Made by a program: the position numbers and the translations under genes
Notes under the pieces: model-generated
Database searches by the model: none
Seen by the model: only the letters and a program-made list of their open reading frames with translations
Told to the model about the DNA's origin: nothing
Shown here: piece after piece, positions 1-64,000 of the stretch
Layout of the letters: every line of letters begins with the position of its first letter
Numbering within the stretch: position 1 is the stretch's first letter
Assembly (NCBI GenBank): GCA_021234155.1
Contig: JAJEKV010000085.1
Coordinates: 2,304,896-2,368,895, forward strand
Origin: Isoetes taiwanensis
Taxonomy: Eukaryota; Streptophyta; Lycopodiopsida; Isoetales; Isoetaceae
DNA length: 64,000 bases
Reading direction: 5' to 3'

Positions 1-880
1 TTCAGGTCCACATAGTAGACAATTATTCTCTGCTTCAAAGTATCCTCACGGACCACCGGATCAATCCTCGCGACGCTCTTGGCAACCATCTTCATGTGGA
101 CCAAGATACCGGGGCGAGTAAATTAAATCAAGTTAGGGGTGTCTCCCTTATAAGAGGCCCGAGCTCTCTTCTCGCGATCTCCTTTTCGAGCCTGTAGCGG
201 TAGAGGGCTCACCGCATTACTTCCATGCACCAGTGCACGTCTGCTCGGCATGATAGATGCGGTGGGATTGAAATTGTGTTCGCCGCGTAACATACCGCAA
301 CAAAGGGGCATGGTAACAAAAGAGGCATCGGTAAATGGTTTTAACAAGCGGTGCGAACAATCCGGTTGTGGTAGGCAAATGGTGCAAAATGTGCCATTTG
401 CAGACCGAAGTCCAGTGCATAAGCACATGGGGCGGTTCGTATGCCTTTCCATGCGTTTGGTTCGGGAGGCCTCACCAGTCAAACCCCTCCCCTTCCCAAT
501 ATTCGAGGAAGATAAGTTGGAAGGAGAGTGGCTCGAGGCGGGTGGAGGCACTGACTTTCGAGGGAAGTGCACTACGTAACATAACACAACGCCGACTACC
601 CATACATATGTGACTGTCCTTTGCTTAGTCGTCTGGTTTTAAAAAGCGGGCAGAACCCGGATGACTCAGGCGGCGCCATTTGCATCCGAGTTGGTACATA
701 AGCAAATGGAAGCAGTTCGAATGCATTTCCACTGTGTTTGGTCCGAAGGCCTCCACCGGTCGAGCCCTCCCCTTCCAAATATTCGCGGAAGATGGTTGGA
801 AGGAGAGTGGCTCTAATCCAGGCACTACGATTTGTGGAAGAATACATATGCGAATGACTCCATTAGTGTTAATGGATGGG
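1..880. other. No recognisable gene
   Basis: Short overlapping ORFs occur on both strands, but none shows a domain or motif that I recognise. Two stretches near 480-540 and 755-810 resemble each other (both contain a CCCTCCCCTTCC...ATATTCG...GAAGAT pattern), so this is probably an old internal duplication in repeat-derived DNA. Confidence 0.5.
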
Positions 881-1230
881 CCTTGAATAAAAATGCGCCA
901 TGGCACCATTTTAACAACAAGTCCCAAATGTATTCTAATAAACATCAAATGCGCCATGGCCATTTACTTAACAACAAAGGCCCTATGGTAAGCTAATAGA
1001 CATCAAATGGCCATGCCAAGCCATTTGACAACTTAACAAACCCTATGGTAAGCTAATAGACATCAAATGGCCATGGGCCATTTTAGTAACAACTAAGACC
1101 CTAGAGTAAGCTACCGGGCATCCTAAAGTAAGCTAAGACTCCTAAAGTGCACTCGGGCATCAAATGCCATGGCCATTTTGTCAACTAAAGACCCTAAAGT
1201 GGTTACCGGGGCATCTAAATGGCCAGGTTG
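880..1230. repeat. Diverged tandem repeat, unit about 60 bp
   Basis: The segment CCCTATGGTAAGCTAATAGA occurs at 981 and again at 1041, a 60-bp period. It is followed each time by CATCAAATGGCCATG. Weaker copies with the same CATCAAATG-CCATGG core occur around 940, 1100-1160 and 1200. The core is close to a palindrome (CCATGG). Confidence 0.7.
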
Positions 1231-2050
1231 GCACCATTTAGCCCAAACAAAACAATGCAAGTAGATGACATACTGTCCCTTGAGGTCGCTTAGCGGCCCT
1301 GTCTCCACGATACGAGGAGCTCGAATTGTCGATTTCCATTTCGGCTTTTGAATTTGGTCTGAAAACTGGTGTGTATCTAGATGTGTTGAGGCTGAGCGTG
1401 GGGAAATGGCCCGAGAAAAACACTAAAAACAAAGGACTCGAAGGGTTGCTTTAAAGGGCGCTATTTGGCGGCTACTAATTTAAGGCTAAGGTCAGGCGCT
1501 AGGAGCTGGAATCGAAAGCGAAAAACCGAATGAGAAGCGGAAAAAACAATTAGGCATAACAAACTTTGGTACTGCGTGTACCAACTAGGCGGCCAACTAG
1601 GACCCATGCGAATCCCGCCCATGCCATGCCCGTGAAGTGGCTGTCGTGTCCCATGCCGCCCATGCGGCCATGCGCGTGGTCCGGCCCATGCCCATACAAT
1701 TTGAATTTTGAAATTGAATATTTCCCGCCCTAACCTTTGCCGCCCAAATTTGAACATAAAATTCAAAATTCCGCCCCCCCCAATTAACATAAAAGTCAAA
1801 ATTCCACCCGTAAATTGAAATTTGGCGCCCACACATCCCAAATTTGAATCGTAAAGCTTTTAAAATTGTACTTTGCATTTAAAGCTCCCTCTTTGTCACC
1901 GCCGTGCTCCCCTTAATGCGACCATGCCACGATTTTGAACGTTTTTTTCATGCGGTTCGAGCGCTTCGAATCCGCTGTTAGTCTCGGTTGCCCCGCTTCG
2001 CATAAAGGCGCTTCTTTTCTTAGGCGCCTAGGCAGAAACTTTGCAAGGCG
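1231..2050. other. Gene-free stretch
   Basis: No convincing coding signal. It contains AT-rich segments with repeated AATTTGAA and AAAATTCAAA words near 1680-1860. This resembles decayed LTR or intergenic repeat DNA, but I can assign no family. Confidence 0.4.
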
Positions 2051-2067
2051 CATGCGTCTTTGTCGAG

Positions 2068-2195
2068 CGCTTTCTTCTTAGCTCCGAAATCCGGTGATTC
2101 TTGGCTTTCTTCTTGGCGAATCTTCTTCTTGGCGCTTTCTTCTTGGCGAATCCTTCTTGGCGCTTTCTTCTTGGCGAACTCTTCTTGGCTCCATT
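2068..2195. repeat. Minisatellite, TTCTTGGCG-based
   Basis: The words CTTCTTGGCGAATC and CTTTCTTCTTGGCG alternate at least five times. The open frames across it on both strands result from the repeat and are not genes. Confidence 0.75.
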
Positions 2196-2199
2196 CTTT

Positions 2200-2930
2200 T
2201 GCGAATATATCTATCTTTGGGATCAGCTTGATTTTCTGTTCCATCTTTGCTCGGGACATACCACTATGGATCTATCTAATATCAAGTAAGTCCCTTTGTT
2301 TTACGGTATGAATTACGTTCTATTCTTTGCCATGTGTATAAGCGTGTTCAAATCTTGATATGAATCTTTGCTAGGAAACTAAGAACCTTGGTTTCAATTG
2401 CAAAGTTGGCATGGGGTGCCCATGTTATGCATGCTCTTATTGACACTGACAATGGGAGCAAGAATGCATAACATAGGCACCTCGCGTGTAGATTTTGTGA
2501 TGGAGCTAAGCCAAATCGCCCCCATGTGACCAACTTGGATCAAATGGCGCCATGGCGCCATTCTATTCAAATACACCCTTAAAATGGTGTGTTGGTCTTA
2601 ATGGTGCCATAAGCCATTCGGATTGAAAATGGTTTACGGCTGAAATGTAAATTTGAAGCCAAATGGAGCCATGGCCATTTGGTGAAAATGGTGCACTTGG
2701 ATCAAATGGCCATGCGCCATTTGTTCCCAAAGTCACACCTATGAATGTGCCATAGGTGTGAATTTGGATCAAATGGCGCCATGATCAAAGCCATTTGATC
2801 AAAGATACCGTTTAATCAAATAACAAATTTAGACCAAAATTTATTCTTTTTGTACTAAATGGCACCATTTTTAAGCTTATTTATTGCTTATTTTTTCGTC
2901 TATTTCATATGTTCTAAAAAGTGTAGCCTT
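2200..2930. other. Gene-free stretch with AAATGGCGCCATGG words
   Basis: The palindromic word GGCGCCATGGCGCC and relatives such as CAAATGGCGCCATGG recur at about 2540, 2665, 2705 and 2770. The same CATCAAATGGCCATGG type of core is found at 880-1230, so both blocks probably derive from one repeat family. Confidence 0.5.
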
Positions 2931-2932
2931 GC

Positions 2933-3185
2933 TTGAATGAAGCAGGTTCAATTTTCCCCTGTACAACCTATTTCCCGGAAGGACAATTGTTGCGGGGACA
3001 TATTTTGAATAGAACCACTCTTCATGGGAAGGAAATAGATCCTTCAAATGTAGCTATTGAGGTCCGGGTCAGTGATCCCATCGCCAAACTTCCGGTCCCT
3101 AGCGGAGGCGGGATAACATTGGTGAAGCGGTAGGCACATTCATTCGGTGGCCTAAGAGGGATGTAAAATAAAATGAGTGCCCCTC
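2933..3185 (+). pseudogene. CACTA (En/Spm)-like transposon protein remnant
   Basis: The open frame here contains GKEIDPSNVAIEVRVSDP, and in an overlapping frame GEAVGTFIRWPKRDVK. The latter matches the 'G..(L/V)G.FI.WP.RDV' block that I know from the C-terminal region of plant CACTA/En-Spm-associated proteins. What is seen is the pattern of spaced residues; the family call is from memory. The two halves are not in one frame, so this is a broken copy. No CACTA termini (CACTACAA) were found nearby. It may have been part of the same decayed gene as the stretch at 4.0-6.5 kb. Confidence 0.4.
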
Positions 3186-3286
3186 AAGTGAAGAATCGTC
3201 TTGAGATCCTCAATTTGCCCTCTTGGAGAGGATTCATCTAGTAGTACACCATCATCATTGTATATTTTTGGGACATTCGGTTTCCT

Positions 3287-3508
3287 TTGCTCCTTTGTGG
3301 TGAACCAAGCAACACGACAACAAATGAAGAAGGCGAGATCATAGAGGAGATTGGAGGTCATGAGAATCTATTTTGCCGTCTTGGTCTCATGTTGTTTAAG
3401 CACGAAGATGAGGCAGTCTACTACTCGGAAACAGATCTACTAGGTTTGCCATGCTACATTCTTCATTCTGCATTGGATCTAAATATTGGGGCCGAATATA
3501 GTCTTTAG
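3287..3508 (+). pseudogene. Unrecognised ORF fragment, 73 aa
   Basis: An open frame with a biased, protein-like composition (EGEIIEEIGGHENLFCRLGL near residues 16-35). I do not recognise the family. It lies on the same strand and in line with the CACTA-like piece upstream and the GHTHGDID piece downstream, so it may be another exon or fragment of the same decayed gene. Confidence 0.3.
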
Positions 3509-4000
3509 TGATCCTCGGGGATGCTATAGGCGATGAGTTCTTGGGTGTAGGGCAAAGTATCTTTGGTGGGTATCAAAAGCATGCGTCAGGGACAAATCTT
3601 CAAAGCACTCATATAGCACCCCATATGCTTGTTTAGGGATTATTCTTGGTACTAGCAAATGGTAATTAGGTAATCAATAGAAATATGTACTAGGCTCAAT
3701 GAATGACAAGTGGAATACTATGATAGAATAGTACATCTAGGGTGCTGATCTAAGTCTTTTGAGGGGCATAGCATACTTTTGCCTGTATCAAAATCCCGGG
3801 CTTTCGATTGGGTAACATAATAGATCAACGGGGAAACCAAAATATCAGGTCATGTCATGCTTGTCTTTGAGAGGCCTATAGCTACAGATCTAGTAACACA
3901 GGGGAGACCCATGATGTTTTGCTTCATGATGGTAGGATAGTTTCACAACATTTACAAGCTCGAGCTGCTCTCGAGCAGGGATGACTTAGAAGTTGAGTGC
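3509..4000. other. Gene-free stretch
   Basis: No ORF or repeat that I can support. The base composition resembles the flanking decayed gene region. Confidence 0.4.
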
Positions 4001-4345
4001 TTGGAAGGCGATGTTGAGAAGCAATTCAAGAGGAAAAAGAAATATACATATGTGAAGAGGGTCAGGGGAGGGAAACCAAAGGGGATAGCAAGGAGGAGAG
4101 GATGTGCTTCCAAGTCAATCAAGAGTGCTCTAAAATCAACATCTTTGCAAGGGCGAATGTGTCAAAAAAGCTGGCGAGAGCAAGTATATGCCTTAAGAAA
4201 AGAATTTTATTCTCAATCAAGCGGTGCGGGGATTACGCTTGTTTTTGATGTGTTGAGTGTAACTTATCTTGCCCGGGCGGTCGGGCCGAAAGTAGTGGTC
4301 TCACAGGTGGAGTCTTTTGTCGGTCGCATGGTGGCGTGGCTTTAG
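4001..4345 (+). pseudogene. Basic-region ORF fragment, 114 aa
   Basis: The N-terminal part is very basic (KRKKKYTYVKRVRGGKPKG and RRRG within the first 50 residues), as in nuclear or nucleic-acid-binding proteins. The rest has no recognised domain. It sits upstream of, and on the same strand as, the GHTHGDIDALF region, and may be the N-terminal part of that gene. The assignment is positional inference only. Confidence 0.3.
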
Positions 4346-4891
4346 GAGTTGCTCGGTCTCGTTTTATAGTTGGAGGAAGAGGTTGAGTTAGGTGGAAAGC
4401 AGGCGGAGCATGGTATCTGAGGCTCTAAGAAGCCTAGATCTGTGACACTAGCTTCTGAGAAAGTGTGCTTGATACCTTCATTAGTGAGAATGCTGGGAGA
4501 GCATTCCACATAGAACAAAAAGGAAAGGATGATATAAGGGAGAATGTTAGCAAACTTCCTTCCATTCTTAATAAAGAAGAGCATACATAAGGAAGTGGGT
4601 GCCGTGGTGGAAGAAATTGGCGGGGAAAAGAGTGTAACCTTGCCCTCTTTTTACAATATTTGGAAGAAGGGTTTCAGGGCGTCGGCATAGCAAAAATCTG
4701 ACATTCTCAAGTGTAACATATATGTAGTCATCAAGCGAAAGTGGAAAGAACAAAAGATACAAAGGGAGAGGCGTAACCTTTCAATTCAGCGGCGGGCACA
4801 TATGTTGGAACAACGCGTTCTGTAGGAGTCAATATTGGCATTGGCGTGCATTATCACATCGTTCGCCCGAGAAAGTCACCTTTGCATAATA

Positions 4892-5640
4892 CATGATAAG
4901 ATGGATCAGGTCAAAACACTCACACCAAAGAAGTCACCATCTCGCAAAAGTCTGTTTTGGAGAGGAGATCGCTTGAAGAAGCGACAGCGGGAGCATTGAC
5001 ACATGGTCATGGTGGGCGGGCTTATGGCCATTTCTCTCTTGATCTTTGGAAGGATGACTCAAACTTTCATGTTGGATCACTTTCTAGGATCCTACACTAT
5101 CTTGAGTTCTTGGGAAGAAGACAAGTGTGGTGATACGTGGAGGCGAACTACTGATTGCAAATTGATGCAAGCCCTAAAAGATACTCGACCAACTGCGGCA
5201 TAAGCTAGCCACGGACACAAGAGAAGATGCCTTCATCTTCTAGTGCCAACAGAAGGCTTCAATCCTCTTCCTCGAAATCTCTACTACAGTTGGATAATGC
5301 ATCGGGTCAAAATAAAAATAGATATGTGTTCTCCTACCTCTCTTATTTGACATGGCTTAAGGTATTGATGAGATTCAGGTTGGCTTCATGATGGTTGGGC
5401 ATACTCATGGCGATATTGATGCATTGTTTGGGAACTTTTCGGCGTTAATGAGTTCATCGGATGCTCTAACTTTGCACGAGTTGCTTTACTTGTTTAGCAA
5501 GTGCAATGCAAAGTCTCTGTTCCATATTTTGTGGATGAAGTTCAGTTGGAAAGGCTTTGTCAAGGGATATATCCACGATAAAGGCCAACGTCTAACGAGC
5601 CATCTGGAGACCCATTGCTATTCGATTTAAAATGGATGGG
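4892..5640 (+). pseudogene. DUF7869-like protein, decayed
   Basis: Three motifs in plus-strand frames fit one family: HDKMDQVKT at 4892, LTHGHGGRAYGHFSLDLW near 4979-5035, and VGHTHGDIDALFGNFSALM from 5394. The pattern HDKMDH.KT ... GHG...AH..LD ... VGHTHEDIDALF is one I associate with the DUF7869 proteins common in plant, algal and animal genomes, often as repeats linked to mobile DNA. The family number is from memory. The motifs are in order, but not in one open frame, and a stop follows the first block, so this copy is a pseudogene. The 80-aa frame at 5388-5630 is the longest open part. Confidence 0.5.
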
Positions 5641-5892
5641 AAATGGCCCATTATGCAATATAAAGATCGGCCAACCCATAAAAGTGGATTCGAGAAAAAG
5701 GAATAAGAATGTGGAAGGAGGATGAAAATGGTGAGCCAGCGTTACCAGCGGGGGTGCCTAAAAATATCCCTCAAGGAAGACATTGAAAGATCTCCACGGC
5801 TGGACGGCATCGACACAAGTACATAGCATTATGGAATTCCTTCGCAAAAATCAAGAAGATAAGCGTGTTGCCACGGCGATTACAAAGCAACT

Positions 5893-6455
5893 ATGGATTC
5901 TTTGGGCGAGATTCTTGTGTGTTTGGAAGATGTATCTCGGGGCGACCTCAAAATGATAACTTTTGGTTGCGTACAAGGCAAGAACCTCTACAAGTGCATT
6001 TACTCGGTCGATGAAGCATTTGTGCTTGTAAGACCTTTGCCTACGTATTGTGGCCAGCAGATGGGCGTTCAGTGTTGCCTATGGATGAGTTCGATCCTCA
6101 TGCACATGTTACGAAAGGTATATTTGTTTTAGTCCGACCTGAAGACAATGAAACTCCAACGTGGTTGGGCTTTACAGAAGAAGATGCCATCCTAGATCCA
6201 GAGTCTACCAATTATGGTCACATTTATGTATCATGGTGGATGCCTGTTGGTCGTGACTATACAGGTTGCTTAACTAAACGTTGGCGACCCAATCCATCAG
6301 ATCCATCAAGGTATGAGAAGTTAGATGTCATATATTATGCATGGGATGCAAATGGCAAAAGTCCGAAGACTCTTCAGATTCCAAAATACATTGTTGACAT
6401 GTGGGGGGACATAGCATTAGTTAAAAGCTCTCAATCTCAGTCATGTTCTCGATAA
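5893..6455 (+). pseudogene. C-terminal part of the DUF7869-like gene
   Basis: Two overlapping frames. The first 79-aa frame begins MDSLGEILVCLEDVSRGDLK. The second, ending at 6455, contains GIFVLVRPEDNETPTWLGF, then LDPESTNYGHIYVSWWMPVG and a later IPKYIVDMWGDIALV. The 'F.LVRP....P.WLG....ILDP.S.NY..I.V.WW.P.G' spacing resembles a small beta-rich reader-like domain found at the C-terminus of such proteins, but I cannot name it. It lies on the same strand as, and about 260 bp after, the GHTHGDID region. A stop closes the frame at 6453-6455. Confidence 0.4.
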
Positions 6456-6966
6456 TTATGTATGTAATTTCTTTTGCTATAATACTTAAGCATTTTGGAC
6501 AATTAATACATTGTCGATACATCAATTAGCTTTCATTATGCTTATACTAACATCCTTACATCTTTTATAATAGGTGTTTAATACACATCATTACATCTGA
6601 TGCACACATTATTGATGGCATACATATAATTTAGATGCACATATTATTGATGGCATTATAGTCGATGATTCACTCATCTTCAATCCCTGCTAACGTGATC
6701 GCATTCAGCTCATAGGCACGACGTTCAGGAAGCCAAAGAAGATGGATCACAACACGAGTAAGGCCAGGGCAATGACACTCAGGACCATCAGCTTTGGATT
6801 GCAAGTAGGGATCAGCTTAACTGTTTTATGTATGCTTAGAACAATATCATTGTAGCTCATGGAGCAAAGAATGGTCTCAAACCGATCTTCATACTCATAG
6901 ATATTATAAGCCATGGGAGATGAATGACTTCTACCCTTAGAATGGGCTGCTTTTATAGTCGTTGTA
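6456..6966. other. AT-rich gene-free stretch
   Basis: Contains a short near-tandem duplication (ATTATTGATGGCAT.. at about 6611 and 6647). The 81-aa minus-strand frame at 6747-6992 has no recognised motif. Confidence 0.4.
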
Positions 6967-7087
6967 GAATTATTGGTATAATACTTCAGCATTATTGGTA
7001 TTATACGTGAGCATTATTGGTATTATACCTCAGCATTATTGGTATTATACTTCAACATTATTGGTATTATACTTCAACATTATTGGA
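6967..7087. repeat. 22-bp tandem repeat
   Basis: The unit CATTATTGGTATTATACTTCAA repeats about five times with small changes. There are no spacers between units, so it is a simple satellite. Confidence 0.9.
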
Positions 7088-7134
7088 TTCGTAGCTATAA
7101 ATTCTTTTACCTTGCTTTCACTTCTCACTTTTCA

Positions 7135-7680
7135 CCTTGCTACTTGATCTTGATCCTTGCTTCTTGCTCCTTCATCTTCCTTGTTCCTTGATCTTCTTGC
7201 TACTTGATCTTCCTTGTTCCATGATCTTCTTGCTACTTGATGTTCGCTTCTTGCTCTGATTGATCTTGATCCTTGTTCGGAATCCTTGCTACTTCATTCC
7301 CGTGCTCCTTGCTACTTGATCTTGTTCCTTGCTCTTGATCTTGCTACTTGATCTTGTTCCTTGCTACTTGATCTTGATCCTTGCTTCTTGCTCCTTGATC
7401 TTCCTTGTTCCTTGATCTTCTTGCTACTTGATCTTGTTCCTTGCTCTTGATCTTGCTACTTGATCTTGTTCCTTGCTACTTGATCTTGATCCTTGCTTCT
7501 TGCTCCTTGATCTTCCTTGTTCCTTGATCTTCTTGCTACTTGATCTTCCTTGTTCATTGCATCTTGCTACTTGATCTTGATCCTTGTTCCTTGCTACTTC
7601 ATTCCCGTGCTCCTTGCTACTTGATCTTGTTGCTTGCTCTTGAACTTGCTACTTGCTGCGCTTTCAGGTGTTCCTTGCTC
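7135..7680. repeat. Minisatellite with a 112-bp higher-order period
   Basis: The basic words are CTTGCTACTTGATCTTG and CCTTGTTCCTTGATCTT. The phrase TTGCTACTTGATCTTGATCC starts at 7361 and again at 7473, giving a 112-bp higher-order unit. The pyrimidine-rich strand keeps frames open by chance. Confidence 0.85.
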
Positions 7681-8426
7681 GTCGGTGATCCTTGCTTGCT
7701 TTTGCAAATGATTGGACCCAATCCTCCATGGGCTACTCGGAAGGCACGCAAGCATGCCCGGGCATTACATGCAGCCTAGAATGGATGAGCTATGGGACCA
7801 TTTCTTGGAGTGGAGGTTGCGCCCACGGTCCCACCAAGGAGCTTACAATGGGTTGATCAACTTCATGCAGGCGATTTGATTGTGTTCATGATCGCGATGG
7901 AAATTAATCCATCGAATGTTATAGGAGACTTGCAATGAGGGAATTCTTGAACCCCCTCTTTATCACGGGCCGAGATGCTTTCTGACAATTGGGCCTCTTT
8001 TTCCGTCTTGGGATATTTAGCACACTCTACGGATGCATACATATCGAGTTCATTCATAAAGAAATTTCTAAGGGGACGGATGTATGGCCTTATTAGGGTG
8101 TACTACAAGCGAGTACTGCGGTTTTTGTGGAGTTGGGTCCGCTCTTCTTGAAGTGAGTGTCATCTGTGGAATTACTTTTTCTAATGACTAGGTACCCCAT
8201 ATGGTGGGAAGAATCGGTGGGAGGAGCATGAGCTCTTGACTCCTAACCCGGATGCATGGGTTTGACCACCATGAGCAAAGGGAAAGGGGAAGGGGAAGGG
8301 GTTAGGAACACAGGGGAAGGTTACTAGGGACATACATAGTTCATGCCGGTCTCTATTGTGTTTGGAAGTTGGTATATGATACCGTGTTATTATGTTCTCT
8401 AAATATTCATGTATGTATGATACGAG
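7681..8426. other. Gene-free flank of element A
   Basis: No supported gene. A short plus-strand stretch after 7780 reads MDELWDHFLEWRLRPRSHQG, but it has no known domain. A purine-rich run (GGGAAAGGGGAAGGGGAAGG) lies at 8278-8298, just upstream of the first LTR of element A. Confidence 0.35.
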
Positions 8427-8929
8427 TCTTAGTAGTCTGTGCCTCACAGTGCAGGGACTATTCATGCCTCTGACAGACGGACCAGGTCAAGCTCAAAGGA
8501 TCCTCAGTCGACCTACGGGTTGAGTCATCAAAGGCTCCATGAAGACCAAGCGGCGAGACCACGCTTGATCAAAGCTGTGGCCCGTCAACAAGAGGCGCCG
8601 CTTCGGACAAGTGGCGGCCCGTCCGCTTGCGTCGGTGTCGGCGTGATTCTAGGCACTTCAAGAGGCACCGCCAACATTCCTGCAAATCAGGCCTCCTTCC
8701 AAAAGTCGGCGCGAGATCGGTCGAGTGTCTATATTGGGCCCAAGGCGGTGTACTATATATATGAGTAGAGCTAGCACATGAGTTTTTTAGATGAGTTTTG
8801 AGTCTTGTCTCCTTTCAGTTTTCTCTCTATTGCGAGAGCTCATGTATTTTCATCATTGATATCAAGGAAGCTTATCATCTTTCTCTCATTTGTTCTGTTT
8901 TCTTCTTCTTCTTCTCTTCTTGCAAATCC
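8427..8929 (+). repeat. 5' LTR of element A
   Basis: About 500 bp matching 40357-40849 closely, including ATATATATGAGTAGAGCTAG and the shared end TTCTTCTTGCAAATCC. A likely TATA element lies at 8752-8762 (ACTATATATATGAG), followed by the probable R region. Confidence 0.85.
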
Positions 8930-9740
8930 AACTCTAACTCAACCTCAATATCCTCACTATACTGTTCCTGTCCAGCCAAGCACTTTCACATCTACCTTTC
9001 AGACTCTGAAACTGACTTATCCCACCTTTGGCAACACGAAAGGCAAACCGTTAGACCAAAGTGCTCAGGCCCACATGGAAGAATTTGAGGCTCTAGCTGT
9101 CCTAAATGGTCATGCGCAACCTCAACTGAAATTCCACATCTTTTCCACCACCCTGCGTGGCTCTCCTCATCAATGGCTCATGTCCAACAAAAGCCATTGG
9201 AAACAAGGCGGTCGAGAAATCGAACTGCTTTTACGTCTCATTATGGCACCACGGATGATGATCAACTTCATCTCAAGCAACTCAATGAACTTCAACAAGA
9301 GCCCACAGTGCAGGGATTTTGCGGATCGACTTCACATTACGCTAAGTAAGCTCAAGGGAGTACCCCACGAGCGATTTTGCGGTGGTTTCTCCAAGGACTT
9401 CCTCCGCTATTCGACTCATGGTGAATACTGCGTCCAAAGACTTTGGAAGCGGGCTATCGACCTGTCAATCACTTTCAAAGTCAATGTTTCCTCCAGGGCG
9501 TGGCTCTTCAAGAGCTCCCGTTCATTCCACTGTCATGGTTCCCAAGCGGTACATTCGGCCTCAACACGCTAATCCTGGTAGCGATCAAATCACGGTGCCA
9601 TATTTGCAAATACCAAGGCCATTTGGCCAATGAGTGCAACTCCACCAATGGCCCCGCCTCATTGCAAGCGATGCAACATGTGCAATCATGCCGCGGAAGA
9701 GTGCACTTCGCACTCATCCCACACCGTTCCGCTTAACAAA
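8930..9740 (+). pseudogene. Element A: gag region
   Basis: The largest frame (8805-9572, 255 aa) starts inside the LTR and runs into Gag. Two zinc knuckles of the exact form C-x2-C-x4-H-x4-C follow near 9597-9700: CHICKYQGHLANEC and CKRCNMCNHAAEEC. Such knuckles bind packaged RNA in retroelement nucleocapsids. The region is part of a broken element. Confidence 0.75.
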
Positions 9741-10734
9741 ATGGTTTATCAAGTGCAAACTACACCTCGGCAACAATCGCTTTTCTCGGCGGCCACCACT
9801 TGGTGCAGCCCACGCAACTCTATCGACAGCGGGAGCAACCACGGGGATCAACCAGCGTCCTCCTTTTTGATCCTTCTAAAAGCTCGGTGTTATCGCGTCA
9901 AGAATGGGGTCATACCACCCGCGGCGTGTCCTCAACTTCCACAAGTTGAGTGCGACTTCACGGCACAAATCCGGACCACATCGGTCCGCCTCACGGCTTA
10001 CCAACTCGGCTTGCTAATGGCAAACAAGGCCGAGACCAGTTCTTAAAAGCCACCAAGGCGCCTCGGCAATCACGCTATCAACCCAGCTCCGACAAATCAA
10101 CCTCGTTTGGATCAACAAGCCCAAGAGGAAATTTACCGGGCACTTAATCCTCGATCCGGTAGTCAAATTGGGTTGGTTTAGTTTCCCGCCGGACCAAGGC
10201 CTCCGTCCCTTGACCATTATTAGAATGGCATGCAACACCGCCTGCGGTTGACACCATTCCTCATGAGGGGCCGAAAAAAAGGTTCACTTTGCACGACTTG
10301 GAGAAGCTCATGCCACATGTCATACCCAAAAGTTCGACAAAGCATTTTAAACCTCATGCAAGCTCTTTGAAGGCCGCACCTTGGCAAATGTTCATGCCAC
10401 CACTAGAGCTCAACAAAGACAAGATACCCCTTCAACATCTCAACCTCCACGCTCTCGGGCGTATCCCAATATAGCTGGCTGAGGTTGACTTACTCAAAAA
10501 GTTCTTTGCTTCCACCCCCGCACTCCTTTTGGTGGAACCGGCGGATCCTTTTCTCATGTGCCTCTCGAACTCCAAGAGGAGCTAGCCAAGATCAAAATTC
10601 CTTTAAGCTTGGCCACCATTTTGAAACTACGTCCTGCTCTCAAGGACCGGTTACCACTCCCAAGCTGTTTTAGTTGGGGCGTGGCTACCTCTACACCCAC
10701 GGTCCATGCCGCGGTGGGTAATCGACCAAGTCAA
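9741..10734 (+). other. Element A: gag-protease spacer
   Basis: About 1 kb within element A with no motif that I can name. It lies between the second zinc knuckle and the protease core. Confidence 0.4.
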
Positions 10735-11230
10735 CCATGTTCAAATAGATGGAGGTAGCGCAGTCAATCTCATCACGGATAAACTCGCCAAACAAATGGG
10801 CATCACACAACTCTTTTCGTGCCCCATATGACATCAAATTGGCTAATGGCCATATCACGCGACCTCAAGGCGTCACACCTATTCTTCACATCAACATTGG
10901 TGATCTCCGCTTCCCCATGGAATTTGGGTTTGGAAAAGGCTGGCGAAGATCCGGTGACTATGAAATCTTTGGTCGGCGAGACCTTTTCTCCGCCAGGCAA
11001 AGAGTATCCATTCTTGGGCCACGGACCGGTTAGTCATCACCGATGGTCATCTCAATGCCACCATGGACTTGCAAGCAGGCGGGGATCATTTACGTTGACA
11101 ATCACGGAACCCTCTCTCGGACCGCATTCTGAAGAAGCTCGAATATTTATCAAGTTCGGGCTCCACTGCGAGTGCGCCTCGTCATCCTACCCGAATATCT
11201 TTGATCCTTGGGGAGAATGACTCTTGATCG
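10735..11230 (+). pseudogene. Element A: protease region
   Basis: HVQIDGGSAVNLITDKL near 10736 fits the retropepsin active-site region (hydrophobic-D-G/T-G-S followed by a hydrophobic helix), as in Tat/Athila-type polyproteins. It is in the expected place between Gag and RT. It is part of a broken element. Confidence 0.65.
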
Positions 11231-11699
11231 GGACCCGCTGTGGGCTGCTTTGCTTGACCCTACCGGCTCCTTGCAATCGAATCAGCGTTGATCACTTTTG
11301 AATCTTTTGCACCTCCGCAACTCTGTTGATGTACCATTTGTCATGAAGCAACCTCTGTTTGGATGGCCCGAGCAACCCCTCTTTTTCACCGCCAAAAGTG
11401 CCCGCATCCGGTTATGCTCCAACCTCCTGCACACATTGTCGGGATAAAGTCATACCCCATATTCCGGACTCGAAAGTCGAAATTGTGGGCGTCGGCAACA
11501 ATCAACTTTGTCGCATTAAGCCGCCAATTTTCCGGCTCCTTATGTCGTGAGGGGCCGTCAAGCTATTCAAAAATTCAAACACATTTTACGCTGGGTTACA
11601 AAGATCTTCGGGGAATCAACAAAAGCTTGGGGGAACTCACCATTCCTACCAAATCGATGCGACCCGATTAGCAGCAGCCGATACCGGCTCAACCCTAAT

Positions 11700-12930
11700 T
11701 ACCGGTGATCGCGTCAAGGCGGAAATTGACAAACTCCTTCTTGCTGCGGGTTTGATCTATGAGGTCAAACATTACGAATGGGTGAGCCCCATCGTCATTG
11801 CCCTTAAACACAATGGTAAGATCGGCGTACGTGTGGACTATCGGAAACTCAATGGGGCCCGGGCGTGATCATTTTCCACTTCCCTTCACAGACCGAGGTT
11901 ACGGAAGGGTGTTTGGACATGAGATGTACTCCTTTATGGATGGTTTTCGGCTACAATCGGATCTCAATCAAAGAATCTGATCAACTCAAGACTACCTTCA
12001 CCACCGGTAGGGTACTTTTTTGCCTATAAGGTGGTTCCTTTTGGACTATCAAACTCTCCATCAGCGTTTCAGCGCATCATGCTCTCGGTTTTCATGATTT
12101 CATGAAGGAAAATCCCTTCTTGCAAATTTTTCAAGATGACTTCTACGCCTCTGAGTTCCATGGCTGACCATTTGGATAAATTGGAACTTCGTCTTCCAAA
12201 AAATGTGATGAGTCCGGCATTAGTCTCAATCTGAAATGCACCTTTTGCGTCACCTCGGTGTTACTGTTAGGCCATGTTGTCGGCCAAAGCGGTATCACCG
12301 AGATCACGCCAAAATCGGTTATTGTGCTCAAGGCTCAAGCACCAGCCAATATCAAGGAGACGCTCTTTCACGGGTAAGGTCAATTATTACTCCACCTTCA
12401 TACCTGGACTAGCAGCCATTGCAGATCCCATTCATAAACTCACGGGTGACGAATCTACGGGCTTGGAATTCCCGGCGGATCTTTGCTTTCAAAAGCTGAA
12501 GCTTTTGCTTACTCGAGCACCGGTTCTTGTTCCTCCTCAATGGGACAAGCCCTTTCACGTTCATGTCGATGTCTCGGCGTTTGCTATTGGTATTTGTTCT
12601 TTCTCAAGCATATGATCGCGCCCGACAAACCAAATCGCTTCGCCCGACCCGAAAACTCAATTTTCTTTGGCGCCAACTATTCTGCCGCGGGCGTGAAGCT
12701 TTGGGTCTCATTTTACGTGTCCAAGCGCTTCCGTCATTACCTTTGGGCAGTCAAATCAAGTTCTTTGTGGACCACCAAGCACTCCTATATTTAATCAACA
12801 AGTCCCATACGGGCGCATTGCTTTCGTTGGGTCCTTCTTGTCAAGAATTTGCTCCTTTTGAAATCGTTCATAAGGCCGACAAATCTCATGTCGTTCCGGA
12901 TTATCTTTCACGCATCCACCGCGGATGATC
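11700..12930 (+). pseudogene. Element A: reverse transcriptase and RNase H
   Basis: RT words include FPLPFTDRGYGRVFGHEMYS (about 11875-11935) and SFMDGF. The RNase H part has FHVHVDVSAFAIG near 12555-12600, DHQALLYLINKSHTGA near 12770-12820 and VPDYLSRIH near 12890-12920. The order and spacing match pol of element B, which is intact here and serves as the internal reference. It is part of a broken element. Confidence 0.75.
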
Positions 12931-13089
12931 CCTCCACTTTGGAGTCTCGGGCGCCTTTCACGATGCTTTCGGCTCTTTTTAAATCGCGGCAACACCACAT
13001 TGGTTCCATGATTTTCAGCCGATATCTCCTTACGGTGCTCTTCCACCCGAAGGCGAGGCGGCTCTCTCACCTTGGCGACAATCCCGCCG

Positions 13090-13928
13090 CCATCAATTTC
13101 TCCAGGAGGTCCGTGACTACACCATGGTTGCGGGACATCTCTACAAAAGGGTAAGGACACCATCCTTCGACCGCTGTGTTCTACCTCATGAAGTTCGGAT
13201 ATTGTTAGAGAAGCTCATCAAGGACTCGGTGGTGGTCATTTTCATGGTGACACCCACGGACGCATAAAATCCTTTCGCGGGGTATTATTGGCCACGCTCT
13301 TCAAAGATGCTCACATGCGCCCATACGCGTGTGGCGCTTACCCGGTGGTGGGGCCCCCCGCCCGTGGCAGCTCTTCCCTTGGCGCCCGGTTGCCACGCCA
13401 CTTCCCTTCAGCAAATGGGGAATGGACTTTGTGGGACCCATAGATCCTCTCTGGCGGCACACCCGTGCCGATACATTCAGTTCTCGACTCGCCACCAAAT
13501 GGGAAGCTTGTGCACTTCGGACAACAACTGCCATAAGCCACGGCTAGGGTCCTCTATCAACAAATTATCACGCGATTCGGCTGCCCCCCGGGCTGGTCGG
13601 TGACCCGTGGTGTCCATTTCATCAATCATACTATCAAGGAGGCGGATTATCTCACGATACATCATCACAAGAGCACACCTTACTATCCTCAAAGGTAATG
13701 GTTTGGCGAAAGCACCAACAAAACTACGGTCACCATTCTCAAGAAAATTTGTGGCGCTTCCCTTCCGCAGTTAGCGGAGACAAAACTTCCCTCTTGTTCT
13801 TTGGGCCTACAATACTTGTTTCAAAATTGCTACCGGTCACACTCCTTTTAAATTGGTTTATGGTGGGGAAGCTCTCATGCCGTTTGAATACATCCTTCCA
13901 ACACTCGGTTTCAAGCAGCTCTTTGCTA
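13090..13928 (+). pseudogene. Element A: integrase, first part
   Basis: KWGMDFVGPIDPLW near 13415-13455 is the first catalytic-D block of a retroviral-type integrase (W.MDF.GP). MVYGGEALMPFEYILPTL at 13853-13906 is the region just before the integrase C-terminal domain, and corresponds to LTYGIEAVMPFEFVIPSL in B. The gene is interrupted at 13928 by the insertion of element B. Confidence 0.75.
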
Positions 13929-14714
13929 CGATAAGGCCATTGACACAATTGTTGACCAACAAGGCGATCCTAGAAGATTACGAAAATGAGCCATCAAACT
14001 ATGCGGTCACTACAAGCGGCGTAGAAGCTCTGCTGACTAAAAATGAGAAGTCCTTGATCGAAGATAAAAAGTAAGGTCAGGGACCTTCAAGACTTATTTA
14101 AAGGTTCAATGTTTTCATATTAATGTGTGTTTTATATTGAAAAAGCCAAAAAAAATTATAAAAGTGAAAAATAAAAAAAAGGGCAAATGGGAATTGATTT
14201 TCAGGTGAGACAATAGTGAAGAGTTTTTTGCAAAGGCTTTGGCAAGAAGCTCGATGGAGGTTAATGCTGCTACGTGGAGGCAGTTGCAAGGAAAAGCGGT
14301 GGTGTTCCATGGTCTTGGGAAAGTTCTAGAAGTTTTCGGAGCGGTTCCAGCATCGTGGGAGCAGTTTGGGAACGGATTTTGCACCAGGGTTGTGACCTAT
14401 TTAAGGTCTGAATATGTATGTAAAAGGGAGCTTGTGAGAGAGGATTATATCTTTGTTGTATTACCTTGTCTATTGTTGAATGGAAATCATGCTCATTTGC
14501 CCAATTGTGCCTCGATGTTTGCATTATTCCTTGCAATTTTGGTGTTTGTAAGCATGACTTTCACATCACAAGCTATGATGAAATGGTTGTGAGCTGTTTA
14601 TACTAAGCATAACTCAGATCCTTACATCCATACATGTTATATTTGCATGCATTTCAGAATTGAGCTATGATGGATATATTAACAATGGAAGATGTGGAGG
14701 CTATCTTTGAGAGT
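13929..14714 (+). repeat. 5' LTR of element B, first part
   Basis: Matches 35172-35960 closely. The remainder of this LTR is at 27725-27815, on the other side of element C. A possible promoter word is CCTATTTAAGG at 14396-14406. Confidence 0.9.
14710..14714. repeat. Target-site duplication of element C (left)
   Basis: AGAGT here is repeated as AGAGT at 27720-27724. The uninterrupted site TTTGAGAGTACTCCGG is preserved in the other LTR of B near 35953-35967. Confidence 0.95.
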
Positions 14715-16297
14715 TGTGGCAGCTCAGGAATATATCGACCCTCGGGACGTATACATCTGAGGACTTTCCCCCCCATGGCGACCATCTCACCATGGCGGGG
14801 CCCTCCGTCTGGCCCCGGGCCATCTATGAAATGTGGCCCGAAGAAGGACTGGAGGGTCATTAAACCGCCTTCAATGGGACTCCCTACGTCGGCGGAAGCA
14901 TGAATCAAGGGGGTTGCCACGGCATGAATATATATAAATAACCACCACGAAGGGTGGCGTATCCATCAAAATACCAGCGGCATAGATCATGCATCTAATC
15001 CTAAGAAAACACCCAAACCCGGGTTCTACCCGGCTCGGACTTAGTGGGGATCGTGGCAATTTGGGCCTCAAGAGATCGGCGGTCGAGTCTTGGCATGGCG
15101 TTGGCTGGCATAGAACATTGGCTAGGGTTGTCCACTCCATCCGCCCCTCCTGTGCACACTTTGCGGATGGGTCAATTCATGCTATGGCTTTGCTATAGCC
15201 TTAGGAGAACGCAAACTTCGGGCATCACCCTCTGAGCCTACTCCGGGTTCATGGCCTTTGGTCGATGAGGGCAGGTCGGGGAAGCGTCCCCCTTCGGAAT
15301 CCGGTGGTTCCATGGGTGAGCTAGAGAATCGTGCGCATCAGCGACCCCCGCATCCGTACCCGACTTACTCACCTAAATCTACTCAAAGTGCAAGGTGCTC
15401 CATACGGATTACACCTTCCCACCGAGAGTGTCGGACCCATACCGGCCCTCGTGGCCGGCTATCAGGCCTAGCCCTTTGTAGGAGTCTCGGGGAGCCTTGT
15501 ATGCTCATGCAAGACCCCACCCCTCATGTCACCACTTGTGTTCCTTATGCGGTGCTAAGCGGACCATAGCATCTAGGACCCGGTGGGTTCTTGTGCCTGA
15601 GCGCATCTAATGGGACTTTACAGGGCTATCTAGGGCATACTACTTTACGGTTGAGAGGCCTCTACCCCCCGTAATCCCCCGTTTGGTCGGATCAAACAAA
15701 GAACCAACAATCCATCCTTTCGAGTAAGAACGAATTGAATATAAAGAGAACTTGTTTGTACAATCAAGGGTTAGTTTCTATGATTGAATTACAAAGAGAA
15801 CAGAGAAAGACGGACACAACCAAGTGTTAACTAGAATTCACATAGCCACCTACCTGAATTCTGGCTGGACTCATTCCCATGGGGCGCCTCCATCTCCTGG
15901 CGGTTGAAGATTCAGCTGTGGCTTCACAGGGACGACTGGTATGGTGGTTCTCTGCAGGTGGTTGATGGCGCTCAGCTCCTGGCCTTCCTTGGTCGATCTT
16001 TAGGAGTCAATCCCAGGGATAGGGGTCAAGTTGGCATCCAAACTTGGCAACCCCATCTTTGCCCAATCGATTGGGGCAGGTGGCGCCTTCCTAATTGGTA
16101 ATTATCCTAATTTCCTAGGTTATAGGTTATTATTATTAATGTGTTAAATTAGCATAGCTAATTTAATCCTTTGTAAGGTAACCCCCTAGGTTGCAATTAA
16201 GTTCCCATACCCCCATGGTAGTGTACCTTTAGGGAGTGACGTGCTTGTATTTTATGCGTGTCGTATAGTAGACCCGTATAAATCATTGGGCGTCACA
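14715..16297 (-). repeat. 3' LTR of element C
   Basis: 1583 bp, nearly the same as 26140-27719; the differences are mostly small indels in C/G-rich places. In element sense it begins TGTGACGCCC, and a short stem with loop CGGGTC lies just inside that end. Confidence 0.93.
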
Positions 16298-16310
16298 TTC
16301 TCCCCTCCTT
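16298..16310 (-). other. Polypurine tract of element C
   Basis: On the minus strand AAGGAGGGGAGAA directly precedes the LTR, as expected for the primer of plus-strand DNA synthesis. Element E has AAGGTGGGGAGAA in the same position. Confidence 0.85.
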
Positions 16311-17380
16311 AAAAATAATCTTTGTCCTCGGCATTAGGGTTAACTAATTGAATACATATCGTAAAGCACTGAATTAGAGAATGGAGTTAAGAATATAACA
16401 TTAATACGTTGAGATTATAGTAATTTAGATAGTAATACATTGAAGTTAAAATATCAAAGTACAAGCACACTTTCGATACAAACTTATGATCAAAGGAGTT
16501 TAGGACGGTCAGATTTAAAACATTCGACAACAAAATTCATACATGTAGACAAAACCAATACGGGACAAGTTGGGTCATCGGCAATCCTCTATACAAAGGC
16601 GGTGGCGACTTGTTTATTAGCCTACCTGCAGAAGCATATATCCGTAGGTTAATAATATGATTAAGTTGTGGTTGAAGGACCACCCCGCAAATAAAGAAAA
16701 AGTATCTAGAAGGGAATCTATCATGTATGCGGCTTGCAATTCATTGTGGCATGAGGAATGGTTCGAGTTCCTCGTATAGGCGGAATGAGCGAGTCTATTT
16801 ACTAGATGCCTTCCTAGCAATTCAGCGGTCATGTCAACATCAACAATACACCACGTCCTAGAGAACACGAAGGTGATCTCATCATCGGTTATTACTATCA
16901 TATACGATCGTCTACCCCTCTAAAACATGATTCTCGGTCAATCAAGCCTTCAAGCTTCCGCCGGGAGGCGGGGTTGATAGCATCGTTGATAGTGCGGACC
17001 TTGAGATTCCCGCATGAAGTCGGATAGTGCTTCTCAAGGTCTATCTTCATCACCGGTAGCATCTTCAAGCGGTAAGTGCTTCCACTTGACCAATATTGCA
17101 ACATTTGAGTCATACAGTACGTTTTGTAAGCTCGATCAAGAAGAGCTTGGGCACTATTTCCAGCTGCTCTTGAGTCATTTCTAGGAGGGTAGGGGTATCC
17201 AAAACCTCCTACGGATCAGGGGTGTGTTGCTTGAGGAAGACTCGCGTGAAAGACCTTGTGGATCTTCAAGCGGGGTGGCAAGTCAAGCGATATACTGTTC
17301 TCCCACACGTTCGGTAATCATGAGCGGCCCAGCCCATCGGGTGCCAACTTCTTCTGATTACCAATTTTAAGCTTGGCTTG
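16311..17380 (-). other. Element C: region between integrase and 3' LTR
   Basis: Non-coding as far as I can see. The segment at about 16800-16890 (GCGGTCATGTC...CACCACGTCCTAGAGA...CTCATCATCGGT) is matched at 57598-57662 in element E, so C and E share their 3' untranslated region. Confidence 0.6.
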
Positions 17381-17382
17381 TT

Positions 17383-18196
17383 TTACTTTGATCTTAAGCC
17401 AAAGCCCGACTCACCCCACTGGAAGATTCGTGGGGTTGATTGCTTATCCGCTAGACTCTTCGACGACATTGCGTGCGACCAATAAGTAACCCGAACTTCT
17501 TCCACCAAGGCTGCATTTCTAAAAGGAGTTGTTGAGACCTCCACTTTAGAAGCGAGGTTATGCCATGTGCTGGAGTAAGACATTGGTAGCCATAATTTAT
17601 CATGAAAGGAGACATTCTAGAAGACTCTGCTTTGTCTTTGTTGTGGCGAATTCTACCAAGTAAATATAATCCGCCCATTGTATTTGTTTACTCCATACAT
17701 AGCTTCTTAGCATGTCTTGATAATCGATTGACACGTTCTGTTTGACCATCTGCGAGGATGGTAGGCTGTACTCATGGCAAGCTTGGTGCGGATGGTGGCG
17801 AAGAAATCCTTCGAGAATGCCTTTGACAAACTTAGGATCCCTATCCGATACAATTACTCTCGGCATCGTGCAACCTGAAAATTTCCTTTGCAAAAGAGCA
17901 AAGGCGGTGTCGGCGGTGTAAAGTGTGGTGCGACATGGCGAGGAAGTGAGCCATCTTTGATAATTTTGTCGACCCACGACCATTAAGGCATCATACCCGC
18001 GGAGATGCGTGGAAGCCCCACAATGAAATCCATGGTTATGACTTCCCACTTGGCGTTGGGCACATCCAAAGGTTGCAACTCCCGGGAACTCTTAATTGCT
18101 CCGCCTTGGTTTTGCGACAAACGACCTTTGTTTGATGTACCTAGCAATATCCTTCTTCATGGAAGGCCAAAAATAGCTGGGCGGATCTTAAAGTAA
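17383..18196 (-). pseudogene. Element C: integrase
   Basis: Minus-strand frames give VIVSDRDPKFVKGILEGF (second catalytic-D block, S-D-R-D/G-P-x-F) in the frame at 17600-18049. FMINYGYQCLTP (the '.SPF...YG..P' block after the catalytic E) is in the frame at 17451-17678. These are integrase core landmarks in the correct minus-strand order. It is part of a broken element. Confidence 0.7.
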
Positions 18197-18480
18197 GTTT
18201 TCATAAAACCCGCATGTCTGCTATAGGGCTGTTGTGTGTGTCATGGAGAATCAGCTTTTCGCACCCACGAAGTCATTTGGAACACACAACTTATCTTTGT
18301 AATATAATAAATTGCCCTCCTTCTTATATGAGCGGAATGCCTCACGTTCTCTGTCGGTGCGGGCTTCCCTACCCAAACTTTCCCAAATATTACTGAATTG
18401 GGATCTGTGGCCAAGGTGCTGCTCTATCGCTTCCCAAACTCATTTGGTGAGTGTGGAAATGGCATTACAATGGGTGCGGG

Positions 18481-18880
18481 TTATGAAGGGATGGCGTGAC
18501 AAAGCATCCATAACCACATTGTGCTTTCTGGCTTATATACAATCTCGAAGTCATATTCCTCGAGGAATTCCATCCATCTTATGACGGAGATTGATTTGGT
18601 GGGTGGATAGATGGCGGAGACTCGATGATCCGTATCCGGCTGAAATCTTCTACCAAGAAGGTAGTGTCTCCAAATACGGAGCACGCATTAACTGCTAGCA
18701 ACTCGATCATGGGTAGGATATTGCTGCTGCATCGTTCATCTTCTTTGAATCGTAAGCAACAACTCTCCCCTCTGCATTAAGACACCACCGGTAGCTATCT
18801 TACTCGCATCGGTGGCTACCGATTTATCCTTTTTCGGATCGGGCAAGGTAAGGACTGGTGCGGATGTTAAAGCATCCTTG
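18481..18880 (-). pseudogene. Element C: RNase H region
   Basis: Contains [13 protein letters not shown] and RWMEFLEEYDFEIVYKPE on the minus strand, the standard RNase H C-terminal blocks (RHYL.G..F ... R....L..YDF.I.Y..G). The first of these is the same block at which element D is cut by element E ([12 protein letters not shown]). Confidence 0.75.
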
Positions 18881-18989
18881 AGTTTACGGGCCGAGCTTGG
18901 ACTTTTGTTTTCCAATGTTCCATCAATCCTTTACTTTCTCATGCCTTGTGAGATTAGTAAGAGGTGCGGCAATTGTTGCAAAGTCCTTG

Positions 18990-19700
18990 ACAAATTTCGA
19001 TAATATCCTGCGAGTCCCAAGAAACTCGGACCTCACGAAACATTAGGCTGGAATGGGCCAATCCTTTCTTTGCTTCTATCTTATTTGGATGTAGCAATTC
19101 CTTCTGCTGAGATAATATGCCCCAAATAGTCTACCCTCGAATTGGCGAACTTGCATTTAGAGAACTTGGCAAAAGCTGATGGCGCCTTAGCTTTTGCAAA
19201 GCTAATCGAAGATGTTGTTCATGTTCTTTGCAAAGGTTTTACTATAGATGAGAATGTCATCAAAGAAAATGACAACAAAGTCATCAAGTATTGGCGGAAG
19301 ATGTCATTCATCAACGCATAAGCGTTAAGGCGTTGGTCAATCAAAAGGCATGGCCGGTGAATTCGTAATGCCCATATACAGTGCGAAAAAGCGGACTTAT
19401 GGATGTCCTGTTCCTTAATCCTTATATCGATGGTACCGGGCGCAAATCAATCTTTGAAATATTTTGCTCCTTGTGGCGGTCCATAAGATCATACGCCCTA
19501 GGCAAAGCATAGCGATTCTTGATGGTATGCTTATTGAGTTGCCTATAATCAATACACATCCTTAAGGAGCCATCTTTCTTCTTGACAAAAGAATAGGAGC
19601 ACCAAAGGGTGAAACTCTTGGGCGAATAAACCCCACATTCGGTAACTCTTGTAGGCTGTTTCTTAAGCTCTGCTAACTCAGGAGGACTCATTGATGCAGG
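18990..19700 (-). pseudogene. Element C: reverse transcriptase
   Basis: [20 protein letters not shown] and [14 protein letters not shown] in the frame at 19422-19691 are the RT palm-entry blocks. They are nearly the same as [20 protein letters not shown] and [14 protein letters not shown] of element D. Downstream minus-strand sequence continues in the palm region. It is part of a broken element. Confidence 0.8.
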
Positions 19701-19739
19701 GGGGCTTTCTTTGGTAGGCTTAGTACCGGTTCAAGAGTT

Positions 19740-20340
19740 ATCTCACATTCCACCCCTCTAAAAGGAGGAAGCTTGTGGATCTCATCACGGAAAAAGATCG
19801 CTAAATTCTCGAAGAAGGGTAGCAATGTCCGATGGTAAAAGCGTCGATTACTAGCTTCTTTGTTTGAGTCGACTCAATGGAAGCAAGTTTAATGAGGCAA
19901 AAAGTTCATTCTGCGCGCGCATAGCTTTTCCCTGCTTTTCTTGACATTGTTTGCATGGCCGGTGTAATGAATCACCTTTTATCGTCACCGTGCTCCATTA
20001 GCGGCGTTGAAGGTGACCTCCGCTTCTCGCGATCTATGTGGGCCCCTGGAGGCGCTAAAAACTCCATTCCCACAATAAGATCATATTTGCCAATGTCCAT
20101 TAGCTTCGGCACCCAAGGCAAGCTGGTTTTTGGCAAGCTTGCATTTTAAAGGTTATCTGGCGGCCATGAGTGTATGCGATCTTACCGCTAGCTAATGTGG
20201 TGGCTTAGGTCGGGGATTTCAGCGTTTCCATTTGCGATTACAGGCCATTCTAGGAGAAGCAAAATTATGTGTACTACCGTGTCCATCAAAATTATGAAGG
20301 GCTTCTTGTCTACTTGGCCTATTGTAGAAATAGCGAGAGA
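19740..20340 (-). pseudogene. Element C: protease region
   Basis: It lies between Gag and RT. No long open frame is left, but minus-strand readings around 20050-20100 resemble the block I.GMEFL.P.G..I of the D protease. It is assigned mainly by position and by similarity to D. Confidence 0.5.
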
Positions 20341-20365
20341 AGGCTGACTTTCAGCGTTACTGTTT

Positions 20366-21230
20366 CTATAGCGGCAAGAATATGAGGAGGCGCACCATGA
20401 ATGTACTCGGGGAGCCTCGTCTTCGCGGCAAGGTTGGACTCAAATCTTCCCAATCGAGGTCGGCCATGGCGGTTGAAGCGTCTGCGTGGCGTGCGGGCAG
20501 TGCATGAAGTGTCAGGGCCTCATGCACACTGTAGCATGCCTTATCCGTGAGCTGTTCTACGGCCTCTTTAGGAATGGGTTGTAAGAGGCCCGAAAATTTC
20601 CTTACCGGCATTGTTACGCTTATCGGCGTGCTAAAAGCAACTTTCTTCTCTGGCGTCCATAGGAATTGTCTTTGAGAGGGGCCCGGACTTGCGAGCGGGG
20701 TTTGTAAGGTGTGGGCGGCCGTGGCTGCGAGTAAGTAAGGGCGGTCGCGGATCTTGGCTCCTTGGCGTATCTTCCTCAAGGCTTAATGCCTTAGCTTCCG
20801 CCTCTGCTACTGACTTTGGGTCGATAGCCTTGACCATTCGTTTAATAGATGGGGCCAACCCTTCAATGTAGCCCTCTTGCTCTTTTCTCATTCATTCCTG
20901 GCACATACAACCTCAAGCGCATGAATTCGTCAGTGTAGGCCTGCACGGACATGCCCTTCTGTTCTAACTTTTGTAGAAGGTGCGAAATCTGTTGGCATTT
21001 GTGGCATACGAGGGCGCGTAATGCGATTTAAAAGCCTTAGCAAACTTCCTGAACTTGCATCTGCTCCTATCCAGGTGTTTAGCTCTGGCGTAACCCTTCC
21101 ACCAAATACGGGCAGCTCCGGTAAGGTTCGTGGTGGCGACCTTCCCTGTATCTTTCTCCGTCATTCCATAGGACTTCCCGAATTCCTTCATTTCGTCCAA
21201 CCAAGATTCGCATTCAAGCCTCCTCACGGA
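20366..21230 (-). pseudogene. Element C: gag
   Basis: The frame at 20964-21227 contains WLDEMKEFGKSYGM, GAARIWWKGYARAKHL and KFAKAFKSHYAP. Element D has WLDEMSEYGNAYGM, GAARIWWKGYAKAHGL and KFSKAFKRHYVP. This is the retrotransposon Gag domain (W....Y......F...F...Y.P). The frame at 20631-20891 continues with EGYIEGLAPSIKRMVKAI against EGYIEGLNDEIRKLVRAQ in D. The match shows that C and D belong to one lineage. It is part of a broken element. Confidence 0.88.
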
Positions 21231-22690
21231 TTTCCCATCAAAGCTGAGCCAACTTCGGTTCTTCCATATACTAGTGATAATTTGTATCAGCGGTTTTTGG
21301 TATTCCTTATCCTTCGCCTTGAATGGTCCTTTGTCGATGGCGAGGAACCCGAAGAACCGAAGTGGTTGAATGTGAGGAAGCGGGCTATCCTTAGAGGAAA
21401 CCGATGGCGCTTAGCATGAGTCCTCCTGCATGCAGTGCTGAGGGGGCTAGCTCACGGGAGGAGATGGCTGTTGTGCGAGGTGGACTCAATGATAATGCGG
21501 AGGTAATTCGGTCCGTCCTCCACGAGTATGTGGCGGTGGATTGGTATGCAACACATAAGCACTGTAACTTCGTAGAGTTGCCTTTTCATTAACATCAATT
21601 CTGTTCGGGGGTGAGCCCTCTTTGGCGTTGGAGGGTGTTGCCAAGCGGCGTTCGTGCACCGTCTATAGGAGTCATTCATGAATATATAAGCAGATTTACA
21701 TTAATGTGCAATCCCTTTTTAAGTTAATTGAACAAAAGTATATACAAGCAGAAGACAATATTTGTATTTCATTCAAGTTGATTCTAACAAGCGGGTTGAT
21801 TGATACATGGATTGAGACAAAAGTAGGTATGATACAATGGGAACTTTTAAAGTTCTCTTGGCACCGCTGGCGTAACCACAACAACGAAAACATAGCGGAA
21901 GAGACCAAGCTTAGGGGTTGGCGAAAGTGCGAGGATCGCGTGGCGGTACTCTCCGTCTGGCTTCGGACAAGTTTATAAGCGTGCCGAGGCTTGGACAATG
22001 ATTGCTTGGTACTCCCATGTTGGGCTGATAATCAGAAGGTTAAAGAGCCCGCATCGCGCATAAAAAGAGTTGCCAAAGATGGTGGGTTGGCGTCCTCAAA
22101 GGCCGTGCTGGTCATATTCCAATAGTCCCAGTGCGACGGGGTCATCTTCGGATCCTCGGCTTCGATCCACGAGGATGTTAACTATCTCTAGCCCTTTTGT
22201 CGGGGTCATAGAGTTCCCACGGTGGCGGTGGTTCGGTTTCATAGCCTTCCTCCCACTCGGATATTCACCATATCTCGGCCATAGTCACAGTGCGGCGGCC
22301 GGGATCGTCTCTCCTAACCATGTCGGTGATTCTTTCCTCATACTCCCAAATGGTTTCCTCTGCAACATAGTTGGAGTGAATAGAGAACATTTTGTAATTC
22401 CACTATACCCTAAACTTTAATGCTTTGGAAGAGGATGTCATAAAAAAAAAACAATTTAGTTATACTCATCAAAGAAAACTTTGTATTTAATAAGTAGATA
22501 AGGTACACATTTTCAATATGGTTTAAACAATTGCCAATCAAAATCTCATAAATACATGTATATATATATAGTACTCTTAGTTCAGGAACTAGGCCCTGCC
22601 TCTTTATCCTTAGCCCTAGGAGGTGGGGGAGGCGGTCGGTGTCGCAGCAGAGCTACCCCAGGGTCCACTGTGGCGCGCCGCAGCGGATGC
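21231..22690 (-). other. Element C: stretch between accessory gene and gag
   Basis: About 1.4 kb on the minus strand without a motif that I recognise. By comparison with D it should hold the end of the second accessory gene and the start of Gag. AT-rich, partly A/T-run sequence lies at 22440-22565. Confidence 0.4.
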
Positions 22691-22693
22691 AAC

Positions 22694-23967
22694 CTACGGT
22701 GGATAGGCAGCGGCCAATGGGGCTGCCGTGAGGAGCTTCATGCCCATCAAGGCGCAATATCTTGGCCCAAGGCCGTAGGGCAAGATCCGTCGTGCAGTAC
22801 ATGCGTAAGCGTACGATAGGGAAGCTTCTTGTGGCGGCGAGTGTAGAAAGTGCGGAGGGCCCACCATGAAGCTTGACCTCGGCCCTAAGTCCGGGCTATG
22901 AGAGAGAACTGCCCGTATTTGAAGGCCGACAAAAAAGCGGGTGAGGTGGTTACCCAGCACCTTCCCCTTGCGGAGTTTCGGATCGGCCACTTCCTTATCA
23001 AGTCCATGGGGACTTCTTCCTCCTTGAGCTCTGTTGCTCCTCCTTCTTATGCTTGGGGTTATGATATAAATCTTCACCCTCATCATCGAGTCCGGAGGAA
23101 CCTCAACCATATTGATGTTTGGGGCGTGAGGTCCCATATAGTGAAGGCATCAGTGCGGAGTTCTTGGCTGGTTCACCGCATCACAAAGTCGCGAAGGCGT
23201 AATAGAGTCTCCGTGGCTCTAGGGTCTCGGCGGAGGCTGCGGCGGTGGTGCACCTCAGGAGGAAGCTTCGGTAGAAGTGAAGTCGATGAAATCATCCATA
23301 CAATACTCCGCCAAGCTCATAAAGTACATGGTCTTTGCGGCTTTGCGTCTAAATCCGGCCACTCGTGATGCGTCGGATAATATCATCCAAGAGAAGGTAT
23401 TCACGCTTACGGTGATAAATAAGCTGGAAGGCCGTCTAACCACGACAAGCCTATAGATTGGTCGGTAGCGGTGGTAGCTCCTCTGCTAGCTCTTTCCAGC
23501 GGGCAAAAGTAAGCCCATTCCTATATGCTCGTCATCCCCCCTCCTCGGAGGATTACGGCGGCTTGCCCTTCTCTGCTGGCAGGTTTCATCCTCAGCGTAT
23601 TGGTCCATGAGGATGGCTAGAAGCGAAAGTAGCTTCCGGAATCTGCTGCCCACGATCTTTGGACCACGGTAGGTGTTTACCCCATCGGAGTTTCCCCTTC
23701 AAGGCGTCATAGGCATGTGTGTCCCCACCTAGCATCGCGAGAACTATCTCCGCTCAAATACAAGTGGGGAGGATCCCCTAGAGGAATACCGGAGGAGGAA
23801 GCATTTCCTCCATGTAAAAGATCAAGGAATCCGGCATAGTCGGGATCTTTGCATGTTAACAAGGAGGTCTATCGTTGGCATAGCAAAGGCTGCGGTCGAA
23901 GGGAACTGTGGATCCCATTTCTCTCCATCAAGGTACCGAGGCGGCAAAGGTCGGTGGCGGCAGCCAT
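22694..23967 (-). pseudogene. Element C: second accessory gene (ORF2 family)
   Basis: The minus-strand start at 23967 reads MAAATDLCRL, comparable with MATADFRRW at the start of the D gene (50259). Further on, the frame at 23255-23443 has CMDDFIDFTSTEAS, comparable with DLDDFIDQEAS in D (about 50998-51033). Order and distance from the H3-like gene and gag are the same in both elements. I do not recognise the family and propose no function. It is part of a broken element. Confidence 0.55.
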
Positions 23968-24118
23968 GGCTAGAAGGGAGGAGAGAGGAAAAAAAGCGTT
24001 TAAAATAACCCTACGGTCCCCTTTTAAACCCTCTTAATAAAATTTGGCGTCGGCATTTTATTTTAAATTTAACATGGAAAAAACATTAAACTTTTAATTC
24101 AAAATAAAAGCTTCTTTA

Positions 24119-24459
24119 TTAATTATCACAAAAAAAATATGTACAATTGCGGATCCCATTAAGTAGGCTAAGGTTGCTCCCAGGTATCCCTACGGTGAGG
24201 GCCAAATCCTTAGGCATTATGGTGACCCTCTTTGCGTGGATGGCGCAAAGGTTGGCATCACCAAAAGTGCTACCAAGTAGGCTTCGTGACCTCTTGGGCG
24301 CCAAAATTACAAAAGATGCGGAAGCGGAGTCGGTCTTAAATTGTTTGTGCGATCTCTCGTACCGACCTCGAAAAAGCGACTTCACGATCGGAAGGTCCGT
24401 GGACTTCTGAAATTTGCGGATCTCCCGCAATTACCCGCGATGCCGGGTCGGAACCGATG
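24119..24459 (-). pseudogene. Element C: histone H3-like fold
   Basis: Minus-strand readings give HRFRPG (24459-24442), REIRKFQKSTDL (from about 24427), HKQFKTDSAS and [18 protein letters not shown], followed by LAL...I.G at the spacing of the H3 C-terminus. Canonical H3 has [22 protein letters not shown] ... DFKTDLR ... [29 protein letters not shown]. The last block agrees at 17 of 18 residues. These are helix alpha-N, alpha-1, loop 1 and alpha-2/alpha-3 landmarks of H3, the protein that pairs with H4 in the nucleosome. The copy lies 5' of gag inside element C, and AATAAA follows at 24120-24115. It is part of a broken element; the middle of the fold is poorly preserved. Confidence 0.9.
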
Positions 24460-25388
24460 GGAGGCTTCGGCGTGGCCCAGGCCCCGGCGATGTTGGCACC
24501 GTCTTAGCCCGATAGCCGCGGGAGTTATCCACTCTCTGCGCCTCCGTCCGGGCTGGTCTTCTTCCCAAAAGCCCGGCGGTCTTTAACTTATCCTTGTATT
24601 ATTTGCCCGGCCTTATAGACAACTCCCTTCCTCCGGGAGCTTAGCGGTGGGATCGTTGGTTTTGGGGTTGAGCCACTCCCGGATGCACCTCCTCCCTGTT
24701 GGTCCCGCTGATCTTGTCGGTCCGCTCCTCTTGCTCCAACTTCTGGCGCTCTTCAGGGGCCCTCCTTAGGTCTTCTTGGATCTGAGCAAAAGTTGGGCTG
24801 CGACACTGGCGATTAAGTTCAGCGTGGTACCTTTATTGGCCGAAGACCCATATCTATCGAATAGTTGTCGGATAGTCTATGCTGATGTCGGGGATTTCTC
24901 CCCATACAAAGGCTGTTGGAACCCTCATGCCATTGGTATGGGGGAACCTCAATGGCTCGCCATCGATGGCCGACAAAAGCCGTCTCCGAGTACCGGTACT
25001 CCCTACCCGGGGCTCTTGTGTGATGGGACCCTCTCGATTTCCGGTGGTCGTCTTCCCTGGCAAAACCCCTAATCCGGTCGGCCTCGAATCGACATCTTCC
25101 TCCTCGTATGGCCTTCTGTTGGGAGGATAAAATTTGATGAGCATCATCACCATGTCGGTTGCTCAACAAGGGTATATGGGGCTGGCGTAGGTTCAGCCCC
25201 GGATAAGGAATGGCTCACGAGAAGTGATAGGCGGGATATGGAATCCTATCGTTGTTCTCAAACCTATTGACCAGCTCATCCAACAAGATGTCGATGAGGG
25301 CTGGGTCGGTAGCCATGTGCTTAGCAATCATGGCGTAGATCTCCACGATGCTCATGGTGGTTGGATGGGCGCTCTTGGTGATGGCCAT
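24460..25388 (-). pseudogene. Element C: candidate tail and charged linker of the H3-like gene
   Basis: A minus-strand start at 25388 reads MAITKSAHPTT, which can be laid against the H3 start MARTKQTARKST (A, T, K, A and T shared). About 900 bp of linker with charged stretches such as EERQKLEQEERTDK lead to the HRFRPG block. The total length from this start to the end of the fold is close to that of the D gene (about 1.25 kb). The tail alignment is inference; the linker has no known domain. Confidence 0.5.
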
Positions 25389-25469
25389 AGGGAATAGTGG
25401 TAGCGGCGGCGAAAGAGGATAGCAAGGGGTATTTGAGATGCACAAGGCACAAGGGCGGAGGATCAAGGT

Positions 25470-26123
25470 CCGATCGGTGGCGATGGCGGAGGGCGGCTCG
25501 AGGCGGTTGGAGGCGAAGAAGCAAAAACAAATGATGAGAAAATGGTTTGCTAAGCGGCCAATTAACTTTTAAAATTTCAAAATTTTTTCCTTATTAACTT
25601 CAAAATTTTATTATTAAAAAAATATCTGGCGCCGGAAATACAGCGCCACATACGGTCGAGCGCCGATGGCATTATCTGGTTTTACGCCTCGGCGGGTGTC
25701 GTCGAAATGCTTGGCGCCCGAAGTTGACCTGGCGGGTCAGCGTTGATTTCGAGTCGGACGGATTGAGGCGCCCGAAACCGACATTTGGGCGCTTCTAACA
25801 GCCTTGGCGACAAAAAGCAAAGCGGCGCCCGAATTCGCTTTTTGGGCCTGCCCTTGACTATTTTTCGCCTGGAGTTATTTGTTTTAGGGTAATTGAAAGT
25901 CGCCCAATCAATGGAGCCATCATCTTTGTCATTTGAGTTACCCGGCGCCTGCTAGGCCTCCAATCTTGGCCCCTCCACTTCAAAGCTACAATTTCTTAGC
26001 AACCTAACACCAAACCAAACAACAAAGAGAACTAGCGACACATTGACTTAGCCTCCTCCTAACTACCGGGTGCTACGAGTTTAGTGTTTGGCGGTGCTAT
26101 GATTTGAACAACCGAAATCCGCG
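25470..26123 (-). other. Element C: leader between primer site and H3-like gene
   Basis: Non-coding leader of about 650 bp containing GGCGCC words and an AT-rich stretch at 25555-25630 (TTTTAAAATTTC, AATAATAAAATTTT on the minus strand). That stretch could hold a TATA-like promoter for the H3-like gene, by analogy with element D, but no clean TATA box stands out. Confidence 0.4.
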
Positions 26124-26135
26124 GCTCTGATACCA
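26124..26135 (-). other. Primer-binding site of element C
   Basis: TGGTATCAGAGC on the minus strand, four bases inside the 5' LTR. This is the well-known complement of the plant initiator-Met tRNA 3' end. Confidence 0.93.
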
Positions 26136-26139
26136 GCTT

Positions 26140-27719
26140 TGTGGCAGCTCCCGGAATATATCGACCCTCGGACGTATACATCACGGGGACTTTCCCCCCC
26201 ATGGCGACCATCTCACCATGGCGGGGCCCTCCGTCTATTCCGGGCCATCTATGAAATGTGGCCGAAGAAGGACCTGGAGGGTCATTAAACCACGCCTTCA
26301 ATGGGACTCCTCCGTCGGCGGAAGCATGAATCAAGGGTTAGCACGGCATGAATATATATAAATAACCACCCACGAAGGGTGGCGTATCCATCAAAATACC
26401 AGCGGCATAGATCATGCATCTAATCCTAAGAAAACACCCAAACCCCGGGTTCTACCGGCTCTCGGACTTCCGTGGGGATCGGTGGCAATTTGGGCCTCAA
26501 GAGATCGGCCAGACCCAGGAGTCTTGGCATGGCGTTGGCTGGCATAGAACATTGGCTAGGGTTGTCCACTCCATCCGCCCCTCCTGTGCACACTTTGCGG
26601 ATGGGTCAATTCATGCTATGGCTTTGCTATAGCCTTAGGAGACGCATAAACTTCGGGGCATCACCCTACGAGCCTACTCGGGTTCATGGCCGCCTGGTCG
26701 GATGGAGAGGGAGGTCGGGGAAGCGTCCCCTTCGGGAATCCGCGGTGGTTCCATGGGTGAGCTAGAGAATACGTGCCGCATCAGCGACCCCGCATCCGTG
26801 CGACTTACTCACCTAAATCTACTCAAAGTGCAAGGTGCTCCATACGGATCACACCTTCCCACCGGGGAGTGTCGGACCCATACCCGCCCTCGTGGCTATC
26901 GAGGCCTAGCCCTTTGTAGGAGTCTCGGGGAGCCTTGTATGCTCATGCAAGACCCCACCCCTCATGTCACTGCTTGTGTTCCTTGTGCGGTGCTAAGCGG
27001 ACCATAGCATCTAGGACCGGTGGGTTCTTGTGCCTGAGCCGCATCTAATGGGACTTTTAGCTATCTAGGAGCATACTACTTTACGGTTGAGGCCTCTACC
27101 CCCGTAATCCCCGTTTGGTCGGATCAAACAAAGAACCAACAATCCATCCTTTGAGTAAGAACCCGAATTGAATATAAAGAGAACTTGTTTGTACAATCAA
27201 GGGTTAGTTTCTATGATTGAATTACAAAGAGAACGAGAAAGCCGGACACAACCAAGTGTTAACTAAATTCACATAGCCACCTACCTGAATTACGGCTGGA
27301 CTCATTCCATGGGCGCCTCCATCTCTGGCGGTTGAAGATTCAATTTGTGGCTTCTGGGGGCGGCCAGTATGGTGGTTCTCTGGTGGTTGATGGCGCTCAG
27401 CTCTGGCCTTCCTTGGTGGATCTTTAGGAGTCAATCCCGGGGATAGGGGTCAAGTTGGCATCAAACTTGGCAACCCCCCATGCTGCCCAATCGATTGGGG
27501 CGGGTGAAGCCTTCTAATTGGTAATTATCCTAATTTCCTAGGTTATAGGTTATTATTATTAATGTGTTAAATTAGCATAGCTAATTTAATCCTTTATAAG
27601 GTAACCCCTAGGTTGCAATTAAGTTCCCATACCCCCATGGTAGTGTACCTTTAGGGAGTGGCGTGCTTGTATTTATGCGTGTCATTATAGTAGACCGTAT
27701 AAATAATTGGAGCGTCACA
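26140..27719 (-). repeat. 5' LTR of element C
   Basis: 1580 bp matching 14715-16297. A palindromic stem with the loop CGGTCTAC (minus strand) lies at 27685-27702, close to the upstream end of the LTR. Confidence 0.93.
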
Positions 27720-27724
27720 AGAGT

Positions 27725-27815
27725 ACTCGGTAGGTAAGTCTTAGCTATGTAATGATTCCGGTTTTCATGATTGTGCTTTTCTCTTGTGTATGGTAAGAGG
27801 GTGAGACTCTTAACA
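27725..27815 (+). repeat. 5' LTR of element B, second part
   Basis: Continues the LTR interrupted at 14714 and ends in CTCTTAACA, like the 3' LTR at 36049. Immediately after it, TTTTGGTTCCGTTCTTAGGG (27818 onwards) sits where the primer-binding site should be; I cannot assign the tRNA. Confidence 0.88.
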
Positions 27816-28429
27816 TATTTTGGTTCCGTTCTTAGGGACCCATAACATAACTGATGCATTCATTGAGGAGTATAAAAAAGAGTTGCGTAAGAAAGAGAAA
27901 TGTCTAGTTGCTAAAATATCCACAGGTGGAATTTGTCCAAAAAGCCATTAGCTTATGTGATACCTACTTCTTTCCTTAAAATGATGATCAAGGAAGTACC
28001 TAAAGTTGCTAAACCCACTAGAAAGATGAGAGGAAGTGTCACCCAAGCTTTAAGCAAACTGGAGCTATCATGGCAGGAAATTCAGTCTGTATCAGACTTG
28101 AATATCTCAGTCTAGACTTTGTTATTTTAAACTGAAATTTTACAGGGACTTAGAACAATGAGTAAGGTACCAGCCTGCCAAAATTCAGAACTTAATTCCA
28201 AGCATTAGTGATGGTATCATTAAAAGTTGTACCTGCTGTCCAGAAATTTCTGTACAGTAAAAAGTACTCAGAACTTCGATATATGTATAAGAGTCTTGCT
28301 GAGGACGCATAAAGAAGAGACAAGAGACAAAAGAGAGAAACAAAGAAGGAAAGATCTGAGAGAAGGGCTAGGAGAGAAGCCCAAAAATTACAAGAAGTAA
28401 GAGCATCACAGATTTTTACCCGATATTCA

Positions 28430-29960
28430 AAAATCTTTAGGATGAGTACTTCCCACCATAGATATCCCAAATATGGGTTAGGAAAAGATAAGGATACAAA
28501 TCCTAAAACTCATATTATGCAGTTTGAAACAATAAGCACATTAAATGGGGATACTAGTGATGATGTAAGAATAGCTTTATTCCCTACTACGTTGGAGGAA
28601 AAATAGCAAATTGGGTCTATGAGAACATGGACAATGTTAAAACATGGGCTGTTCTTAAAGAGAAGTTTTTGGAAGCATTCTACCAGTGCCTACTACGAGA
28701 GAGAGATTAAGGAGGAATTAAAAACTATCTGATTCAATCTAGTGAGAAACCAAAGGACTTTGCCATTAGAGTTTCTGAATTAGCAAGCAAATTGAGTCCT
28801 AAGCCTCATCTGCAGAAGACATAGTTAGCTGGTTTGTGCGAGGGGGATTTCTGTGCAATTAAGCAACAACTTGAATTAGAAGGTCAGGAGACCTTAGATA
28901 AGGCAATCAAGAGGGCTGCTGAGATCACTTCAATTCGAAAGTGCCGAGAAGGGTAAAACAGATTTGGAGCATATAGTGCAAAAAGAAAGTAAACCAAGAG
29001 GTGAAAGGAGTCAAAGATTTGCAATTTAAATTGCAAAGCATGGAGGAAAACGTCAAAAGATTGGCAAGTCGAGATAAAAAATAGAAGTTATGTGTGGTGT
29101 AATAAATGCTCTAAACGGGGCATTATGCAAATGAATGTAGGACATCTATAGGGGAAAAACATTGTCATATCTGTAATAAGGACAATCACGAAACTAAAGA
29201 TTGTTACTTTAATGCAAGAAACAAGGGAAAAGTAACTCTGAGAGGCTTATCTTTGTGGTGGTCGAGTCGTCAAGGAAGAAAAGAGGTTTCGGAAATAGAG
29301 TCTTTGGAAATGTGGCACTAAAGGGCATTATGCAAGAGAGTGCAAAGCCCCAATCGAGAAAGGAGAGACCGTGACTAAGAAAGTTGAGACCAAGGTAGAA
29401 GAAGCCCGGATGGTCAGCGTGGAAGAATATGATGGAAGTAAATGTTGTTACAAGAGGTAAAGCTCAAAGAGAAGGGATTCATGTTGAAAAGATTCCTATA
29501 GAAAATTCACGACGGAAGAAAAGAGAAATATACCCTAATGTGGAAGAGGAGGAAGCTGTTTATGAATTTACTAGAGAGCAAATTCATGAACTCTGAGAAC
29601 TCAAATTTACCCTCACAAGTAGAAGATGAAGATATCACACATTTAAGCAAATTAAAAGACCAAGTGAGGAAAATGTTGATTCCCACCCCGTTAAAATTGA
29701 TAGCAAAGTACTTTCCAGGATTTAAGGAATTTCAAAAGATGGATGAATGTGATAATGATCTCCAAAAGTTGAGTGAAGCGGATACAAGAAGCTACACGGT
29801 ACTTATAACTATTGAGGTGATAGCCAAGTACATACCAAGTATGGGAATACACGCATCATTGTATGAGAAGCAACATGTTTTCACCGCCTTCGGGACCGGA
29901 GCCAATGGACAAACAAACTCCCACATTGACATTGGAAATAAAAGAGCATGTTATACATAG
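28430..29960 (+). pseudogene. Element B: gag region
   Basis: Plus-strand readings include MSTSHHRYPKYGLGKDKD near 28442 and typical helical Gag sequence. CHICNKDNHETKDCY near 29165 is a CCHC knuckle (C-x2-C-x4-H-x4-C), preceded by a second knuckle-like block near 29097. The open 140-aa frame at 29538-29960 ends this part. It is broken in several places. Confidence 0.7.
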
Positions 29961-30060
29961 GGTTCCAATTGATGGTGGTCTTTGGAGTTAATATTATGGG
30001 CTTTGACCTTAGGAAAAAACTCAAACTAGGCGTTTACATCTTTGCATCTTTCCATGTTGA

Positions 30061-30636
30061 ATGGCGGACCAACGTCAAGTTGAACCCCTAGGCATTGTAA
30101 AGGAAGTTCCTTTTACAATTGCCGGCTTAAACTTCCAGCAAGATTTTGTTATCCTTGATACAAAAACAGGAACACTGGACTATCAAATTTTACTTGGTAG
30201 ACCATGGCTCAGGGCAGCCCAAGTTTTACACGATTGGTCGGATAACTCAATAAGGCTCAATAACCAAGGCAAAATCACCAAAATTGATTTGCCTACAGGA
30301 AATGCAACAATTTTAGTGGAGCAACCAGTCTTTTCCGATAGTGAAGTTGAGGATGACCTCTATGAGGAATTTGAAAATGATGAAGATTTCTATAATGTGC
30401 TACCAGTAGAATCTGAAATATTATCTTCGGACTCAGAAACATGTTACATGGCTGAGCCTGTACAAAAGCAAGGTGCTGGAACAACACAAGAAGTTGTTGT
30501 TCTAGAGTCCAGACCAGCACATCAAATGGAAAATAACATTTTGCATCCTCATCTTGGCACTCCAGAAACTGAACCAGTCAATTTAGGAACTGAAGGACAG
30601 CCACAAGAAGTTCGTCTTGGCCTGAATTTACCATGA
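30061..30636 (+). CDS. Element B: protease region, 191 aa
   Basis: The frame contains GIVKEVPFTIAGLNFQQDF and YQILLGRPWLRAAQVLHDW (residues about 40-63). The latter is the conserved ILLGRPWL block near the C-terminus of gypsy-type aspartic proteases. The C-terminal half is acidic (SDSEVEDDLYEEFENDED) and probably links protease to RT. It is part of the B polyprotein. Confidence 0.75.
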   Translation: MADQRQVEPLGIVKEVPFTIAGLNFQQDFVILDTKTGTLDYQILLGRPWLRAAQVLHDWSDNSIRLNNQGKITKIDLPTGNATILVEQPVFSDSEVEDDLYEEFENDEDFYNVLPVESEILSSDSETCYMAEPVQKQGAGTTQEVVVLESRPAHQMENNILHPHLGTPETEPVNLGTEGQPQEVRLGLNLP

Positions 30637-30886
30637 TTCGGGGATAATGCTTTACAATTACTTCAGCAATACAAGGATGTGTTTGCATGGAGTTATCTGA
30701 TTTAAGAGGCATTGACCCGTAAATTTGCCAAATGAGGATACCATTGGTGCCTCATGCTAAACCAGATCTATCAAAGGGCTTATCGATGAACCCAAACTTT
30801 GCCTTAAGTGTAAAAAGAAGAAATTCGAAGCATTTGTAAGTCGGATTTATCTTGAAGTTGAAACGAGTGAATGGGTATCTCCAATA

Positions 30887-33352
30887 GTGGTGGTCTTGAA
30901 GAAAAATGGTAAGCTCCGTGTATGTGTTGACTTCCGCAAGTTAAATGAAATGACAGAAAAAGATCATTTTCCATTGCCCTTCACTGATCAGGTATTGGAA
31001 AAGGTCGCAGGTCATGAATGCTATTCCTTCATGGATGGCTTCAGTGGTTACAATCAGATGAAGATCCACCCCAATGATCAACTAAAAACGACATTTATAA
31101 CTCCATTTGGTACATTTGCATACAGAGTGATGCCATTCGGCTTAAGTAATGCGCCATCATTATTTCAACGTGTGATGCTGATGGTCTTTAAGGGATATAT
31201 AGGGAATTTTATGGAAATATTTTTAGATGATTTCACAGTTTTTAGTAGCTTCAATGATCATATAACCAAGCTACAGTTGTGTTTCCAAAGATGCCGCCAA
31301 TATGGGGTGTCTCTAAATCCTGAGAAGTGTGTTTTCCTTGTAAAGCATGGCATGTTGCTTGGTCACGTTGTATGCAAAGAAGGATTGCTCACAGATCCAA
31401 GTAAAATTCAAGCTATAGTGCAAATGGATCCACCAAAAAATATCACAGAAGTAAAAAGATTTTTGGGAAAAGCCAACTATTATCGTAAATTCTGTGGTAA
31501 GTTGGCTGACATAGCAGCACCATTGAACCAATTGGTAAGTCCAAAAAGTAAATTTATATGGACATCGCAATGCCAACAAGCATTTGAAAGGATAAAAGTC
31601 TTAATGACTTCTGCTCCAATCCTGATAACTCCAAATTGGGATTATGAATTCCATGTTCATGTAGATGCTTCAAAAATAGCTATTGGAGCAGTCTTGGCCC
31701 AACAAGTTACTTCTAAAGTTGATCGCCCAATTCACTTTGCAAGTAAGCAATTAAATGCAGCTGAGCGGAATTACAATACCACAGAACGTGAAGGCTTAGC
31801 TATGGTTTTTGCCGTTCAAAAATTTCGTCACTATTTACTGGGCAATTTCTGTATATTCTATGTGGACCATCAAGCGCTATTATATTTGATCAACAAACCT
31901 TGTGTTACAGGAAGAATCACTCGCTGGTTATTAATCTTACAGGAGTTCAATTTTAGAGTGGTTTTAAAACCTGGAACATCCCATACAGTCCCAGACCACT
32001 TATCCAGATTAACAACAGGGGAATCCCCCACAGGTGTAAATGTTGAATTGCCTGATGTGAGCCTTTTCAAAGTAGTGGCAACCCCACCATGGTATGCTGG
32101 TTTAACAGAATATTTAGCATCTGGTAAATGCCCTGATAAGCTTTCACGGCCGCAACAGAAGGATTTCATTCGAAAAGCATCCAAGTTTTGTCTTATCTCG
32201 GGACAACTCTATAAGAGAGGGCAAGATAATGTTCTAAGAAGATGTGTAATGCCTCATGAAATAGAGGACATTCTTCAAGAAGCGCATCAAGGGATAGGTG
32301 GAGGACACTTTGCAGCAGACATCACAGCTAAAAAGATATTACAAGGGGGTCTATGGTGGCCCACACTTTTTAAAGACTGTTTGAATGAAGCACGCACTTG
32401 TGACATTTGCCAGCGTATGGGTAAACCTGGAGAACATAGCTACATGCCACTTACACCAATCTTACCGTTGGGCCCCTTTGAAAAATGGGGCATGGACTTT
32501 GTTGGTCCAGTAAATCCCCCTGCAGCTAGAACTAAAGCCCAATACATTTTGATTTTAACAGATTATAATACGAAATGGGCAGAGGCAAGAGCTTTGAAAG
32601 ATAATACCGCGTTGAGTGTGGCTAAAGTTTTATACCAGCAGATCATAACACGATTTGGGTGCCCTCTTGAGCTAGTAAGTGATAGAGGTGTGCATTTTCT
32701 AAATGAGACAATTGAAACTCTTGTACGAAACTTTCTCATTACCCATCGGAAATCCACTCCTTACTACCCAAGAGCAAATGGGCAAGCGGAATCCACTAAT
32801 AAAACATTGATTACAATCTTGAAAAAGATTTGTGAATCTACAAGAACAGATTGGGAACTTAAACTTCCGGCTGTATTATGGGCATATAGGACTGCCTACA
32901 AAACTGTAACAGGCCAGACACCATTTCAACTTACATATGGCATAGAGGCAGTTATGCCTTTTGAGTTTGTAATCCCGAGTCTTCGAATAGCAGTACAAGA
33001 TAGATTGTCACTTGACAAATCAGTTGCACATAGGTTATTCCAATTGGAATCCTTGGATGAAAAACGCCAATATGCACTTTGGCAACAACAAGTGGCTAAG
33101 CAGGCTAGAAAAGCTTGGATAGACAAGAAACAGAAGAAGAAAAATTTCAATAAGGGTGACAAAGTTCTATTATATGACTCTAGATACAAGCAACATCCAG
33201 GAAAACTGAAAATCAGATGGTTAGGTCCTTTTCTAATTCATCATGTAAACGACAATGGCTCGGTACATTTAGCAGATTTGGAAGGACATATATTACCTTT
33301 AATTGTAAATGGTAGCAAAGTTAAAGAAATACATGGAGAAACCTACCATTAA
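30887..33352 (+). CDS. Element B: pol (RT-RNase H-integrase), 821 aa
   Basis: RT copies RNA into DNA, RNase H removes the RNA, and integrase inserts the copy. RT: LRVCVDFRKLNEMTEKDHFP (about residue 9), [16 protein letters not shown], and active site FLDDF near residue 108. RNase H: HVDASKIAIGAVLAQ, TTEREGLAMVFAVQKFRHYL and VDHQALLYLI. Integrase: an H-H-C-C zinc block (H..GIGGGHFAADIT ... CDICQRMG), then D-D-E blocks WGMDFVGPVNP, LVSDRGVHFLN and YYPRANGQAESTNK. A GPY/F-type end follows (KLKIRWLGPFLIHHV). No chromodomain is seen after it. The FPLPFTD and FMDGFSGYNQ wording points to the Tat/Athila side of Ty3/gypsy. Confidence 0.95.
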   Translation: MVVLKKNGKLRVCVDFRKLNEMTEKDHFPLPFTDQVLEKVAGHECYSFMDGFSGYNQMKIHPNDQLKTTFITPFGTFAYRVMPFGLSNAPSLFQRVMLMVFKGYIGNFMEIFLDDFTVFSSFNDHITKLQLCFQRCRQYGVSLNPEKCVFLVKHGMLLGHVVCKEGLLTDPSKIQAIVQMDPPKNITEVKRFLGKANYYRKFCGKLADIAAPLNQLVSPKSKFIWTSQCQQAFERIKVLMTSAPILITPNWDYEFHVHVDASKIAIGAVLAQQVTSKVDRPIHFASKQLNAAERNYNTTEREGLAMVFAVQKFRHYLLGNFCIFYVDHQALLYLINKPCVTGRITRWLLILQEFNFRVVLKPGTSHTVPDHLSRLTTGESPTGVNVELPDVSLFKVVATPPWYAGLTEYLASGKCPDKLSRPQQKDFIRKASKFCLISGQLYKRGQDNVLRRCVMPHEIEDILQEAHQGIGGGHFAADITAKKILQGGLWWPTLFKDCLNEARTCDICQRMGKPGEHSYMPLTPILPLGPFEKWGMDFVGPVNPPAARTKAQYILILTDYNTKWAEARALKDNTALSVAKVLYQQIITRFGCPLELVSDRGVHFLNETIETLVRNFLITHRKSTPYYPRANGQAESTNKTLITILKKICESTRTDWELKLPAVLWAYRTAYKTVTGQTPFQLTYGIEAVMPFEFVIPSLRIAVQDRLSLDKSVAHRLFQLESLDEKRQYALWQQQVAKQARKAWIDKKQKKKNFNKGDKVLLYDSRYKQHPGKLKIRWLGPFLIHHVNDNGSVHLADLEGHILPLIVNGSKVKEIHGETYH

Positions 33353-33577
33353 TGTCCCGCGGGGCCATGCCAATTCCAAAGCAAAGATGCCTAGCAATTA
33401 CCTTATACTTGTGGGAATGGCAAGAAACCATGTTTCAGCCACACTTCTATAGGAAACTCAAACGAAAGCACACCATGCAAACGCCATTTTAAGCTTAATC
33501 ATGACACCAATACGGACCATCTCTAAAAGCATTGGTGGAGTGATAATTGCATAAAAGTTTATCCTAATGATGATTTT

Positions 33578-35002
33578 ATGGAGGCTATGCATTATATTGA
33601 ATTCTGGTCTCCACATAAAATCCTACTCTACTTTGGCAAGGGTCCAAACCATGCCGTAAGACATAGATATACGCGATTTAAACTTGAACGTGAGCAGGTT
33701 CTAAATAGGTATCTTTTAAAACAAAGAAGTTGGGCACATCAAATTCAAGGGAAAACTGAAAACAGAATTCTTTCTAAAAATAATATTAAAAGAGACATTG
33801 TGTTGTCTTGTACCACGGTTGAAAATGTAACTCATTCAAAAAATCAGATATTGTTCTGGCTGAATTTGCTTAGAATGTTCTTTTCTAGAATCATGCAGGG
33901 CGTTCATGACCTTTATGTGGTCAAAAATCAGAAAGTTCAAACTGAAAATTTTCTCAAGAATATCTTCTCATTTCTGACAATGTCTTTTCAATTGTTCCAG
34001 GATAAAACTCCAAGTTCAATCTCTATCCTTGATGGGGTTCTTGAGGAGCAAGTTGCATTAGCAAGCAATCATGATACACCAGGGGCTGATTTTGTGTCTC
34101 CCAAGCCAACCTTCTTTGAACGGAAGCAAGATCTTCTCAAACGCAATGAAGAATTATTCAATGAGATGCTTGATGAGTTGCAGATGCAAAGTAAGGCCAT
34201 GGCTGATTTAGAAAGTCAAATCACAAGTGTGGAACGCCAAAATTCTGAGTTCCAAATAGAAATCCAGCAGAAGACTGACCAATACAAGGATTTGCTAGCC
34301 AAATATGATGTTTTGGCTTTGGATCATTTTAATATGAAAAAGCAAAATGCTACAGGTACAAATGACCATTTTGAAAAACAGAAAAACTTGCTCAAGGAGC
34401 GAACAAAAATGCTTATCCAAAAGCTCCAGAATCTGACCCAAGAGAATCAAACTCTTACGCACCAACTTACGATGAACAATGATCACCAAGCTACCATGGT
34501 TGTACCAGCTTATGAATTTTTATTGTTGCCACCTTATAAGGAAGCAATCACAGACTTATGGAGAAGAGGGCTTCTAAAAGATCCAGAAATTCGCGAAATG
34601 TTCATGCAAGCACCTTTGCATTTACAGGAATCACTAAACTTTGATCCGATGTATCACCGTAGGCTTGATTGGAGTACGAGCGACCAGCAAGGGCTTTGCA
34701 ATTGGGCTGTCATACCAGGTTCTTCTTGGGCAACGGAAAAGAATATAGTTCAAAATTTGAGGAACTTCATTGCTACTGCGCAAAACAGTCCAGACCTTAC
34801 TATTTACAAGCAAGCAGCTTATTGTCAATTGCTGGTTATAATACTTGAAAGCAATGCTAGCAGCAAGGAGCCCCTCATGAACATCGATCCTAATCGATCA
34901 TGTAAACCAACAATGATGGATCTGGACTTGTTTGAAAAATCAGCCACATGCCTTCTGAATATATCAAAGTTTTTGAGTCAATGGCTAAGGAGAACTTCTT
35001 GA
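33578..35002 (+). CDS. Element B: third ORF after pol, coiled-coil protein, 474 aa
   Basis: A long open frame sits in the env position but has no signal peptide, furin-like site or membrane anchor that I can see. Residues about 180-305 form a strong heptad-rich coiled coil (DLLKRNEELFNEMLDELQ, LESQITSVERQNSEFQIEIQ, LIQKLQNLTQENQTLTHQL). The C-terminal part (RRLDWSTSDQQGLCNW ... IATAQNSPDLTIYKQAAY) has weak similarity to readings at 39850-40030 in element A. The role is unknown; a structural or Gag-accessory protein is as likely as any. The frame at 34948-35322 overlaps its end and runs into the LTR. Confidence 0.7.
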   Translation: MEAMHYIEFWSPHKILLYFGKGPNHAVRHRYTRFKLEREQVLNRYLLKQRSWAHQIQGKTENRILSKNNIKRDIVLSCTTVENVTHSKNQILFWLNLLRMFFSRIMQGVHDLYVVKNQKVQTENFLKNIFSFLTMSFQLFQDKTPSSISILDGVLEEQVALASNHDTPGADFVSPKPTFFERKQDLLKRNEELFNEMLDELQMQSKAMADLESQITSVERQNSEFQIEIQQKTDQYKDLLAKYDVLALDHFNMKKQNATGTNDHFEKQKNLLKERTKMLIQKLQNLTQENQTLTHQLTMNNDHQATMVVPAYEFLLLPPYKEAITDLWRRGLLKDPEIREMFMQAPLHLQESLNFDPMYHRRLDWSTSDQQGLCNWAVIPGSSWATEKNIVQNLRNFIATAQNSPDLTIYKQAAYCQLLVIILESNASSKEPLMNIDPNRSCKPTMMDLDLFEKSATCLLNISKFLSQWLRRTS

Positions 35003-35322
35003 TACAAGCAAACAGCGCATATTATGACACAAGTATGGCAGTACATGGTGCTAGAAAGAAGCAAATCTATCTTTTCAACAAGCATTGCCGCAAGTATCAC
35101 ATCTGCCAACCCAAGGAGCCAAAGGCTTGTGTGGATCCTATGCTCCACACAAAAAAGGGGGGAGCAGAATATGATAAGGCCATTGACACAATTGTTGACC
35201 AACAAGACGATCCTAGAGAAGATTCTGAAAATGAGCCATCCGACTATGCCAGTCACTACAAACGACGGCGTAGAAGCTCTGCAGCTAAAAATGAGAAGTC
35301 CTTGATCGAAGATAAAAAGTAA
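34948..35322 (+). CDS. Element B: small ORF running into the 3' LTR, 124 aa
   Basis: It overlaps the end of the coiled-coil ORF and crosses the LTR boundary at 35172. The last third is encoded by the LTR itself and ends in a basic patch (HYKRRRRSSAAKNEKSLIED), which looks like a nuclear localisation signal. Whether it is translated is unknown. Confidence 0.35.
   Translation: MPSEYIKVFESMAKENFLIQANSAYYDTSMAVHGARKKQIYLFNKHCRKYHICQPKEPKACVDPMLHTKKGGAEYDKAIDTIVDQQDDPREDSENEPSDYASHYKRRRRSSAAKNEKSLIEDKK
35145..35171 (+). other. Polypurine tract of element B
   Basis: CACAAAAAAGGGGGGAGCAG followed by AATA, directly before the 3' LTR start TGATAAGGCC at 35172. Confidence 0.8.
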
Positions 35323-36049
35323 GGTCAGGGACCTTCAAGACTTATTTAAAGGTTCAATGTTTTCATATTAATGTGTGTTTTATATTGAAAAAGCCAAAAA
35401 AAATTATAAAAGTGAAAAATAAAAAAAAGGGCAAATGGGAATTGATTTTCCGTGAGACAATAGTGAAGAGTTTTTGCAAAGGCTTTGGCAAGAAGCTCGA
35501 TGGAGGTTAATGCTGCTACGTGGAGGCAGTTGCAAGGAAAAGCGGTGGTGTTCCATGGTCTTGGGAAAGTTCTAGAAGTTTCCGGAGCGGTTCCAGCATC
35601 GTGGGAGCAGTTTGGGAACGGATTTTGCACCAGGGTTGTGACCTATTTAAGGTCTGAATATGTATGTAAAAGGGAGCGTGTGAGAGAGGATTATATGCTG
35701 TTGTATTACCTTGTCTATTGTTGAATGGAAATCATGCTCATTTGCCCAATTGTGCCTCGATGTTTGCATTATTCCTTGCAATTTTGGTGTTTGTAAGCAT
35801 GACTTTCACATCACAAGCTATGATGAAATGGTTGTGAGCTGTTTATACTAAGCATAACTCAGATCCTTACATCCATACATGTTATATTTGCATGCATTTC
35901 AGAATTGAGCTATGATGGATATATTAACAATGGAAGATGTGGAGGCTATCTTTGAGAGTACTCCGGTAAGTCTTAGCTATGTAATGATTCCGGTTTTCAT
36001 GATTGTGCTTTTCTCTTGTGTATGGTAAGAGGGTGAGAGACTCTTAACA
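35172..36049 (+). repeat. 3' LTR of element B
   Basis: 878 bp, TGATAAGG ... CTTAACA. It contains the uninterrupted target site (TTTGAGAGTACTCCGG near 35953) into which C inserted in the other LTR. Confidence 0.93.
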
Positions 36050-36054
36050 TGCTC

Positions 36055-36449
36055 ATAATCCACCTGCTGCACTCAAAGAAAGGGTCTATCAATTAGAACA
36101 GTTGGATGAACTTCGACGGGATGCTTATATTCGTGTTCTTCATGGACAACAGTTGCAAAAATCTTTACATGACAAACGTCTGAAGACAAAAACATTCAAA
36201 GAAGGCGATTTGGTTCTTCTTTATGATTCCAGGTACAAAAATTTTCCGGGTAAACTCAAGTTTCGTTGGCTTGGCCCTTATCAAATTGTTCACGTGGTTA
36301 GACCAAGCGTTTTCCAACTGGCAGAGTTAGATGGCACTCCATTACCTACATTGGTTAATGGTTTTCGTCTCAAAACATTTCATCACACAGACAGCGAAAA
36401 TCAACAAACAGATACAGTTCAAGATGCAAACACCACAGAAAGTGACTAG
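36055..36449 (+). pseudogene. Element A: integrase C-terminal part (after B)
   Basis: The 115-aa frame at 36102-36449 reads LDELRRDAYIRVLHGQQLQK, then GDLVLLYDSRYKNFPGKLKF and RWLGPYQIVHVVRPSVFQL. This is the GPY/F module that ends gypsy integrases. It continues the gene interrupted at 13928 and matches the end of pol in B (GDKVLLYDSRYKQHPGKLKI). It is part of a broken element. Confidence 0.88.
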
Positions 36450-36587
36450 AAAGGCGGTATATTATATTATAGTGGAGATTTTTTTACAAAATGTGGGCGC
36501 AGCCCAGCTATTTCCGCTATGGGCACTGCCCTATATACAAAAACGGGCTCAGCGCCCTATCTACTAAGTCCTAAGAGGAAAAACCCT

Positions 36588-36854
36588 CTACTCCGGGTTC
36601 GGAGCAGAGGTAATGCGGAGGAGATGGTAGAGGTTCTGCTCAGGATCCCAGCGAAGGTGCAGAACCACCTCCATCCCGTTGGTCTTCGGGTCGGGATGTT
36701 CAGCCATCCCGGCACACCAGCCGTCCATTCGAATGCCACGGTTGTGGCAGCGCCAGAGATCCAGACAATTCATCTTGCATGTAACCCACTCCTGACAGTT
36801 CGTGGGCATAGTGCAGTCTTCGTTCAAGCCAGCAGCAGCCATACTGAGCGCCAT
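36588..36854 (-). CDS. Element A: antisense cysteine-rich ORF
   Basis: It lies on the strand opposite to pol, between integrase and the 3' LTR. From the minus-strand Met at 36854 it reads MALSMAAAGLNEDCTMPTNC, then a cysteine cluster with C-x5-C-x3-C-x5-C-x10-C (TCKMNCLDLWRC ... GWCAG), suggesting a small metal-binding domain. A TATA box (CTATATAAG on the minus strand, 36890-36882) lies about 30 nt before this Met, so the true start may be a later Met. Antisense extra genes in this position are known from Tat elements such as Grande. The family is not recognised. Confidence 0.5.
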   Translation of the reverse strand: MALSMAAAGLNEDCTMPTNCQEWVTCKMNCLDLWRCHNRGIRMDGWCAGMAEHPDPKTNGMEVVLHLRWDPEQNLYHLLRITSAPNPE

Positions 36855-36881
36855 CGGATGCCTTCGTTCCTCCCGGTTCGT

Positions 36882-36890
36882 CTTATATAG
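36882..36890 (-). promoter_or_regulatory. TATA box on the minus strand, element A
   Basis: CTATATAAG in the sequence TGCCTATATAAGACGAAC (minus strand), upstream of the antisense cysteine-rich ORF. It is the only strong TATA word in this intergenic stretch. Confidence 0.5.
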
Positions 36891-37389
36891 GCAACTGAGG
36901 AACTCCTTGTCGACGTGGACCAATCACACAAATCGCCAACGTGTTTGCAATGCAAAAAATTTGTTTCTAAAATGAGAATCTTTTCTCCCGCCGCATATCT
37001 AGCCATGGTACCTTCTGACACATTCCTTTTAATGATATCCCACTTCGAGTTGCCAGCATTAAATGCCATTCCTTCTTTTCACGCCCGTCGAACATTAATG
37101 TGTGTCCTTTGCCACCTGTCACATCCGATCCTTCTTTCACGTCTCATCCTCACCGTTCATTGCTTCTCCCTTACGTTTTTTGGGACTTAGCCAAATTTTT
37201 GCCTCTCAATACCCTTCTTGGCATCTTTTGACACCTGGCACCATCAACGGTTCGAGTTTCGCCCTCTTCATACCTCTTCGCCTCCAGTTGTGCGCCCTAA
37301 AAAACCTTTTTGTTCTTCTGCGCCTTTGTCCTCCGTGCTCGACTTTTGTCCTCCGCCTTTGGAATCACTCTTCGTTTCGGCAAATCGTT

Positions 37390-40340
37390 ACCATGGCTGC
37401 CCCAAGATTTTCTACACTTCAAGCTACTGCTCCCAAGGATCCGGCTCTTTTTGCATCTGTATCTTTCTTTGCGCCCACTTTCCGCGCGCCCTTGTTGGCC
37501 CAAATAAAAAGTCATTTGAACGCATACAAGCTTTACTTAATTCTCTCAAATGGAACTTCCGGCCCAAATCGACCCGTTGAAGCGGTTCATCGCCAATATC
37601 GTTAACGACCCGCAAGGCTACACCACCGCGGGTCGATGGCACCACCATTTATTTGACTCAACATTTGATTTCGAGGTATTTCATATTCCCTTGCACACCC
37701 CTTGTGTATCATGGTACGCTATACGGGATCTCGATGTCACGAGTTTGGTGCACTCGCTTATCATGCCAATGTCCATCGCCCGACCAATATCGACAAGCCT
37801 CACGAAACCTTTGTTAAATTTACGTGGCGAAAGTTCCTTGGGTATTCTATCAAGAACACCCATATCAATAAACCTTTCTATAACCTGGTCCTCAACGCTA
37901 CACACTCCAAACACCACATAGATTGGCCCCAAATGATGTTCTATCGTCTTCTCCAAGAAATGGACCGCCTTAGGGGTACCACTTCCATGAAGTTTCGTGG
38001 GAGGCCACTTTCAAGCCCTCATCCGTCATTACTTCCCTCCCACACCACCAAATTCTCATAATTCCACTTTCAGCTCCTTCCAATAACTCACCAATTTGGC
38101 ACTTCACGTCTTCCCCTGGTCATGTCCAAAGTCCGCGACACCCATGTCTTTGTCTCCTCCTCCTTACACCATCCGGTTCACACCATTTTTCCCAAACATC
38201 ACAAACCGGGCAACAAATGGCTCCACCACCACAACACCCTCGTGGGTTGTTGTGTATCGATCGGCCGCGGGATGCTCAAGCTGCTTTGCTCTCAAGGTTA
38301 CAAGAATCCCAAGACGCTCTTATGAGCGGGGTTCAACGGGCACTAGAAGCCTCCGATGCGGTACACGGGACCTTCAAGCCGCAGCGCCCCGCGTTGCAAC
38401 TTTGGAGGCCAAACTTCAAGACAAGCATGAAGCTCTCTTACGTGGCTCATGCAGATCTCAAAAGTGCACAAGCTCAAGTCAGCCAACTTGCGGATCAGCG
38501 GGCTCGGCCCAATCGTAAATTGAGACTCTATTGGAGCACAACAAGTCCAAAGCCTCTCTGAGTACCAAGGATGCAGATATTGCTAAGCTCAACGCCTTTG
38601 TACTCCCGAACTTTGTGAAAACTTCAGCACTCAAGTTCAAAACCTTACAGAGCAGGGCGCTCAAGTCGCCTCCTTGGCGGCCGACTTTCTACCACCGGAC
38701 CTCTCGGCTCACCTCTCTTCAAGATCAGCTTACCTGGTGATAAAAGCAGAAGATACCGGATGACCGGAGATTGCCGCGGCTTCGCCTCAATACCCGGAAA
38801 TCCTCCTCCCAGTCAACACTTCGAGAAACGGGTCCGTGACGATCCGCCGGCCGCCGAAAAGGGACAACCGGATCGCGGATCTAGAACAACAAGCTGCAGC
38901 AAGCTATTTCCTATTTGATGAGGCTCAAGCAAAACTTGACGCCCATACCGCCATTCTTAGCAAGAATGCCATTGACTTTCCAGTTCCCCCCCCGCTATCA
39001 CGATTATGTGGTTGCTTTCGGCGCCACCTCTTCCTTTCGGTGGCATGCGCGAGATGGCCCCTGTGGATATTCCCCTGAAGCGGTGCAGATTTTCTTCTGG
39101 TTGGCGAACTCTCCATTGAAGACAAAGGGTTGTCTTTTGTGCCCTTGTGGTCTTTGATCTCATACACCGTGCCGATCTAGACTTTATCACCTTGAGTGGT
39201 TCAGCCCATGGCTTACATATTTCATGATTTCTATCTGGGTGATACGGGAACACTTTGGAAATGGGCCACGCCAAATTTTTCGTGGTGACCCCACCGTGCA
39301 ATGGGTGCTTCGGGATAACAATCCATATCTTGCGGATCCCCGCCGGACCCAAACTCTTCATCGAGTACATGCAGGCTTGCCAATCATTTATCTCTCGCGG
39401 GCGGAAGCGCTGCAACAAATCAGGAAGTATCTAGGACATCCCAGGATCTTCCCTATGCACAAATTTATATGCAAAGCACTCGCCCGGTTATAATCGATTT
39501 ACAAGCTCGTTGGATAGCAAGACGGTCCCCACGGGATGGGATAGCCCTCCTGTCAACTCTCAACTCTCGCTTCTCTTTGGGATCGTTGGTGTCGGGGCTC
39601 TTGATCCGGATCTTGTCATCAATTCGGGGGGACCGCTCAAGAACCCCACCCACGGGCATGGTTCCTTCTCCCTATGCTTCCCGCTGCGTACCTCCACGCC
39701 CTGTGTTCTTGATGACCGATTGGCGCCTTCCTTTTTGGACCAAGGTCATGGATGGTCATGCCGGATGGACACCACCTCGGATCTCGGCCGGATCTCGGTG
39801 GGATCCACGTTTTGTTCGCCGTTCACATTGGGAAGAAGGTGCCACCGGATACCACCACGAATTGGATCTACATTGCTAATGAGCGTGGTTGGCAATGCCC
39901 GGCGGATGCGCTTCATGGTCTTGACACCTTCTTGCAGAATGCCACCACCTCACCTGATCCTTCAGTCCATCTTCAAGCAGGATTTTCTTGCTGCTCTCAA
40001 ATGCATTTTGCTAAGCTCCTTAAATCGGCGGCGTCCCATTTTTCCTTTGCAATCCGAATGCGATTGTCGATTGCCTTTGGCCTCGCACTGTCTCCTCATG
40101 GAATGTCAGTACATTTCTTCAGACGCCCACGCTGCCCTTGAAGACATGGTACGCTCTCGCTTTCTTATTGATGCAGATCCTGCCCTTGGCCAAAACACTC
40201 CTCCTGCTCTTCAAACACGCCAGGATCTCATTAGCTTGATTACCATAATGGTGCCCGTCCTCACTCCCATGAGGATCACTTTCAGCATGATGGCTTCCCG
40301 CCCTCAGAAACACTTCCTCCTTTTCTTCACTCTGAGTGTC
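37390..40340 (+). pseudogene. Element A: 3' ORF region (relative of the third ORF of B)
   Basis: Several plus-strand frames cover about 3 kb. One starts at 37393 (MAAPRFSTLQATAPKDPALF). Around 38500-38660 the readings are coiled-coil-like (EHNKSKASLSTKDADIAKLN). Near 39870-40040 a frame reads LDTFLQNATTSPDPSVHLQA, similar in place and pattern to LRNFIATAQNSPDLTIYKQA in the third ORF of B. The largest frame (39510-40685) has no recognised domain. It is part of a broken element. Confidence 0.5.
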
Positions 40341-40343
40341 GTT

Positions 40344-40355
40344 TGGTGGGGGGGA
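40344..40355 (+). other. Polypurine tract of element A
   Basis: GGTGGGGGGGAG immediately upstream of the LTR start TGTTAGTCC at 40357. Confidence 0.75.
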
Positions 40356-40356
40356 G

Positions 40357-40849
40357 TGTTAGTCCTGTGCCTCCTGGTACAGGACTATTCATGCATCTCT
40401 GCACCAAGTCAAGCTCAAGGATCCTCGATCGATCCGGGTCAGCCATCAAAGGCTCCCATGAAGACCAAGCGGCGGAACCGCTTGATCAAAGCCTTTGGCC
40501 GTCAACAAGAGGCGCCGCTCAGACAAGTGACGGCCCGTCACCGCCCGCGTCAGCGTCAGCGAGATTCTAGGCACTTCAAGAGGCACCGCCAACATTCCTG
40601 CAAATCAGGCCTCCTTCCAGGAGTCGGCACCGAGATCAGTCAGAGTGTCTATATTGGGCCCAAGGCCATTGTACTATATATATGAGTAGAGCTAGCACAT
40701 GAGTTTTTAGATGAGTTTTGAGTCTTGTCTCCTTTCAGTTTTCTCTCTATTGCGAGAGCTCATGTATGTTCATCATTGATATCAAGGAAGCTTATCATCT
40801 TTCTCTCATTTGTTCTGTTTTCTTCTTCTTCTTCTCTTCTTGCAAATCC
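40357..40849 (+). repeat. 3' LTR of element A
   Basis: Matches 8427-8929. Starts TGTTAGTCCTGTGCC and shares the run TCTTCTTCTTCTTCTCTTCT near its end. Confidence 0.87.
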
Positions 40850-42723
40850 CGCGTGACATAGTCCCCCGGACTCTCCTGTTAGATCCACGGGTCCTCACAG
40901 AGGGCTGTCTTCCAGGAGTTCCCGAACCCAGACCCCAAACAAAGGTCTATGATACAGGGTACTGTACACGTGTATACAACCCCTGCATAAGGTCTATACA
41001 ACCCCCATAATAAAAAAATTCCAGTTTACTAAAAATTTTCCCATTATAATGAAATTGTGCTTAATAATTTGTTCAGCCCTTAAGGCTAAACATTTACAAG
41101 ACCAATTATTGTGCTGCAATCATAATAGCTGCCTTGAAAGGTATTAATGTAAGAAAGCAATTCTTAACAACAAAATCTTAGCTTTAGAGAATGAAATGAA
41201 TTAGGAGGGAAATACATTAAAACCCTTACGGCAACTTAACACAAGTGTTCAGAATTTAGCTTTTGATTTGGAAGATAAGGGGATGGGCAGACGGGGGAAG
41301 GAGATATTTGGTTGCAACAATGCTTGACCAAAGCTAAAACCATGATCGTGGCTTGGTTTGACCGACCTCCTCATTCGATAGCAACCAACAAGTTACTCGG
41401 CCTTAATCCCTTTGCTTATCTCCCATTAGGATCCTGATGCAGGGTTTCTGTATGCAGGGACCCATACATAGGAGGAACTGCATGCAATATTTTTGTATGC
41501 AGGATTTTGTATGCGGGCTGGAGTTTGAAGGTTTTCGTGCAGAGTTGGGCGAAGAACCTGAAGTGGGGCTTAAGGTTTTTATGTAGACTTGTATATAGTT
41601 GGACAGGGATGCCAAGTCCGATTGATTGATCAATCAGATTGCTTGATTGTTACAGACTATTTTCAAGATAAGACGAAGCCTAACACTGTCTTTATCATGA
41701 ATCCTTATTCTTGAGCCTTGGAGTAGTTGCAACATTATGAAAAGCTAGTATCCAGAACCAGTGATTTGTATTTGCCTTTCTATTTTTCCTTGTCATGGAG
41801 TAGCTATGGCTATCTGTGGGCTGAATCCATACTTAAAGCTTTGCGATTGCATCTAAGAGATATATGCCTATTTGATGATGAAACATTTAAAAATTGTTGC
41901 CTATTTGACGATGAAGTAAGACATATATTGAGTATAATGGCCGGGCTTGAAAAATAGGGCATGAAAAATGGCTAGCGCATATCGTTTTTGGCATTGCAGC
42001 ATTTGTATGATTCTAGAATAAGCAAAAAACTTATGTTAAATTATGGTGGAGACCAGGAGAAATGCGAGGATTTATTTCCCTCCGATAAAGATTTTTGAGG
42101 ATACTAGCCGATCTAAATATATCACAAGAAGTGTCAAAGATCTGCCATAAGAATATGGAGGATGCACTTTGGGAGATGGAAGTTTTTTTGTTTCTTAAAA
42201 ATTCACGGTCCTTTCTAAATATGACCATTGTCAATATACATTGGATATCATTCTGAAAGCCATGCTCAGAAATATTAAAATTTCTTACAATATGGCTTAT
42301 AGAAAAGAAGGATTTGGTATTACCTATCCAATGGCAAAAGCTCTTGAAAAAACCGCCAACAAAAATAAAAGCTGCCAAGATGAATGGGGGATAAAACTGC
42401 CAGGATATGGTTTCTTTTGCTTGTTGAAAGCTTCATATTAAGTGCACTTCATTGATGTGCTATAACTATGGTTTGGTTTTATCGGAAAAAGATCTGACTA
42501 TTTACTATTTTGGTTTTATTAAGGAATGTTGCCAATGTTTTTTTACCTTTTTATTTATTTTTCAACCGAAAAGTTAAAAAAATAACCCCCGGAAAAAAAA
42601 AAAAAAAAAAAAGAATCGAAATTTGTTAAAAAAAAATTGAAATCTTTGTTTGGTTGCATAATGGAAAAACTAAAAGGGAAAGAGCAAACGAAAAGGAGGG
42701 GGAAAGGTAAAAATGAGAAAAGG
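40850..42723 (+). other. Decayed repeat DNA, possible 3' part of a further LTR element
   Basis: Plus-strand readings at 41150-41280 are helical and charged (LALENEMN, LRQLNTSVQNLAFDLEDKG), like the coiled-coil ORFs of A and B. The frame at 42241-42441 (MAYRKEGFGITYPMAKALEK) is unrecognised. Near 41420-41520 the word TGTATGCAGG recurs three times. A 24-base A-run lies at 42590-42613. A purine-rich stretch at 42668-42723 leads into LTR F and could be its polypurine tract. Confidence 0.4.
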
Positions 42724-43381
42724 TGTGACGTTCCAGCACAGTATACGGTCCCAGGACGTATACTGTACTGCCTCGTCACGCGTACACGCCATCCCGATTG
42801 ACGTGTACGCCGATGTGTAGCCAAGCAAGTAGCACCCTAGGGGGCAACTTGCAAGTGTGTGCACATTTATTCATGTGCACACTTTAGCACACTTAACTAA
42901 TATAGGCAAGTGGGCCACACCCATTTATCCCACATGCTCAAGGGTTAATGGGAAACCCTAGCCCTAACCCTTAGTCTATATAAGTATAGGAAACCCTAAC
43001 TTTCCATTTTCGTCCACAGCCTTCTAGAACCCCGTTTTGCTTGCTCCAAGAGCCAATCTCGCTTCCCAAAGTCTGTCTGGGCAGCCTAGCTCATCAGCTT
43101 CCCTTTCTAGTTTCGTCTTCAGATGGATATGTGGATGAGCTATCCTTCGAGGTAGTATGTTGTATTGTATTGCTAGTTCTGACGATGTTTGTGCTTCCGC
43201 TGTGATAGGAGCCCATAGGGGAAGGGCACGCAAGACACCTTCGTGTCCCTTTCCCGCACTACGATCATCTCAGAGTGCGGGATAGACGGAGGGCCCGTGC
43301 GGTTGAAGGACCGGATGGGGGATTTCCTACCGAGCGTACGGCCGGGTGCCGTATGTAAGCTACAGGTGATGAAAGCCTCAA
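42724..43381 (+). repeat. LTR F (relative of the LTRs of elements C and E)
   Basis: Begins TGTGACGTTCCAGCAC, comparable with TGTGACGTTCCGGCC at the upstream end of the E LTR. It shares the blocks CCATCCCGA, AGCCAAG, CCCTAGGGGGCAACTTGC and GTGTGCACATT in order. A TATA box (TCTATATAAG, about 42975-42984) follows AAACCCTAG, a telo-box-like word. Two perfect palindromic stems are near the start. The downstream boundary is uncertain. It is either the 3' LTR of a decayed element to its left or a solo LTR. Confidence 0.7.
42738..42810. promoter_or_regulatory. Twin palindromic stems in LTR F
   Basis: Stem 1: ACAGTATACG (42738-42747) with CGTATACTGT (42757-42766), loop GTCCCAGGA. Stem 2: GCGTACACG (42780-42788) with CGTGTACGC (42802-42810). 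Both are perfect. Stem 1 has counterparts in the same place in the LTRs of E and C. Confidence 0.7.
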
Positions 43382-43546
43382 ATGAATTCTAGTTTTTTTC
43401 TGGTTTGAATTCTAAAATTTTTGTCACACCGGGGAGGGTGGCGCTGAAGGGCCAATTTTTTTTTGCAACACAAACCATTAACATCCAACATATAAAAATT
43501 AAATCCCCCAACACATAACAACCAACACATAACAACCATTGGCATT
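43382..43546. other. Short gene-free stretch with AACCAACACATAAC repeats
   Basis: Between LTR F and the foldback. The word AACAACCAACACATAAC recurs at 43508-43562, a short tandem array that leads into the left arm of the foldback. Confidence 0.6.
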
Positions 43547-43997
43547 AACAACCAACACATAACTACCATTGACATTAATTAACACAACCACTGGGTCCAA
43601 CACATTTAAATTAAAATCCCCCTTAAACCCCCTTTGGTTTGGGTGCATATTCACACGGGGGTGACGTAGGGCAGCGAGAGCCCTCATAATTGTATTTTGC
43701 ACGTATGAAATCAACACCATATAGTATTCCGCTTGAAATCTTATAGTATTTTGCGAATCTTGTTATACAGTATAGCAAATTTTGTATTTGCATACCCCAC
43801 AAACGAGGAATTTTACGTACGGTGTAGATTAAGGAATAAGGGGTGAATATGCCTATCCAACAGCTCTCGTTGCCTGGAGTCACCCCCTGTGTGAATATGC
43901 ACCCAAACTAAAGGGGGTTTAAGGGGGATTTAATTTAAATGTGTTGGACCCAATGGTTGTGTTAATTAATGTCAATGGTAGTTATGTGTTGGTTGTT
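43547..43997. mobile_element. Foldback / MITE-like element with about 120-bp inverted arms
   Basis: The left arm 43547-43665 and the right arm 43878-43997 are near-perfect reverse complements. Examples are GGGTGCATATTCACACGGGG against the complement of CCCCCTGTGTGAATATGCACCC, and AACAACCAACACATAACTAC at the outer ends. The central 210 bp has no gene. Weaker pairing (GCAGCGAGAG with CTCTCGTTGC) continues inwards. No target duplication is evident. It is a non-coding DNA-transposon derivative or foldback element. Confidence 0.8.
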
Positions 43998-44034
43998 CTA
44001 GAAGTTATAAAATAGTAGTAAAAAATGCAAACGT

Positions 44035-44099
44035 GCTCACGGTATGCGCCAGAGCCTTGATCTAAATATTAGATCAGGCCCCCAGCGCATACCATGAGT
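44035..44099. promoter_or_regulatory. Palindromic hairpin, copy 1
   Basis: The centre TGATCTAA-ATA-TTAGATCA is perfect. The outer arms CTCACGGTATGCGC and GCGCATACCATGAG pair with one mismatch. Unpaired CAGAGCCT and GGCCCCCA separate the two stems. It is related to the hairpins at 49675 and 49879 in element D. Confidence 0.85.
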
Positions 44100-44705
44100 A
44101 AAATTGCTTAGAAAACTCTGAAATAGAATAGAATAGAATAGAATATACATTAACGTCCCTCAGGCCGTGAGGCCCCCGGACTTGTGTAGCGTCCTGCGAG
44201 CTCCCAAAGGGTGCTGCCAGCAAACAGACACATAGGTTTTATGTAGCCATCTAGCGAGCTTCTCTTGTTCTTTATATTACCCGCATCGTGCTTATAGCTG
44301 GCTTCTTGGCCATACACGATGCATCGCTATAAACAGATTTTTGAAGCGTACTTTGTGGGCCTCTCGATCCGCCTCATCAGGTGCTTCTCAGATTATTAGC
44401 CCTCTCTCTTTGTGCACCCCGGTGTCTTATTATCATTTCTTTTTATAGCTTTCGCTACATCTGTGAGTGTCTCTTCTTTGTCCATCAGTGCTGGGAGTGG
44501 GAGATCCCACCTGACCTTGTTAAATTTGGACCTTATGTCTGTGTAAACCGGGCACTCTTTTATCATGTGCTCTTCGTCCTCTATTTTTCCTGAGTCATAT
44601 ACTCGACATATTCGTTCGCTCTATCTATTTTCCTCCATCTATCTTTTCACCGGAGGTCGTGGCTCCCCATCCCGAATCGGCCGGCGTTCCCCACGTTACT
44701 CTTAT

Positions 44706-45764
44706 TCAACATCTTTTTTTGTGCGTGATATGCCCTATATGTCCTCCTGGGTTGAAGGTTCCCAATAGCCAAATTGTCTTCGGCCCTGTGTGCCATGCCA
44801 GCCAGTTCCTCATTGTTATGCCAGTCCATTCTTCGTCCCATCCGTCCGCTTGTACAATCTGGCTTAGTTGCATCCCCATATTTGCCGTCCACTTTGCCAA
44901 ATCGTTAAACCATCCCTTGCCTGTTGTTATGTGTTGTTTTGCTGATTCATCTATTGCTAGTGAGAACAGTTTGTCCTCTTTCCCGTAGCTGTTGTCCTTT
45001 ATTAGGTACCTAATTGTTCTTTCCCATGCCCTCACTTCCATTGGCTTTTCCCCTGTCTCATATAATATTGTTGCTAATGATGTACCTGTCTTCACCTGAA
45101 ATTCCTGTCCGTGCCATTGCCTCAATATGCCTTCTTGTTTTTCCCATTTCTTCTCTGATAGTCCTGGTCCCCATGTCTCACATCCGTACAGCTGTGTTGA
45201 TGCTACTATTGCACTGAATAGATATGCTTTGATTTCCCAGTTGGTGATCCTGTTGTTGTTGCAGTAATTCATCATAATGTAATAATTCCCTATTGCTGCT
45301 TGGAATCTGGTATCCGCTCCTTTTGACCACTTTCCCCCCCCATGCGTGTCGTATCCCAGATATCTGTACCCTGTGGTTTCTTCTAGTTCCTTCCCCTTGT
45401 ATCTAAATGGTCTGTGTCTTATCTTTGTATCGAAGGTCACTATTTTTGTTTTTTCCAGGTTGACTGTCAGTCCTGTCTCCGCACAAAATTCTTCTAGAAT
45501 TTCTAGCATTCTGTGCATCCCTTTGGCTTTGGTCGCCATCATACCTAAATCATCCGCATATAGCATTATTGGGACTTTTGTTTTCCCTATCCTTGGTGCT
45601 TCACTGTCTCCCCCTCTCTCATTGACAAATTCCTGTAGGGCATCTATGTATATCCCAAACAGTGTGGGTGATAGTGGACATCCTTGCTTTACCCCTGTGT
45701 CGCATTCTATGGCATCTCCTCCCCCATCTGTTTTGGCATATACCTTTTGGTAATAGCCTTGCAA
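44706..45764 (-). pseudogene. LINE reverse transcriptase, palm to C-terminus, 352 aa
   Basis: Contains GVKQGCPLSPTLFGIYIDAL (residues about 26-45), the catalytic LYADDLGMM (about 73-81) and GLTVNLEKTKIVTF, then the downstream SAIVASTQLYGCETWGPGL block. These are LINE-type RT blocks 4-7 and the thumb. The N-terminal RT blocks are in the neighbouring frame (45619-45999). A -1/+1 change near 45750 separates them, where YYQKVYAK and LLPKGIC read the same DNA. I did not settle the clade (L1- or RTE-like). Confidence 0.85.
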
Positions 45765-45999
45765 TTGATCCTACTAACCCTTCTGGTGCTCTTAAGCCTA
45801 TTAGTCTAAGTAGGAGCTTATCTCTAGGCACTGTGTCGAAGGCTTTTTTAAAGTCCACGAAGCAGCATATGATCTTCTTGTTACTCTCCCTTGTCTGCTC
45901 TATCATTATCCTTAGAGTCACCAGATGATCCGTAGTCGAGTACTCTGGTCTGAAACCAGCCTGGCCTTGTGCTCTGAGCTTCCCTGTTTCTGCCCACAT
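45619..45999 (-). pseudogene. LINE reverse transcriptase, N-terminal RT blocks
   Basis: Reads GQAGFRPEYSTTDHLVTLRI and then CFVDFKKAFDTVPRDKLLLR, RT blocks 2 and 3 with the first catalytic aspartate (FVDFKKAFD). Upstream, sequence to about 46060 still reads as coding (KPRNVTEKLK). It is the 5' end of what is left of this LINE. Confidence 0.85.
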
Positions 46000-46075
46000 T
46001 TTCAGTTTCTCAGTTACATTTCTTGGCTTTTTCAGCCATTCTTACCCAAAATCGCTTTTTCTCAAACAAAATTTG

Positions 46076-46343
46076 TATCCCTTCTGATCGGGATTACTTA
46101 CCTGCACTGAGCTTTTACAGTCAAACGCTGATGCCTATTATCTATTCATAGTGGCTTCCTGAAAGTTAATGCCATTTCTGAACCTAAACCGTTTGATCAA
46201 AGGATTATTTTGAACAGAAAACAGAAAAGAGTAGAACAAAAAGATAAACCCGAGGAGGCATGGCATGCATCTGCTTGGTCCTCCCCCCTTCTTATGCCTC
46301 CTCCCCCGATTTCATGCTGATCATACCCTTTTCCTGTAGAAAA
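46076..46343. other. Short gene-free stretch
   Basis: Nothing recognised between the truncated LINE and the cysteine-rich ORF; probably the 3' untranslated part of the latter. Confidence 0.4.
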
Positions 46344-46892
46344 CTAATTTTTTGGCTTCTTTTCCGAGGATGGTTCCCCGATCTTCTTAACTTTTTCCAG
46401 ATTTCTCCCCATATACGCCCGGCACAGAAAATCAACGGGGTTCTTCTCGCAGCAGTAAATACAGACCTTACCGAAATCACATACCAGAAGGTTGTGTTGA
46501 TAACTCGAGGACCTTTGTATAGCAGCATGAACCTGTAATCTGTTGAAGCACTGCATAGTTCGGTCCATGTCTTGGCGCCTCACCGAGTCGTTCTTGTCGC
46601 CTAATACTCCGAGTACTTCCAGCAATCCTAGGGTATATTGGCTATCTCGCATGGACTGTGCATGGTGAATTCTGTCACAATACAGACAATGAACTCGGCC
46701 GCAACTGATGCATGATGGCAAGCCTCTGCTTAGGCACATACAACTGTCGAAGCAAATGCACCAGGGATTAAGCTCCTCAAGCTCGGGGTTGAATGGCACT
46801 GTTAAGTTGCCTGGGGTGCCGGAGCTGGGGCGCTTCTTGCCGACCTTCTTTTCCCCATCTACATCCACAAGAACATTTTCCCCCCTGTCCAT
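46344..46892 (-). CDS. Cysteine-rich protein, 182 aa, unknown family
   Basis: Complete frame on the minus strand. It has a basic N-terminus (GEKKVGKKRPSSGTPG), then a dense cysteine/histidine cluster at residues about 45-76: WCICFDSCMC, SCISCGRVHCLYCDRIHH. A second cluster near residues 140-157 reads LLVCDFGKVCIYCCEKNP, and the C-terminus is lysine-rich (EPSSEKKPKN). The paired C-x2-C units suggest two or more bound zinc ions. A TATA box lies 160 nt upstream. I do not recognise it. Its layout, a TATA-driven small Cys-rich protein on the minus strand, resembles the antisense ORF in element A, but the sequences do not align. It may be an accessory gene of an unseen element, or a host gene. Confidence 0.55.
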   Translation of the reverse strand: MDRGENVLVDVDGEKKVGKKRPSSGTPGNLTVPFNPELEELNPWCICFDSCMCLSRGLPSCISCGRVHCLYCDRIHHAQSMRDSQYTLGLLEVLGVLGDKNDSVRRQDMDRTMQCFNRLQVHAAIQRSSSYQHNLLVCDFGKVCIYCCEKNPVDFLCRAYMGRNLEKVKKIGEPSSEKKPKN

Positions 46893-47050
46893 ACTTGTTC
46901 CGGAGCTGGGGCGGATGCTGAGACTTGCTGGCGCTTCCTTGCTCGGCCTAATTTCCAGAGCTTCAAGAACAGGCGCTCAAGCGGCCGGGAGATACTGAGT
47001 TCTAAGGAGCGGTGCGGCCTTCACTATCACTCTTTCTCTCATTATAACTG

Positions 47051-47059
47051 TTATATATA
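47051..47059 (-). promoter_or_regulatory. TATA box for the cysteine-rich ORF
   Basis: On the minus strand CCTATATATAACAG, preceded by AAACCCTAAATACCCTAAAT, a telo-box-like pair common in plant promoters. It lies about 160 nt upstream of the ATG at 46892. Confidence 0.65.
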
Positions 47060-47099
47060 GGATTTAGGGTATTTAGGGTTTACGAAATCTTTCCGGTTT

Positions 47100-47620
47100 C
47101 CCGCCTATTTAATTCCGGCCGTCCGCCTTAAATGCCAGTCTTGTCCTATCCTGTCCCAAGAGTTTTCGTCTGCTAATCCCCGCCACACATCCCTAGCCCG
47201 ATAGCTGACATGTGTACCTTTCCTATTTTCTCTATACTACTCATTATTATGGCTACCCGTAGCTGTCATGATCACTACTATCCGTCATGTCCAGTCATAT
47301 TCGTTAACTTACGACGTTCTATATTTTATATATTTCTACCCTCTCTTTTTTTTTTTTTTTTTTTTTTTTCCCCACGTTTTCTTTCCTGTCTCCGCCACGT
47401 GTCCCATCCTTTGCAGCTGGACAGTCGACTGGTGCTCTCTCCCCACTATGCCACGTTTCATCCCCTTTATTTCCAAATTCCTTGGTTTTCCACAATTTTT
47501 AATTTATTTTATTTTATGCCTATACCTATTTCTTAACGGCTCTGAGATTTTGAATCGCCCGTCGCCGGAGCCTTGAGCTCCTTCCCCCCCGATGTTCCCC
47601 TTTCTTTATGCTCCAATTAT
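47100..47620. other. Gene-free stretch with a long T-run
   Basis: Contains an uninterrupted run of about 26 T at 47345-47370, flanked by CTCTC and CCCC. The frames open here are results of low complexity. Confidence 0.5.
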
Positions 47621-48031
47621 GCCTGTTGAGTGTGAATTTTAAATTTTTCTACAACATCTGTCTGTCATGATCTAGCACTGAGACGCCTTGTTCATACACA
47701 GATATCTGGCTGTTCTTTCTCGGCTAGAGCAATCATACGTTTGTATACTACATAGCTTATTTTCTAAGAAGGATGAACATACTCTAATCCTGTACAAGAA
47801 GGAGAAGACTAGCGTATTAAGAACCATAAGAGCCGGGAAAATGCACTTAGCTGGACATTTTCGTCGAATCATCCCCCCCTCGTCGCTCCCCCCGCGTGGC
47901 TCCCCCCTCGTTATTGATCTAGCTATGGAGATTATGAGTCTTTATATTGTGCATTGCATAGATCTAGTAGATTGAAGCTTGGATTATTGGTTTTTCATCC
48001 TTCTTGCAAGGTTGGAGTTTAGGCTCTAACA
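47621..48031 (+). repeat. Probable 5' LTR of element D (right end sure, left end not)
   Basis: The right end GGCTCTAACA at 48022-48031 is followed by ATTTGGCGACCACGG, a primer-site-like sequence of the type seen in Tat-like elements. The left end is set tentatively at TGTTGAGTGTG; the second LTR of D is outside the window, so it cannot be checked here. Confidence 0.5.
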
Positions 48032-48050
48032 ATTTGGCGACCACGGTGCT
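48032..48050 (+). other. Primer-binding-site-like sequence of element D
   Basis: ATTTGGCGACCACGGTGCT follows the LTR end directly. It resembles the TGGCGACC/TGGCGCC-type sites of plant Tat elements, and differs from the initiator-Met site used by the related element C. I did not assign the tRNA. Confidence 0.55.
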
Positions 48051-48172
48051 CAACAGACCATTGAGCAAGGAGCAATTTCTTTGTCTAAAGAGGAAGTACA
48101 TGTTTTAGGTTAATAGGTGCTTTGACACATGAAAATAAGTAACTTAGAATTTGACCTAAAATTTGCCCAAAC

Positions 48173-48180
48173 TATAAATA
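48173..48180 (+). promoter_or_regulatory. TATA box of the H3-like gene in D
   Basis: TATAAATA in CCAAACTATAAATAGACCC, 109 nt before the ATG at 48282 and downstream of the LTR end. It suggests a separate internal transcript. Confidence 0.75.
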
Positions 48181-48281
48181 GACCCGAACCCCTCTCATAT
48201 ATAGACTTCCTGTCTAGAAGTTAGCTCCGCACTTTGAGGCAATTTTTGGGCGCCAAAGCTCCGATTGACGTGAAGTAAGAC

Positions 48282-49055
48282 ATGGCGCGCACCAAACAGA
48301 CTGCCCGAATTCCTCGACGAGGTGAAACACCCAGCGCCCAAGACAAGAGGCGCATACAGCAGCTGCTTCGGGAGCAACTTCTTGCAGGGAGAGGCCAACC
48401 TTCATCAGGCGAGGAGAGCACTTTAGAGGAGCAGCAGGAGGAGGGATCCGAGCAAGGATCACAAGAAAAGCAGACCGACGCCATCGACCAGCAGGTGGAC
48501 GAGGAAGCAGATATTGGAGCAGAGGACGACGAAATCCAAAGGGTATTCGAGCAGATGGAAAAGGAAAGGGCAGAACGGGAGCAGGCGGCCAAGGCACAGG
48601 AGGAGCAGAGGGAGCCCACTCCCGTGCCGACCTTAGAAGAAGAGCTCGAGGCCTGGGTTCGAATGCATGAGGAGAAGGCACGACGCAGGGAAAAGCGAAA
48701 AGCCGAGAAGAAGAGGAAAAGAGAAGAAAAGGAGGCCAAGGAGGCAGTAGCAAAGAAGAAGCTCAAGGGCAAGGAGAAGGAAGAGCCCAAGAGGAGGATG
48801 AAGAAAACCCCATCAACAAAGATCGTCATCGAGGAGCGGCCGCCAGACCGCCCCCCATCGTCCGACGATTCAGATGATGAGGATTACAATCCTCATCAAG
48901 AAGGTGGGAGCTCCTCCAAGCCAAAGAGGAGGGATGGATGCAGACCAGAGCGCATGCACTGGGATCGATGGTGCATGTGCACCCCCACCCTACCCAACAT
49001 GGGAGAAGGACAAGGACCCCAAGAAGCCTCGACCTGCCGAGAATCTTCGTGGTAG
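48282..49055 (+). CDS. Element D: H3 tail-bearing frame, 257 aa
   Basis: The frame begins M-ARTKQTAR, the same as residues 1-8 of mature histone H3, including R2, T3, K4 and R8. H3 then continues K9-S10-T11, but here the sequence is IPRRGETPSAQ, so the K9 methylation site is absent. The following part is a long charged linker: acidic and Q/E-rich (EESTLEEQQEEGSEQGSQEK), then strongly basic (KRKREEKEAKEAVAKKK), then SSDDSDDEDYNP. Such a start is the target of writers and readers of H3K4. The histone fold lies in the overlapping frame 48874-49530. The start codon is fixed by the tail match and by the TATA box 109 nt upstream. It is part of a broken element. Confidence 0.9.
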   Translation: MARTKQTARIPRRGETPSAQDKRRIQQLLREQLLAGRGQPSSGEESTLEEQQEEGSEQGSQEKQTDAIDQQVDEEADIGAEDDEIQRVFEQMEKERAEREQAAKAQEEQREPTPVPTLEEELEAWVRMHEEKARRREKRKAEKKRKREEKEAKEAVAKKKLKGKEKEEPKRRMKKTPSTKIVIEERPPDRPPSSDDSDDEDYNPHQEGGSSSKPKRRDGCRPERMHWDRWCMCTPTLPNMGEGQGPQEASTCRESSW

Positions 49056-49530
49056 ACCATCTCGGGGTCTACCGAAGAAGATTGAAGGCACACAGGAATT
49101 TATGAAGAAGTGGGAAGCCTACAACTCCTACTATCAGGCGAACAAGGTCACCTATATCGAGGGAGGACGGCCATTGAAGAACAAGACTCTCAAGCCACCT
49201 CCAGAGAAGCCCATTCCCCCGAAGAAGCCAATGGCAAGGAAAGCCGGATCCAAACTATCACGAGCAATCCGGGAGATCCGACATTTTCAGAGAAGCTATG
49301 GCCTTCTCATCCCCCGTGCACCGTTCGCCAGGCTCGTGAAGGAAGTCTTGCAGGAATTCGACTCCGGCATGAGAGTAACAGGCGAGATGCTACTAGCCTT
49401 GCAAGAAGCAGCTGAGCATAAGCTGGTGCAGCATTTTGAAGACTCAACGGCATGCACTATACACGCCAAGAGGGTAACTCTGATGAAGAAGGACATGCAC
49501 ATGGCCAGTCACATTAAAGGAGAAAGATAA
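48874..49530 (+). CDS. Element D: histone H3 fold-bearing frame, 218 aa
   Basis: Residues 131-218 align without gaps to the last 88 residues of canonical H3 before its final alanine. I count 47 identities against H3 recalled from memory. Landmarks: AIREIRHFQRS (alpha-N), PFARLVKEV (alpha-1), RVTGEMLLALQEAAE (loop 1/alpha-2), FEDSTACTIHAKRVTLM (alpha-2/loop 2/alpha-3) and IKGER at the stop, where H3 ends IRGERA. The Cys110 and His113 positions of H3 are kept. Loop 1 has the same length as in H3, unlike most CenH3 proteins. Residues before the fold are Pro/Lys-rich (PPPEKPIPPKKPMARKAG). As a histone it would pair with H4; the linker makes it about three times the usual H3 length. It is part of a broken element. 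Confidence 0.93.
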   Translation: MMRITILIKKVGAPPSQRGGMDADQSACTGIDGACAPPPYPTWEKDKDPKKPRPAENLRGRPSRGLPKKIEGTQEFMKKWEAYNSYYQANKVTYIEGGRPLKNKTLKPPPEKPIPPKKPMARKAGSKLSRAIREIRHFQRSYGLLIPRAPFARLVKEVLQEFDSGMRVTGEMLLALQEAAEHKLVQHFEDSTACTIHAKRVTLMKKDMHMASHIKGER

Positions 49531-49555
49531 AACCCTGTAAATAATAAATTTTGTC

Positions 49556-49561
49556 AATAAA
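49556..49561 (+). terminator. Poly(A) signal after the H3-like gene in D
   Basis: AATAAA 26 nt after the stop at 49528-49530. The H3-like gene in C likewise has AATAAA just after its fold (24120-24115). Confidence 0.65.
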
Positions 49562-49674
49562 AAGCTGTCTTGAGTAAATTAAAAGTGCATAAATGTTGTT
49601 AATTAGGTTGAGTTAGCAATAATTGCCTTTTGTTTTAGTTAAAATGGACACCTTAGGGTCAATTAGTGAGAAGT

Positions 49675-49738
49675 TGCCCACGATATGCGCCAGGACCCCG
49701 ACCTAAAATTTAGGTCGGCCTCCCAGCGCACACCGTGA
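49675..49738. promoter_or_regulatory. Palindromic hairpin, copy 2
   Basis: The centre CCGACCTAAA-A-TTTAGGTCGG is perfect. The outer parts CACG and TGCGC pair with GCGCA and CGTG. It lies between the H3-like gene and the second accessory gene of D. Confidence 0.88.
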
Positions 49739-49878
49739 GTATTTCACACCAGAAGTGACTTCAAACGTCTCCAAATCAACCAAGTAAGGGGTCAATCTTG
49801 CATATCTCGGTGAGACCATTATGTTTTAACCCTTAGTTCATCTTGTTTAGATAAGTTTTGACCAATTAGGGCCAAATT

Positions 49879-49943
49879 GCTCACGGTATGCACCAGGACC
49901 TCGACCTAAATTTTAGGTCGGCCCTCCAGCGCACACCGTGAGT
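49879..49943. promoter_or_regulatory. Palindromic hairpin, copy 3
   Basis: The centre CGACCTAAA-T-TTTAGGTCG is perfect. The outer arms CTCACGGT and ACCGTGAG are perfect. It lies about 200 bp after copy 2 and about 260 bp before the second TATA box of D. Confidence 0.88.
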
Positions 49944-50138
49944 ACTTTCAACATTTTCTCCTTCATGCCACCTCCAATTGACCTCAAAGTTTGTTGCAGT
50001 AGGTTCATTAGATAGTTTATTCATGCTCAAACCCTCAAACTAGCCTTCAAACCCTCATTTTGACCTCAAAATAGGTGAGATTTGCCCAACCTCAAGATTT
50101 TTCCAACTTATCCAAAAATTAGGGTTTTCCCCTTTTCC

Positions 50139-50146
50139 TATAAATA
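50139..50146 (+). promoter_or_regulatory. TATA box of the second accessory gene in D
   Basis: TATAAATA in TTTTCCTATAAATAGGCCCC, 120 nt before the ATG at 50259. It is the same octamer, at nearly the same distance, as for the H3-like gene. Confidence 0.75.
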
Positions 50147-50258
50147 GGCCCCCATTTCTCACTTAGCATCCTACAGATTTGCTCCCAACTTTTAGGCGAT
50201 CTTTCAGCTCCCTTAGGCGCTCCAACAGTTGTTTCTTAGTCCAATTCACCCAAGATCA

Positions 50259-51693
50259 ATGGCAACTGCAGACTTCAGGCGATGGTACAGCGCCAGTGCC
50301 CATGTAGCTGAGGCTGATGTCAATTCCATTTTCCAGGTTGTCCAGAAATGTCCAAGCCACTTTGCAGGCAACCCCAGCCTATAGGGAAGTCATGACTGAG
50401 TTCCAAGCTAGGGTAGGACCATCCTTAGTACAGATTCCCCCTTGTACATGATATTTTGTTCCCAAGCAATCCCTCCAAGCAGCCTTAGGTGATGTCCCCA
50501 ACATTGTCAAATACTTGAACAACAAAGTTGCTAGGTTGCCAGATTATATGGTCATGACCGCTAATAGGGCCAAGTGTTTCTCCTACACCGCTGCCCTAGC
50601 CATCTTTCTTTCTCACCATGCCCAGAACCCAATCGGGGAAACCTCTATCCCTGCCATGGACGTAGACCCCTTAGCCTCTTCAGCCGAGGGTCAGCTCCTC
50701 TTGCAATATCAAGTGGAGCAAGAAGGAACAGCCGAAGACGATGCGATCGACTCAGATGACGAAGACTACGTCGAACTCGACCCCGACCAAGAGCGGCAAC
50801 TAGCAGAGCAGGAGATACCAGTTTTCAAACAGGAGCGACAGACCCTCAGGATCGCTCCCCCGCTCGGGCTAGGTATCACAAGCCTAGCCCCCATCATCTC
50901 AGCGGCCGGAGTACTCGCTCCGGCGACATCAGAACCTCCCCGAATGCGAGCGGGGAGTACCGACTTGATGAGTTCTTTGTACCTTCTGCGGCAACAACCA
51001 GATCTGGATGACTTCATCGACCAGGAGGCTTCCGACTTCCCAATTCATGTAAGAGAAGCCGACACCTACACCGGGGAGTCGACTTCAGATATCCAGCGCA
51101 TAAAGAAAGATCAGGCATTTTGATGTCGAAGTTCTTTGACACCAGCCCCACAATCGCTCAGAGAAGAGGAGATCGATCCGAGGCTTAATCACATTAACAA
51201 TCGGGGACTACGGAGAACTCACAGAGATCGGCGTCGATGAATATGGGAAGACATAGAGCCGGTGCGTGCGGGTGCATTTAATCATCAATCAGGCGCGGGG
51301 ACATGTCACTAAGGTATTATCTTCCTCTGCTGATGGATTCGGGAGGATAGCGGTCATACAAAATTCAGCCCAAGGGGCGAAGAAGGAGTGTTCATGCTCA
51401 TCGGCTCAGGCTTTGGTAGGCATGCTCGGCTGATCCCCAAAGTTGACCATGTCATCCTAGTCAAAAGAACGATGGTACTTGATATCTTCGACTTCGCCGT
51501 ACCCTACCCACGGCAAGGAAGATTAGCAGTGACCGTGGCCTACACTTTGGACCGCAGAGTAGAAGACTTGGTGACAGCATTGCAGGGCGGGACACCAACG
51601 AATATCCTCAGGAACTTGGGACGCTCGGTAGGAACGGCCCAAGTTAAGAAGTTCCTTCAGGATAACCCATCCTTCCGGCGATTCCAAGAATAG
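50259..51693 (+). pseudogene. Element D: second accessory gene (ORF2 family)
   Basis: It starts MATADFRRWYSASAHVAEAD at 50259. The longest frame (50515-51123, 202 aa) has a helical N-terminal part (IVKYLNNKVARLPDYM, CFSYTAALAIFLSHHAQ), an acidic patch (DDAIDSDDEDYVELDPDQE) and DLDDFIDQEASDFPIHV. The last frame (51388-51693, 101 aa) ends QVKKFLQDNPSFRRF. Counterparts of the start and of the DDFID..EAS block occur at the same place in element C. Family and role are unknown. It is part of a broken element. Confidence 0.6.
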
Positions 51694-51860
51694 TTAGACT
51701 CTTGATCCCGGAAGCATTGTAATTAAGCTATTATATATATAAAAATACATTTTGTTTCGCATTTTAAATGTTTTGTTGATGTATTTTGCTTCCACAACTA
51801 TATCAGCAAACACACATAATGCAAAATAGATAAAGCTAACCGTAAGGCTATGATCTACTT
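51694..51860 (+). other. Intergenic stretch before gag in D
   Basis: AT-rich (TATTATATATATAAAAATAC near 51730), then a pyrimidine-poor stretch ending CTTGTGAATGCAG/CTAGAGG at 51871. That end could act as a splice acceptor for Gag; some plant gypsy elements (Ogre type) do splice near gag-pol. Confidence 0.35.
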
Positions 51861-52833
51861 GTGAATGCAGCTAGAGGTCCAGGAACAGCTGAGCAAGAGC
51901 GGCAAGTCCGTAGAGATGAACAGACTCCGGCCAGACAGCACCCAGCAAGGAACCTATACGAAGAATTCGGTCCCATGACTCCCGAAGAGGAGATGTCGCA
52001 GATGCGATCGGACCTTCAAGAAATAAAGGCCTTTCTAGCAGCACAAGCAGGAGTTGGCCCAGGTGACAACGTCCAGTTACCGCAAGCACCACCTCGGAAG
52101 GCGGGAAAGGATAAGAAGAAGAGCAAGAGAAGGAGGTAGCACGGAATCCTCCGACACAAGCTCGGATTCGGACTCCTATTCCGAGGAAGAGGTAGAAGAG
52201 GTGCGAGACCGTAGGGATGGCAGACCCAAGGACACAAAGACCTCAGACTACCAGAAGAAAGTAGACTCGGCGCTGGGTAATGTATGGAAGGCCAGAAAGC
52301 TCGAGCAATTCTCAGGTGACAGTCGGTTAAGCATGGAGACAGAGGCTTGGCTAGATGAGATGAGCGAATATGGGAATGCATACGGTATGAAGGACAAAGA
52401 CAAAGGCAGGGTGGCAACAGCCAACCTCAAGGGAGCAGCTCGCATTTGGTGGAAGGGATACGCCAAAGCACATGGACTGAGCCGAGACAGCTGTAGGTTT
52501 CAGAAATTCTCAAAGGCATTCAAGCGCCACTATGTACCAAGGGAGCACAAATGTCACATGCAACAATTCTATCGACTCCAGCAGGGCAACAAGTCAGTGC
52601 AGAAATATACAGAAGAGTTCATGAAACTTAGGTTGTATGTGTCGAAGCTGAGTGAACGCCATGCAGTGGAAGGATACATCGAGGGATTAAATGATGAGAT
52701 AAGGAAGCTGGTAAGAGCACAGTATCAGAAGCGGAGTCGAAAGCAGTTAGCCTGCAAGGATCCGGGCCTCAGAACAGTGGGCAGAAACAGCAGTACTATC
52801 AGGATAAGGGCAAAGCAACCGGAAGCTCCCTAG
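51861..52833 (+). pseudogene. Element D: gag
   Basis: The first frame (51861-52139) has LYEEFGPMTPEEEMSQMRSD and ends in a basic patch (KDKKKSKRRR). The second (52054-52833, 259 aa) holds the Gag domain: WLDEMSEYGNAYGMKDKDKG, GAARIWWKGYAKAHGL, KFSKAFKRHYVP, YRLQQGNKSVQKYTEEFMKL. The W..F..F...Y.P....  L.QG..SV..Y..EF..L pattern is that of Ty3/gypsy Gag. Closest match in the window: element C at 20964-21227. It is part of a broken element. Confidence 0.88.
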
Positions 52834-52939
52834 AGCAGCTAGTCCAGGTCCAGCAAGGGCTCCATACAGTGGCAATTATGGGAAGTAGCAGGAAAAGAAA
52901 CAGGTATCCATCAAGGATAAGCAAGAGGGGTCAAACTAC

Positions 52940-54916
52940 TTGAAAGCAATGCGGTCCTTTTTGCAAGCAATGCCCAAGGAGAAGAAGCAGGAGTGTATTG
53001 AGAAACAGCTCTGCTTCAGGTGCTTCCAGCCAGGCCACAGAACCGCAAACTGCCCTTTTGTCATGAATGCAGCATTGGCAGAGTTGGGTGGATGGGAGAC
53101 TCCCTCTGATAATGACGGCGGGGAAGCACGCGACTTCATACAGGGTGAGTGTCACATTTTTGCTGCCATAGATTCAGAACAAGCAGAAAATCAGCATCAG
53201 GTAATCTCCACAGTAGGGAAGGCCAATGCCAAGTCTTTCATAGTCCTGATAGATACGGGGAGCACCCACAACTTTGCGTCTCCAAAAATGGTTGAGATGT
53301 TGAAGCTCAAGCCGTTGAAGTCAAAGCCGAGGCCCGTAGTGTTAACAAGCGGGGCAGTGAGACACACGGCAGGCAAGAGGATAAATTTCGACATCGACTT
53401 GCCAGGAATCAACATCCAAATGGGGGCAGAAGTGATGAACATCAGGAAGTATGATTTGATCATAGGTATGGAGTACCTCGCTCCAGCAGGAGCCATCATT
53501 GATTGTGGGAAGCGGAAGGTGACCCTCACGGTGCCCAACGGCAAAATCATAGAAATTACAGGTAAGGAAGTTGTTCCTATCATGCAGTGTATGTCTAGTA
53601 AGTGGCTGCTCAAGTGCATAAAGAGCGAGCAGATAGCCTATGTCTTCAAGCTTCAAATCGAAGAGCCCGAGTCAGAAGAAAGCAAAGAAGATAAGGTCCT
53701 CAGCAAATTGCCAAAGCAGATAGCTAAGTTGATAAAGGAGTTCCATGATCTCTTCCCAGACGAGATCAAGCAGCTTCCTCCTTACAGGGGAGTCGAGTGT
53801 GACATAGCACTCGAACCAGGTACGAAGCCAACGAGCAAGGCTCCGTACAGGATGACGATGCAAGAGCTGACCAAGTTGAAGAAGCAATTGCAGGAGTTGC
53901 TTGACCTAGGGTTCATTAGACCTAGTGTCTCACCATTTGGGGCATCCATCCTTTTTGTGAAGAAGAAGGATGGCAGCTTGAGGATGTGCATAGATTACAG
54001 GCAGCTAAACAAGCACACCATCAAGAATAAGTATGCACTCCCCAGATCGGACGACCTGATGGATCAGCTCCAAGGGGCGAAGGTTTTCTCCAAGATAGAC
54101 CTGAGGTCGGGGTACCATCAGATCAGGATTAAGGAAGAAGACGTCCACAAAATAGCATTCAGGACCAGGTATGGGCATTACGAGTTCACAGTAATGCCGT
54201 TTGGCTTGTCAAATGCCCCAGCAACGTTCATGAGGCTTATGAACGATATCTTCAGAGAGTTTTTGGATACTTTTGTGATAGTATTCTTTGATGATATTTT
54301 GGTGTACAGCAAATCCCTTGAAGAACACGTACAACACCTAAGGAAAGTGCTCGAGAAGCTAAGGAGGCACCAGTTGTACGCTAAGTTGTCGAAGTGCCAC
54401 TTCGCAACAGAGAGGGTGGAATACTTGGGTCATGTGATCTCATCGGAGGGGATTTCGACAGATCCTGCCAAGATTGAAGCAGTCATACAGTGGCCGGCGC
54501 CGAAGAACATCCACGAGATCAGAAGCTTTCTCGGCCTAGCAGGGTATTACAGGAATTTCGTGAAGAACTTTGCAAAGATAGCGGCCCCGCTAACGGATTT
54601 GATGAGGGTGGAAAAAGTAAAGGATTGGGCAGGTCATTGGCAGAAGAAAGCCCAAGCAGGATTCGAGATGTTGAAGGAAGCTTTGACAACCGCCCCCGTC
54701 TTGACCCTGCCAGACCCAGAGAAGGACAAACTTGTGGCGACGGATGCAAGTAAGATTGCCACAGGTGCAGCATGGATGCAGGAAGAGCGAGTATTGGCTT
54801 ATGACTCTCGGAAGATGAACGACACCGAAACGCGCTACCCGACTCATGATCAAGAGTTGCTTGCAGTTGTCAGAACACTAAGAATTTGGAGGCACTATCT
54901 GTTGGGGAGGAAGTTC
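52940..54916 (+). CDS. Element D: nucleocapsid knuckle, protease, RT, start of RNase H
   Basis: One long frame. [14 protein letters not shown] (residues 25-38) is a CCHC knuckle. [17 protein letters not shown] (about 100-116) is the protease active site, followed by [64 protein letters not shown], and active site [10 protein letters not shown] (about 447-456). The connection reads [20 protein letters not shown]. RNase H starts [16 protein letters not shown] and is cut after [12 protein letters not shown] by element E at 54917; the frame runs on 78 bases into the E LTR. The wording is chromovirus-like ([11 protein letters not shown]). Confidence 0.95.
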
Positions 54917-56578
54917 TGTGGCGCCCCTTTACTCATATCGGTGCCCTCACCATATACAAACAGGAGTTCATCCCCCATACCAGCTCCATGCTAATACAGG
55001 GCCCTCCACATGACACTGCAACCGTGACGGGTTCCAGTGGGAAGAGTGGAAGGGTCATTGCGCCCCGTCTCCCTCAGGGCCTACCTAGCTGCGGAAGCGT
55101 AAACATACATGTCAGTAGCACATACATCAACATCATATGACCATCATGAAGGATGGTCCTCCACATATCTGCATAGACAAAGATCAAGACATCACATAGG
55201 GAATCCTACCCAAGGCTCGAGACTCAAAGGGATGGTCGAGCGGCTTGGGTCTCCGTGAGTTCATTGCGCATGTAATTCATGGCAATGGATTTTGGCATAT
55301 GAACATGGCTTAAGGTTGTCCACTCCATCCGCCCCTCTGTGCACACTTTGCGCAGTAGGCTGAAAAGTGTTGGGACTGGACCAGAGTCCGCCGGATGCAT
55401 AGCCAAAGGGCTATTCACGGGTTCCATCTCCCCAGCCCGATGGGGGCGTGTAGGGATCACTCCCTCCGAGAGGTCTACATGCGACTCAAGGTGACTAGAG
55501 GGCCACCGCCCAGATTCGGGAACCCATTGGAAAGTGTACACCACTTCACGGTGTCGAGCCCATGCCTTACCCTTTTCGGTGGTAAGCCATTAGACCTAGT
55601 CACAATGATCCCTGGTAGCACTAACACACCATAGGGATCGTTCAAGAGTCGAACACGAACCTCCTTCTAAGCGGCCTGCCCCTTCACCCACAACTGTGTG
55701 GTTCTTGTGCACAGGCCGAATCGGTGTGCTAGAGAGGCTACTCTAGGAGCATCTACTACCAAGCTTGAAGTCTCTACCCCTTCCCAATACAAGGAGTTCA
55801 CGGAGATACATCATCCATATACATCACAGAAGAACTAAAGAACAAGATCTAATCTATATCATAGAGTTAGGTTCTTTAGTTAGAATCTGCTATCTAGAGT
55901 TCTAGAGGGCTGCTATGGGCAATTTAAGAGGCTAAACCTACTGATTCGATGGCTGAAATGGGGTTTAGACTACTAAATTGCCTAAATACCCCGATCCTTG
56001 AGTTTCCTCCTCGACCGAAACTCGACCATCCTGCTTTGAAATGCTCGAATCAAGGAAAACTAATGATGCGATTCTCTCGACATGAAGTCGGGAGGCGGTT
56101 TTGGCTCTTGAGGACCAAAGCAGAGCTCTAAAACCCTAGAAACGAAAATGGGCAAGTTAGGGTTCTCCTACTTAAATAGACAAGGGGGTTGGCTAGGGTT
56201 TCCAATTATCCCCTTTAGGCATGTGGGATAATTGGGAATGGGCCCACTTGCCTTTAATGGCTAGGTGGCCAAATGTGCCCACATGGAAATGTGTGCACCC
56301 AATTAATGTGTACATTGGAAAATGTGCACATTAATTGCACACTTGGGTATGGCCCACTTGGCATCAAGTGGCCACATGGAAATGTGCCCACATTAATGTG
56401 TACATTGGAAAATGTGCACATTAATACTAATGCACATTCTTAGCAAGTTGCCCCCCTAGGGGCTACCCACTTGGCTATCACGCCGGGCGACGTCGTCGGG
56501 ATGGCGGTAATGGCGGATTGAGGCGATAAAGATATCGCCCCGGGACCGTGATATCTCTTTTGTGGCCGGAACGTCACA
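54917..56578 (-). repeat. 3' LTR of element E
   Basis: 1662 bp. Shares with the C LTRs the segment TCCACTCCATCCGCCCCT...TGTGCACACTTTGCG (about 55317-55353). It holds a 92-bp tandem duplication (ACATGGAAATGTG at 56281 and 56373). On the minus strand CTATTTAAGTAGG (about 56185) followed by AACCCTAAC is the likely promoter. A palindrome AGATATC...GATATCT lies at 56530-56556. Confidence 0.85.
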
Positions 56579-56591
56579 TTCTCCCCACCTT
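56579..56591 (-). other. Polypurine tract of element E
   Basis: AAGGTGGGGAGAA on the minus strand, one base different from that of element C. Confidence 0.8.
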
Positions 56592-56689
56592 ATGATCTTT
56601 CTGCGACATCGTGGGTCTCCCCACCTTGGAATCTTCCTAACGCAATCAACGATGCATACGATATACTACTATAATACTTACACATTTAT

Positions 56690-57190
56690 TACGATTACCT
56701 TAAGGTAATATTTTTAAATCATTATTACGCCATTACATTATCAAATAAGTTGTCAATTCGTAACTTCTACTAAAACAAGGTACTTATTAGTTTCTATCAT
56801 CACGACATTTAGTTTATCACAATTTAACACTTTCATATATAATTATTATTTAAGGTACTCTTCATTCCTTGCAACACATTCCAACAAAATTTGTGTTGCG
56901 TGTCTTCGCGACTTTTAAAAATCTCGCATTAATTTTTACAATATCTATAATTACATACTTACTATCTTAATTATTAGAATTACTCTAAGGTAATGTTTAA
57001 GACATTACTATTTCATTATCCCATTAACTTATCACATCATAACTTAATCCACGAAAGTAATTATTAACTTTACTTAATACAACATTTAAGTTAATCAAAG
57101 TTTATCAATTTCATACAAAATTTACACTTCTAAGGTACTCTTCATCCCTTGCAACACATTATACAAAAATTTTGTGTTGCAAGCCTTAAA
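56690..57190. repeat. Diverged tandem repeat of about 290 bp in E
   Basis: Two copies, about 56690-56905 and 56980-57190. Each begins ATTA.A/GATTAC...TAAGGTAAT and ends AAGGTACTCTTCAT.CCTTGCAACACATT...TTTTGTGTTGC. A third, partial copy of the first part (ATTACCCTAAGGTAATATTT) is at 57790. Confidence 0.75.
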
Positions 57191-57289
57191 GGCTTCGACC
57201 TCCTTGCCCTCCGGAGCGCTCTAGGCCTGCAGGTCGACACTACCTATTATTAATTATTACAAAAATTTTGGTTATATGGTGACCACCCC

Positions 57290-57720
57290 ACCTATCTACA
57301 TGGATGCATGGCTAATCTCCCGGCGTAGGAAGAGGGTGGATCTTCCATTATGGCCGCGGAGACAGCGCCTATATGCCTATATGCCGCTCATGCCTACACC
57401 TCTAGTTGCCCAGTGGAGGATATCCTCCTTCGTGGGGGGCGGAAGGATAGATTCCTCCTATCAAAGCATATATGGGGCTAAAGGTGCCTTTCCTATCAAT
57501 GCATTCCTTAATGACCTCCTTTTTCTCTCGAGGTTGTCTACTTCCGTGGAACAGAAGTAGACTTTCTAATCTACCTTCCACTCATCCAAGCGGAAACGCG
57601 GTCATGCCTACATTGACATTACACCACGCCCTAGAGATCACCGCAGTGGTCTCATCATCGGTAACAACGCATGCAACCCATACCTAGCATAGGTTGCATG
57701 CGCAGATTAATCTTAGCTAC
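57290..57720 (-). other. E segment shared with the 3' region of element C
   Basis: GCGGTCATGCCTACATTGACATTACACCACGCCCTAGAGA (in two shorter blocks, 57598-57636) and CTCATCATCGGTAACAACG match C at about 16828-16890. This supports that E and C are one family. The frames open here are unlikely to be coding. Confidence 0.65.
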
Positions 57721-60700
57721 ATATAGAATTAATCTACACAAATTGACATGCCTGAGCCGATTTTTACTGGCTCCTTCAATGCATGTGATTAACATAATTA
57801 CCCTAAGGTAATATTTATGAATTAACATTATCATAGTATTGGATACATTACTTCCGATAGTACAATTAAATTTACTCTAAGCTTTGCAATATTTAACGAC
57901 TTTTAGATCGCGATTATTTAAACAATAACCCTACTTTCGACCTATTGTTACATAGACAAGGTTTTAATTATCATACACAAGAATTAGATGTGCTTCTTAT
58001 TCTCTTCCTTGGGTCCTGCATTACCCTTAGAAATATATCCCTAAGATATACTTAAGTATATCCGAATTCTATTTTCTATCTATATTTATAAGGCCCCCGA
58101 GGTCATATAGCTATCCTTGGAAGGAATTGCGTCCTTGCGAAGGATTAATTAACATGCTACCTCACATTATCGTTGTTATTTAACTTATTTCCCTATGATA
58201 CATATACATGCAACAATTTCTATGCAGTTATTAGGATCTATATTTAACTTATCAATAAGACACATTAAAGCTTATAATACATGTGCATACCTTACCTAAG
58301 GCTAGAACGCATCCACTCATTGAGCCGGCGTCGAGTAGTTTGGAGGTGACTTGGTCGTTCATTGCTCCCATAGTTTTGCTCCACTTTGTTGGTGTAGTTC
58401 GCTACTACGTCAGTCTCGCACGTTGAAGGCCTCCTGAGCTATCTATCTATCTATCTTATGCTCTATTCGCTTCGGCCATTGCCGGAAAGAACTCTATTCT
58501 ACGGGTCGGTCAATTCGGTGCAAGTACGTTCAATCATAAGATTGAGCCCTCCCACTTTCTTCGAAAGGAAAATGGTCCTGCACCCCTTCAATGACATTGC
58601 ACACAACGTCATTTCTATTCTCTCCCCTTAGAGGTTATATGCTTCTTACTTAGCACATTAATTTACTAGCCTTAGCTAACATATATAACCATCTAAGATG
58701 GATGCACATATTATGTTATCATTTATTTCAATATAGTTACGGGTTACCTACTTAGTTAGAACGATTCTAAACCAGAAGGTTTTGTCATGACGACAATTCC
58801 TTTTGTCTCAAAAGACTATTTGATTACTATAATTCTTATTTTAGATGTACCTTACATGTTTTATTCTTTTATGTTCTAGAGATTCCCCCTTTCTTAGTTA
58901 TTTAAACTCTTGGAATATTCCTACCAATCGAATTGATGTCATCGTAACAAGTTGGCCGGACTTGTTAGATTACTTCTTTTCTTTCAGTTGGATTATTCTT
59001 TAGGAGATACTAGATTTATACATGGTCAACAATTATCCTAGTAATGATTCCTTCTTAGCGAGGAGATCAATCTCACCAAGTGGTTTCAATATGTTGGATG
59101 TCTGTTAACAATCGTGTATAATTTTAGTTACTCCTATGCATTTCCTTCCCAATCCTTGACGCTTAGCCCAATCTTGGGCAATCCCTTCAACGAGAATATT
59201 TGGAAATGCCTTCTAATCCCAATATGGATGTTACCATCCATACATTTAGCCTACTAGGCCCCATGGCCTTAGATGCTTGAGCTTGCTAGAAGCTCATCCA
59301 CTCAAGTACCGGGCTTGAAGGAGCAAGGTAACGTTCTTCCGAAGTCGCTTCGATACTTGGTCTCTTTTGGTGGATCCTCTTTGATGTAGAGGTTGACTTT
59401 GTTCGCTAGAAGCCTCTCATTCTTTGGTGGCTTGATGGTGTAGTTGATCACTTGAAATCTTCCATGCCGCTTTTCAAAGCCTGAAGGTGGCGTCCTTGAA
59501 AAAGATTTTTCATCTTGAACTCTTTATCTTGGCAAAAGCTAAAGGGCGACTACAGATCCGATATTGTTTCTTCGACTCCATCGATGTCTCATACGTCGAG
59601 TCCTCTTGTGATTATCGTGTTGCCCGAAGGGTGTTGACGATGTTGATTGCTTCACCCCTGAAACTTGCATGACATCTCTTCCTTTGATCTGTTACGCTAT
59701 GGGAGGGAAGAAATAACAAGGAAACTATACATGCAAAACATATAGCTTACATAATTACAATTACTACTAGAGCTATTAGGGTCTCCTTGTGCCTCCCTTC
59801 GAAGTTGCACACCTACTCCTTGGCAATGTCATGGTGTTCCTCGGTGCAATGGTGTTCATGATCTATATCCTCCTATTTGTACGTCGGCTCGTACTCCGGG
59901 GTAACTTGTTTATATACTTGGGCCCTCCGATGTTTGTCGACTCGGGCACAACACGCTTTGCATCACATTCTAACGAAAAGGTGTCTTTGGTTGTTGATGC
60001 CCGACATTTCACCGCTTTCACGGTCCCGTTTCTGGCAAGAATTGTTCTCCCCTTCATGATACTTGAAGCTATTTGGAGGCGTCTCTTGAGGCTGTGCGCG
60101 ATTCCTTTGGCAATACTCCTCTCGAGTTGTTCTCTTCTACGGTTGTTCTTTGAATCGTTCATCCTTGGGTTCACCAAGTTGCATGCAAGGCCGCGTGCAA
60201 GTCATCGGCTCGCCTCACCTAGTTGCTTCTCCCTCGAGCTTCCAAACTTCTTGTTTGATCCCTCGATCACATTGCTTGGGCGTTGTCATGTTCCAGTGCT
60301 ATGCCGTCTTCTTGTCTTGAGGTACCTTAGGGGTGGCTTTGATTGTGCTTTTCGTCGGTCTTGATCCTCTGTTGCCTCTAGGGAGCTCATGGAAGAAGTC
60401 GGTTGCTAGCACTTCTCCAGCTTCGGTTCGACCTTTGCCCCTCTATGCATGTCGGCCTCTCGGCAAGTAAAGCATCATGGCTCTCCTCCCCTGGCGGCTA
60501 TGTTGTCGAGATGATGGATCCTTATATCAAGCGGCTTGACTCTTGAGTTGAAGAAGTACTTGCCTTAGATATACTCTTGTTGTTGAATAGCCTGGCTATT
60601 ATCTTGAACTCTCTTTTTGCCGAAGGTGCTTCAGTTGCTATCCTTGTCGTTAAGGTGTCGAATGCTTCTACCTTGGGCATTTGATGTCCCACATGTCGAA

Positions 60701-63700
60701 GATATGATCGACTTCTTCTCTTCTAATTACTGGTAGGAGTACCTGACGAAGCCATCACCTAGTTGTTGGAGGCATATCTCCTCGCCGGTGCCTTTTCGTA
60801 AAGTGCATCTCCATCTAATACACGTGTCATAGCGCATCACCCTATATTACCACAAGTTGGAATTATGGTCGTCGAGATGTTGCCTTCTTAGTTGGCTCGT
60901 TGATGTCGGGTCGTTCCTCCTTCTATTGTTGAGGCCACTCGTGTCATAAGTTCGTCAAGTGTTGCTGCTGTCACAAGATGTAGTGTTGCGTCCTGACGAT
61001 GTCCTGGTGCAGCGCTGATGATCTTGACATGACCGATGTTGTCTCTTATTCTAACATTGGGTGGCGAAAGCGGTCTTTTGAGGGCATTTCCCGAAGTGTT
61101 TGGAGTTGAAGGTTTGCTTGGGCTCTGGTCGTTTCTCCCTCGTACTTGCTCTTCCATTTTGATCTTGGGCTATGGTTGTGCTTTCTTGTTTCCTCCTTTG
61201 GTAGTCGAAGTGAAGGAGCTTCCTGATCTAAGCGCTAAATCTGTAAAACATGACTCTAAACCCATGTTTCTCCACTATATATGTGGACATCCTAGATATA
61301 CAATAGACATATACGCATTTACATTGGGATTTTAATTCATCCACTTTTGCAAAACAACTACGAAGATCTACCTAATTATTTATACTCCTCTAGGTTTTCC
61401 CCTCCTCGATCGCGTTTGATCCTTCGGTTTTGCTGCATCTTCTTCGTTCTGGTTGACTCGGATTCCTTGAGATCTTGCTGCGCTACTATTGTTGAGCTTC
61501 ATGTCTGATCCGAGCTGATCACCTCAAGTTGCGAAGAGTGTTCGTCGATGTGATCCCTTGAAAAAGATGCTCCTCCTTATTGTGTATGTTCGTCGCGAGG
61601 AATGCGGTAACTGGCTCCGCCCCTACATGCGTGTGTCGTTGCAAGATTGTTGATTTGCGGTGCCATTGATCGAGCTTGGTAGGGTCACACGGATGTTGCA
61701 GTTGGGCATTCTTGAATGTCTTCGGCTGGTGGAGATCGTGGTCGGTGGCGAGGCATTGTCATTCCCCGGGGGTTGAATTTACGAGGCGACTCACGTTGGC
61801 TTGGGCTTTGCTTTTATTCGAGGTGGCTCTCACCGTGCACGGAAGTGTGGTCATCTCCATTGCCCCTACCATGGCTCCTTACGGTGGCCTTTGCGTGATT
61901 TGTACCTCTTGGCTAGGTCGTCTCCTCGTCCTTTGGATCCTAACCATTGAGTCTTGCACTCCTTGGCCGGACATAGTAAAACTGTCCTTCCTTTGGTTTC
62001 TAGGTGTTCACGGGTCGGAATTCTGTTTGGCGAATATTCTCCTCTCGATCTTGCCCTAGTGCTGATATAGGCCTTCAAGTTGGAGATGTTCCTTCCCCGA
62101 TATGCGCCTCCCCCTCATGGTCTCCTACTTTTTGGAACCGATGAAAGTTCTTCTGCTGGTGCAAGGGAGCTGGAAGCCTTAGGTGCTTTGTTGTTGCTTA
62201 GCTTGGTTGCTCCTTTTGTTGACGTTGCATGACGTTCGCTTGAGCCGCTGGCCGCAAGGTCGCGGGTGGTCTTCCCTCCGGTTTCTATACGCCTCGTGTC
62301 GCCATGAGTTCTTTCCTCGACGGAAGATTATGCCCTCCGCCCTAGCTCGTGATGCTAACGCCGCATCGGCCTAACATCTTCCCCGCACTGTATATTTTGT
62401 TGTCTTCGTTCTTCCATTTGAAACTCATGCGCGGCCGAGTTGGTGAAGGCGCTGGAGATCCTCTTTTACGATGTGAGCTCGTGGACGTGGTAGCCGGGAG
62501 GTTGACATCTAGAACATTCTTGGTGCCGTTGGTTACCAATATTCTTCCCATTTGATGAAGATTGATGATAGGCCGGTGTGTCTGTTCTACTCGTTTGTCG
62601 GTTGAGGTGTTTGTCATGCTTCCCTCTTTGGGTGCATTTTCGGTCTCCTCTCCTTATCTGTTTTGTACATCGGTGGGACCTTGATGTCTTCAAGAAGGCG
62701 CGCCCTTTAGCTCGCCTCTGCGGGCTCTGGCCCCGTCCTTCAAAAGCAACATTTCGTGTATCCTAGAGTCTAAGAGTCTACTTGAAGGGCTCTCCTATAA
62801 TATTTCGGGCTCTATAAGCAAGCAAGATGGCTCGAAAGCGGCATTACTAGAGACATATCTATAATTTACAAGTCTATGGACATTAGGACGTGTGGTATGG
62901 CATGACATGAGGGTTGTTTTGCAAAGCCCTCATGGTGTTTGAGGTATACTCTAAGGTCCCAGCAAAGTTGGTTTGGGGGTCCAATCTCTACACATGGAAT
63001 GACTTGGGCAGCTCTAGGCTCTAGCTCCTTTCTAGGTATCCCTGGCAATAGGGAGTGTCAATGTATGCTATATAAGTCAAACTCTATTAGAAGGACAATG
63101 CACTGGGTCAACGTTTATGCCTTTGGCTCGAAAGTGAGGTGGTGTACCAACAGTTGGACTTGGGTTGCTATGCTAAGGTCTAGATGACTATAACAAAGGG
63201 GTGTTCCTGAGCACTTCTACCTAGGAGTAAGGCATCAGCTTCGAGCCGAGATCAATACTTGCGAGCTACTAATGGGGTATGCTTCTATTTACAACAAACC
63301 ACAGTTTGGGAAAACAATTCAAGGGTTTGAGCAATTTTGGTCATTTTGAGATGGGGTTTGACATTTCTATCCTAATTTGAGGTCATAAATGGATTCTAGG
63401 CTGTCTAACGGTCCTAACGCAACAAATTTCAGGCAATTTGGAGCTCAGAGCTCAAGTTATGGAGGTTCAAAATTTGGAGGTCTCACACGCGTTGCCCGGA
63501 CCGATTTTGAGAATGTAGAAATCTGTCTGGCGCGACGTGTGAGACATGGGTTCTAATTGGGCTAGGCTTACTCAATTTAAGTGATCTAAGGCTGTAATTC
63601 CACTAAACTCATCGAAAGTTAGGCAGAATTGACCCCTTTACTTTCGATTTGGAGCTGTTTGGGCATTTTTTGGGCATGGTCTCATCGTTATGCCAGCCCA

Positions 63701-64000
63701 GATTCCTAAAATCTAGAAATTCCTCGGCGCGACGTGTGAGACATCGCCTCAATTTTGCTCAAAAGCTCCAATTTGACTAAAACAAAAGCTAGAATTCTAT
63801 AACTTAACTTAATTAAGTAACTTTATACAGTTATAATTTACTCTAAAACACGTTGTATTAAACAAACTTTATCATTTACGAAATTAATAAGGTTCTCCTT
63901 TGATATGATTGGTAAGTGCATATCTTTCTTCATTAGAGTTACTCCCTTGGTGTGTCTTGCGGGCGTTTGTTGAGTCTTCAAAATGTTGGACCAGCTTACG
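57721..64000 (-). other. Interior of element E, unrecognised
   Basis: About 6.3 kb. Many short frames on both strands; the longest plus-strand one (59789-60364, 191 aa) is hydrophobic without a recognised domain, and the minus-strand frames at 59863-60177 and 60888-61157 are basic or serine/threonine-rich without a known motif. A short motif, GGCGCGACGTGTGAGACAT, occurs at about 63528 and 63724. I see no LTR, primer site or enzyme motif before the window ends. Confidence 0.45.

What the first reader, a model, noticed from the sequence alone, without database searches (positions are those of the whole stretch)
48282..49530. A retrotransposon (element D) carries a histone H3-like gene
Seen in sequence: a frame starting M-ARTKQTAR, the first eight residues of mature H3, and an overlapping frame whose last 88 residues align without gaps to the H3 fold and stop at GER. 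I count about 47 identities of 88 against H3 recalled from memory. It sits after an LTR end with primer-site-like sequence and before gag-pol on the same strand. Established: H3 is a nucleosome core protein, and accessory genes between LTR and gag occur in some plant gypsy elements. I know of no described LTR retrotransposon lineage that encodes its own H3. Inference: a captured host H3 now serves the element, for example by altering chromatin at its copies, packaging, or choosing insertion sites.
Basis: partly seen in the sequence, partly recalled or inferred. Interest (0 to 1): 0.97.

Follow-up and report, generated by a model that had tools for sequence, protein, structure and literature searches.

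The report
Retrotransposons carrying their own histone H3
Large numbers of jumping genes in one plant genome (probably a quillwort) carry a gene for their own version of histone H3, the protein that packages DNA, and natural selection has kept its histone part intact, which suggests the jumping genes use it to shape the chromatin they live in.

Summary
The H3-like gene at 48282-49530 is real (Pfam Histone E=1.5e-25; 48 of 88 identities to plant H3, no gaps) and no chance insertion. The window holds three such genes; one lies in a complete LTR retrotransposon (element B, 14715-27719, minus strand) in the order PBS, H3, second ORF, gag, pol. In the host genome (1.66 Gb, inferred Isoetes taiwanensis) an exact H3 motif occurs 3,532 times, an H4 motif 20 times; on the contigs compared, 40 of 99 H3 motifs have a gag motif downstream within 6 kb on the same strand, none upstream. 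Two forms were seen: (i) novel N-terminal domain, linker, H3 fold 82-90% identical to plant H3; (ii) element D: H3 tail ARTKQTAR, charged linker, diverged fold. Some Adiantum and unnamed proteins resemble (ii). The fold is under purifying selection (median dN/dS about 0.04 and 0.10; the second set mostly found through pol). Best mechanism, inferred: a tail-replaced H3 placed in nucleosomes so that element chromatin escapes silencing marks. Closest precedent: a fungal hAT DNA transposon with "H3L". My searches listed no histone-encoding retrotransposon.

The parts
48282..49055 (+). Element D, H3-like gene, first frame: MARTKQTAR then a charged linker
48802..49530 (+). Element D, H3-like gene, second frame (one base out of phase in this copy); H3 fold 49252-49530
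48173..48180 (+). TATAAATA box upstream of the ATG (consensus match only)
   Evidence: read
49543..49561 (+). two AATAAA signals just after the H3 stop (consensus match only)
   Evidence: read; AATAAA within 150 nt of the stop in 13 of 29 other copies against 0.03 of random stretches
50260..51123 (+). Element D, possible remnant of the second ORF between H3 and gag (broken by a stop); faint similarity to ORF2 of another element lies near 51367-51501 (E 0.002)
52039..52833 (+). Element D gag (PF03732, PF19259)
52889..54994 (+). Element D protease, reverse transcriptase, RNase H; similarity ends at about 55.0 kb
   Evidence: 63 other copies 88-93% identical
14715..27719 (-). Element B: complete LTR retrotransposon, TSD ACTCT, LTRs begin TG and end CA, 92% identical to each other
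26139..27719 (-). Element B 5' LTR
14715..16297 (-). Element B 3' LTR, preceded by a polypurine tract
26124..26135 (-). Element B primer binding site TGGTATCAGAGC (its name as a tRNA-iMet site is recalled)
24176..25388 (-). Element B H3-like gene, decayed; begins MAITKSAH (relative of L028 MANTKSAP); H3 fold 24459-24179, 54 of 94 identities to plant H3 when frameshifts are tolerated
22588..23935 (-). Element B second ORF, decayed
20826..21335 (-). Element B gag
18541..20364 (-). Element B protease-RT-RNase H, decayed
17237..17966 (-). Element B integrase, decayed (by similarity to conifer pols that bear PF00665)
63893..63998 (-). 3' end of a third, internally deleted D-like H3 gene that continues beyond the window (L039: RTKQTTRLP ... 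KLVQHFEDST)

Best explanation
Ty3/gypsy LTR retrotransposons of this genome carry, before gag, a captured histone H3 gene that has become a standing gene of the element, in at least two forms. SHOWN: element membership, gene order, large copy number, and purifying selection on the H3 fold. INFERRED: the protein enters nucleosomes. In 16 intact form (i) ORFs, 22 of the 35 fold positions that I picked for checking never differ from H3 (among them R63, R69, R72, R83, H113, K115, R116, T118, D123, L126), while the H3 tail is replaced by an N-terminal domain and a long linker; counted back from H39, K36 is R in 15 of 16, and the string ARKS (context of K9 and K27) is absent from 15 of 16. Such nucleosomes could hardly take the usual H3K9, K27 or K36 marks, so element chromatin, or newly integrated copies, would resist silencing; the N-terminal domain would direct deposition or recruit factors. 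Form (ii) keeps an ARTKQTAR-like K4 end but varies at K9. My layered odds: element gene 0.97; selected as an H3 0.93; enters nucleosomes 0.65; anti-silencing is the main use 0.4.
For: Element B complete with H3 inside. 20 of 20 long-frame copies (L014 only by a weak gag match 6.5 kb downstream) and 7 of 10 copies taken in list order have gag or pol downstream on the same strand; 14 of 20 and 4 of 10 have the exact PBS upstream. 4 of 4 pol-found D-type copies carry the gene; 9 of 63 pol copies have one of the 149 best D-like H3 hits 2.0-5.5 kb upstream on the same strand, and no pair within 30 kb lies on opposite strands. Census on contigs C1-C121: 40 of 99 H3 motifs with a gag motif downstream within 6 kb, 0 upstream on the same strand, 1 on the opposite strand. 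3,532 H3 motifs, 20 H4 motifs, reversed controls 0. 8 of 8 canonical host H3 loci read show no N-domain, gag, pol or PBS within 1.5 kb. Median dN/dS of the fold: form (i) 0.033 (16 ORFs, 42 of 120 pairs unsaturated; N-domain 0.129, linker 0.217), 0.036 in 29 copies and 0.042 in nine list-order copies; form (ii) 0.10 in five copies, four of them found through pol, against 0.29 for the linker. In the between-subfamily pairs printed, the N-domain is 32-35% and the fold 84-91% identical. Residues.
Against: No expression, protein or chromatin data. Form (i) copies were picked by top Pfam score, which lowers dN; the pol-found D-type set is free of that bias but small, and one of its ten pairs (D with L042) has fold 0.32 against linker 0.14. 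All three window copies are broken. K9 is not always lost: L042 reads ACTKQTARK, three unnamed ENA proteins of the D layout keep ARTKQTARK, and L028 has an ARKS. E105 is S or G and T107 is A in 16 of 16, and 11 more of the 35 checked positions vary, so the fold is not simply canonical. The N-terminal domain has no known relative, so its role is open. The model of a form (i) protein gave low confidence to its H3 part, with only 16 near relatives as alignment.
Confidence: 0.45

Rival explanations
1. The H3 protein works in the particle or pre-integration complex: it coats or tethers the cDNA, or docks the complex on H3-H4 chaperones or chromatin to choose insertion sites; the N-terminal domain binds gag, RNA or integrase.
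For: The gene sits before gag and is linked to it in the census. The N-terminal domain is itself under selection, median dN/dS 0.129. The linker is modelled without structure in large part, which would suit a tether.
Against: A mere tether would not need such constraint on residues that (recalled) contact DNA and H4.
Confidence: 0.25
2. Decoy: the protein binds histone chaperones or H4, or (form ii, with an H3 tail) the enzymes that mark H3 tails, and so weakens silencing without entering nucleosomes.
For: Form (ii) keeps an ARTKQTAR-like end in front of a charged linker and a diverged fold; three unnamed ENA proteins show the same layout.
Against: Constraint in form (i) on residues that are buried or contact DNA in the nucleosome (roles recalled).
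Confidence: 0.15
3. Passenger: H3 was captured and rides along, or is refreshed by gene conversion from host H3, without service to the element.
For: LTR elements do pick up host sequence (recalled); many copies are decayed.
Against: Synonymous sites between element and host H3 are saturated in 16 of 16 comparisons while the proteins stay 82-90% like plant H3, which argues against recent refreshing; the 16 element folds form one clade, 99/92, apart from host H3; 17 of 20 long-frame copies are open from a recognised ATG over 400-459 codons.
Confidence: 0.05
4. Centromere-type H3 (CENH3) that aims elements at centromeres.
For: D shares some CENH3-like residues (EIRHFQ, LLIP.APF.RLVKE), and one tree put D on the CENH3 side at an open fork.
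Against: By my reading of the folds printed: no extra loop-1 residue as in CENH3, C-terminus GER as in H3. A second tree with other rows put D with the fern-type family, 91/85. Hits lie on very many contigs.
Confidence: 0.04

Closest known systems
H3L of a hAT DNA transposon in Pyrenophora tritici-repentis (PMC3538342, passages seen)
   Same: a mobile element that carries an H3-like gene with insertions in the N-terminal tail and a variable histone fold, in 26 copies
   Different: DNA transposon, fungus, very similar recent copies, possible drift according to its authors; here LTR retrotransposons, far more copies, old, purifying selection, added N-terminal domain
Orchid Ty3/gypsy elements with an AlkB m6A demethylase ORF (PMC9289625, passages seen)
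   Same: plant Ty3/gypsy element with an additional ORF that holds a captured host-type domain, retained over rounds of replication
   Different: RNA demethylase, not a histone; the passages seen name AlkB, G-patch, KOW, ArgoL2, B3, AIR1, PMD and CHROMO as extra domains, not histone
Chromoviruses such as Tekay/Del and their integrase chromodomain (PMC6317226, passages seen)
   Same: the pol search listed plant Ty3 pols, several with a chromodomain; an element part that deals with histones
   Different: a chromodomain reads histone marks; here the element encodes the histone itself. Formal lineage assignment was not done
H3-like proteins of the fern Adiantum nelumboides (L7F22_064055 and four others) and four unnamed ENA proteins
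   Same: charged linker and H3 fold; the three aligned share with D the changes K53H, L65A, Q68A, R72K, V89L; three unnamed ones of the nine begin MARTKQTARK
   Different: the five Adiantum models and one ENA protein lack that N-terminus as predicted; no genomic context seen, so that they belong to retrotransposons is not shown

Membership tests
LTR retrotransposon (element B) | paired LTRs TG...CA, target site duplication, PBS, PPT, insertion as a unit | tested here: met
LTR retrotransposon (element D) | paired LTRs and PBS | tested here: inconclusive
   gag-pol present; no LTR pair or PBS of element B's kind found
Ty3/gypsy | domain order gag-PR-RT-RH-INT | tested here: met
   element B order gag, PR/RT/RH, INT; D up to RNase H
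Tekay/Del chromovirus | chromodomain at the integrase C-terminus and RT phylogeny | not tested
   listed pol matches are plant Ty3 pols, several with PF00385; no chromodomain was looked for in these copies and no RT tree built
Histone H3 | H3 histone fold over the Pfam cut-off | tested here: met
   D 90.3 bits, three form (i) proteins 141-147 bits, L040 87.5 bits against 26.4
Canonical H3 | conserved N-terminal tail with K4, K9, K14, K27, K36 | tested here: not met
   tail replaced or interrupted by a linker
CENH3 | longer loop 1 and divergent C-terminus | tested here: not met
   read from the folds printed
Histone H3 | assembles with H4 into nucleosomes | not testable with these tools
   residues retained, no biochemistry

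The most novel reading that the evidence does not exclude
Retrotransposons have evolved their own histone H3 variants, in at least two forms and perhaps across lycophytes and ferns, and use them to build nucleosomes of their own kind, so that the element rather than the host sets the chromatin state of its copies.
Probability: 0.4. Interest if true: 0.98.

Novelty: new variant of a known kind. Interest (0 to 1): 0.94.

Why it matters
Silencing of plant transposons works largely through marks on histone H3 (recalled). A retrotransposon that supplies its own H3, in very many copies and under selection for the histone fold, would be a direct counter-move at the level of the nucleosome. It makes testable whether mobile elements can rewrite chromatin by replacing its building block, and it offers many natural H3 variants with replaced tails for nucleosome studies.

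Tried and rejected
Chance insertion of a host H3 gene: rejected by element B, the pol-found copies and the census. Intron between the two frames of D: not needed, since L040 has one open frame. D and form (i) as one H3 clade: AU p 0.009 against it; D + form (i) + fern-type family together p 0.076, not rejected, so one capture or two stays open. D's place differed between two trees with different rows and is unsure. Scans of viral contigs with H3, pol and N-domain: nothing confirmed. Foldseek of the form (i) protein: no match at E<=0.001 in PDB or BFVD, best 0.23 and 0.25. Limits of the counts: the 3,532 motif matches include host H3 genes and decayed copies; 8,704, 10,862 and 44,434 first-look candidates are not counts of genes. 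L009-L028 were chosen for long open frames, L029-L038 in list order. Rows dropped: for the 16-ORF alignment L011, L017 and L019 (no recognised ATG) and L015 (runs on past the usual stop); the 95, 90 and 78 of 120 pairs with dS of 1.5 or more; L032 (stop in the fold); one H3 place and 15 gag places beyond C121; the D/copy 3 stretch around the frameshift, leaving 29 codons.

Full report
Observation. The frame at 48282 begins MARTKQTAR and the overlapping frame 48802-49530 ends in an H3 fold. Pfam PF00125 gives E=1.5e-25, PDB histone H3.3 E=6e-24. 48 of 88 residues equal plant H3 without gaps. A predicted model has the helices of H3, and Foldseek returns nucleosome H3.

The window holds three such genes. 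A self-comparison and protein search found a decayed copy on the minus strand near 24.2-25.4 kb and the 3' end of another at 63.9-64.0 kb. The first lies in element B, which is a complete LTR retrotransposon: LTRs of 1.58 kb, 92% identical, beginning TG and ending CA, PBS TGGTATCAGAGC after the 5' LTR, polypurine tract before the 3' LTR, 5-bp duplication ACTCT, and an empty paralogous site near 35950. Its H3-like gene aligns to plant H3 with 54 of 94 identities when frameshifts are tolerated, score 197 against at most 40 in 30 shuffles. It lies between PBS and gag, as D's gene lies before gag. The copy at the right edge continues in L039 as an internally deleted D-like gene; 29 aligned codons against D give dN/dS 0.09.

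The host genome. The window is part of a genome of 1,658,258,908 bases in 1,110 contigs. Isoetes taiwanensis is reported with 1658.30 Mb in 204 scaffolds and 909 contigs (PMC8566536, passages), so I infer this species, a quillwort (lycophyte). The word histone has no occurrence in the main text of that paper or of the Isoetes sinensis genome paper PMC10541799 (term counts and passages seen).

Copies. The Pfam search scored 150 of 8,704 first-look candidates, all 150 over the cut-off: 15 match nearly the whole profile (the 8 of them that I read are canonical H3), 135 do not. I fetched 20 of the 135, chosen for long open frames, and 10 more in list order. 20 of 20 have an ORF of 367-494 codons between stops that contains an H3 fold 82-90% identical to plant H3 at or near its end, and gag or pol downstream on the same strand (in L014 a weak gag match 6.5 kb away); 14 of 20 have the exact PBS upstream. 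Of the 10, 9 have the N-terminal domain, 7 gag or pol within the stretch, 4 the exact PBS. 28 of the 30 carry a second ORF between H3 and gag; two of these ORFs were scanned and match no Pfam family. None of 8 canonical host H3 loci has N-domain, gag, pol or PBS within 1.5 kb. An exact H3 motif occurs 3,532 times, an H4 motif 20 times, with reversed controls 0; an exact gag motif 2,797 times. By coordinates on contigs C1-C121, 40 of 99 H3 motifs have a gag motif 0.8-5.6 kb downstream on the same strand (32 of them at 2.8-3.6 kb), none upstream on that strand within 6 kb and one on the opposite strand; 40 of 85 gag motifs have H3 upstream. Both motifs had to be intact, so this should be a lower bound.

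Two forms. Form (i) has an N-terminal domain of about 200 residues, in the 16 aligned ORFs with three kinds of start (MPRFKL..., ME..KQVY..., MANTKSAP...), a linker, and a near-canonical fold. The domain matches no Pfam model above cut-off, no PDB sequence convincingly and no fold at E<=0.001, though most of it is modelled with pLDDT near 80-90. Element B is a decayed relative of the MANTKSAP kind. Form (ii), element D, has an ARTKQTAR-like end, a charged linker and a diverged fold. 63 other copies of D's pol were scored, and the first four in list order after D itself all have the H3-like gene upstream, one of them as a single open frame of 452 codons. 9 of the 63 have one of the 149 best D-like H3 hits 2.0-5.5 kb upstream on the same strand; three more pairs lie within 30 kb at other distances, and no pair is on opposite strands. 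A D-type linker motif occurs 104 times. Five Adiantum nelumboides proteins and four unnamed ENA proteins share D's linker-and-fold layout, three of the unnamed ones also the tail; their genomic context was not seen.

Origin. In a tree of 42 folds the 16 form (i) folds are one clade (99/92) and D joins the fern-type family (91/85, not starred); D with form (i) alone is rejected (p 0.009), all three together are not (p 0.076). In an earlier tree with other rows D stood elsewhere. One capture or two is open. Synonymous sites between form (i) and host H3 are saturated in 16 of 16, so the capture looks old.

Selection. Form (i) fold: median dN/dS 0.033 in 16 intact ORFs (42 of 120 pairs unsaturated), N-domain 0.129 (25 pairs), linker 0.217 (29 pairs); 0.036 in 29 copies (196 of 406 pairs) and 0.042 in the nine usable list-order copies (20 of 36 pairs). 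These were found by Pfam score, which favours H3-like copies. Form (ii), four of five copies found through pol: fold 0.10, linker 0.29, medians of ten pairs, fold range 0.05-0.32; in the pair D and L042 the fold is the looser part (0.32 against 0.14). In the fern-type family the fold is 83% and the linker 66% identical over 28 pairs, with the fold ahead in 27. By medians the fold is the most constrained part.

How it may work. In 16 of 16 form (i) ORFs 22 of 35 fold positions picked for checking equal H3, among them residues for H4, DNA and H3-H3 contacts (roles recalled), while 13 vary, E105 and T107 in all; the tail is replaced and K36, counted back from H39, is R in 15 of 16. I infer a nucleosome-forming H3 without the usual tail, which would keep element chromatin from taking silencing marks; in form (ii) K4 is kept in the copies read while K9 varies (I, R, L and K in D, L040, copy 3 and L042; the N-terminus of L041 is broken and that of L043 was not in the stretch). 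Packaging or targeting, and decoy action, remain rivals.

Known and new. A hAT DNA transposon of a fungus carries an H3-like gene in 26 copies (PMC3538342, passages). Orchid Ty3 elements carry an AlkB domain (PMC9289625, passages). Of surveys of additional ORFs in plant LTR elements, PMC7264820 has no occurrence of the word histone in its main text; PMC6317226 has one, in a passage that was not shown. Ten full-text searches listed no paper that, by its title and start of abstract, reports a histone-encoding retrotransposon; the library lacks many journals.

Noticed in passing
window 49660-49744, 49863-49947, 44019-44103: A repeat of about 85 bases with a palindromic core, twice between D's H3 gene and gag and once upstream.
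   Followed up: partly
L009-L038 between H3 and gag; window 22588-23935 (-): A second ORF of about 470-500 codons where intact, found by similarity in 28 of 30 fetched elements; two scanned, no Pfam match.
   Followed up: partly
window 35170-36050 and 13927-14714 + 27720-27816: Element B is inserted in a sequence whose paralogue without the insert lies in the same window beside element C.
   Followed up: yes
window 44709-45770 (-): ORF that looks like a LINE reverse transcriptase (recognised by eye, not searched).
   Followed up: no
window 30761-33349 (+): Another Ty3-like pol ORF of 863 codons (element C).
   Followed up: no
positions 105 and 107 of the element H3 fold: E105 is S or G and T107 is A in all 16 form (i) ORFs checked: a departure from H3 of unknown meaning.
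   Followed up: no
P0244 (Adiantum nelumboides): An annotated protein that joins unrelated sequence to the linker and H3 fold; not checked whether it is a gene-model artefact.
   Followed up: no
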